A stretch of DNA of 44,822 nt. Origin: Chrysophaeum taylorii (lineage: Eukaryota > Sar > Pelagophyceae > Pelagomonadales > Pelagomonadaceae). The stretch is taken from positions 1-44,822 of the forward strand of contig JAQMWT010000505.1 of assembly GCA_029834535.1 (NCBI GenBank), written 5' to 3'. Below the pieces are notes generated by a model. The model was not told where the DNA came from. It saw nothing but the letters and a program-made list of their open reading frames with translations, and made no database searches. Of this stretch, positions 1 to 44,822 are shown piece by piece; the stretch's first letter is position 1, and each line of letters opens with the position of its first letter. The position numbers and the translations under genes are program-made.

Positions 1-1
1 C

Positions 2-216
2 GTAAGTAACTTTAAACGTTATGCTGATTCCTATCCACATCGTAAAAGTACCGAGTCCTTATCACCTGCTATCCAGACTGGCTACGGATACGCAAAGAGT
101 CACACATGCTATGATTATAAGGACTGTCATTCCCGCTCTCCCAAAGCATCCAAATGTGGGATATGTAAAGCTGGACGCTGCGCTTTTCCTACCCAAGCAA
201 AACGACCATAACGATC
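2..216 (+). pseudogene. gag zinc-knuckle-like remnant of copia-1
   Basis: Frame 2 is open from the window edge to the stop at 215-217. It encodes a Ser/Lys-rich stretch with clustered Cys/His residues (pattern C-x5-C-H, then C-x2-C-x4-C), resembling a degenerate nucleic-acid-binding knuckle of a Gag protein. No start codon lies within the window. Its position upstream of a copia integrase supports the reading, but the spacing is not a canonical CCHC knuckle, so this is an inference. Confidence 0.4.
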
Positions 217-2586
217 CCGATCTGCACATCATCAGTATGACTCAATGGGGAGAAGATAAACTTGGTATACATCTTTATGGAGTTGAATTTAAAGGACAAT
301 CATCTATCCAGAGTAAAATTGATGATAATGTCAAGATTACTTTGTTTAGACTTCAGTAACCTGTTTGCCAACTCTACCAATTTACTCGCTACAACAAGCA
401 AAAGCGCGTAAAATGGAACTTCGCTCACTACAGTTCAGACTATGTGCTTTTAACGAACAACGCGAAATGCTTTAACTATATTCCACCCTCATGGAACGAG
501 TAATTTATGTCCCATGGCTTAAAACCATCCTGGAGTCAATGCATTCGCAGCTGCCTTTACATATGCAAGCATTTCCCACCTCCCGTATGACGCAAGGTTA
601 CCACACGTTTGCTTCATACGGTAACTACGTCTCCTAGCTCACGAACACCTACTGTAACTCTTACTTTGCTCTGGGATGTCCACTCCTGCTTCTTGGCTTG
701 CGCTTCTAATGACTTGCAAATCAACATCAACGTTAAAGTTCTTGTTGAGAGCGACGACAATATCACGCATATGCTACGAAGACGTTTGGTAATTCCATCG
801 AAGTTTTCCCATCCTTACCTAAGTTTTTGACATATCTCCATCGAGCATCGGACGTTGAACGTGCACGATATTACACTGACATAGTGGAATTGACATCACC
901 ATGCACAAATCGCAACATAATCAATCGCAACATAATCAATGGGAGATCCATTTCCACCTTCGAGCGCGATATGGATGATTCCTTGTTCCCAAGTGCTCTA
1001 AGTGTAATTGAGCTTTTAAAGCCGCTTGTTCTCTTAATGGAAATGACTCCACCACACTCCGCATCGTATGAAGATCATATACGAGTTGCTAATCTCATCT
1101 TCTCAACGATGCACTATACGGTGGACATATGTGACCGATTTCCATGCTACTTATGTGGAGTTTATCAAGCCAGATAAAGATGGATCCTCGTCGCACGCAA
1201 ATATAACACCGGCCCTCTTGATGTGCTTTCATGGCCTACTAAACGAGTCACTTCCTTTTCTGGATATTGCAGACCACGCTAATCCATCAGTCGCAAGTTA
1301 ATAGTCGACGAACCTTGGACGCAGGTCTTTCCTGACATACCATTCGTGTCCACACCTAAAACCTACACATTTTAGTCGTACAGGATCCGTGCGCTTAACT
1401 ATGACTGAGCTTGAAACCTTAACTATGCTGTTCCTTCGTCTGCACTCTAATAAAACAGTCGAACATCCCAGTCAAGATGAAATGGAGGGCATTTCTAACT
1501 TTCGCTTGGGATTCTTGACTAATTCAAAAAACCACTTGCTTGCATGAGATCCCTATATTGAACTCAAAGCTTTTGTGCTCCTCTCTAATATTATGGGACG
1601 TTTATTCCCTAAATCTATCACATTACCTGTGTCCTTTCGTATTACAACTATCGAATCTAACCAACCATCTCACAGGTTATTCTTAAATAAATCCTCTACT
1701 TCCTCCATCATTTACATCACCGGTGGAAGACACACAGGTGGAGACACAACAGTTTCTAACTCCTCTTCTAAATACCAGGCACATATAAATGCTTTTGGCG
1801 AAACCTATACCTTTTCCTAAACACATGATGCCGGAATCGACAAGACTGCTTCTCTCGAAAACCGTTACTGGTTTTCTTTGGCTTTGCCAAGCATACCATC
1901 ATAATAACGAAAATCAAGTCACGCGTCGTCTAGTACAAGCACTGGTTTCCTATACTTCTCCTGTATTTCACGATTCTTTTGTCTTCTACCCTCAGGAAAA
2001 TCGTCCTTGAATTTATCGATAAAATTTTTGCTTTAAGTGACATGCATTTGTCCCAAAGCAGATATTTGGGCTTTATAACATCAAGCGATAGGAAGATGGG
2101 TGCCCAAGTTCATTCTATATACACACCCACTCCTACCATTCGTGGATTTGCTAATATGCTCGTGTGCGATATTTTATCCACGACTCGATCGCATTCGACA
2201 TTACTCGACTCGTGAATTGCACGCGCCAATAACTTTTCACATCGCACCAAATCAATTTCTTTTGTCTTTGTCCCCTGACCTATGCTGTGATATCATCGCT
2301 AATGCTATTCCAGCTGGAACATATCATTATAATTTATAAACATTTGTGTCAGCTTGTTTATGACTTGCGTAAATTAACGCTATCACCATCGTTTGACCCT
2401 GATCATGCTTCTCTAACCAAAAACTATAGGTCAACCTTCTTCACAAATATATTCCCAACAGATACATCCTTAACATTACACCAGAGGTTCCATTACAATG
2501 TTCCTATATCCAATAAAAAACTCTCATGTTGTGACTAATCGCTTCTAACCACGAACATCCATCTTTTCATCTCGATTCAGTAGCCC
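217..2586 (+). other. eroded gag/protease half of copia-1
   Basis: No frame is open for more than about 115 codons here. Several short plus-strand frames (for example 827-1177, 1575-1820, 1979-2215, 2287-2538) read like pieces of protein separated by stops and frameshifts, as expected for an old gag-protease region between the knuckle and the integrase. I could not find a recognisable aspartic-protease D-S/T-G motif. A small tandem duplication of a 13-base unit (ATCAATCGCAACA) occurs at about 915-945. Confidence 0.45.
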
Positions 2587-3699
2587 ATGTCTTCCTCTCT
2601 AACACCTTATCCGCAGATATATCAACTCCTACTAAAGAAAAACAAATACCATTTCATAACGCCAAGACAGCTCCATGAGAAGCATGCACCCTTCGATACG
2701 AAAGTTCATGCCAGGGGCACCCTCGCATTTCGAGGTGCGCAACAGCGAGCTAACAATTTCCACAACATCCACCATTCTAGTGATTCTCAAGCTATAAAAG
2801 CTGTTCAGGTTATTGCCAGTCCTGGACATCACCCATCTGACGTACCCTACCGTAAGTTCTGTGTGGATTGTACGATTCATAAAAAACGCTTCCCTCATCC
2901 ACACCACCTTACCAAGCAACCATCATTCGAAAAAAAATTTCAACCTGGTGAAGCCTGGGCATGTGACGGTGGTTACGTATCCGTTCTCTCGGAATGGGGA
3001 TCCTTTCGACATATCATTGTTTTGAAGTGTCTCATTTCTAAATTTTTGTTAGTGTACTTTTGTCGTAGCACTAACTCCAGCGAATTTTGTAACGCCCTTG
3101 AGTTTGTCCGCAACTTTTGCTCTACTTATGTTCATGTACAACTAAAACAAATATATTGTGATTCCTTTAAACCCTATTTATCTCAGCATGTTACAACCCC
3201 CTTCCGTGTGGAACATGGTATTAATATGTCCGCGTTCCCCCCTTACTTACATGTCTTTAATCATGAAGTCGAAGCCGCTGTTGGTCACATAGCCACTGCC
3301 GCGTCTACACGACTCCGGCATATGCTTAATGTATCCTATAAAGGTCACCCCCTAACAGATCCGGCACCACACTACCCGTGGGCTGTTATACATGCTATCC
3401 AATCGTATAATCTCCTCCCTAACGTTTCCCTCGAACGTATTTATAATAAAGTCCTAAGCCCCCAACAAGTTTTGTTAGACCAATGTAATGTTCGCCAACA
3501 GGACTACCTCGAACCTTTTGGTTCTGTTTGTTATCTGCATTTGGAACCTAACGAATTTCACAAACATGAGCCTCGATGTCGTCCTTACATCTACTTATGT
3601 GGTGCTAATGTCATAAACCCTTTAATAACACCCCATGTTAATCATTTAGCCGATGTTGTCCTTAATCCTGAAAACGGCCAAGTCCGTGTTTCTCTCTAA
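2587..3699 (+). CDS. copia-type integrase (divergent)
   Basis: A 370-residue open frame. It has an N-terminal His-rich segment followed by CVDC near residue 94, which matches the HHCC zinc-binding pre-integrase region. The DDE core follows: Asp in AWACDGG (about residue 127), Asp in YCDSFKPY (about 191), and Glu in NHEVEAAVGHI (about 230). The family role is joining cDNA to the chromosome inside the integration complex. The start ATG at 2587 is simply the first in frame; the natural product would be part of a gag-pol polyprotein. The core is unusually diverged from common plant and yeast copia integrases, so the Glu assignment should be treated as likely rather than certain. Confidence 0.75.
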   Translation: MSSSLTPYPQIYQLLLKKNKYHFITPRQLHEKHAPFDTKVHARGTLAFRGAQQRANNFHNIHHSSDSQAIKAVQVIASPGHHPSDVPYRKFCVDCTIHKKRFPHPHHLTKQPSFEKKFQPGEAWACDGGYVSVLSEWGSFRHIIVLKCLISKFLLVYFCRSTNSSEFCNALEFVRNFCSTYVHVQLKQIYCDSFKPYLSQHVTTPFRVEHGINMSAFPPYLHVFNHEVEAAVGHIATAASTRLRHMLNVSYKGHPLTDPAPHYPWAVIHAIQSYNLLPNVSLERIYNKVLSPQQVLLDQCNVRQQDYLEPFGSVCYLHLEPNEFHKHEPRCRPYIYLCGANVINPLITPHVNHLADVVLNPENGQVRVSL

Positions 3700-4274
3700 A
3701 CTGACTTTTCCTCATCTTATTTCTAAATCTCCTCCTGATTATGAACAAGCATCCACCTCCAGCACCTTCACCCGACATTCCCTTCTCTGTTCACAGCACC
3801 CCCAATGATGCGGCGCAGGGGGGAATGCTATGCCTACCGACACTGACCACGAGAGGGGGACTCCTGCTCCTCCTCCCCATGCTCCCTCTCCCGTTCCCGC
3901 ATGTGCTCCAGCTGCTTCCGCACCCACTGTCCCCGTCACCACACCTCCATCTGAAGTGTCCTCCGACACTCTGCCATTTTTACCATCTTATCGGTCTCTC
4001 TATTCCCAGGATGTCATTAAACGCTCACCCGTGGTCCTCATCACCCTCAACCTCGTCGCAAAACCAATCTCAAGGATGTTCTTACTCGTATTGCCTCGCC
4101 TACTGTTGCCGCTTATAACACGCCGGTGGTACGCTTACCGACTTCAAGTATGACCTCTCCCCAAGCAGTACATAATTCTGCGACCCCACCCTCCACTCCC
4201 TTCATCTTTGCTCATGGCATCCACTGGACGGCTAATACCTCCAGAGGGGAATTTTACACCATCCCTTCATCACC
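3700..4274 (+). other. Pro/Ser-rich linker between integrase and RT of copia-1
   Basis: Overlapping short frames (3741-4118, 3830-4153, 4126-4320) are rich in Pro, Ser, Thr and Ala. This is the position where copia polyproteins carry a low-complexity spacer between integrase and RT. No domain is recognisable and the frame shifts at least once, so I treat it as decayed spacer sequence. Confidence 0.5.
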
Positions 4275-6547
4275 ATGTTGCACCAAGCGCTTCACAGTCC
4301 TCTTCAGTTATGTGTCATAGGAGCCATAGCCCACCCATCGCCTGATGCTCCTCACGTTCATTTTCTGCGACGACGTCAACCTGCAGACTTTCACCTTCCT
4401 CAAGCTCTCGTTCATCTAATTTCTGAACATGCTCACGCCTTTTCAAGTTCCTCCCGCTCAATATGTTTTGTTTATGCTTTGTTCACACCCCACTCCATTT
4501 TGGATCATAATGACGCTTCTTATGGTGCCTCCGAGCCTCACCTCTCCGCCATCGAAGACTATATCACCGTGCAATCGCATTACATTGAGGCCCACCTTGG
4601 TGATGCTCATCTACTAGTTGTTCAACTCGTCGAAGATCCCGATCACGCTCACACTCACGATAATGTCGCTTCTTGCGCAATTACCCATCTTACGACGGCT
4701 CATGACCCCAGCACCGTTGGTTCGGACGAATACAAGATTCAAGCCAAAGATATCAAAATTGATGAATATGAGTTGAACTGCCTCAAAGGTCTTTCAGACG
4801 CTGATCGCAAAGCTTATATCTCCGCCATCTCCAAAGAGATTTTGATATTGTTAAGTTTGGCTGCTTTAAACTCGCGTTGCCAATGGTCCACTCAAAGCCT
4901 CTTGACACCCGCCTCGTCCTACGTATAAAAACCAATGCTGCTGGTCAGTACATCAATCATAAAGCACGCCTGGTCCTATGAGGATTCTTAGCCTCTCTGG
5001 GCACCGATTTTTTCTACACATTCAGCCCTATGGCACAGCTTACTGGCATCCGCTGTGTTCTGGCGCTAGCAGCTCATCTGCGACTTCCCGTCTACCATGT
5101 CGACGTACCTAACGCTTTTGTTCAAGCTCCCATCGACTCTAACGTCTATGTCAAACTGCCACAAGCCATTTACTTTCTCGATCCCGAAGATACTAAATAT
5201 CAAGGTCGCCGTCTCCCAAAGCTACTTAAATCACTCTACGGATTACGCCAGAGCCCCGCCCTTTGGAATCAAACCATAAACGGCTTCTTTGATTCATTAG
5301 GCTATACACGATTTCGAACAGACACCTGCATTTACGCTAAAGTCCAAGCTGATGCTACGTTTTTAATTTGCACGCTCTCAGTAGACGATGTTGTCATCAC
5401 TTGCACTTCGGAAACTCTACGTCGTGAATTCCAGCAAGCCCTGAAAAAGGAATACTCAGTCGACACCTTCGAGGAAGTCCATACTCTCTTAGGCATGCGC
5501 ATAACGCGTACTACTGATGGTTCTATATCACTGGACTGTCAGGCTAAACTTGACGCATTGTTCGAAGAGTACCCCATTTTAATGCAGTTACGTCCCACTT
5601 CCACACCGATGTCACCATCAACCACGTATAAAACTGGAGAGCCATCTTCTGATATGGACAAGTTCATCCTTCACACCTTCTCTACTCTACTCGGCAAGCT
5701 CACGTTTGTCCAATTGGCCTGTCGCCCCGATCTATCACAAAGTCTTAGTCGTTGCTCTCGAGGAATGCATAATCCAGCATTTCTACATGTTCAAGTACTA
5801 ACAGGAACGCTCCGCTACTTGCGCAAGCCCGAAAATCGCAATCTTCGCCCCTGGTACTACTCTGGCTCTTCCGCTCTAATGGACCATCTTCGACTTCTTA
5901 TCGGTAATCGTACTGACATGGCCACCACGTTGGATTACACTAAAGAGCAAGTCAATTCAGGTAACTTTGATCCATTGGTCGCGTTCGTTGATGCCGATAA
6001 TGCACCCTCTTATGAACAAGACCGCAAGTCTACAACCGGTTACGCCATCTTTTTGTTTGGTTCTCTCATCACTTGGAAGTCTAAGTTACAGCCTATCACA
6101 GCTACTTCTATGCATGAGACTGAGCTTATCGCCCTTAATATGCGTGCCGATGATGTGGTCTGGTTACGCAAATTGTTAACGGAAATGGCATTCGCTATAA
6201 ATCCTCATTTTTATCTTCGCCAACCTTCAGGGAAAGACTTGCTACTATATTTTGATGCTCACGACAATCCCCTCCCATCGGACATGTCGTTCATACGTAA
6301 CAGTCCTATACTTGGAGACTCTGCCTCTGCTATTCATCTATCTAATAATCCCGACAGTGCGACTAAGGCCAAAGCTATCAGCACACGCTGGTTCCGTATT
6401 CGCGACTACGTACAGTTAAAACGTATACGTCTACATCATGTTTCCGGTACCCATAATATCGCCGATGGATTTACGAAACCCTTTGGAGCTCCGCTCTTCA
6501 GCAGCTTTCGCACGTTACTTGGCTTACAACAGCCCATAGCTCAATAA
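4275..6547 (+). pseudogene. copia reverse transcriptase-RNase H, interrupted
   Basis: RT-RNase H part of the copia-1 polyprotein. The N-terminal piece (4275-4928) loses frame near 4845. The main open frame runs 5030-6547 (505 aa), and the same frame continues upstream to a TGA at 4979-4981 that replaces the Arg codon (CGA) of the KARLV-R-GF motif. Visible motifs are FSPMA, VDVPNAFVQAP (first catalytic Asp), SVDDVVI (the YVDD box with both Asp kept), and an RNase H with AFVDADNAP, DRKSTTGY, GDSASAIHLSNN and HNIADGFTKP near the C-terminus. The RT copies RNA into cDNA and the RNase H removes the RNA strand. One frameshift and one nonsense codon make this copy non-functional. Confidence 0.9.
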
Positions 6548-7051
6548 GATGGTTAATCCTTACCCTTCACTATGTCCGAAATGACTTTAAACTAACCCTC
6601 CTATGTAAAGGAATACTGGCTCGCTAAAATGTGAAATGCAATGAAAGACGCGATGTGGGGATCCTTTTTAAGATGAATCCTACTAAAAACAAGGATGCTG
6701 CGAGCCGGCGCTATTCTGTACTGAACCGTGGCCGCGGTGGCGTGTCGTCACTATCATTACCCTTCAATGCCTTATATCCAAGCGTTGCACCGACTAGTTC
6801 TCCTAATCGGAAGCATCAAACCTACTTGGCGGTTGCTCAAGGACATCAATCTACGCCCGTGACGCCCAAGGCGCCCAAGACAACTGTCCAACAAGAGTCT
6901 AACTCGCAAGCAGCGAAGTCTGAGTACTTCTGCTCAAACACTGCAAGTTTGACGTACTGGCGATGATGTCAGGGAATGTTACTGCTCTTGGTTCCTCGCC
7001 ACCCAATTTTCTTCTCCCGCAACATAAGGATCTCAGTGTTGGCTTAAGTCT
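6548..7051 (+). other. region after copia-1 pol with a short ORF
   Basis: An open frame at 6631-6966 (111 aa) contains an Asn/Lys-rich start and a Ser/Thr/Gln-rich tail with no recognisable domain. It may be the decayed N-terminus of the ORF that starts at 7052, which lies in another frame. I see no clear polypurine tract or LTR start downstream of the RNase H stop. Confidence 0.35.
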
Positions 7052-8972
7052 TTGCAGCAGCTGCTTACGGAAGCACAACAGACAGAGTTTGTGGATAATG
7101 TCCAATATCTCTGTTCATTGCTGTGCGTAAAAGCAAAGCGCATCCGGAATGCTCCCGCTATATCACCTAATGAAGGTATTCGCTTTCACCGCTTTCCACC
7201 CATTAAAGGGGTTGTCAAAGTACATGTGGCGTGTACCAAATGCTATAATAAAACCGATATGCCGGGTACACCCCTTGTACTCATCATATGCACTGAAGAT
7301 GAGCTTAAAACGGACAGGATACGACAAATCATTGAAGATCATCTCGCGTCCGAGCAACATGCATCGCACTGCTTCGATGTACCGCGCCCCTTCTTTCTGT
7401 TGATTTGCGTGATGTGCAATTTATCACATCACGGGATAGCGTTAATTCGCAATAATCAACATCCCTTCCAGCTCTCTTGCTATAATGATCCAGCTGCCCA
7501 CATAAGAGCTATAATCCTCCGCCTTGGAAAGTCCATTGCTATTAACAAGCTGCTCAAAGAGGCGCTCATGCAGATTACGACAACCCTTAACGTCGATGCT
7601 ACCTATTCGCCTCCCGGCGGGCCAGTTGGCAGCCGGAACGTTCGCAGTGGGACGGGGTATGGCCGGGGGGCGAAGACGGAAGGTTATCGACGAGTTGGTT
7701 GTCAGTCACATCGCGGTCTCCTCGTCGCATGGCGACAAGCTTGATGGTCACTCTCCGCCGACCGACCTTTCGGCGCTCCTCGTCTACAGGCCCGTGATTC
7801 CGGACTGGCTCCTGTCGGTCCGGCCTGGCTCCCATGCTCGGGAGAGGTCTGAAGTTAGTTAGTTAGTTAACGTCGATGCTTCTAAAATTCTCGTCAACCC
7901 TGACGCTAATGCCCCGCTCTTGCTTCAGCTGCCCTTCATTTCGAGTGTAAATCTTGAGATTCTTGTAGCAGCTTGGTCTTTGTTACAGTCCGCTGAAGAT
8001 AAAACCTGTGTAGTCACCAATCCTGATGAGTTACTTAATGTGCTCATGATAATGCGCATCGAACGCTTTGTTAACGATGTTTCTCATCAACTTGACGCAA
8101 CTTCTTCCGAGACGGTACCGCCAATGCTTAACTACTTTCGCCAACTTCCACCTGATCGCCAATTGGCATTTAAAAACGTGTTAGTCCAAGTTGGCTACCC
8201 ATCCCAAATAATTGACACCTTTTCTGATAATACCTCTTCTGAAGATGTGTCACCAGCGCCGATCGATAATCCACCCGCCGAACCCACGCCAGATAAAGCT
8301 AACGACAATATAGCTGAATCTTTACACCAATTAAGAGAAGAGATTCGGTCTTTATCCTTACGTCTCACTAACACCGAACAGCAATTGATGGCACGAGAAC
8401 ACCACCTATCGCTTGCACTAACTTCTCTCACACAGATGCAAGAGGCCTACGAAACGTTAAATACTCAAGTGACCGAGAACATCAAGCATGTCTCTTTGTT
8501 AGACAACATCTTGTCGAGTCTTCAAATGCATCAGGACACTATAATCCCGACCTCTGCTGTATTTGTCCATATCATTTCTCGGTCGCTTATCTCGTCCATT
8601 GGACAGTTCCCTCCAGATACGTATAATGAGGCACAGCGAGTTCTAATCGACGAAGCAGCTCACAGCTTACACACAGCTATGTCTGAGATACATGATCGTG
8701 TTATTCCTGCATTGGATCTACACGCTCTTACACCAGATGCTGCTATGTCCTTCCTCTCGTCTGTTATGGCACCCTTGGTCACCTTGAGTGATGCAATGAC
8801 TACGCACAATACCAATACTGCTAACGACCTATCCTCCGATGATCACAATTCGTCTTCTCCAGAGTTAAAGGAACTGGACGATAATAGCGAGGATGAATTG
8901 GACCACACATCTGATGTTGTGGATACCGATACCGCTTCTTTACGCAACATCACAACACGCTCGACATCATAA
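7052..8972 (+). pseudogene. unknown ORF split by a short retroposon
   Basis: Two open frames, 7052-7600 and 7867-8972, are the two halves of one gene. They flank a short retroposon and share the duplicated target TTAACGTCGATGCT. Leaving out the 280 bases of insert plus one target copy leaves one frame of about 546 codons. The first half has Cys pairs (ACTKC, CVMC) that could bind metal. The second half has a heptad-like helical stretch (around 8310-8530) suggestive of a coiled coil, and a Ser/Asp-rich acidic tail. I do not recognise the protein. Its position directly after a copia pol could make it an extra downstream ORF, as in some copia lineages, but host origin cannot be excluded. The start ATG is the first in frame and is not independently supported. 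Confidence 0.6.
7601..7866 (+). mobile_element. short retroposon copy A (SINE-like, 5'-truncated)
   Basis: A 266-base insert flanked by perfect 14-bp direct repeats TTAACGTCGATGCT (7587-7600 and 7867-7880). It ends in a (TTAG)n-like tail, the hallmark of target-primed reverse transcription with a simple-repeat 3' end. It matches copies B, C and D but lacks about 105 bases of their 5' end, the polarity expected for 5' truncation. The insert is GC-rich inside an AT-richer ORF. It keeps an open frame on both strands, so it could be a SINE or the 3' end of an unseen LINE. Confidence 0.9.
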
Positions 8973-9505
8973 TTAATTTGTCCTAGTTTGTTGTTGTTTG
9001 TTCCATTGTTCACTGTTCTCATGTATATTGCACAAGTTCCGCCTCAAGAACGTCTGAAATGCATAAACCGTTTTCACACGTTGAGGGGGTCCAGAGAGCT
9101 ACACTATTATGTGTGCGACACTGGAACATTTCACACCTATCTCTACAAGAGGGTTTTCTCTCCGTAATACAGCTTTCCCTCTTTCCTTCCTTACCCTTCC
9201 GCAATTATATATTTTCATGACTATGAAGAACCCAGTCTGAAGCTCTTTTCCAACATGGAGTAGGCCTCCAGGTGCGTACCGTCAGGTGCGGGGTGTTCTG
9301 TTTAATTAACAGAGGCTTCGTTCCTCGTTGTCAGTGTAAACGCTTCTATGGGACCTAATGTCCTTAAGGAGTTAGGGCTTAAATCCCTACCTTGTGTAGT
9401 AGCATGTCACAAGCGGAATGGTCTGTACACGCCTAAGACTGCACGCAGTCTCTACCACGTACCCGGAGAGGGTCGAATCTCTCCAAAGCCTTTGGAGCTC
9501 AACGT
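8973..9505. other. no gene recognised
   Basis: Between the split ORF and the copia gag fragment I see no supported coding region. The stretch holds T-rich sequence after the stop at 8970, a purine run GAGGGGGTCC at about 9084-9093, and a hairpin-prone AGACTGC-GCAGTCT near 9438-9453. An LTR could lie here but its ends cannot be set by eye. Confidence 0.4.
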
Positions 9506-10486
9506 GTGCTTGATATCAAAAACGCGCTGTATCAGCTTCCTGCCCCCAATGGTTTTGAGGAGCTCGATAAATTCCTCACCGAAGTTGATCATTATGTTCT
9601 TCTTCTACGTGACTATGCTGCGCAATCCGATGTGCCTTTCAGTGATCAAGAAATTCGGGAATATATCCTTGGCAAACTCACTCATGCAAGTTTCGCATAT
9701 GTAGTCCAAGCTGCTGATGCTTCTTATTCGGATTTACGTTCGCTCCTGAATTACTTAGATACCCAAGTGAGCAACTATTTGCTTCACCATCCGAATCCGA
9801 CCACCAACAATACGACGATATATCCATTCTCTACTGCCTCACCTCCGGTCACCAACTATACTGCTCGCGGCCGTTCCTACTATCATGGACGTGGATATGG
9901 CCGCGGCCGTGACCATGATTCTCCCGGCCGAGGTCGCTGGCGAGGCAGAGAACGTCCGTTTTCGCGTGGACGTGGACGTAGCCGTAGTCGTGGACGTGGT
10001 GGACGTGGTGGACGTGATGACCGTTCGCGCCACAACGATCGTCACCATGATCAACAGCAGTTACTGATTCGGTTCAACCCGCGTGACACCCGATTCGATT
10101 CCGTCGAATGTGACGACTGTCACAACTTGGGGCACTTCGCCGCATACTGCCCATTCCGTTCCCAACGCCAACACTCTCGTCGTGACCATCAAAATCATCA
10201 TGTGTATGGACCATCGCCGTATGGTACGCCACCATATGCGCCCTTCGTTGCTGCTCCCGCAGCTCAACCTGTTCAGCAGCAACCGAATCCTTCGTTCATG
10301 ATGGTGCGCAGTGTTCAGAGTCATGGGACAACGTTCCCAACATGGCTGGGATTCCAACGGTTCAACCAATGGTTCAACCTTGTCCTCCAACGGCCCAACA
10401 GTTTTATACTTACCCTCAACGCCCTCAACAAAATCAACGTCCTTTTCATGCAATTGAGGCTGCTAAACCTTCTTCTTTTGATTTAA
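9506..10486 (+). pseudogene. copia gag, C-terminal half (copia-2)
   Basis: The frame encodes the back half of a copia Gag. Residues 1-100 match the helical capsid region (EELDKFLTEVDHYVLLLRDY and an ILGKL motif). An Arg/Gly-rich RNA-binding stretch (about 120-185) and a CCHC zinc knuckle CDDCHNLGHFAAYC near residue 200 follow. The usual N-terminal third is missing. The frame shifts near 10338, where the Pro/Gln-rich segment continues in the frame starting at 10342. Gag packages element RNA in cytoplasmic particles. This copy is truncated and frameshifted. Confidence 0.85.
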
Positions 10487-13044
10487 TGCTCAACCCTCGC
10501 CCTGTGATTATGACGTTGACGTTGCCACAGTCTGATTTTTCTCCATCAGAGCAACACGTTTTTCGTGAAGCCAACATGCAAGCTGTTCTTCTGGATGGCT
10601 GCAGTTCTGTGACTGTTGTTCCTGTTCGATCCATGCTTCATTTTCTGTACAATGAATCTACGCCGCTCTTCAGTTTGGGAGGTCCATCTCAGTCTGCAAT
10701 TACTGGCACCTTGATACTTCTATTGCCAGCGCGTTGGTCTGTCCGGCCGCACTTTGCATCTATTCCTCCCCTTGTGCATTCTCGTTGCCCCGATTTGTTC
10801 TACTATGACCCTCGTTTGTCTTCCGCTGTTGCTCCCTTGTCTCCTGTTTTTGATGCTCAGGAGCCGGCCTTATCGGGACTGATCACCCCAGAAACAATAC
10901 CAGAACCATCAGCTAACACTGCGAAAAGTGCACCATCACGTCGAGCCAAACAGAGCCGACCGCGCAAAGTCGACAAAAGCGCCCACTATTCAGAAACAGA
11001 AACAACTGGAAAACCAACTGGAGAACCCACTGAAACCAACAATTCTAGCGTTTTTCCACTACGCACTGCTGAATCAGTGTCATCTCGTGTCGATTCTGTG
11101 TCATCCTGTCATTCCCTGTATGTTAATTATGCTAGCTTTCGTTGGTTAGTTCATTATGTCTTCCTTCCCCTTTGTCTCGCCCATACCCTTGTTGATCCCC
11201 AATATGTCGGAGCCCATCGTGTCCTCTACTCTGCTTCCGAAGAAACCTCTCAATATTCTTACATTGATGACGGCGCTATCACTTCCACTCATTTACGCGA
11301 AGCTCTAGCCCATACAAATCCTGAACGTCCTGGGTGGTTACAAGCTATCGCCAAAGAACATCATCCCCTCGGTCAGCTCGGTTGCTGGGATGTTGTTCGC
11401 GTTCCTTCTACTTTTTCTGGCAACATCTGCACTTTGAAGTGGGTCCTCCGCAAGAAGTGTGAATCTGGTCGCTTCAAATCGTACAAAGCTCGTCTCGTTG
11501 TCCGCGGTTACACCCAGGTTCAAGGCATTGATTATCACGACACGTATTCTCCGGTAGCCAACATTGTTACTATCCGGATCTTTCTCACCTTCGTTGACGT
11601 TCATGACTGGGATATGCACAAGTTGGATGTTAGTTCCGCTTTCATACAAGCCCCGATTGCAGAAGATATCTATGTCTGACCACCCGAAGGCTATGCTCCT
11701 CGCAAACCCACAGATGGTTCCAGAATCATTTACAAGCTCCGTCGCTCTTGGTATGGTTGCGAGCAAGCTTGTCGCAATTCGTGGCTCTACTTATAGCGCT
11801 TCCTTGTCAATGATTGTGGTTTCGTCCGCGGATCTGGTGGCACTTGCAGTTACAAGCTCTTACTTAATTCCACTGTCGTTCTGCGCCTTGTTCTCGTCGT
11901 TGATGATCTTCTTGTGGCGCACCCCCGTTCTTGCATTGGCCATTACCACGCTTTCATGTTGCGTTTCAAAGCCTTCACTGATGTCAACGAACTCGATCTC
12001 CAAACTTACGTTGGTATACGCATTACGCGTGATCGAGCACGTCGCACGATCGCTATCGACCAATCCCATGCTATCCGCGAAATCCTCACCGAACATCGCT
12101 TCATCAACAGTAAACCCGAATTGACTCCCGCTCCCAAAGGTCTTCGTCTTTCTGCGGCTGATTGTCCTTCACACGGCTCCACCGATCAACTCTTTATGGC
12201 TCGCATCCCTTTTCGTCGTATTGTCGGTTGTGTCTTCTTTATTTCTGTTATGACACGCCCTGATATCACTAACTTAACTAACTTCAGACCTCTCCCGAGC
12301 ATGGGAGCCAGGCCGGACCGACAGGAGCCAGTCCGGAATCACGGGCCTGTAGACGAGGAGCGCCGAAAGGTCGGTCGGCGGAGAGTGACCATCAAGCTTG
12401 TCGCCATACGACGAGGAGACCGCGATGTGACTGACAACCAACTCGTCGATAACCTTCCGTCTTCGCCCCCCAGCCATACCCCGTCCCACTGCGAACGTTC
12501 CGGCTGCCAACCGGCCCGCCCGGGAGGCGAATAGGTGCCAACCTACGCCGGGAGGGCGGATGCCCTCGCAAGGCTCAGGATTCATGAGGCACCGTCCTCC
12601 ATCGCAACCACAGTCGGCGATCAGGGTAAGGGATATATACCTGATATCACTTGGAACGTTAATCAGTGTGCGCGTTTTACGGACAATCCTGGTAAGCCCC
12701 ACTGGCACGCCTTGAGTCATACCCTCCGTTATCTCAATGGTACTCAAGATCTTGCCCTCGTTCTTGGTCGCGATTCTACCCTTCGTCTCTGTGGTTATTC
12801 CGACTCCAGCTGGGCCGACAACCCCGATGATCGCCACTCCACCACTGGCTATTGTTTTCTGCTTGGTGGCTCTATGATTTCTTATTGCTCACGCTCTCAG
12901 TATCTCCTCGCCCGCTCATCTTTTGAAGCTGAGTTGCTCGCTCTTTACGCCGCCACTGCTGAACTTTCCTGGCTTCTCAAACTTTTTGACGATTTTGATC
13001 TCCCTCGTCACACTGCTCCTATTTATGTCGATAACAGCACCTAA
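10342..13044 (+). pseudogene. copia-2 protease-RT-RNase H, integrase missing
   Basis: Continues copia-2 after the gag frameshift. The protease-like motif is LLDGCSS (about residue 83), which lacks the Ser/Thr expected in LLD-S/T-G, followed by ITGTLILLLP. No zinc-binding or DDE integrase follows; a low-complexity linker leads straight into the RT (WVLRKKCESGRFKSYKARLV, YSPVA, KLDVSSAFIQAP). A TGA at 11677-11679 sits where the family has Trp before PPEGY. The YVDD box reads VVDDLLV. RNase H motifs are TRPDIT, YSDSSWAD, STTGYCF and FEAELLAL. The TRPDIT motif is split by short retroposon B, whose 381-base footprint (insert plus one target copy) keeps the frame. RNase H stops abruptly after YVDNST at 13042 where another copia body begins. 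Confidence 0.88.
12271..12639 (-). mobile_element. short retroposon copy B (SINE-like, long copy)
   Basis: A 369-base insert on the minus strand flanked by 12-bp direct repeats CCTGATATCACT (12259-12270 and 12640-12651). The tail (AAGTTAGTTAAGTT on the minus strand) lies at the left end. It carries the full 5' segment shared with copy C, plus about 10 extra AT-rich bases (TATATATCCC) at its 5' end. It interrupts the RNase H of copia-2, so it is younger than that element. Confidence 0.92.
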
Positions 13045-13053
13045 CTAAATAAC

Positions 13054-14181
13054 GTGGCTCGCAATCGCGTTGAATATATCTTTGTGCGGATAATACCAGC
13101 TCAGCATCATCATCAAGCTTATATGACCGATCATGCTATAGCCCTATTTTCTTCAATCGTGCCCGCTGTTGGTCCGCGTCGTGTCGACTCAGATATCCTA
13201 CACTGTCGCTTCAACCATATCAATGCCCAGCATATGCAAATGCTTCCTCGCATTGTGCAGGATGTCGACTTTACCACTGGACCATTATCGACCTTTTGTC
13301 CAGGTTGTGCTTTTGGCAAAGCGATTCGAGTTTCCCCAACTTCAAGTACGCGCACACGCGCCACGCGTCCATTTCAACTAGTACATGCTGACATTCTTGG
13401 ATTTCGTACGCGACCGAGATACGGCAATTACAAATATAGTCATGTTTTCTTGTGTGATTGCACTCAGGACGCTCGTCGTGATATGTTAGAGCACGAACGT
13501 CAAGCTTCTACTGCTCTGTCTGCCTTCTTACAGTTTGTTTCTAGTCAAAATTACAGAGTTGAGTGCATCTATATTGATCGGGCTGGCGAGTATGCTGGCG
13601 AATGGCAACAAATTTGCAATCAGAACGGCATTGCCCTGCGTCGTTCTCCTGCCCATGTCAAAGGAATGCATGGACGTGCCGAACGAAAGAGCCGCACTGA
13701 TGGTGAAAATTGTCGTGCACTACTCACCTTTGCACAGAGACCCATTGAGCTGTGGCTTTATGCGCTTGATACGTGCCCTTGTCTCTCAAATCGCCCTCCT
13801 ACGTCTACTAATCCTGGTTTCATCACCCCATATGAAGCGATCACTGGTGAGCGTCCAAGAACGTACTATTTTCGTGTTTGGGGATGTCCAGCATATCTCG
13901 TCACGCATGAGAAAGCTGGTGAAAACCCTCGTATACGTTGCAGTGGCATTTTTCTTGGCTATGTTCGTGACGGCCCAGGTTATTACATCATGGATGCCGT
14001 CACTGACAGGATCTTTACCTCATGGTCGGGCAATACTATCTTTGATGAGCGTTTTGCTCTCAGGAGTCCTCTCTCCGACTCAGATACGCGACGTTATACA
14101 TATATTTTTGTATATTCGCCTTCTACAACGGTCGCGTCTCGCCCTCCTTCTGTGGATGATAATCTGACGGGCTTGACTTAG
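13054..14181 (+). CDS. copia integrase (copia-3)
   Basis: A 375-residue frame carrying a GAG-pre-integrase zinc region (HCRFNHIN, then CPGCAFGK, about residues 48-88) and a complete-looking rve core. Catalytic residues are Asp in VHADILG (about 111), Asp in YIDRAGEY (about 174) and Glu in HGRAERKSR (about 210). The downstream segment YEAITGERP and VWGCPAYLV is typical of copia. The frame joins directly to the truncated RNase H of copia-2 and has no gag or protease before it, so this is the body of a different element or the product of recombination. The family function is strand transfer of cDNA ends in the nucleus. Confidence 0.88.
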   Translation: MARNRVEYIFVRIIPAQHHHQAYMTDHAIALFSSIVPAVGPRRVDSDILHCRFNHINAQHMQMLPRIVQDVDFTTGPLSTFCPGCAFGKAIRVSPTSSTRTRATRPFQLVHADILGFRTRPRYGNYKYSHVFLCDCTQDARRDMLEHERQASTALSAFLQFVSSQNYRVECIYIDRAGEYAGEWQQICNQNGIALRRSPAHVKGMHGRAERKSRTDGENCRALLTFAQRPIELWLYALDTCPCLSNRPPTSTNPGFITPYEAITGERPRTYYFRVWGCPAYLVTHEKAGENPRIRCSGIFLGYVRDGPGYYIMDAVTDRIFTSWSGNTIFDERFALRSPLSDSDTRRYTYIFVYSPSTTVASRPPSVDDNLTGLT

Positions 14182-14222
14182 CGGCAGCTCCTGTACCGGC
14201 CGCTGATTCAGTTATTGCCACT

Positions 14223-16229
14223 GTGCCTCATTCTGAAGTGGCTTCTTGTGATTCTGTATCTTCAGCAATGGACGTTGAGTCCATGCAATGTGACATTACC
14301 GCCACGTCACCATCTGTTGCCAATTTTGCCGCAACTGACGTTGCAAACGGATCCGGGGGGACGCCTCTGGAATCCATGAGTCAGCTTTCTCTTTATGGTA
14401 CCACTGACTCACCGCACATGGACGTTAACTTTCCTCGAACGTCCCAAGTGTCACAATTTGATGACACAAGGCACACACGTCGTGTTGCCACTCGTGCGGA
14501 GCAACGGCAACTTACTGCGCATTATATGCGCTTGCCTTTGTCTTGTCATCAAACGATCATGACTGCCATGACTCCAGCTACAAATGTTCTTCGTTCATTC
14601 TGCTATTTTGTTACTGTTGGTTTGTGTTTCCAGTCTACCCTTGATGAATCTGACATCAATCAAGTTGATGTCCGCGAAGCTTTAGGATCCCCTGAACGTG
14701 AGTCATGGATCAATGCGATGAATGATGAATATCGCACACTTGAACGTCTTGGTACTTGGGATGTCGTTTGGCTCCCACCTGATTTTAGTGGCAATATTTG
14801 TGGCACCAAGTGGCTTTTGAAGAAGAAGTATAAGGAGTCTGGTGAATTTGACAGATATAAAGCTCGTCTTGTGGTATTGGGTTATACCCAAGTGTATGGC
14901 GTCGATTATTTCGCAACTTATCCCCCAGTTGCTACGGCAACTACAGTAAGAGTATTTTTGTGTCGTGTCGCTCATCTCAATTGGGGAACTTGATATCAAG
15001 AATGCGTTCACACAAGCTACATTTCCGAAAATGTTTACGTTTGGGCCGCAGAGGGGTTTCCTATTCAACAACCACCATCGGGCTATCACGCTTTGAAACT
15101 CAAACGATCATGGTATGGTACTCATCAAGCTAGTCGTAGCTGGAATATCCTCCATCATAAGATTCTCACTGACTTCAGTTTTGTGGCAACTGACGCTGAT
15201 CGCTGCTTATATTTGTTTTACGTTCAAGTGCAGGTTGTCATCATGTTGATTGTGATTGTAGATGGTATGCTAGTGTCTTTTGATCGAGCTAACTCTCATC
15301 ATTACCAGCGTCTTGTTGTGTTCCTTCGGACACGTGTTCATTCACCTTCTGATGTTAAAGAACTGGGTTCAGCTTCTGGCTTTATTGGTTTTGAGATATT
15401 TCGCAACCGCCAAACGCGCACGATTCAATTACGCCAGACCAAAGCTATCAATGATCTGCTTAAGTTTGCGCGTCTGGGCCCTTCTCGAGTTGCTTCAACA
15501 CCAGGACAGCCAGGTGTTCATCTGTCAGCTGATTCTTGTCCGCAAATCAACTCTCCGGAATGGCATTATATGCAGCGTTTACCTTATCGAGGCACTGTTG
15601 GAGTTTTACTGTTCATTGCTATTATGACGAGACCTAATTTTCTGTTTCAAGTCGGTCAAGCTTGCCGTTTTGGTACTAATCCTGGTCGCAAGCACTGGAC
15701 ATATATTCGTCATATTCTGAAGTATCTGCATGGCTCACGCCACTTGTGTTTGACTATTGATGGCTCCAAATGGCAACAATTTTATATCTACTGAGACGCC
15801 GATTGGGCTTCAAATCCTGATTCGCGCCGCTCTGTATCTGGATATGTTTACATGCTGTGTGGCTGTGCTATCGCTCGGTATTCTTCTGTGCAACATCTGG
15901 TCGCTCGTTCTAGTTTCGAATTTGAGCTCATTTCCCTTTTTGGCTGCACTGCCTACCTGCTATGGCTTCGCCGCTTATTGACTGCTCTCGGTTTACAAAC
16001 GGATCCCGTGCCATTGTACATGGACAACAAGACTGTGATTCTTCGAATGAAAGAGTTTGCTATCACTAAACACACTCGTCATATCGGGATACGCTACTTT
16101 TCTGCAACTGACATGCTTAATGCTGGTATCATCGCTCCTGTTAAAGTCAACTCCAACTGGAATGCTCCGATTGCCCTACCAAGTCGAGCAAGTATGAGAT
16201 ATTTGCTCGACAATATGCCATTCTCTTGA
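14223..16229 (+). pseudogene. copia RT-RNase H with inactivated YVDD box (copia-3)
   Basis: Three frames carry one RT-RNase H: 14223-14993 (fingers: ERESWINAMNDEY, WLLKKKY, YKARLVVLGYTQ), 15093-15794 (palm and connection) and 15852-16229 (RNase H end: ARSSFEFELISL, YMDNKTVI, TKHTRHIGIRYF). Frameshifts lie near 14985-15060 and 15790-15850. The LDIKNAFT motif is readable near 14993 in a shifted frame. The catalytic box reads IVDGMLV instead of YVDDMLV: the second Asp is Gly, which would abolish polymerase activity independently of the frameshifts. The C-terminus at 16229 is followed by a purine tract and an LTR. Confidence 0.87.
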
Positions 16230-16299
16230 ATTTCTCTGCTGACATTCAGACACCTACGCCTGCTGCTCCTGCCCCTGCTCCTTAAACTTTAGGGGACGG

Positions 16300-16516
16300 T
16301 GTTGGTAGATTGGTTCCGGTACCTCGGACTGTGTGTCCGGTACCATGTACCGGAACATGACATTACTTACCCCTAACCTGCTCAATCATCATTCCATTAA
16401 CAACAAGTACTTAATTTTGAAATATGCGTACGTGAAAATGGGGTAGGTATGCGAAAAATTAGTGATTTAAGCCCTACTCCGGTTTGGTGTGGCCCTTATT
16501 TTTGGTGTGGGCCTTA
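16300..16516 (+). repeat. copia 3' LTR remnant with polypurine tract
   Basis: After the copia-3 RNase H, a purine tract TTAGGGGACGG (about 16289-16299) precedes TGTTGGTAGATTGG at 16300, the usual PPT then TG start of a copia LTR. The first 70 bases contain a strong inverted repeat around CCGGTACC and TACCGG (about 16316-16355). The right end is cut by a non-LTR insertion at 16517, so the LTR length and the CA terminus are unknown. No matching 5' LTR was found to the left. Confidence 0.65.
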
Positions 16517-16980
16517 TCCTTACTACTAATCGGCAGATGTTTGTCTGTTTGTCTTTAAATGTCGACTGCTAAGAGGGGGGTGTGTGGGGGGGGCATGAAG
16601 GATGTGGGTGGGTTTGTGGGGTAGGAGGGATGTGCCTGACGGGCGGAGATAAGTACGCGGGACCTAGTCGGGGTCATCGCCGAGTCGTGGGGCAGGCGAA
16701 GAGAGGACGGGCCCCGCCCGTAGGTCGTACGCATGCTGCCGCCGGACGTATGTGCGACGAAGGGTGACGTCCTGCTGGGAGCGGGCGGCCTGGGTGAGGT
16801 TCCCCGAGGCGGCGACATGGGTGAGGGCGGTGAGGGCACAGCGAGCCCAGCCTAAGTTGGCGATCCCCCACTCACGGTAGATGCGGCGAGTTTGGGCCGC
16901 CTTTGCCTCTGTGAAGTTGGCGCAGCCGCTTGCCACCCAGGTTCGCGCAAAGATGCGCTCTGCGCATGTTTGGGCGAGAG
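16517..16980 (-). mobile_element. non-LTR element 3' fragment, copy 1
   Basis: Matches the 3' end of the large minus-strand non-LTR element at 27.9-34.9 kb: terminal TCCTTACTACTAATCG (plus-strand view), TTTGTCTGT repeats, 3' UTR, and the last 90 codons of the polyprotein (16664-16936). It is truncated at the 5' side at 16980. It preserves the position occupied by short retroposon C in the large copy as an uninterrupted site (GGGCCGCCTTTGCCTCTGTG at about 16885-16904), so it shows the element's original C-terminus. Confidence 0.88.
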
Positions 16981-17225
16981 TTCGTCTGTTTGTCTTTAAA
17001 TGTCGACTGCTAAGAGGGGTGTGTGTGTGGGGAGCATGAAGGATGTGGGTGGGTTTGTGGGGTAGGAGGGATGTGCCTGACGGGCGGAGATAAGCACGCG
17101 GGACCTAGTCGGGGTCATCGCCGAGTCGTGGGGCAGGCGAAGAGAGGACGGGTCCCGCCCGTAGGTCGTACGCATGCTGCCGCCGGACGTATGTGCGACG
17201 AAGGGTGACGTCCTGCTGGGATTGT
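16981..17225 (-). mobile_element. non-LTR element 3' fragment, copy 2
   Basis: A second, shorter 3' end abuts copy 1 in the same orientation. It begins with the TTTGTC tail followed by TTTAAATGTCGAC and stays similar to copy 1 up to about 17221, where the similarity stops inside CGTCCTGCTGGGA. It is directly joined to the Helitron helicase fragment at CCCCCGATTTAGGGT, the same junction sequence that borders the 5' side of the large copy near 34985. Confidence 0.85.
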
Positions 17226-17860
17226 CCCCCGATTTAGGGTTAGGATCAGGTAGGCCCGTCAACCAGGCATTGATCCTCCAAGCCGTCTACGGCGACCTCG
17301 CAGACTGTTTCCACGACCCGCGGCGGCTCTTTCAGCGCGCCATTCTCACGCCCCGTCGAAACGATGTTGTCGATGCTGACAACGCGCGCATGACCGCGGC
17401 CTTTCCCGGAGACGAGGCGTCGGAGTTCTTTTCGGCCGACTAGGTCGGGTCGGAAGCCGACGCCTCGCTCTTTACAGTCGAGTTTTCAACTCCCTGACAA
17501 CCAGCGGCATGCTGACTTTGAGCGCGAGCTTAAGGTCTTCGCAACCTCGATCCGTCGCACGGCCACTGCAACGGTACCAGATACATGATCGATCGTGTCG
17601 TGTCACCGAGGCTCCTCCAACCTGTATCCCTTAAGGCCCGCCGACGCCAAACGATCAACAAGAGCCAGGGCCAGACGCCCCGCGAGGTCGGCGTCCTCTT
17701 GCCCAAACCCGTCTTCTGCCACGTCCAGCTCTACGTGGCTCCCTGTCGATCGGCAACCCCGAGGATATACTCATCTGGGTCGACGACTCCACCCTACCTC
17801 ACACGTGCTGCGCAATACCGACAAGCCCCCTCCCGGCGTCTACACGCGCACGATAGGTGA
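17226..17860 (+). pseudogene. Helitron Pif1-like helicase C-terminus, copy A
   Basis: Translated pieces match the end of a Helitron Rep/helicase in order: LILQAVYGDL, ILTPRRNDVVDADNAR (the ILTPRN-type segment), [15 protein letters not shown] (in another frame near 17540-17575), then TINKSQGQT and [17 protein letters not shown], which are the last helicase motifs. Stops and frameshifts separate the pieces, and everything upstream (Rep, Walker A) is absent. It shares its left boundary and about 90% of its sequence by eye with copy B at 34985-35600. Pif1-family helicases unwind DNA during rolling-circle transposition; this fragment cannot. Confidence 0.85.
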
Positions 17861-18174
17861 GCTTACTGGGGCCAGGTGAATTTACTGGGGTTAGAGTTTG
17901 GGATTAGGTGAATATAGTGACCAGGTGAACTTACTGTGACCAGATGAACTTACTGGGGGTTTTAGAGTAAACTCAAAGGTTAGCGGCGTGTGCGGATCAA
18001 GGCAGCTTAGATTGGCGGAGGCGAGAGCGACGAGCTCGAGGGAGTGGGTGTGAGCACGAGTGGGTTTACGCCGAACTTACTGGGGTTAGAGATTTGGACT
18101 AGGTGAACTTACTGACCAGGTGAACTTACTGGGACCAGGTGAACTTACTGGGGTTAAAGATTGGGACTAGGTGA
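17850..18174. repeat. AGGTGAACTTACTGG repeat array, copy A
   Basis: An irregular tandem array of a roughly 15-20-base unit (AGGTGAACTTACTGGGACC and variants) directly follows the helicase fragment. Two clusters are separated by a unique block (about 17960-18065) beginning GTTTTAGAGTAAACTC. The array continues at 27176-27200 on the other side of the gypsy insertion. It matches array B at 35620-35925. Its position at the end of a Helitron helicase gene suggests subterminal iterons, but that role is inferred. Confidence 0.85.
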
Positions 18175-18504
18175 TGTAGTGGTTTTCTCATATACCCGCC
18201 CCTCCTGGCCGTAAGGGGGCCTCAACAACCCTGCCTCCCAACCCGAACCGCGGGTGAAACCACCACACGCCCGATCTCAGCGCAATACCTCACGCCATCT
18301 CGAAATCGGACAATCAAAATGAGGGTAATATCAAGAAGACATCAAGAAAGCAACACAAATACCTGGTACATAGGGCTCAGTGGGAGCGCAGGTGAGGGTG
18401 TCAAGATGACACCCCCCCCATAATTGCAAGGTCAGTACCAGGGCAACAAGCAGGGTAAGTCATGTGGCAGGCAGGCAAGTGTGGGAATGGGCGTTACTGC
18501 CACA
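18175..18504 (-). repeat. 3' LTR of the gypsy element
   Basis: 330 bases, near-identical to 26845-27175, with TGTGGCAGTAACGCC at its minus-strand start and GAAAACCACTACA at its end. By eye it differs from the 5' LTR at about 13 positions, several clustered in a GC run near 18211-18218. Confidence 0.95.
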
Positions 18505-18520
18505 TAAGCCCCCTACTTGA
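18505..18520 (-). promoter_or_regulatory. polypurine tract of the gypsy element
   Basis: On the minus strand CTCAAGTAGGGGGCTTA lies immediately before the 3' LTR. A G-run directly inside the 3' LTR is the expected primer for plus-strand cDNA synthesis. Confidence 0.75.
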
Positions 18521-18825
18521 GATGAAGTCGTCCTCGACTTCAAAGGTGACGAAGGTCACGCTCACGAATGGTACGGTAAGCTCGGTCAGCTACATCAGCA
18601 GGAACTTTGTTGCTGTGGAGGCCGAAGTTACTGACGAGGACGTCGATATCATCCGGGCGAAAGTCAGTCACAAGGTTCACAGCCGTCCATATTCGTTCGT
18701 AGGCGAGTGAAGCTACCTCCGTCAGGGTCTTTGTCTTCTGGTCTTAAGCGTCGTTCTTCAGCAGAAGCGGTCGCAGAACAAACGTCAGTCTCCTCTGGTT
18801 TCCATGGTGCGGTTTCTCTCGGATA
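18521..18825 (-). other. gypsy 3' region after the integrase deletion
   Basis: Between the polypurine tract and the truncated integrase frame there is no DDE core and no recognisable chromodomain. Short minus-strand peptides can be read but hold stops. This is where about 250 codons of integrase core and C-terminal domain are missing. Confidence 0.55.
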
Positions 18826-19383
18826 TCAACGGCTATCTCGAACACCAAAACTTCTCGTCGAGCAGCAAAATTTGCCGGCTACTGTTCGACTCGCGCGGTT
18901 GACCGGTGCGACGGACTTACACGGCACAAGCCTTTTGCCTCGCAGAGGTCCAATCAAATCCATACCTACTACATAGCAGTCTCCGACGCGATTCGGTTGA
19001 CAGAGCAGGCCATGGCGCCTAGGCATGGTGGATCGAATCTTCTGGCAAATAATGCAGGCATTGACGAACTCATTAACGGATGATGAGACGTTTGGCCACC
19101 AATACCGTTCTAAGATCTGAGTCGCTGTGGAATCTCGTCCTACATGGCCTCCGAACAAGCCTCGGTGATGCATGGCGATCACACGCTTCTGCATAGACTG
19201 AGGGACCACAATAAGACGCTGAGAAGCTGGATCATCGACCTTATACAACACGTTGCCATCAATCTCATATGGTACGGATGACTGCTCGTCTTGATCTTTC
19301 TGTTCAGATTCGAGCTTTCGTCTGATGCGCTTGCATGTTTCATCCTCAGCTTGTTCTTTCGCTATCTCATCGAGATTGACCTA
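18826..19383 (-). pseudogene. gypsy integrase, zinc-binding domain only
   Basis: The minus-strand frame, the same frame as pol, encodes the H2C2 zinc domain: HHRGLFGGHVGRD, ILERYWWPNV and CIICQK. It then starts the core with VGMDLIGPL, which holds the first catalytic Asp, and loses homology within a few residues. The second Asp and the Glu of the DDE triad are absent. Translation upstream continues open to the TAG at 19381-19383 that separates it from RNase H. With the core gone this copy cannot integrate by itself. Confidence 0.85.
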
Positions 19384-20154
19384 ATCCCCCGCTTGATCCG
19401 CAAAAGGGAGACGTTCGACGGAGTCAACTGGCTCAGACTCGTACGAGAATTGAGGCGGTTGTACGTTCTGTCGCGTACTAACTGCTACCATAGCTGCGGT
19501 GGGTCCGCTGTCCGTCAGCATAAGCATCGTCACCGAAGAGAAGGTGAAGCAAGCTGTGCCAGGGACATCGGTGGGGATTTCTTGGAAAATCAAAAAAACT
19601 TTATTGATCGGCTCCCCGTCTTCATCTTTCTCGATCAATTTGTCGATAGGGTTGCGCGACTGAGAATCCGGAATACGCATGCCAGGGGAGCTTCCAGGTT
19701 TGTATCCGAGCTCCCGGTCGAACGCAGCAAGCCGCATAGCCCATCGTGCTAACTGTCCAGACGTATGATTCGAATCCCGCAGAAACGTTAAATTACGATG
19801 ATCCGTCTCTAACTTCGTCTGATGACCTTCGATATAAAATCGGAATTTTGCGAGAGCAGAGAGTACTGCGAGGAGTTCCAAGCGCCGAGGATCGTACTTC
19901 CTCATCGACTTAGGCACGGTTCGACTCCAGTACTCGATAACTCTCTCTTCGATTCTTTCTCTTCCATCGTCGTCAACGACTGGTACTTTTTGAAATAGGT
20001 AAGCACCCAACCCATGCGCGGAAGCATCAGTTCGAATGTAAAAAGGTAACGAGTAATCAGGATGATATACGCCCTTCGAAGTGACAATAGCCTCGAGGAT
20101 GGCATCCCAAGCTCCCTGACACTCTTTCGTCCACTTGAATTTCACGTCCGGCAA
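19381..20154 (-). pseudogene. gypsy RNase H
   Basis: 257 codons in the pol frame. They begin with the RT/RNase H connection (FKWTKECQGAWDAI), then the RNase H core with YIRTDASAHGLGAYL (first acidic residue), RRLELLAVLSAL (Glu), LETDHRNLTFL (Asp) and NPIDKLI at the end. A TGA at 20164-20166 separates it from the RT; the context (PL-stop-QLT) suggests an Arg codon CGA lost by a C-to-T change. It ends at a TAG (19381). RNase H would degrade the RNA strand of the cDNA hybrid. Confidence 0.9.
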
Positions 20155-20163
20155 CGTCAGTTG

Positions 20164-23100
20164 TCATAATGGCTCTGCAACTTTCGCAAAATTCCTTACA
20201 TAACGCCGGCAAAAACTCCCCATTCCAAGGAAAGATCGCACTTGCTTCTTAGGGTCAGCATCCGACAAAGTGCCAGGAATTGGCATGTGTCTGATGGCTT
20301 CTAAAGACCTTGGTGATGGAAGAAGTCCGTTCGGGGCAGATAAATGACCCAAAAACTCAATGACTTCTTGCATAAAATGAATCTTCTTGATCTTGGCGCT
20401 GTACCCCTTCAAAGCGAGATGGGGAATAACTTGCACAAGGCACTGCAAGTGATTCTTTGTATCTGCGTGACCGGCGAGAATATCGTCGATATATGCCACG
20501 AGATCACGATATAGCCATTGCGACAAGTCAGTGTTCAACTGCTTGCAAAACAAACTTCCGGCTGGTTTGACTCCCAAAGGTAGACGCAAGTAGCTGTACG
20601 CTCCCAGAGGACTAGTGAAGGTGACCACATCTTGTACATCTAGCGACAATCGTAAATTGTGATAGCCCCAACGAATATCCAAACTGGAGCGACAAAACTT
20701 GTCAATGAGAAACATCAACTTGTCAGCCATGCTCACACTCGGCCAGCTATCATCCTTGAGCAATGCATTGAGGCGCCGTAGGCCGACAGCTGCTCTGTAA
20801 GCATTGGAAGTGCCAGGCTCGGCACCTTTCTTAGGCAACATCAAAATAGGGAAACCCCATGGAGAATTCGCGGGACGAATAACTCCGTCTCGGGTCCATG
20901 CTTCAATCTGCATCCGCAAACATTCAATCTTTTCTTTCGACAACCGATATGGCGAGAGTTTGACGGGAGTCGGGTTCTCTTCTTTGAACCGGAGCGTCAC
21001 TTTAGGTGAATCAACAGGTCTCATCACATCATCGAAAAATGCCCACGAATGCGAGATTAAATGCTTCATCATCAGCTTCTCGTCATCATCTAAAGCAGGA
21101 TGCTCAGTAATACCCAATTCAGTCATCACCTCTTCGACCTGCGCGACGGTCGGAGGGATGACCTGTATGCTCTCCTGATCCGCTAAATGAGGAGGCATCA
21201 CCGGTGAAGGTTGACCATGTTCGTCGTGAGGCGCGTCCGCCCACGGAACGTCGTACGTATTGAAATACGCTGGTCGCTCTTTCGCGGTGCCTTCTTCTTC
21301 TTCAGCAGTTGCGGAGGGCTGGTTATCAACTTGGTTGCTCTGCATAACAGCAGTGGCGACGGTGCCCCCTGCAAAAGATGAAGCCGTCCCAGGCGACGTA
21401 ACTGAAGGTGGTGGCGGGGTGGTGGGGGCAGCAGCTGATGGTGCAGGACGCGCAGGAGAATAGAGTTCATCGGGCGCAATCCATGATACACTTCGAGTGG
21501 CAGGGTCGAGCGTTGGAATGCGCGACTCTACAGCAAAAGGTGAAGACAGTAGAATATGGTGATCAGGTTGGGCTAGCGTAGTCGTCGCAATATTCCGCAA
21601 CTTACCCAAATTTCGAAGTGAAGGGTCAATCAAATTGTGCACTGCTAGCGCAATCCGCGTCATAGTCGCGGGTGGCACCATACTGCCAAGCATCTTCATA
21701 GCTACTGTCTCGGAAACTGTCGCACCCCATTGCCACGTAGCAGGAACGGTCATAATTTCCTGGTGCATCTGCAACGTGAGTGGACGGGTGTTCGAAAAAT
21801 GAGGTCCTAAGTGGAGCTTATTGCGCGTCACCGTGAAGGCAGGGCCGATAGCCGGGCGCGTAGATGAGAAACTGTTTACTATAATGAGCGGGTGACCACC
21901 TGTAAATCCCAACGCTGGGCCAAAACGGTCCTTTAAATTCGGTGGTACACGCGATAATAACGGCAGGTTCAAGCGAACATTGCACGCAAGTAGGCGCGTG
22001 CGCGAGCACAGCAATTCGGGTGTAATACTATAAAAATCAACAATACGCGGCACATCAAATTGGTGATGCTCAAAAGGGATCACTGATGGTTCCTGCTCGA
22101 GCGACCATCGTCCAATCACATAAGGTGCGTTGCGGAAGTGACGCAGGACCCAAGAAGTAATAGTAGCACCCTTGCGTGCGTCCCTGTAGTGCAAATTGGC
22201 AGTCGATCCATAGATACACGACGGACTGGCGTGAAAATAAGAATGCTTCCAAAAATCTGAGTGTAAATACGACAACACCAGGTCGTATGTACGACGATGA
22301 CATTCCCCCAACTCATGCAAAACATAGGGAATCTTCGGAAAATTGAGCTCAAAGGTGGCTCGGGCTTGAGGACAAGCATCCAAAGCCAGGACAATGCGAA
22401 ATGAACTGCCATATAGCTCATTGCATCGCCGGATACCCAACGTTGATCCTCCAGCGCCAGCAAAGTAGACGACGACAAAGGTGTAGGTGATGGGTATCCA
22501 AACCAAGGAGGCGTGCTTAGATAGCAGCTCCTTAGCAGTCGCCTCCATCTCCATTTCTGGTGTTTTTTTCACTTCTTCATCTGGAGGTGGCTGAGGAGGA
22601 GGTCTGTCACTCAAGACATCCTCCCCGACTTCATCGTCGTCAACAGCAGCCGTAAGAGTGGCATGACACACGTCATCAGTGGCTCCTAGCTGCATGTTGA
22701 CACATCCTTCATGCGGCATGATCTCGCCTTCGACCACCGGGACTTCGGGGTCGATACCAATGGGTTCGTCACCAATGTGCTCCACAGCCACATGAACTTC
22801 GTTGGGCTCATCAGCACAATACGATGAATAGGAACCAGGTACAAGGCGGAGATCTTGGAGGAGTGACCGATAAGGTCGGAATACGTGACCCTTTTCCAGC
22901 GGCACATCACCCTCCATCTCCAAGAAGTACGGTTGGCTTGGAAGAAGAAATCGAGTACTCGTCACGTACGCGAAATGAGGGATGATATCTTCCTCGTCTG
23001 CAGGGCATTCAAGTTGGCCTTCAGCTTTTTCAGCAGTCTGATCACCGGGAGGAATGTGATGGTGATTCGATCTGATACGAATAGAACGCAATAGACTGTC

Positions 23101-24312
23101 ATAACTCCACGGTTTACCAACTGGCGTCCAAGTTTGGATGTTTCCGTATTGCACAGCAAGCTTAGCTGTCGGGAACATCTGCACTACCTGCGGAGTCGCA
23201 TCGAATGCATCATTGTAAAGGACAATTCCATGCTGGTCTTGTGGCGAGGCGGAAGTCCGATTCTTGAGAACTCCAATGGTCACTTCAGAACGCCGAAAAA
23301 TAGCTCTCTCTGTCGCATAATCCAAAATCGTACCCAAGAGTCGTAATTCTCGTGCTCCTAATAGTAAGTGCCCATTCGTTAGACCAACGAAGAACATGAG
23401 CAGCATGGATGTCGTCGGCACCAAGGAGATCCGGAGGACGACCCATTCTCGAATAGCAGCTCCCGAACCTCCTGATCCGCTTAGAGTGCGAATAGTAGGG
23501 AGTGGCTGACGATAGATGATTTTGCCGTCACGATCAAGTTTGCGATACAAGCGGTGATCGATGTGGGGGGAATCAGCCATGCCATCCAAACCGGCAGCGA
23601 TGATGGAATATTTCGAACCATCTAGCGAAGAGATAGCCACAGGCACATACGTCAAAGAGGCGGATCTCGTGCCATCGTACCTTGCGGCTTTATTTTCACG
23701 ATGGTCGGGATTCTGAGTGATATTCAACGCAGTCTGAGGGCAGGAACTCTCGAAATCCGAAGAGATGGAAGGGTGAGCGGCATAACTCTCGGCACAGTCG
23801 TCCCTCGGTGTCACTATATCCATGGCAACCAAGGTATCTTGTCTCACACGAACAATCGTATACCCCAATTCGTCACGATTATCTTCGTCTTCCGAAAGAA
23901 CTCTAGATGCAACTCCAGTCACTTCGGTACTTTGCTCCTGCTCCTCCACCCATGCGTCTTCAGTGATGACCAGAAAGGAATGAGGTTCCATGGGGTCACC
24001 AGGGGAATAGCCTTCTGCAGAGAAGCTATCATCATCGCCCCCAACCTCGTCATCGTCATACACGTTGCCCTCCATGAGCTCAGAATACTGCTCAGTGCAG
24101 TAGTCCGCTCGCTTAGTGTCATCCTGATATTCGCCAAGCACTTCAAGCCACTGAGCGGCGATACCATCATTGTGCTGGCTAGGGTTCGCTCTCTGAGACT
24201 GTCGCCCTCTACCCGGCGGTGCCGTCTGCTGTGCCTGACGAATCAAGTTCATCGTGTTGAGAGCCGTAGTCAGATCCTCCAGGCGCACCGAGGTCTGAGC
24301 GATCCGCTGCAC
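20164..24312 (-). CDS. gypsy Pol: protease-like, DNA methyltransferase and RT
   Basis: 1382 codons open without a stop. Residues 1-190 are Gln-rich and then acidic. Around 210-345 is a retropepsin-like fold signature, LDGMADSPHI (about 240) and LLLGARELRLLGTILDYA (about 325), but the D-S/T-G triad reads D-G-M. Residues 608-890 form a C5-cytosine methyltransferase (separate entry). Residues about 1060-1382 are the RT: VKLSPYRLSKEK, RRLNALL, SLDIRWGYHNLRL (Asp), LPLGVKPAG and AYIDDIL (about 1273, both Asp present), then IEFLGH and SFLGMGSFCRRY. The listed start is a GTG, so the true product is probably a gag-pol fusion: gag is in the same frame and ends at a TAG only two codons upstream (24319-24321). 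RT and methyltransferase frames are intact. Confidence 0.93.
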   Translation of the reverse strand: MQRIAQTSVRLEDLTTALNTMNLIRQAQQTAPPGRGRQSQRANPSQHNDGIAAQWLEVLGEYQDDTKRADYCTEQYSELMEGNVYDDDEVGGDDDSFSAEGYSPGDPMEPHSFLVITEDAWVEEQEQSTEVTGVASRVLSEDEDNRDELGYTIVRVRQDTLVAMDIVTPRDDCAESYAAHPSISSDFESSCPQTALNITQNPDHRENKAARYDGTRSASLTYVPVAISSLDGSKYSIIAAGLDGMADSPHIDHRLYRKLDRDGKIIYRQPLPTIRTLSGSGGSGAAIREWVVLRISLVPTTSMLLMFFVGLTNGHLLLGARELRLLGTILDYATERAIFRRSEVTIGVLKNRTSASPQDQHGIVLYNDAFDATPQVVQMFPTAKLAVQYGNIQTWTPVGKPWSYDSLLRSIRIRSNHHHIPPGDQTAEKAEGQLECPADEEDIIPHFAYVTSTRFLLPSQPYFLEMEGDVPLEKGHVFRPYRSLLQDLRLVPGSYSSYCADEPNEVHVAVEHIGDEPIGIDPEVPVVEGEIMPHEGCVNMQLGATDDVCHATLTAAVDDDEVGEDVLSDRPPPQPPPDEEVKKTPEMEMEATAKELLSKHASLVWIPITYTFVVVYFAGAGGSTLGIRRCNELYGSSFRIVLALDACPQARATFELNFPKIPYVLHELGECHRRTYDLVLSYLHSDFWKHSYFHASPSCIYGSTANLHYRDARKGATITSWVLRHFRNAPYVIGRWSLEQEPSVIPFEHHQFDVPRIVDFYSITPELLCSRTRLLACNVRLNLPLLSRVPPNLKDRFGPALGFTGGHPLIIVNSFSSTRPAIGPAFTVTRNKLHLGPHFSNTRPLTLQMHQEIMTVPATWQWGATVSETVAMKMLGSMVPPATMTRIALAVHNLIDPSLRNLGKLRNIATTTLAQPDHHILLSSPFAVESRIPTLDPATRSVSWIAPDELYSPARPAPSAAAPTTPPPPSVTSPGTASSFAGGTVATAVMQSNQVDNQPSATAEEEEGTAKERPAYFNTYDVPWADAPHDEHGQPSPVMPPHLADQESIQVIPPTVAQVEEVMTELGITEHPALDDDEKLMMKHLISHSWAFFDDVMRPVDSPKVTLRFKEENPTPVKLSPYRLSKEKIECLRMQIEAWTRDGVIRPANSPWGFPILMLPKKGAEPGTSNAYRAAVGLRRLNALLKDDSWPSVSMADKLMFLIDKFCRSSLDIRWGYHNLRLSLDVQDVVTFTSPLGAYSYLRLPLGVKPAGSLFCKQLNTDLSQWLYRDLVAYIDDILAGHADTKNHLQCLVQVIPHLALKGYSAKIKKIHFMQEVIEFLGHLSAPNGLLPSPRSLEAIRHMPIPGTLSDADPKKQVRSFLGMGSFCRRYVRNFAKVAEPL
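21640..22490 (-). other. cytosine-5 DNA methyltransferase domain inside gypsy Pol
   Basis: Motifs appear in the family order. Motif I is YFAGAGGSTLGI (about residue 614), which binds S-adenosylmethionine. Motif II is ALDACPQARATFELNFP. Motif IV is HASPSCIYGSTAN (about 698). Motif VI is GRWSLEQEP (about 735). Motif VIII is ITPELLCSRTRLLAC. Motif IX is RPLTLQMHQEI. Motif X is MLGSMVPPATMTRIALAV (about 873). The catalytic Cys of motif IV is present but is preceded by Ser instead of the usual Pro (codon TCG where CCG is expected), so activity of this copy is doubtful. C5-methyltransferases methylate cytosine in DNA. DNMT capture by retrotransposons is known in Symbiodinium and Klebsormidium. The domain is in frame between protease and RT with no intron. 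Confidence 0.9.
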
Positions 24313-24318
24313 TGCGGG

Positions 24319-26055
24319 CTACCTTCGGACCACCTGTTGTTGAGAGCCTGCAACCAAACGCTGCTGAGTGCCTGCAACCAGCTGCTGTTGACCTGCACCT
24401 GGCACCTGTGCTGCTGTGTAGACCACCTGCGGCTGTTGCACAACGCGCGGCGCCAGCTGAGTCATTGAAGCCTGTCCTGCTGCAGCTAAAAGCGTCCGTC
24501 GGTATTGCTCCTGTCCCTCTGGCGTTGCTGGAAAACCCGCAGCCGTCAACGTCTGAGCAGCACGCCTCTTCCTCGAGGGATTGTCCGACACAGGACATAC
24601 ACCGTTGTCGTGGTAAAAACTACCATGCCGGCCGCAACTGAGGCACGTCGTAATTGCTTGACGCGTATGGTTATCTATCCCCTGTGGTAGCCAGGTTCCA
24701 ACTCCGGAGTCAGCAACATAGCCAACCCGTTGGACTGGCTGCAACTGCTGCCTCTGCTGCTGCTGCTCTCTCCTCATCCGTGGTGCGTGCTCCTTTCCTC
24801 TCTCCTTCTTAATCGCCTCTTCGATGTTGGCAGTAGGGTTGGCTTCCAGAATCTTGGAAATTTGGATAGTCAATTGAATGACATCGTTGAGGGTGAGAGT
24901 ATATGCCTTCATATGCGGTGAGGCCTGAGCAAGTTCGACGCTCGTCCGCAAGCGCTCAGAATTGAGACCAGCAATGAAGTGCGAACGGAACGCAGCCGGA
25001 TCAGTATCGCGACCTGACATTGCTCTCCACTGGCCTAATTTCTGCACCCATCGCGCGATATACTTATTCAATGACAAATTCCCTTGCCGTAAATTGAGCC
25101 ATTCACATTCAAGCCTCAACCGTAGCCCGAGGTGGACAAGGAAGCTTCGTCGCCTCTTGCATAGCATCCAGACAGTCCTCATCATGCTGGCGCAACTCTT
25201 TCATTGTGATGGTCCCATCCTTGTATTGTTTCCACATCTGCGGCCGTTCAACTCCCACTTGCGATAAGCTTCCATAGGGGCGAGTTGATACTCGCCTCCA
25301 ATCACATTCATCGCTATTGAGGGTTTATCAATCTTGCCTTCCATCATACGCCGCAATTGCATCCACCACGCGTCCACCTCATCACGGTCCTTGGTAATTT
25401 GCCCCGTGAGATTCGAAAATGTGATACGTGTCATACCAGCAGCTCCCTTCTTGACACGAAGTATCTCTTCTTCGTCACGAGGACGCGCCGAACCGGGGTC
25501 AGTATGATGGTGCGGGGTAGGCTCCGGTCGACTTCGCGGTGGCTGATCGTCGGTCAATGCCGATACAGCGTCATCATCGTCGTCGGGCGTAACACGCGTA
25601 GCATTCGGAGAGATTGGCCGTGCCTCTCGAGCATGCGCCCGCATGGATTCCTCCATCATTCGCCGAAGTCGATCGTTGTCGATCCGCTGTCGCTCCACTT
25701 CTGAGCGTTGTTGTTGAGCGTCGCGGCGGGTGTTCTCAAGTTCACGTATGACTTGCTCCATCTGCGACTGGTACATCTCGAATCGTTCGTTGATGGTCTG
25801 CAGAACCTCGGGGTCGACATCCACGCGAAAATCTGTCGCTCTCGTATTCGCAGATGGTGGCCTAGGAGGTGCACTCTCCTCTGGTCCACGCATCGCCGTA
25901 AACGGTCCGGGTTCCGCTCGAGATGACTCCGTAGTATTCATCGCACGTTCGTAGGGTCGTGCGTACGGGAACGTCGGCTCACCTTGTCTTGAAGTTGCGT
26001 CTGGCGCAACCGTAGCTCCCCCTTCGCCGCCGCGTGGATCCGGAAGGATGACCAC
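24319..26055 (-). pseudogene. gypsy Gag
   Basis: The N-terminal part (25201-26055) has a Pro/Glu-rich start, a Gln/Glu/Arg-rich helical stretch likely to be a coiled coil (VIRELENTRRDAQQQRSE, about residues 100-135), an acidic linker, and a matrix/capsid start (DAWWMQLRRMMEG). The C-terminal part (24319-25185) carries the capsid helices (LNKYIARWVQKLGQW, FIAGL) and a zinc-knuckle variant CLSCGRHGSFYHDNGVC, then a Gln/Val/Gly-rich tail. The same frame is used at both ends. Between about 25115 and 25240 the coding runs in another frame, so two compensating frameshifts are present. It ends with TAG at 24319-24321, in frame with Pol. Confidence 0.85.
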
Positions 26056-26427
26056 GCTTGAGGGGCTGTAGAGGCTATCAGATGATCTAGCCTCTCTTCC
26101 GATGCCACTTTCCTTGGCTTCCGGCCGTTGAAAGGGCGCACTGAACGGTGTTCTTCCAATAGACGCAAATGGAGTCCCTGCACTGAATCGTTGCAGACGC
26201 TCCTGTGCGTCCCGAAACTACTGCGATCGTTCTGTCATTGGCCTCTCTGCCATGATCGCGATTTGCCCGGATAATAGGTTTGTTCCGGACGTTCTCAACT
26301 CACTTGTTGTATTCTTTTCGTCAGACGACAATTGCCGGCAGCCGTCTGACTAATGCGCGCTGTACCGGTGCGCTGGTCTTACGGAAGCACTTGCCTTGCG
26401 CGTGAAGACTATGGACGGCCTTCCCGG
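26056..26427 (-). other. gypsy 5' leader, unique part
   Basis: Between the first Gag ATG-like start at 26055 and the leader repeat. A minus-strand frame is open at 25938-26183 but shows no known domain. This is untranslated leader or the true N-terminus of Gag if an upstream start is used. Confidence 0.4.
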
Positions 26428-26668
26428 TGTTGTCGCTCGCCGTCAGGGAGGTGGTCTGCCTCGCGCGAGCTAAGTTAGGTCTTACTCTGTCTTTGCCTGG
26501 TTAGGTCTTACGATGCTTTGCCTGAATGAGTCGTAGTGACTCCGCCGGTGCTGTCGCTCGCCGTCAGGGAGGTGGTCTGCCTCGCGCGAGCTAGGTTAGG
26601 GCTTACTCTTTCTTTGCCTCGTAGGTCTTACGATGTTTGCCTAAATGAGTCGTAGTGACTCCGCTCCC
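26428..26668. repeat. 121-bp tandem duplication in the gypsy leader
   Basis: Two adjacent copies (starting about 26431 and 26552) of a unit containing TGTCGCTCGCCGTCAGGGAG, GCGCGAGCTA and GAGTCGTAGTGACTCCG, with small differences. It sits in the untranslated leader between primer site and gag, where retrotransposons often keep packaging or promoter elements. The function is not shown. Confidence 0.85.
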
Positions 26669-26822
26669 CGTTCGATCCGAATCACGTAAAATGAACCCCG
26701 CGGCGGTACCCGCGATCCTCTGGATCTTCACCCACAAATGCGTCGGCTTCGCACTCACTCGACCGTTACGAACCGACTCGCCGCCGAAAAACAGGAGATC
26801 GATAGTCCGGGAGTTGGACTAT

Positions 26823-26844
26823 CGATTCCCGTTTCTGAGACCAC
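26823..26844 (-). promoter_or_regulatory. primer-binding site of the gypsy element
   Basis: Reading the minus strand, TGGTCTCAGAAACGGGAATC begins one base after the 5' LTR end. A TGG start followed by sequence complementary to a tRNA 3' end (acceptor stem, then GATTCCCG of a T-arm) is the expected primer site. The tRNA species could not be identified from the window. Confidence 0.75.
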
Positions 26845-27175
26845 TGTAGTGGTTTTCTCAGATACCCGCCCCTCCTGGCCGGACCGGGGGCCTCAACAAC
26901 CCTTCCTCCCAACCCCAACCGCGGGTGAAACCACCACACGCCCGATCTCAGCACAATACCTCACGCCATCTCGAAATCGGACAATCAAAATGAGGGTAAT
27001 ATCAAGAAGACATCAAGAAAGCAACACAAATGCCTGGTACATAGGGTTCAGTGGGAGCGCAGGCGAGGGTGTCAAGATGACACCCCCCCCATAATTGCAA
27101 GGTCAGTACCAGGGCAACAACCAGGGTAAGTCATGTGGCAGGCAGGCAAGTGGGGGAATGGGCGTTACTGCCACA
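26845..27175 (-). repeat. 5' LTR of the gypsy element
   Basis: 331 bases matching 18175-18504. TG...CA ends and the adjoining GTGA at 27176 define the boundary. Transcription would start in this LTR and proceed leftward. An eight-base C run (about 27082-27089) and the duplicated AGGCAGGCAAG segment are conserved in both LTRs. Confidence 0.95.
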
Positions 27176-27179
27176 GTGA

Positions 27180-27380
27180 ACTTACTGGCCTGCACTTGTT
27201 CACAGGGGTATATATAGCCCCGGGCACTCGCACACACCAGGACCGGCATTCCTACCCTCACCTTTTGGTTATGGGCCCTTAAAGCGCTCGAGGTGGTTCG
27301 CGCGTTCGAATCCGCCCCACCGCTGCGCCGCAAGGAGTGTGTGAGTGCCTTCGAAGCAGTTGCCGTCGCCAACTGCTGGA
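27180..27380. other. TATA-bearing unit and tRNA-like segment
   Basis: Holds the first copy of a unit GGGGTATATATAGCCCC (about 27206-27222) followed by GGCACTCGCACACACCAGGA. After it comes a GC-rich stretch with TTCGAATCC (27304-27312), resembling a Pol III B box. No cloverleaf with a proper T-stem could be drawn, so I call no tRNA gene. Confidence 0.5.
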
Positions 27381-27598
27381 GCCCCATGGTGTAGCACACA
27401 CACTAGACCCCCCTAATCTGGGCGCTCTCACTTACCAGGACCGGATGTTCATCTCCGACGCAGATGTTCATCTTAAGCAGATGGCGCCGTTGCCCCATCG
27501 TCTAGCACACACACTAGACCCCCCTCATCTGGGCGTTCTCACTTACCAGGACCGGATGTTCATCTCCGACGCAGATGTTCATCTTAAGCAGATGGCGT
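27381..27598. repeat. 109-bp tandem duplication
   Basis: Two head-to-tail copies (27381-27489 and 27491-27598). Each contains TAGCACACACACTAGACCC, then CACTTACCAGGACCGGATG and CAGATGTTCATC. The internal CAGGACCGG is shared with the TATA-bearing unit, suggesting derivation from it. Confidence 0.88.
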
Positions 27599-27633
27599 CG
27601 TCGTCTGCTGGGTCCCCACCGTCTCGCATACAT

Positions 27634-27853
27634 GCTTGACTCTCCCCAGATGTTCACGTTTCACTATGATGGGGAAGCACAGGGGTATTTATAGCCCCGG
27701 GCACTCGCACACACCAGGACCGGCATTCCTACCCTCACCTTTTGCTTGACTCGCCCCAGATGTTCACGTTGCACTATGATGGGGAAGCACAGGGGTATAT
27801 ATAGCCCCGGGCACTCGCACACACCAGGACCGGCATTCCTACCCTCACCTTTT
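27634..27853 (+). repeat. 110-bp tandem repeat with TATA box
   Basis: Two copies (27634-27743 and 27744-27853). Each runs GCTTGACTC, CCCAGATGTTCACGTT, a TATA motif (GGGGTATTTATAGCCCC or GGGGTATATATAGCCCC), then CACCAGGACCGGCATTCC. The second half matches the unit near 27201-27270, giving three copies of the TATA block. The TATA is flanked by G4/C4 arms. It looks like an amplified core promoter facing right, but no downstream plus-strand gene is visible: the next element runs on the opposite strand. Confidence 0.85.
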
Positions 27854-28029
27854 GTTGTCCTTACTACTAATCGACAGATGTTTGTCTGTCTGTCTGTCTG
27901 TCTGTTTGTTTGTCTTTAAATGTCGACTGCTAAGAGGGGTGTGTGTGTGGGGAGCATGAAGGATGTGGGTGGGTTTGTGGGGTATGAGGGATGTGCCTGA
28001 CGGGCGGAGATAAGTACGCGGGACCTAGT

Positions 28030-30037
28030 CGGGGTCATCGCCGGGGCGTGGGGCAGGCGAAGAGAGGACGGGCCCCGCCCGTAGGTCGTACGCATGCTGC
28101 CGCCGGACGTATGTGCGACGAAGGGTGACGTCCTGCTGGGATCGGGCGGCCTGGGTGGGGTTCCCCGAGGCGGCGACATGGGTGAGGGCGGTGAGGGCAC
28201 AGCGAGCCCGGCCTAATGCGTTGGCGATCCCCCACTCACGGTAGATGCGGCGAGTTTGGGCCGCCTTTGCCTTACCCTGATCGCCGACCGCATGGTTGCG
28301 ATGGAGGACGGTGCCTCATGAATCCTGAGCCTTGCGAGGGCATCCGCCCTCCCGGCGTAGGTTGGCACCTATTCGCCTCTCGGGCGGGCCGGTTGGCAGC
28401 CGGAACGTTCGCAGTGGGACGGGGTATGGCCGGGGGGCGAAGACGGAAGGTTATCGACGAGTTGGTTGTCAGTCACATCGCGGTCTCCTCGTCGCATGGC
28501 GACAAGCTTGATGATCACTCTCCGCCGACCCACCTTTCGGCGCCCCTCGTCTACAGGCCCGTGATTCCGGACTGGCTCCTGTCGGTCCGGCCTGGCTCCC
28601 ATGCTCGGGAGAGGTCTGAAGTTAGTTAGTTAGTTAGTTAGTTGCCTCTGTGAAGTTGGCGCAGCCGCTTGTCACCCAGGTTCGCGCAGCGATGCGCTCT
28701 GCGCATGTTTGGGCGAGAGCGTGGCACGCCGCGCTGGCCTCACCGAAGGCACCAAAGACGAGGCCGGCGACGGTGCCGTAGCTACGTAGCCGCTGTTCGA
28801 CAGGGCCCAAGAAGCCAGGCGGTGCTGCTGTACCCGGCTGGGGGATGATGGCGTCGATACCGCGGGCGTGAGCGAGGTATTCGTAGTGGACTTGCGCTGC
28901 GCGCCGATCGACAGGCGACGGGTGGGAGGGATGGAGGGCGTGGGCGGTGTACAACGAACCCCAAGCGAGGGCTTTGATGTCGTAGAGTTGCTCCTTGTTG
29001 TCGAGCGTGGTGAGGATGTCTGCGACGACTTGACGTCGGGCGAGATTGCCTCGGTACCGGCCGTAGAGGCGCGTGCGAATGGTAGGGGAGACGACGTGAG
29101 CAAAGATGCCGAAAACCTCGGACAGGGCTGGGATGCCGGCCTCTTTGACGCTGCAGTGGACGCAGTCGAGCTGGCCGTCATGCCAGGTGGTCCGCGCTCC
29201 TCCGCGGTTGACAAGGTTGGCCTGCGTGAGAAGCACCTTGCCGTGAGCGTCGAGAACGACGTCAGTGCCCAGAATGCGAGTGCCCACGAGGCCCAAACAA
29301 GCTGGAGAGGGGTAGCCAAAGTACTGGGCACACATCTCAGCCCAGCAGCGGTTGGGGATTTGAAGGGCAGAGCTGGGCCACGAGCTGATGAACGTGGTCG
29401 AGAAGCGATCCCATGAGGACGCCGCTACTCGAAGTGCTTCGGTGATGGGAAGGGTGGCCGCAAGGCGCTGGAGTGCAGTGGCCCGAGCTGTCTCGCGCTG
29501 GGAGGTTAGAGCACGCTGGAGTTGGGGTATGAGCACGGGTGTCGAGATGGTGGGGTCGACGAGGACGCCCATGGAGACGAATTCGTGGGAGAGAGGACCG
29601 TCGACGAGATGAACGTTGGCGGGATCGCCGGAACCAGCGCCGCCGTGGGAAGCCAGCGTGGTACGGAGATCAGCCCGAAGTCCGTCCCACGCAGTCTCGA
29701 GTGCTCGCCCCAGGCGGCAACCGGATGCGAGGAGGTGGTGCCAACGGTGCAACTCGTTACCTGTGCGAAAAGAAGTGGCACCCAGGACCGAGGCGAGGCG
29801 GGGGAGGTAGCCAGGGACCTCCACGGCACCCGTAGGATCGCGAAGGTCGACGAGGTGTGGGAGGGCCTGGGCCGCCGTGCCAACAAAGGCGGCGGGGCTG
29901 AGGTTGGCGCAGGAGCGAATGCCGCCACCCCCACTTCGAGTAGGAAGGCGGAGGCGTTTGGCGGACGATGCCGGTGGAGTCAAAAACCTGACGCGGATCT
30001 GCGCCAAGTGCCGTGGCGACGAAGCTGAGGACGGCAA
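28030..30037 (-). pseudogene. non-LTR element C-terminus, restriction-like endonuclease
   Basis: The frame (467 codons to 28634, continuing after the short-retroposon insertion to about 28030) carries the thumb region GGGGIRSCANLSPAAF, a Cys pair CVHC (about residue 296) before a His, and VADIL (about 336) followed by LYDIKAL (about 350). Together these fit the spaced acidic-Lys pattern of a PD-(D/E)XK nuclease. VDRRAAQVHYEYLAHARGID and SYGTVAGLVFGAFGEAS follow, which I know from proteins of many microalgae. The domain would nick the target for target-primed reverse transcription. The 375-bp footprint of retroposon C is a multiple of three but adds foreign codons and a stop. Confidence 0.8.
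28272..28641 (+). mobile_element. short retroposon copy C (SINE-like, long copy)
   Basis: A 370-base insert starting TTACCCTGATCGCCGAC and ending in five TTAG-type repeats. It is flanked by TTGCC (28267-28271 and 28642-28646). The matching site at about 16891-16900 is empty, which proves the insertion and its boundaries. It is inserted in the opposite orientation to the host non-LTR element. It keeps the same (TTAG)n tail as copies A, B and D. Confidence 0.95.
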
Positions 30038-32558
30038 CGTCGAAGCGGCGGAGCGCGCTTAAGGCATTGGTGGGGTAGCAGTGTTGCGCGATGTAGTCCA
30101 TGCGCGGGGCGATGCAGTAGCGGCCCAACGAGTACATGCAGTGGAGGGTGACGTTCTGGAGCTTGGTGCGAATACGGCTCATGTAGCTCACCTGAGCGTC
30201 AACCTCGCGTTGCAAGGTAGCTTCGACATAGGCATCTCCGGCGTGGCCGGGGGTGCCGATGGGCACACCGTAGATTACGAGGCCGTCGGCGACAACGGGG
30301 ATACCAGCAAGAGTACGCGTGCCGTCAGGCACAACTTGGGCGTGGTCGTGAACATCGGGGTGGTCGAGAAGACCCATGCCAAGTGCTGGACAGAACGCCA
30401 CGCACTTGTCGAGGCGGAGCTCCTCGCCGCTAGCTTGGATGTCGCGGGCGTACTGCAGGAGGGCGTCGACAACCTCACGAGGGGAACCAGAGATGACGCC
30501 GTCGTCCATGCCAAATCGGGCGTAGCCGGCACATGAACGTAAGCGGGTGTCAAGGGCCTGTGCGGCGTCATGCGTTGCCAGACAGTACGCCGGTGGATAG
30601 GTGGGGTCGCCTTGCTGGCCGCCTTCTTGAGAGTCGAAGGGGGCGCGATCGAGGCCGGTGGGGCCGTGGAGGGCCACCCAGGATGCCGGCCGTAATTGCT
30701 TGAACATAAAGTGGCCAAAGGCACGCAGCTTAGCGTTGGCGTGGTTTGCGAGTTTGTCCACGACGGTCCGGCGCTTGAGCTCGTTGAAGGCGTTGCGTTT
30801 GTCCAGCTTGATGATGACCTGGTCGGGGTACTGCTCCGCGTGGGTGCGGACGCCAAAGACGAGGCGCGAGGGGCCGCCCTTGACCCCGACGGCAACGTTG
30901 ATCGGGTACAGTGCCTCAGAGAGCTCGGAGTGGAGGCTACGCACAAGGCACCGTCCAGTGGCACGGCGGCGGACGGTGCCAATGCCGATAGGTCGAACGT
31001 CAGGTGCTTGGTTAGCGTCAGCGGCGCGTCGTTTTACCAACGGAATGAGGGTTACCGTGGTGGTGATGAAGTAATGCCAGTCAGGAAGAGCTCCACGAAC
31101 GAACGAGGTCTCAAGATTGTCGATTTTGTCCATCGCCGAGCGTGCCTTGACGTTGCTCGGGAAGGGCTGGGCGAAAACGGAGAGGAATTCATTGCGGCAC
31201 TGGTCGGGGCCCACACCAGCCTTCGGCCGGAGCGTGCGGTAAGTTTCACGCAGGGCGACCGAGAGTGTGGCGAGCCCTTGCGGGTGGTTGGGGAAAGTGT
31301 GAAGGTCCTCCTTGCGAGCAGGATGTTTGGACACGAGTTGGCGCATGACGTCTGGGTGGCATGGGTCGGCGATGCCCAGGCTGGTGAGAATACGGCACGC
31401 CCGAGAGAGGTCGCCAGATTCAGCGAGTCGCAATGCACGAAGTGCGTCCGCGTCATCGTCGGGGGCCGCCCGTGAGCGTACATGGGAGCGCACGCGAGTC
31501 ACGTCGTGGAGGTAGCCGTCAATGAGGAGGTCGTAACGCCCTGCGGCGAAGGCCGTAAAGCGGTCAGTGAGCACGTCGGGCCGACGGGCGCCGCCTCGTG
31601 GTGCTCGCCGAAGAAGTAGGCTGTGAAGGCTCATGTACCAAAGGAGGGCACGGTCACGAGCGTTATCGGAAGTGGCGTCTTCAAACCATGAACACACCTC
31701 GGCCATTGCGCTCGCCCATGCCTCGCGGAATTGGGCGGGAATGGTGCGAATGCAAGAGCACGGCGATATAATGAGGTCTTTGATGGAGACCTCGTCGATC
31801 GCAGAGCGCAAATCGCTCAGGTCACGTGGACGGCGTGTCGGGAGGGAGGGGGCTGGCCCGGATGACGTAGGGTGGGCGGGGGCAACAGACGGTGGCGCCG
31901 AATGTGACCGAGGCCCAATGGGAGAAATGCCAGGAGACGCGCTCGTGGAGGCTGCAGCCGTGACAGGGGTGTTGCGGTGGCTGGTGGCAGGGCCAGGGGC
32001 GCGGCGGTTGCCGGCGGCAGCGGCGGGGGTGGAGGGGGTGCTAGTAGTGGGGTGGTCCGGGTGCCAGCGGCAGGGGTGTGGCGGCTGGCTGTTGCATTCG
32101 CAGTGCGGTTGCCAGACGCAGTGGTGCGGCGGTTGCCAGCGGGAGGGGTGGTAGGGGTGTTGCGGGTGCCAGTGGATCGCGTGCGGGAGCCAATGTGGGA
32201 GAGGCGGGCGGCACGGGCAGCTTGAGCAGCGTGGGCGGCAGCGCGATGGGCGAGGTAAGCGTCGGCGCTGGCAGCAGCGGCGGCGGCCCGTCCCGTGTCG
32301 AGTTGGAGTGCCGCAGCAGCGGCAGCAGCAGCGTGCATAGCGGCGAGATGGCGTTCCGCAGCAGCAGCGGCTCGAGCGGCAAGGGCGGCGTCGCGCATAC
32401 GCGCTCGAATGCGATATCGGGCGGTAGTGGCGGCAAGGGCTGCAGCAAGTGGGAAAATGCGGTGGGGTGCGGCAGCGCGGACCTGGAGGAGAGAGTGCAC
32501 AGACACCCAGCGTTGATGAGGGCGGACCATGCGTATAGGACTGCGGCAGTTGGGGCAC
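29757..32558 (-). pseudogene. non-LTR element reverse transcriptase region
   Basis: 933 codons, of which about 1-160 are probably out of the true frame. From about 230 onward the protein is well ordered: RDLSDLRSAIDEV, then the RT with VGPDQCRNEFL, QAPDVRPIGIG (about 535), KLDKRNAFNELKRR (about 582, first catalytic Asp), QQGDPTYP (about 646) and FGMDDGV (about 681, both Asp of the xxDD box present), then a thumb. The RNAFN form of motif A is shared with RTs of many algal and protist non-LTR elements. The frame is lost near 29960, where the endonuclease frame takes over. The RT would copy element RNA at the nicked target. Confidence 0.87.
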
Positions 32559-34531
32559 GGCGGAAGGCGCGCGCGGTTGGTGGGCGCCACGTCAGGGTCG
32601 CCTTGGTCGCCGGCGAGGTTGCTTAGCGCCCACTGACCAACGCAGGCGTGGTGCAGGACCACGCGACAGCAGCGGACTTGGCAACGGGTAAAGCAAGGGC
32701 TGGAGCATATAGGACAAGCGCGGTCCCGGAGGTAGCTGACATAGCGGCCGGCCGTGTGGCGCAGGAAGCGGCGGATTATTGCCAGGGATCGACGAGCACG
32801 TAATCGCTTCCAGGCTCGAAATTGGTGCTGAAGAAGGGCCGCTGCGTAGTGGAGTGGCGGGCCAGGAGTCTGGCGCAAGGCCGCGACGCGGTTTTGCCGG
32901 GCAGCACGTGCTTGAGCGTGTTGAGCGCGGGTGCGTATAACGCGGGCGACATCCGGATGTGCAGAGTTGGTGCATGCGCGTGAAGGCGAGGCAGATAGCG
33001 GCGGCTGAGGGGTAGGTGACGGGCCCGAGGGTGGCGAGGAATTTGGCGTGGGTGTGGCAGACGCCGGGGAAGTATTGGTGGCAGTGGGTGTGACGGACTG
33101 TGTGGGCGTAGCAGGTGAGCGACGGGCACGGAGGTGCTGCCGAGCGCGAACAAAGCGCTGAAGACGGAGCGCGGCGGTGTGACGTGGCTGACCAGGAGCG
33201 CGGCGCAGGGTCGCAACGAGGTTCTGTCGAGCAGCACGTGCAAGAGTATGATGAGCGCGACTTCGGGCAGCACGAGCGGTGGACGAGAAAGTAGAGTGCG
33301 GGGCAGGGGTCGGAGGCAGAGCCGGTTGTGGTGGCGGAGGGGGAGTTGGCGAGATCTGGGTCGCGGAGGCGGGCGGCGAGAGAGCCGGTGTGGCCGCAGC
33401 AGACGATGGAGGGCTGTCGGTAGCGAGAGCTCCCTGGGGTTGAGTCCGTGCGCGAAAGCGGCGCTGGAGACGAGTCGCAGCGTGGTGGCGAGACTCACCA
33501 GGATCGTGGCGCCGAGCTGCGACGAGGCTCAGCCGGGCTGCACGCGCCTGGGCGTGTAGATGTTGGGTGCGTGCAGCGCGGGCGACCGCTGGCAAAGTGG
33601 GATGGGTGCAGGCTCGAGCACGATCGGTAGGCAAGGCGTGGAGACGCGGTAGGGGGGCGTGCGACGAGCCAGGAGCCTCGACAGAGGGCGAAGGCGTTGG
33701 CGTGGGTGTGGGAGATGGCGGAGAGATGTCAGGGGCAGCGGTGTGCGCGGGAACCGGTGGCGGAGGATGGTCGACCTCAAGGTCCATGTCCGTGCCGGCG
33801 GGAAGAGGGTGTGTGCCAGACGATGGGAGGTTCTCGGCGGCAATGTGGGTGTACATGAAGGACGGTTCGAGGTCCATAGGCGCAGGCTCAAGTGGTACGG
33901 GGTCATGAACTGTGGCGGAGGACCGCTGGCGGTGTGGGCGGCGGCGACGCGATGCTGGAGAGTTTTCGGCAGAGGGGCCGGGAGGGTGGGTGGCTGGCGC
34001 CGTGGTGGGTATTGGGAGGGGCGCGGTGGTATTGGCGTTCCCCGCGATCGGTGGAGGCGCGATGTCCGTAGCAACAGACCCGGATGGTGGCGCGCGGCGG
34101 CGGGGGCCATGGCGGCGCGGTGCCGGTGTCGCAGCGGGCGGAGGGGGAGTCGCATTGGTGGGTTCCCGTCGGCGAGGGGGGGAAGTAGCGGACCCTGCCT
34201 CCGATGACTCCAGGTCCATAGCCACAGGCCCAGGAGGTGTGGTGTCAGTGGGCGTGGGGGAAGACCTGCGGCGACGGGAGTGGTGTCGGTCTGGTCCGGG
34301 TGCGGGAGGAGGGGAATCCGGCCCCATGTCCGTGGACGGTGGAGTGGTGTCATTAGGGTCGGATAAGAAAACGAGACTAGCCCGCGCCGCAACGACGGGT
34401 CCTACAACGCGTGGGCTTTTTCCTTTTTTTGCGTGAGGGGACGAAAGGATGCCGACTTCACTATGGGGACTAGTTCCATCGCGACGATCTTGCGGCGTGG
34501 CGGCACATACTGCTTGAGTACAAATGAACAT
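31817..34531 (-). pseudogene. non-LTR element N-terminal part: IQ-like repeats and RING-like domain
   Basis: 904 codons. Residues 1-310 are Pro/Ser/Thr-rich. Three repeats of about 50 residues (about 320-370, 420-470, 530-580) share ARAARxxxVAxLRxxPGxxxH followed by AAxxLQxxFRARxxLRARR, which resembles an IQ (calmodulin-binding) helix; Pro-rich linkers separate them. A Cys/His cluster CPICSSPC ... CCRVVLHHAC ... CPNCRSPI (about 605-660) fits a RING-like cross-brace. An Ala-rich helix follows. The last 110 residues are probably out of frame, the true frame switching to the RT frame near 32060 in a GC-rich run. RING domains often act as E3 ubiquitin ligases; that role is not shown here. Confidence 0.75.
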
Positions 34532-34534
34532 AGC

Positions 34535-34978
34535 TCAGCGATCCGTTGAGTATGTCTTAGTACAAACTGAAACATAGTTAACGGCTCGTACGAACTTTCT
34601 TATCCGACCCACTGGTGAGCTCCTGTCGGCGCTGACGACGAGCACGCGGAGCATGCGGACCTGAGGACGTATCCGAGGTTGCAGGAGACTCCGCACGAGG
34701 GGCGGACTCCTGTTGGTGCCGGTGGGGAGGATGAGGAGCAGGCGTGGCTGGGGGCGCAACCGAGGGTGCCGGTGATTCCACACGGGGGGCGGACTCCTGT
34801 CGGCGTCGATGGCGAGGCCGACGAGCGGGTGTGGCTGGGGGTGGCTCCGAGGTTGCAGGTGACGCCGCACGAGGGGCGGACTCCGAGGCAGCTCCACGGG
34901 GATCGCGATGTTGCTCGTAAGGGAGAAACGCGCCAAGAGCAAGGCCAAGGGCCACGGAAGTGGCATGGCGCGAAACAA
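34535..34978 (-). pseudogene. non-LTR element 5' region with short ORFs
   Basis: Two overlapping minus-strand frames (34535-34978 and 34578-34955). The second encodes three imperfect repeats of ESAPRAESPATS flanked by Pro/Arg-rich spacers, showing that the DNA is a tandem repeat of about 130 bp. It may be a 5' UTR monomer array or the N-terminus of the polyprotein broken from it near 34535. A near-duplicate of TTGAGTACAAATGAACATAG occurs at 34512-34595. Confidence 0.5.
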
Positions 34979-34984
34979 AAGCGA

Positions 34985-35600
34985 CCCCCGATTTAGGGTA
35001 AGGATCAGGTAGGCGCGCGAGCCAGGCAGTGATCCTCCAAGCCGTCTACGGCGACCTCGCAGACTGTTTCCACGACCCGCGGCGGCTCTTTCGGCGCGCC
35101 ATTCTCACGCCCCGTCGAAACGATGTTGTCGATGCTGACAACGCGCGCATGACCGCGGCCTTTTTTTCCCGAAGACGAGGCGTCGGAGTTCTTTTCGGCC
35201 GACTAGGTTGGGTCGGAAGCCGACGCCTCGCTCTTTACAGTCGAGTTTTCAACTCCCTGACAACCAACGGCATGCTGACTTTGATCGCGAGCTTAAAGTC
35301 TTCGCAACCTCGACCCGTCGCACGGCCACTGCAACGGTACCAGATACATGATCGATCGTGTCGTGTCACCGAGGCTCCTCCAACCTGTATCCCTCAAGCC
35401 CCACCGACGCCAAACGATCAACAAGAGCCAGAGGCAGACGCCCCGCAAGGTCGGCGTCCTCTTGCCCAAGCCCGTCTTCTGCCACGTCCAGCTCTACGTG
35501 GCTCTCTGTCGATCGGCAACCCCGAGGATATGCTCTTCTGAGTCGACGACTCCACCCTACCCCACACGTGCTGCGCAATACCTATAAGCCCCCTCCCGGC
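34985..35600 (+). pseudogene. Helitron Pif1-like helicase C-terminus, copy B
   Basis: Same segment as copy A with the same left boundary CCCCCGATTTAGGGT. Readable pieces are LQAVYGDLADCFHDPRRLF, ILTPRRNDVVDADNAR, a slipped T run (35161-35167) that breaks the frame, VFNSLTTNG, and later [24 protein letters not shown] and the start of the Ser-Arg motif. Rep and the N-terminal helicase motifs are absent. Frames are broken at other positions than in copy A, so the two decayed separately after duplication. Confidence 0.85.
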
Positions 35601-35619
35601 GTCTACACGCGCACTGTAG

Positions 35620-35925
35620 GTGAGCTTACTGGGCCAGGTGAACTTACTGGGGTTTGAGATTGGGACTAGGTGAACTGAGTGACCAGGTGAACTTACTGGG
35701 ACCAGGTGAACTTACTGGGGGTTTTAGAGTAAACTCAAAGGTTAGCGGCGTGTGCGGATCAAAGCGCCTTAGATTGGCGGAGGCGAGAGCGACGAGCTCG
35801 AAGGAGTGGGTGTGAGCTAGGTGAACTTACTGACCAGGTGAACTTATATGAAACTTACTGGACCAGGTGAACTTACTGGGGTTAGAGATTGGGACTAGGT
35901 GAACTTACTGACCTGCAGTTGTTTT
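35620..35925. repeat. AGGTGAACTTACTGG repeat array, copy B
   Basis: At least eight copies or near-copies of the unit, again split by the GTTTTAGAGTAAACTC block (about 35719-35815). Its last unit reads GGGACTAGGTGAACTTACTGACCTGCAG without interruption, which is the empty counterpart of the gypsy target at 18171/27176. Confidence 0.88.
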
Positions 35926-35988
35926 CGTATTATTTCCTAATTTTATTGAGTACCTCTGGTGGGCGTCGGCGACGAGTGTGTGGGCGTA

Positions 35989-36225
35989 ATGGCGCGCACG
36001 CCGAACCCGAAGAAGACGTTGAACGAGCGGATGAGGTACGGGACCGCCCGGTTGATCGTGAACTGCGAGCAGTTCGACGGAGACCTGCCGATCGTCGTGA
36101 AGAGGGGTCGAAAGGAGCATCGGCCGCAGAAGAAGCACCTGATTTGGGAGGTGCAGCAGCGTGACCCGGGTCGGCGGCCGACGCAGTCGCAACGCGGACA
36201 CCTACGTCCGTGGCGCGGCGGTTGA
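35989..36225 (+). CDS. unknown small protein or exon
   Basis: A 78-codon frame starting at an ATG with strongly GC-ending codons. The basic N-terminus (MARTPNPKKTLNERMRYGTA) is followed by LIVNCEQFDGDLPIVVKRGR and a KK/HLIWEV stretch. I do not recognise it. The frame loses protein-like character after about 36165, so it may be an exon or the start of a truncated gene. The reverse strand of the same DNA is also open (35930-36298), so the strand call is uncertain. Confidence 0.4.
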   Translation: MARTPNPKKTLNERMRYGTARLIVNCEQFDGDLPIVVKRGRKEHRPQKKHLIWEVQQRDPGRRPTQSQRGHLRPWRGG

Positions 36226-37020
36226 CGTCGGGTGCGACCGGCCGCGACAGCATCGCGACTGCGCGCATCAAATTTTCGTCGTCAAGCTCGGGGGACACGG
36301 CGACCAGCTCCAGGTCGAGGGCGAGGTCGCGCCAGGCCGCAGGGGGCAGCGAGTTCTGGAAGTCTCAGGCGAGGAGCTCGGCGCAGAGTCCCGCGAGCCG
36401 ATGGTCTCTGCGCGCTTTGAGCGCGCCAAACCCCAGCCATCCCTCGGAGACCAAGCTCTCGTCATCTCACGCTCCCACCGCTGACGCGCCTCGGCGCGCG
36501 TACCCTCAACCCCGTCTTGGCGGCGAACGTGCCCACGAACGACCGGAGGGCTTCGACGCCGACCTGGCTGGCGCTGGCGCACCACTCCACTTCCAACGCA
36601 CCGCTCCACCCCGCTCCACCCGTCGAGCAACCTGCACATCCACACCAGAGCGTGCGCGCTGAGGGCCGCCTTCACTGCCACCATTTTCCGCGCCTTCTGG
36701 CACGTCCCCCACAGATACTCACGCGGCCCCACCCGGTCCACGGCCGCCCACCGTTGCAGCCGGCGTCCCGCAACGCGGCGACGGCCTGCAACTGGGCGGC
36801 AGCCCGCGGACTCCAGGAATAGCCGCTTGATGTGTATTGCTGCATCCGCAGCAGCCCCGGCAACCACAAGTTGAACAACAGAAGCACCCACCGTCATCCC
36901 AGCGCACTTACGTTGGCGACCGGCCTTGATCGCGTGATTCATCACAAATAAAGTACGTATATAATCCTTTGGTTGAAAAAGTAGCCCTCTCGAAGAGAGG
37001 GTGTTTGCCGCTCTTCGTGT
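36226..37020 (-). pseudogene. GC-rich coding remnant, unknown
   Basis: Minus-strand frames give protein-like segments in different frames: LFQPKDYIRTLFVMNHAIKAG and VVQLVVAGAAADAAIHIKRLFLES from about 36990 to 36820, EYLWGTCQKARKMVAVKAAL near 36700, and SEGWLGFGALKARRDHRLAGL then LPPAAWRDLALDLELV near 36450-36310. Stops and shifts separate them. No family recognised. It could be a decayed transposase or host gene. Confidence 0.35.
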
Positions 37021-37033
37021 GACAACTGGAATG

Positions 37034-37231
37034 TCACACATACGTCCGGCATGCGTACGACCTACGGGCGGGGCCCGTCCTCTCTTCGCCTGCCCCACGC
37101 CTCGGCGATGACCCCGACTAGGTCCCGCGTACTTATCTCCGCCCGTCAGGCACATCCCTCATACCCCACAAACCCACCCACATCCTTCATGCGCCCCACA
37201 CACACCCCCTTCTTAGCAGTCGACATTTACA
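37034..37231 (+). mobile_element. non-LTR element 3' fragment, copy 3, with target duplication
   Basis: 198 bases of the element's 3' end, 5'-truncated, flanked by 13-bp direct repeats GACAACTGGAATG (37021-37033 and 37232-37244). The sequence CATGCGTACGACCTACGGGC through GTCGACATTT matches copies 1 and 2 and the large copy. It ends just after GTCGACATTTACA, without the long ACAG tail. This is the only copy whose TSD is clear. Confidence 0.92.
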
Positions 37232-37321
37232 GACAACTGGAATGGGGCGCTAGATTAGCGATAAGGGAATGACGTAGGGATACTAGATACGTGGTGCAGG
37301 GGTAAGTGTCATAGCTTCCTC

Positions 37322-37436
37322 GCACAGGTGCTGGAAAAGAAAGAAAAGGAAAATGGGGTAAGTGAGGTCCTCACACAGGTGCTGGAAAAGAAAAAGGAGG
37401 AAGGGAAAAAGAGGTAAGTGAGATCCTCACAGAGGA
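37322..37436. repeat. imperfect 55-60-bp tandem repeat
   Basis: Two copies of CACAGGTGCTGGAAAAGAAA followed by a purine-rich stretch and GTAAGTGAG(G/A)TCCTCAC. It lies just beyond the copia RNase H fragment on its 3' side and may belong to that element's 3' UTR or LTR. Confidence 0.7.
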
Positions 37437-37439
37437 GAA

Positions 37440-37900
37440 GCTTTGAGGAAGACGTCAATAGAGGCATTGTGGCAGAAAGAAACAGGAGAGATCAGGGCGA
37501 AGTCACGAGGTGAGGTAACGAGCACGAAGCCGGAGGAAGGAAGGAGCTTCCGTGCTACGGGTGAAAATATCGCTAAGGTTGTCAAGACGAGTAATGTGTT
37601 GGAGATCAATGATGTGGTTGCGATGATATTCGGCGGTGCTGTAAAAGCGAATGTCAATATGGCGGGTGCGCCGTGTGAGACATTGGAGACGGACTTGGGT
37701 GACGGTGGTGCTATTATCGACATACATTGGTACCGTGTGACGAGGGAGATCAAAGTCATCAAAAAGTTTGAGAAGCCAAGAGAGCTCAGCAGTAGCGGCG
37801 TAAAGAGCGAGCAATTCAGCTTCAAAAGAAGAGCGAGCAAGTAAGTACTGCGAGCGGGAGCAGTAGGCGATCATAGAGCCAGCAAGGAGAAAACAAAAAA
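37440..37900 (-). pseudogene. copia RNase H C-terminal fragment (copia-4)
   Basis: The minus-strand frame 37503-37874 starts at MIAYCSRSQYLLARSSFEAEL and continues through YVDNSTTVTQV and RTRHIDIRFYSTAEY to the natural end. It is nearly the same sequence as copia-2's RNase H, and continues past the YVDNST point at which copia-2 is cut, so it shows what copia-2 lost. The match begins inside CFLL (about 37895); upstream DNA is unrelated. Confidence 0.87.
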
Positions 37901-37979
37901 CACTTGTGGAGTGGCGGTTGTCGCGGCAACTCCTGACCGCTAAGGCTTACCCCCCCCTCTCTCGAGGCTTGATACCCGT

Positions 37980-38807
37980 TCAACGGGACACCTTTCCCGA
38001 TCTTTTTAGTGACATCATACCTCTCTTTTGTGAGAAGCATTCTTGCTGTATTCTTGTAGTTTCCTTGCTATCATATACCATCTCTCCATCTTGTTGAGAG
38101 GCTTGGTGAGCGTGAGCAAGGTGTGTGGCGAGCGTATCCGACCCCGCGTCCTTGTTTTCCTCGTTCAGTGAGGTCTCGGACGAGTCGGTGCGTACCCCCT
38201 TTGTCACCCGGGGGTCGGGAAGTTTTTTCTGTGCCGCCATACGTGGTGGAGGACACGAGATCGTGCGACTACATCGGTCGCCGACGAGCGAGTGCTGCCG
38301 TACGTGTTGTATTGCGAGGTCCGGATTTGTACGTGCGCCCTGATCAAGCACACGGAGTTCCATTGGACCGGTGTGGTCCTCATCTTCGCCCGCCGCCATC
38401 GAGCGTTGAGACTTGATCCGCTGGATGTTGTGGCGTATACCACGATACCAGACGGCCCATTCCGAGCGCGAATCCGAGTTGAGACACACGAAGAAGTCTT
38501 TGACGTCCGCCGCCGCTCCCCGAACGTCGAACCTGGTCTTGGCGGCCCGGAGGACGATGCCCAAAATGTCGAGGATGCTCGTCGTTCCGAGGCTCGTTTC
38601 CTCGACGAGATAGAAGGCGAAGCGCTCCCAAACCCTGGGCGCCGCCAAGACCGCAACGACCACATCGCTGAAGGGGCCCCGGGGCCGGTCGCCTTTACCG
38701 TTGGCGAAAGCATTCAAGTGCCGAATCGCGTTCGTTCGAGCTCGGTCGCGGTCTCCAGACATTCCTGCGCTCCCGATGATTTCGCTGGGAACCGCGGCGC
38801 CGCTCAT
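37980..38807 (-). CDS. unknown ORF, possible tyrosine-recombinase (Crypton-like) N-terminus
   Basis: 275 codons from an ATG at 38805-38807. Residues 20-140 are ordered: AIRHLNAFANGKG, WERFAFYLVEE, LDILGIVLRAAKTRF, DFFVCLNSDSRSEWAVWYRGIRHNIQR. This pattern of helical segments reminds me of the N-terminal core-binding half of Crypton-type tyrosine recombinases, but I cannot see an R-H-R-Y catalytic set. The rest (about 165-275) is low in recognisable structure and probably out of frame or unrelated. A TATATA lies only about 20 bases upstream of the start. Function uncertain. Confidence 0.45.
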   Translation of the reverse strand: MSGAAVPSEIIGSAGMSGDRDRARTNAIRHLNAFANGKGDRPRGPFSDVVVAVLAAPRVWERFAFYLVEETSLGTTSILDILGIVLRAAKTRFDVRGAAADVKDFFVCLNSDSRSEWAVWYRGIRHNIQRIKSQRSMAAGEDEDHTGPMELRVLDQGARTNPDLAIQHVRQHSLVGDRCSRTISCPPPRMAAQKKLPDPRVTKGVRTDSSETSLNEENKDAGSDTLATHLAHAHQASQQDGEMVYDSKETTRIQQECFSQKRGMMSLKRSGKVSR

Positions 38808-39140
38808 GTTTTGTCGATCCGCGTATATAGACTACGTCCGTCGACTCACCCCGCGTTCGACTTGGCGGCCTCCTCGACTTGGTCGTCCTCGAGAACTCCA
38901 CGACTTGGTCGTGTCCTACGACTTAAGTCGTCGGGCGTTAGGCTCGGCTTTGGCTTTGTCGCATGTATGCCCACCCTCCTTTGGTTTGAAAATGCGCGAA
39001 CGTTGGGCTTCGCGACTCTCCCCCCGGTCCTTCCCCTCTGGTCTTCCGCGTCGTTCGCAAAGACTTTTAACGGACCGTCCGGAAACGTCCGCCGAGCCAG
39101 ACAAACCGACAGACAAACATCTGTCGATTAGTAGTAAGGA
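38808..39140 (+). other. unique sequence ending in a non-LTR-like tail
   Basis: No ORF is supported. Short CGACTTGGTCGT repeats lie at 38874-38940. The last 50 bases (39088-39140) read CAGACAAACCGACAGACAAA followed by CATCTGTCGATTAGTAGTAAGGA, the same terminal sequence as the non-LTR element's 3' end at 27858 and 16517, but the sequence before it does not match that element. Confidence 0.6.
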
Positions 39141-39320
39141 CTAGTAAGGCCAAGTCGTTTTTTTCCGGCCTTTTTCTCGGGGGGCAAGCCCCCCCAACCC
39201 CCCGAGAATTGGGGGGCTCTGACCCCAAACCCCCCGCCGGGGGACACCCCCGGACCCCCCAGGGCCTCGAGGGCCGCCGTGTCTCGGGAGCCGAGCAAAA
39301 ACGCCGTCTCACGCCGTGGA
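39141..39320. repeat. array block R1, unit 1 (G/C palindromes)
   Basis: Begins CTAGTAAGGCCAAGTCG, then the self-complementary GGCCTTTTTCTCGGGGGGCA and GCCCCCC runs and CCCCGAGAATTGGGG. It ends with AAAACGCCGTCTCACGCCGTGG. Copies lie at 41217, 42577 (partial) and 43530. It can form several strong hairpins or G-rich structures. Confidence 0.8.
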
Positions 39321-40788
39321 ATTGAGTGTTTTCGGTTGTTGAAGATTTCTGGGTAACTTGGCGCGAGCGGGGAGGTCTTCGTCTCAGTCGGCGATGGCCA
39401 GAGCGCGGCCACGGGCGGTCGTCGTGGACGCGCGCGGGCGCGCGGCCGCTCCTCGGCGCGTCGGCGGCGCGCTCGTTGCGGTCGTCGCCGCGTTGTTCCT
39501 GGGCGTGGGTTGTGGGCCGGGCGTCGCGGTCCCCACGTTCGACGGCGCGCTGGCGCGATTCGCGGTGGTCCGTGGCATGGGTCGCGAGGCGAGCGTCGCG
39601 GTCCCGTCGCGGAAGTCCGCGGGCGCTCGCGTTCGTCGTCGGTCTTTCCGCGTTTCCGCGTTCGCATCTCGCGGCGACTGGGCGTCTGTCGTAGAAGCCG
39701 AAGCGGAGGTCCTCGGGGCGGCCACTCGGACGACGGGGCGCGAGCAGCGGCGACGAAGGCGAAATCGCGCTGGCAGACGCGTCCAGCTCGGTGATCGGCG
39801 GCGCGCCGCGGAGTTTTTTTCAGGTTCGTCGACGTTGACACGTCTTCGATCCGTAGCCGGCGCTCGTGCTGTAGGTCGCGAGGTTTGCGATGGCCAGAGC
39901 GCGGCCAGTCCCAGGACTTCGCGCGACCAGCGTCGACCAAGCCGAAATCGCGGTCGCAGACGAGTCGAGCTCGAAGACTCGTCGGGCGCGGCGACGCCGT
40001 CGAGGCGGCGTCGACGAAGGCCGCGACTTTTACTTTACGGCGAGCCCTTGTCGCCCGCGGGGGAGAGTCCGAGTCCGCGGTCGCGACGGCGGTGGCCGCT
40101 CGCAGCGGCGACGAAGACGCCGGCACGCATCGTACCGTCGAGTCTCGTTCGCGAGTCTTGTTCGGTCGCGCGCGTTCTCGAGGACGTCACGTCGGAAGAG
40201 CGAGTCGTGGCCGTGGAAGCGGGCTTTGACCGCAGACGCGAGCGCGGCAAGCCCTTCTCGATTTCGGTGGCCGGTCGCAGCGGCGACGAAGACGTCGGCA
40301 CGCATCGCGCGGTACCGAAGAGTTCGCGCGGAATAAAGGCGAAATCGCGTCGCATTTTTGCGCGCGCCAGAACCCCGAAAGAACCCCGAAAGAAAAGATG
40401 AGGACCCGGCATGCCATGCCGGCGTCGAGGCTCGCGTCCCTGGCTCGAGCGTGTCGTCCCGTTTGCCGGGCGAAGGCTCCATCGACGTCGCACGCGTCAA
40501 CCTTACTTTGAAAAAGATCGGCCGAGTGTTTGCATAGCAAAAAAAAAAGGAAGAAGGGTGAGGTTTTTTTTCTTCGACATGCTTTCGATTTTTTCTTCGA
40601 AAAGAAAGGAGGGTAAGGATAGAGCCAGCATCGAAATCGAAATACTTTCGACCACCAGGATCCGAACTCGAGACGTACATACCGCAAACTCCTCAAAGTC
40701 TCGCTCAAAGTTCGTCGCTCTCTCCCATACCACAACGCTCTCAGAGACGCCGAGAACAAAACAATTTATAAATAGCAACGCTTGGGGC

Positions 40789-41140
40789 ACATACATTAGC
40801 AAAAGAACAGAAAGTAGGTCCCGGGTGAAGCGTTTTGAAATAAATCGGCTTCACAAAACGCACTTTTTCTCGGCCCGTTTCGAACATACATAGGCAAAAG
40901 AAAAGAAAGTAGAGTTCCGTTAATGTGCTGTGACGGACTGACTGAGGTTTCCCAATTAATTATCGCTCTCTCCCACAACACAACGCTCTCATAGACGAAG
41001 GGGCAAAACATTTTATAAATAGCAGCGCTTGGGGCACATACATTAGCAAAAGAACAGAAAGTAGGGCTCGGGTGAACGGTTTTGAAATAAATCGGCTTCA
41101 CAAAACGCAGTTTTTCTCGGCCCGTTTCGAGCATACATGC
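40789..41140. repeat. array block R5, duplicated in unit 1
   Basis: Two copies (40789-40892 and 41036-41140) of a block with CATTAGCAAAAGAACAGAAAG, GGTGAA, GTTTTGAAATAAATCGGCTT and TCGGCCCGTTTCGA, each preceded by TTTATAAATAGC and a GCTTGGGGCACATA motif. A third copy lies at 43379-43482. Unit 1 thus carries an extra internal duplication. Confidence 0.85.
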
Positions 41141-41216
41141 TGCTTTGAACAGAAAGTATAGTTCCGTTAATGTGTGCTCACTGACACACTGAGGTTTCCC
41201 AATTAATTATTGTGGA

Positions 41217-41410
41217 CTAGTAAGGCCAAGTCGGGTTTTTCCCGGCCTTTTTCTCGGGGGGCAAGCCCCCCGAACCCCCCGGGAATTGGGGGGCTCTGGC
41301 CCCCAAACCTCCCGCCGGGCCCCCCCAGGGCCCCCCCAGGGCCCCCCGGGCCTCTGCAGACGCGCACCGACTCGGGTGCGGACCAAAAACGCCGTCGCAC
41401 GCCGTGGAAA
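41217..41410. repeat. array block R1, unit 2
   Basis: Second R1 copy with additional GGGCCCCCC runs (41315-41355). It differs from unit 1 by expansions of the C/G runs and ends in the same AAAACGCCGTCGCACGCCGTGG motif. Confidence 0.8.
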
Positions 41411-42576
41411 CTTTTTTTTCCCGTCATATTCGGTTCTTGAAGATGTTGAGATCCGTTATGAGGGTTTATGGTAGAGTCTGTGGCTTGTGGGGTTAAGGGT
41501 TATGCGTGTGTTATTTTCGGCTTTAAGTGCCGCGACGCGGTGGACGTGGCCTCCGACCACACGCCCGTTTTATTCTCTTTCTTTACCGTGGGATTTCGTG
41601 GGAGGAGACAACAGGTTCGGGCTGGAGGAGGCGGACTCCCCATTGGGGAGTGTAAGGCCGAGGGGATATAGGGTGTAGTAGTCTTTTATTAATATCCATG
41701 GTGCGAGTTCGAGGAGGTAGACAGGGATGAGGCGGCGGAGAATGGAGCGCGCACCATTTTGGCGATGGCCAGAGCGCGGCCACGGGCGGTCGTCGTGGAC
41801 GCGCGCGGGCGCGCGGCCGGTCGTCGGCGCGTCGGCGCGCTCGTCGCGGTCGTCGCCGCGTTGTTCCTGGTCTTCGATCCGTAGGCGCTCCAGCAGTAGG
41901 TCGCGAGGTTTGCGATGGCCAGAGCGCGGCCAGTCCCAGGACGTGGCGCGACCACCGTCGACCAAGGCGAAATCGCGGTCGCAGACGCGTCGAGGTCGAC
42001 GACGCCTCGACGAAGGCCGCGACTTTACGGCGAGCCGTTGTCGCCCGCGGGGGAGAGTCCGAGGCCGCGGTCGCGACGGCGGTGGCCGCTCGCAGCGGCG
42101 ACGAAGACGCCGGCACGCATCGTATCGAAGCGCTGGCGGACGCGTCGAGCTCGACGATCGGCGGCGCGCCGCGCCGCGGAGTTTTTTTTCGGGTTGGTCG
42201 ACTGGATCAACCCGCGGGCGAGTCCGAGTCCGCGGTCGCGACGGCGGTGGCCGCTCGCGGCGACGAAGCCGCCGGCACGCATCGTAACGAAGGTTAAACG
42301 GTGGTCGATCCACCGAGTCGACGGTCGAGTCTCGTTCGGTCGCGCGCGTTCTCGAGGACGGCCGTCGGAAGAGCGAGTCGTAGCCGTGGAAGCGGGCTTT
42401 GACCGCAGACGCGAGCGCGGCAAGCCGTTGTCGATTTCGGTGGCCGGTCTCAGCGGCGACGAAGACGCCGGCACGCATCGCGCGCGTACCGAAGAGTTCG
42501 CGCGTAAAAAAGGCGAAATCGCGCTGCATTTTTGCGCGCCCGAAAGAACCCCGAAAGAAAAGATGGAGCCCCCCGG

Positions 42577-42650
42577 AGTAAGGCCAAGTCGGGTTTTTCC
42601 GGCCTTTTTCTCGGGGGGCAAGCCCCCCGAACCCCCCGGGGGTTGGCCGA
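42577..42650. repeat. array block R1, partial internal copy
   Basis: AGTAAGGCCAAGTCGGG through CCCCCCGGGGGTTGG inside unit 2, flanked on both sides by the repeated CGAAAGAACCCCGAAAGAAA and AGCGGCGACGAAGACGG blocks. It indicates rearrangement inside the array. Confidence 0.75.
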
Positions 42651-42959
42651 TCGCAGCGGCGACGAAGACGGCGGCACGCATCGCGCGCGTACCGAAGAGT
42701 TCGCGCGCAAAAAAGGCGAAATCGCGTCGCATTTTTGCGCGCGCCAGAAGCCCGAAAGAACCCCGAAAGAAAAGATGGAGCCCCCCGGCATGCCATGCCG
42801 GCGTCGAGGCTCGCGTCCCTGGCTCGAGCGCGTCGCCCCGTTTGCCGGGCGAAGGCTCCATCGCCGTCGTCGACCTTCAACCTTAAAAAAGATCGGCCGA
42901 GGGTTTGTATAGCAAATAGCCAAAAAAAAGGGAGAAGGGTAAGGGTTTTTTTCTTTTTT

Positions 42960-43219
42960 CGCCTCCCGGGCGGGCCGGTTGGCAGCCGGAACGTTCGCAG
43001 TGGGACGGGGTATGGCCGGGGGGCGCAGACGGAAGGTTATCGACGAGTTGGTTGTCAGTCACATCGCGGTCTCCTCGTCGCATGGCGACAAGCTTGATGG
43101 TCACTCTCCGCCGACCGACCTTTCGGCGCTCCTCGTCTACAGGCCCGTGATTCCGGACTGGCTCCTGTCGGTCCGGCCTGGCTCCCATGCTCGGGAGAGC
43201 TGAGGTTAGTTAGTTAGTT
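42960..43219 (+). mobile_element. short retroposon copy D (SINE-like, 5'-truncated)
   Basis: About 260 bases matching copies A-C from CGCCTCCCGGGCGGGCC to the (TTAG)n tail. No perfect TSD could be recognised in the T-rich target. The insertion lies between TTTTTTCTTTTTT and ATTACTCTCGATTTTT, and the homologous place in unit 1 (about 40560-40600) lacks it. It is therefore younger than the array duplication. Confidence 0.88.
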
Positions 43220-43378
43220 ATTACTCTCGATTTTTTACGACGACCAGGATCCGAACTCGAGACGTACGCAACGCACCCTCCCCAGATTCTCGCTCAAAGT
43301 TCGTCGGTCTCTCCCAGAACACAACACTCTCGCGCACTCCAAGATGAAATCATTTTATAAACAGCACCGCTTTTGGCG

Positions 43379-43482
43379 CATACATTAGCAAAAGAACAGA
43401 AAGTAGGTCGCGGGTGAAGCGTTTTGAAATAAATCGGCTTTACAAAACGCAGATTTTCTCGGGCCGTTTCGAACATACATGC
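43379..43482. repeat. array block R5, unit 2
   Basis: Third copy of R5, in the stretch before the unit-3 R1. Upstream TTTATAAACAGC corresponds to TTTATAAATAGC in unit 1. Confidence 0.82.
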
Positions 43483-43529
43483 TCGAAAGAAAAGAAAGTA
43501 TAGGCCCGAGACAGTTTTAGTGTGGCGGA

Positions 43530-43700
43530 CTAGTAAAGCCAAGTCGGTTTTTTCCCGGCCTTTTTCTCGGGGAGCAAGCCCCCGACCCCCCGACAATTGG
43601 GGGCTCTGCCCCCAAACCCCCGCCGGGGACACCCCCGGACCCCCACCGCCTCGACGGCCGCCGCGTCTCGGGAGCCGACCAAAAACGCCGTCGCACGCCG
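43530..43700. repeat. array block R1, unit 3
   Basis: R1 copy marking the start of the third, incomplete unit, with shorter G/C runs than units 1 and 2. The following 1.1 kb repeats the GCGATGGCCAGAGCGCGGCC block (about 44080) and AGCGGCGACGAA blocks up to the window end. Confidence 0.8.
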
Positions 43701-44822
43701 AAATTCGTCTTTTCGGTTCTTGAAGTTTTCTGCGCTTTTGTTCTTGGGTTAGGGTGGCGTACCGCTTTCCTTGCTTTCCGTTGCGCGAAAGCGGGGGTTA
43801 GCGTTATGCCTGTTATTTTCGGCTTTGCGTTTTGCGGATGGACGTGGATGGCGGATGGCCGCAATGGGTGACGGCATGGACAATATTTTGGTGTGAGCGC
43901 CGGGGTGGCGGCGGGCGTAGTGAAGGAGGGCGGCGCGCAATCCGGATACGGACGCGCCGTCGCGGTCGACGGTCAGAGATTTATCGCGGCGAGGACGGCC
44001 GCTGCAGGAAGAGCGAGGCGTGGCCGCGAAGCGACTTCGAAGGCGACAGGAAGGTCTTCGTCTCCTTCTTCTCCGTCGGCGATGGCCAGAGCGCGGCCAC
44101 GGGCGGTCGTCGTGGGCGCGCGCGGCGCGCGCGGCCGGTCGTCAGGCGTCGGCGCGCGGCGCGCTCGTCGCGGTCGTCGCCGCGTTGTTCTGGTCTTCGA
44201 TCCGTAGGCGCCAGCAGTAGGTCGCAGGTTTCGATGGCCAGAACGCAGCCAGTCCCAGGACGTGCGCGCGACCACCGACCAAAGCGAAATCGCGGACGCG
44301 TCGAGGTCGACGACGCGCAGACGAAGGCCGCGACTTTACGGCGAGCCGGTGCGTCGCCCGCAGGGAGAGTCCGAGTCCGCGGTCGGACGGCGGTGGCCGC
44401 TCGCAGCGGCGACGAACGCCAGCACGCATCGTATCGAAGCGCTGCGGGCAGACGCGGCGCCGCGCGCCGCCCGTCGACGCGCCGCCGAGTTTTTCCATTC
44501 AGGTTGGTGAAACTGGACGTGAGCCGGTGATCGCAGTCGCGACGGCGGTGGCCGCTCGCAGCGGCGACAAGCCGGCGGCACGCATCGCATCGAAAGGTGA
44601 AACGTTCGATCCAGTGGAAGCAGTCGAGTCTCGTTCGCTCTGCGCATTTGCCAGGGACGGCCCGTCGGAAAGATCGTGGTGACCGTGGAAGCGAGCTTTG
44701 ACCCAGAACGCAAGCGCAGCAAGCCGCTCTCGATTTCGGTGGCCGGTCGCAGCGACGAAGACACGCCGGCACGCATCGCGCGCGTACCGAAGGGTGCGCG
44801 CGCAAAAGAGCGAAATCGCGTC

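What the first reader, a model, noticed from the sequence alone, without database searches (positions are those of the whole stretch)
20164..24312. A Ty3/gypsy element with a C5 DNA methyltransferase fused between protease and RT
Seen: seven C5-methyltransferase motifs in the correct order (YFAGAGG, ALDACPQA, SPSC, WSLEQE, SRTRLLAC, RPLTLQ, GSMVPP) lie in one open frame with a gypsy RT, flanked by LTRs, PBS, PPT and a TSD. Known: retrotransposon-encoded DNMTs have been described in dinoflagellates and charophytes, in distinct element classes. Inferred: this could be a further capture, letting an element methylate its own copies. Novelty depends on which organism and DNMT clade this is.
Basis: partly seen in the sequence, partly recalled or inferred. 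Interest (0 to 1): 0.92.

Follow-up and report, generated by a model that had tools for sequence, protein, structure and literature searches.

The report
Gypsy retrotransposons carrying a DNA methyltransferase
A family of jumping elements in an unidentified eukaryote carries its own DNA-methylating enzyme inside its copying machinery, and related elements from other sources do too, which suggests that the enzyme was captured long ago and kept because it helps the element.

The parts
26845..27175 (-). 5' LTR (331 bp, TG...CA)
   Evidence: 11 substitutions + 1 gap against the 3' LTR
18175..18504 (-). 3' LTR (330 bp)
27176..27179 (-). TSD copy TCAC at the 5' side
   Evidence: 5' flank ends ...GTTCAC
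18171..18174 (-). TSD copy TCAC at the 3' side
   Evidence: 3' flank starts TCACC
26822..26843 (-). primer binding site TGGTCTCAGAAACGGGAATCGA, one base inside the 5' LTR end; has the general form of the complement of a tRNA 3' end (CCA, 7-base acceptor strand, 5-base T-stem, part of the T-loop); the tRNA itself was not sought
   Evidence: the tRNA form is recalled knowledge
18505..18517 (-). short polypurine-like tract AGTAGGGGGCTTA next to the 3' LTR
25201..26055 (-). Gag-side open frame 1 (284 aa, no Pfam family over its cut-off)
24319..25185 (-). Gag-side open frame 2 (288 aa), weak Retrotrans_gag 0.044, under its cut-off
20164..24312 (-). main Pol frame (1382 aa): protease-like, spacer, DNMT, linker, RT
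23278..23655 (-). protease-like region, motif DGMAD ... LLGARELRLLGTILDY; retropepsin identity not confirmed
21568..22542 (-). C5-cytosine methyltransferase domain (residues about 591-915), motif IV reads SPSC
   Evidence: fold from the L018 sibling
20167..21192 (-). reverse transcriptase region (residues about 1041-1382), among the closest solved relatives Ty3
19381..20154 (-). RNase H in a separate frame
   Evidence: RT_RNaseH 8.1e-27
18950..19260 (-). integrase zinc-finger stretch followed by the first residues of an integrase core that is then cut off (limits approximate, read by eye; Pfam-tested only in siblings)

Best explanation
This is one decayed copy of an old lineage of Ty3/gypsy LTR retrotransposons that carries a C5-cytosine methyltransferase inside Pol, after the protease-like region and before RT. 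Shown by sequence: the domain is a C5-methyltransferase by family and predicted fold; DNMT followed by RT is shared by two gypsy families here and by relatives elsewhere; the domain is kept under purifying selection between subfamilies. Inferred mechanism: the DNMT is made as part of Gag-Pol, packaged with RT, and methylates cytosines in the newly made cDNA before or at integration, or in neighbouring chromatin, so that the copy enters the genome already marked; the host's DNMT5-like enzyme could then maintain the mark. How the mark helps (passing as host DNA, protection, lower harm to the host) is not shown.
Against: No methylation or expression data. Among copies, transitions at CpG are not raised: CG 0.0137, CHG 0.0121, CHH 0.0148, A/T sites 0.0172 per base; CpG observed/expected is 1.02 in the element: no mark of long-lasting CpG methylation. 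P0002's motif I is degenerate and its motif IV reads TPDC, so activity is not certain across the lineage. dS above 1 makes dN/dS rough, and against the close copy L002 the DNMT ratio is 0.36. The window copy has SPSC.
Confidence: 0.6

Rival explanations
1. The domain is an RNA (not DNA) C5-methyltransferase acting on the element's own RNA or on the primer tRNA, as proposed for SymbioLINE DNMTs (RNA) and known for DNMT2 (tRNA, recalled).
For: The profile of the domain also touches three DNMT2 chains (E 0.48-1.9); the fold does not separate DNA from RNA enzymes; no CpG decay signature. The RNA idea for SymbioLINE is in PMC5890265, Discussion, read.
Against: The best fold matches are DNA enzymes (M.HaeIII, DNMT1, M.HhaI), though only by a few Z units; gypsy elements make double-stranded cDNA before integration (recalled).
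Confidence: 0.2
2. The domain is kept for a structural or nucleic-acid-binding role (cDNA chaperone, targeting of integration) and catalysis matters little.
For: Degenerate motif I in P0002 and SPSC in the window and in P0005 while the domain is still there.
Against: SPPC in 28 of 30 readable family-A rows and low dN/dS along the domain, 0.05-0.10 in 50-residue steps from 601 to 900.
Confidence: 0.15
3. Chance juxtaposition: a gypsy copy inserted next to or into a host methyltransferase gene, and the fusion is not an element gene.
For: None found; the two host-like DNMT genes seen are of other classes.
Against: The DNMT is in 30 of 30 fetched family-A loci, window included; 24 of the 47 rows run from before residue 591 to beyond 1150, so through DNMT into RT; relatives from other sources have it too.
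Confidence: 0.01

Closest known systems
KnitGypsy-Dnmt3 of Klebsormidium nitens (PMC5890265; passages and Discussion read)
   Same: LTR Gypsy element with a C5 DNMT inside the Pol frame, purifying selection on it.
   Different: Its DNMTs are Dnmt3-related (a multi-exon Dnmt3 gene exists in the same genome), and its repeats are described as DIRS-like. Here the domain has FxGxGG and SPPC motifs, no DNMT3 chain appears at E <= 10 by sequence profile, and the element has plain direct LTRs. No direct sequence comparison with the Klebsormidium element was possible.
SymbioDIRS-Dnmt3 and SymbioLINE-Dnmt of Symbiodinium (PMC5890265)
   Same: Many retrotransposon-borne DNMTs in one genome; SymbioLINE DNMTs are an orphan class.
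   Different: Other retroelement classes (DIRS, LINE), not two-LTR gypsy or copia elements.
Orphan eukaryotic DNMTs (PMC12344493; passages read)
   Same: C5-methyltransferases outside the known eukaryotic families, some in mobile elements.
   Different: Its passages speak of DNMT3 in 'LTR Copia and DIRS' elements and of orphans in LINEs and giant-virus insertions; the word gypsy does not occur in its main text.
Remark in PMC6338049 (passages read)
   Different: The passages name no gypsy element with a non-DNMT3 cytosine methyltransferase; they do not separate which methylase sits in which clade.
Ty3 LTR retrotransposons
   Same: RT: Ty3-G Gag-Pol 7q5b 6e-22 (second; the first, 4ol8, 7.2e-23, is Ty3 by recall); RT-RH-IN order in siblings.
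   Different: Ty3 has no DNMT (recalled); the protease motif here is DGMAD.

Membership tests
Ty3/gypsy LTR retrotransposon | two direct LTRs with TG...CA ends and a short TSD | tested here: met
   (window copy)
Ty3/gypsy LTR retrotransposon | Ty3-type RT | tested here: met
Ty3/gypsy LTR retrotransposon | domain order RT - RNase H - integrase | tested here: met
   siblings L002 (RNase H 1e-24, Integrase_H2C2 8.4e-17, rve 1.3e-6, the last under its cut-off) and L018 (RNase H, Integrase_H2C2); in the window RNase H met, integrase core cut off
Ty3/gypsy LTR retrotransposon | retropepsin with D-S/T-G-A | tested here: inconclusive
   right place and layout, motif DGMAD, no Pfam match in 3 of 3 members
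C5-cytosine methyltransferase (PF00145) | family profile over its cut-off | tested here: met
   window domain 33.8 bits, cut-off 22; 13 of 13 rows match at E <= 0.1; L061's frame is under the cut-off (19.4)
C5-cytosine methyltransferase (PF00145) | fold | tested here: met
   on the L018 sibling domain; the model from near-identical rows failed
C5-cytosine methyltransferase (PF00145) | catalytic motif IV PC and motifs VI, VIII, X | tested here: met
   met in siblings (SPPC 28 of 30 readable rows); the window copy has SPSC, Cys kept
C5-cytosine methyltransferase (PF00145) | methyl transfer to cytosine | not testable with these tools
   needs an assay
DNMT3 (as in KnitGypsy-Dnmt3) | closer to DNMT3 than to other classes | tested here: inconclusive
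   no DNMT3 chain at E <= 10 by sequence profile; by fold DNMT3, M.HaeIII, M.HhaI and DNMT1 lie within about 3 Z units; no tree with DNMT3 rows
Ty1/copia (family B of this genome) | integrase before RT, RVT_2-type RT, DNMT upstream | tested here: met
   one place, C96: PF00145 in L047, weak rve in L062 (0.0015, under its cut-off), RVT_2 6e-39 in L063; its LTRs were not examined

The most novel reading that the evidence does not exclude
In this host LTR retrotransposons of two superfamilies (gypsy and copia) each carry a DNMT directly after the protease-like region, by separate captures, and these are the only DNMT genes besides a DNMT2-like and a DNMT5-like host gene: the de novo methylation input of the genome would then be supplied by retrotransposons, with the host enzyme only maintaining it.
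Probability: 0.2. Interest if true: 0.9.

Novelty: new variant of a known kind. Interest (0 to 1): 0.72.

Why it matters
Retrotransposons that encode DNA methyltransferases are a known but rare puzzle: why should a genomic parasite carry the enzyme that usually silences it? Here the trait is old, found in one group of gypsy elements from several sources, kept under selection, and joined in one genome of about 71 Mb by a copia family with another DNMT. More than two hundred places in it match the three DNMT-bearing families (34 + 68 + 112 scored candidates), while only two host-like DNMT genes were seen. If the host can be named and grown, this is a compact system in which to test what such DNMTs do.

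Tried and rejected
Chance fusion was rejected (many copies, other sources). An AlphaFold job on near-identical rows failed (pLDDT 33); its model was not used. Two protein searches with the DNMT alone found nothing (none of 2876 candidates at 1e-3; none of 7997 scored at 0.01), nor did viral contigs and genome contigs (one search had no usable pattern); the phage collection gave 6 weak records, best 8e-4. The RT search found the relatives, whose DNMT Pfam misses or scores weakly (of five, only P0005, 0.056, under the cut-off). Profile comparison of the gypsy and copia DNMTs found no link (prob 0.15), but both profiles are shallow, so common descent is not excluded. Host identity: rRNA and plastid-gene searches did not complete; exact TTAGGG and TTTAGGG arrays were not found (the tool warns that simple repeats may be skipped). 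Absence of DNMT1/3 in the host is not shown: introns may hide them, candidates are capped, and only 30 of the 124 PF00145 matches were read (2 host-like; the other 28 of 28 match the copia-type family). In print: eight library searches listed no paper whose title or abstract start describes a gypsy element with a non-DNMT3 DNMT; passages were read of PMC5890265 (with its Discussion), PMC12344493, PMC6338049, PMC9998398, PMC5963040 (no hit for methyltransferase or methylase) and PMC10538959, no paper whole; the library holds open-licence papers only, and PMC6338049 makes a general remark that could cover such elements.

Full report
What is there. On the minus strand, window 18175-27175 is an LTR element: 331- and 330-bp LTRs, TG...CA, TCAC on both sides, a tRNA-type PBS one base after the 5' LTR and a short purine-rich tract before the 3' LTR. 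Between them lie two Gag-side frames, a 1382-aa Pol frame, an RNase H frame and an integrase zinc-finger stretch whose core is cut off. The element sits in repeats that contain AGTAAGTTCACCTGGTCC. The LTRs differ by 11 substitutions and one gap (330 columns compared, K2P 0.034); no clock is known, so no age is given.

Copies in the genome. Family A: 47 matching stretches at 34 places including the window; 34 of 1973 first-look candidates were scored, so this is a lower bound. The DNMT part is found in 30 of 30 fetched loci. The LTR start (21 bases, up to 2 mismatches) occurs 356 times, its reversed control 0 times (only the first places listed); listed pairs bracket DNMT-bearing stretches at C339 (L017) and C57 (a PF00145 hit); the other LTR ends there were not read. 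L002 is open from Gag into RT (1812 aa); RNase H (1e-24), the integrase zinc finger (8.4e-17) and core (rve 1.3e-6, under its cut-off) follow in further frames. Family C (L061): protease-like DGMAD, DNMT (PF00145 7.5e-4, under the cut-off), then RVT_1 4e-14 in the next frame; its protease-DNMT part gives 74 stretches, 68 of 1346 candidates scored; 19 of the listed rows are 69-70% identical to L061, 18 of those 19 without stops, in frames up to 3067 aa. Only one family-C locus was read, so the order is not checked in the others.

The copia family. L042 and L047 carry PF00145 (2.4e-8, 4.2e-8) after a stretch with LIDGGAS (protease-like by eye only; no Pfam match for that part of L047). At C96 the next pieces hold an integrase core (rve 0.0015, under its cut-off; 26% identical, 6.6e-14, to the integrase of a copia remnant in the window at 2833-3411) and RVT_2 6e-39. 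The DNMT part gives 116 stretches, 112 of 654 candidates scored. L047 against L042 gives dN/dS 0.08-0.18 over residues 301-600. Motif I is not recognisable and a link to the gypsy DNMT is not shown.

Relatives elsewhere. The RT search (30 proteins at 1e-10 among 4881 candidates) gives five close relatives, 55, 52, 48, 46 and 41% identical, then a drop to 31-33%. P0002 (MMETSP), P0003 and P0004 (ENA) and P0005 (JGI) carry the DNMT before RT (P0004 only its second half); P0001 starts in the linker before RT. In an RT tree of 33 rows the eight rows of this lineage are split off with support 100/100. A DNMT tree of 7 rows has no strongly supported conflict with it, although its place of P0003 and L061 is open. 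One old capture followed by descent explains this best; transfer between hosts is not excluded.

Selection and mutation. Window against L018: dN/dS 0.091 in the DNMT, 0.052 in RT, 0.26-0.52 in the spacers and linker; against the close copy L002 the ratio is 0.36 in the DNMT and 0.69 in RT, from few changes. dS is above 1 for most parts, hence rough. From 42 blastn stretches (at least 85% and 300 bases) of 27 of the 29 loci given (L018 and L019 are too distant), columns with at least 8 rows and a base at 60% or more, CpG transitions are no commoner than others. This speaks against long-lasting CpG methylation of these copies, or for efficient repair.

Host. Unidentified; that it is a eukaryote is inferred from its LTR elements and its DNMT2- and DNMT5-like genes.

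Verdict. Published precedents (PMC5890265) make it a new variant of a known kind.

Noticed in passing
window 21163-21462 (Pol residues 951-1050, DNMT-RT linker): Synonymous divergence between window and L018 is only about 0.41-0.42 here, lower than in any other 50-residue step with a value (0.68 and more): DNA-level conservation, reason unknown.
   Followed up: no
window 2587-14993: Ty1/copia remnants (RVT_2, rve, SH3) that match the DNMT-bearing copia family in the integrase but not in the DNMT part.
   Followed up: partly
window 28634-34531: Overlapping long frames (467, 933, 904 aa) in GC-rich sequence without any Pfam match at 0.01.
   Followed up: no
window 39128-44822: Strongly repeated units with spacings of about 2 kb in GC- and CpG-rich sequence.
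   Followed up: no
G000 C5, C22, C311 and others: Subgroup of family C, 19 listed places 69-70% identical to L061, 18 without stops in the matched part: perhaps the youngest DNMT-bearing group (inference).
   Followed up: partly
P0001: Named a Pseudomonadota MAG protein though its RT is 55% identical to this element: probably a eukaryotic contig in a bacterial bin (inference).
   Followed up: no
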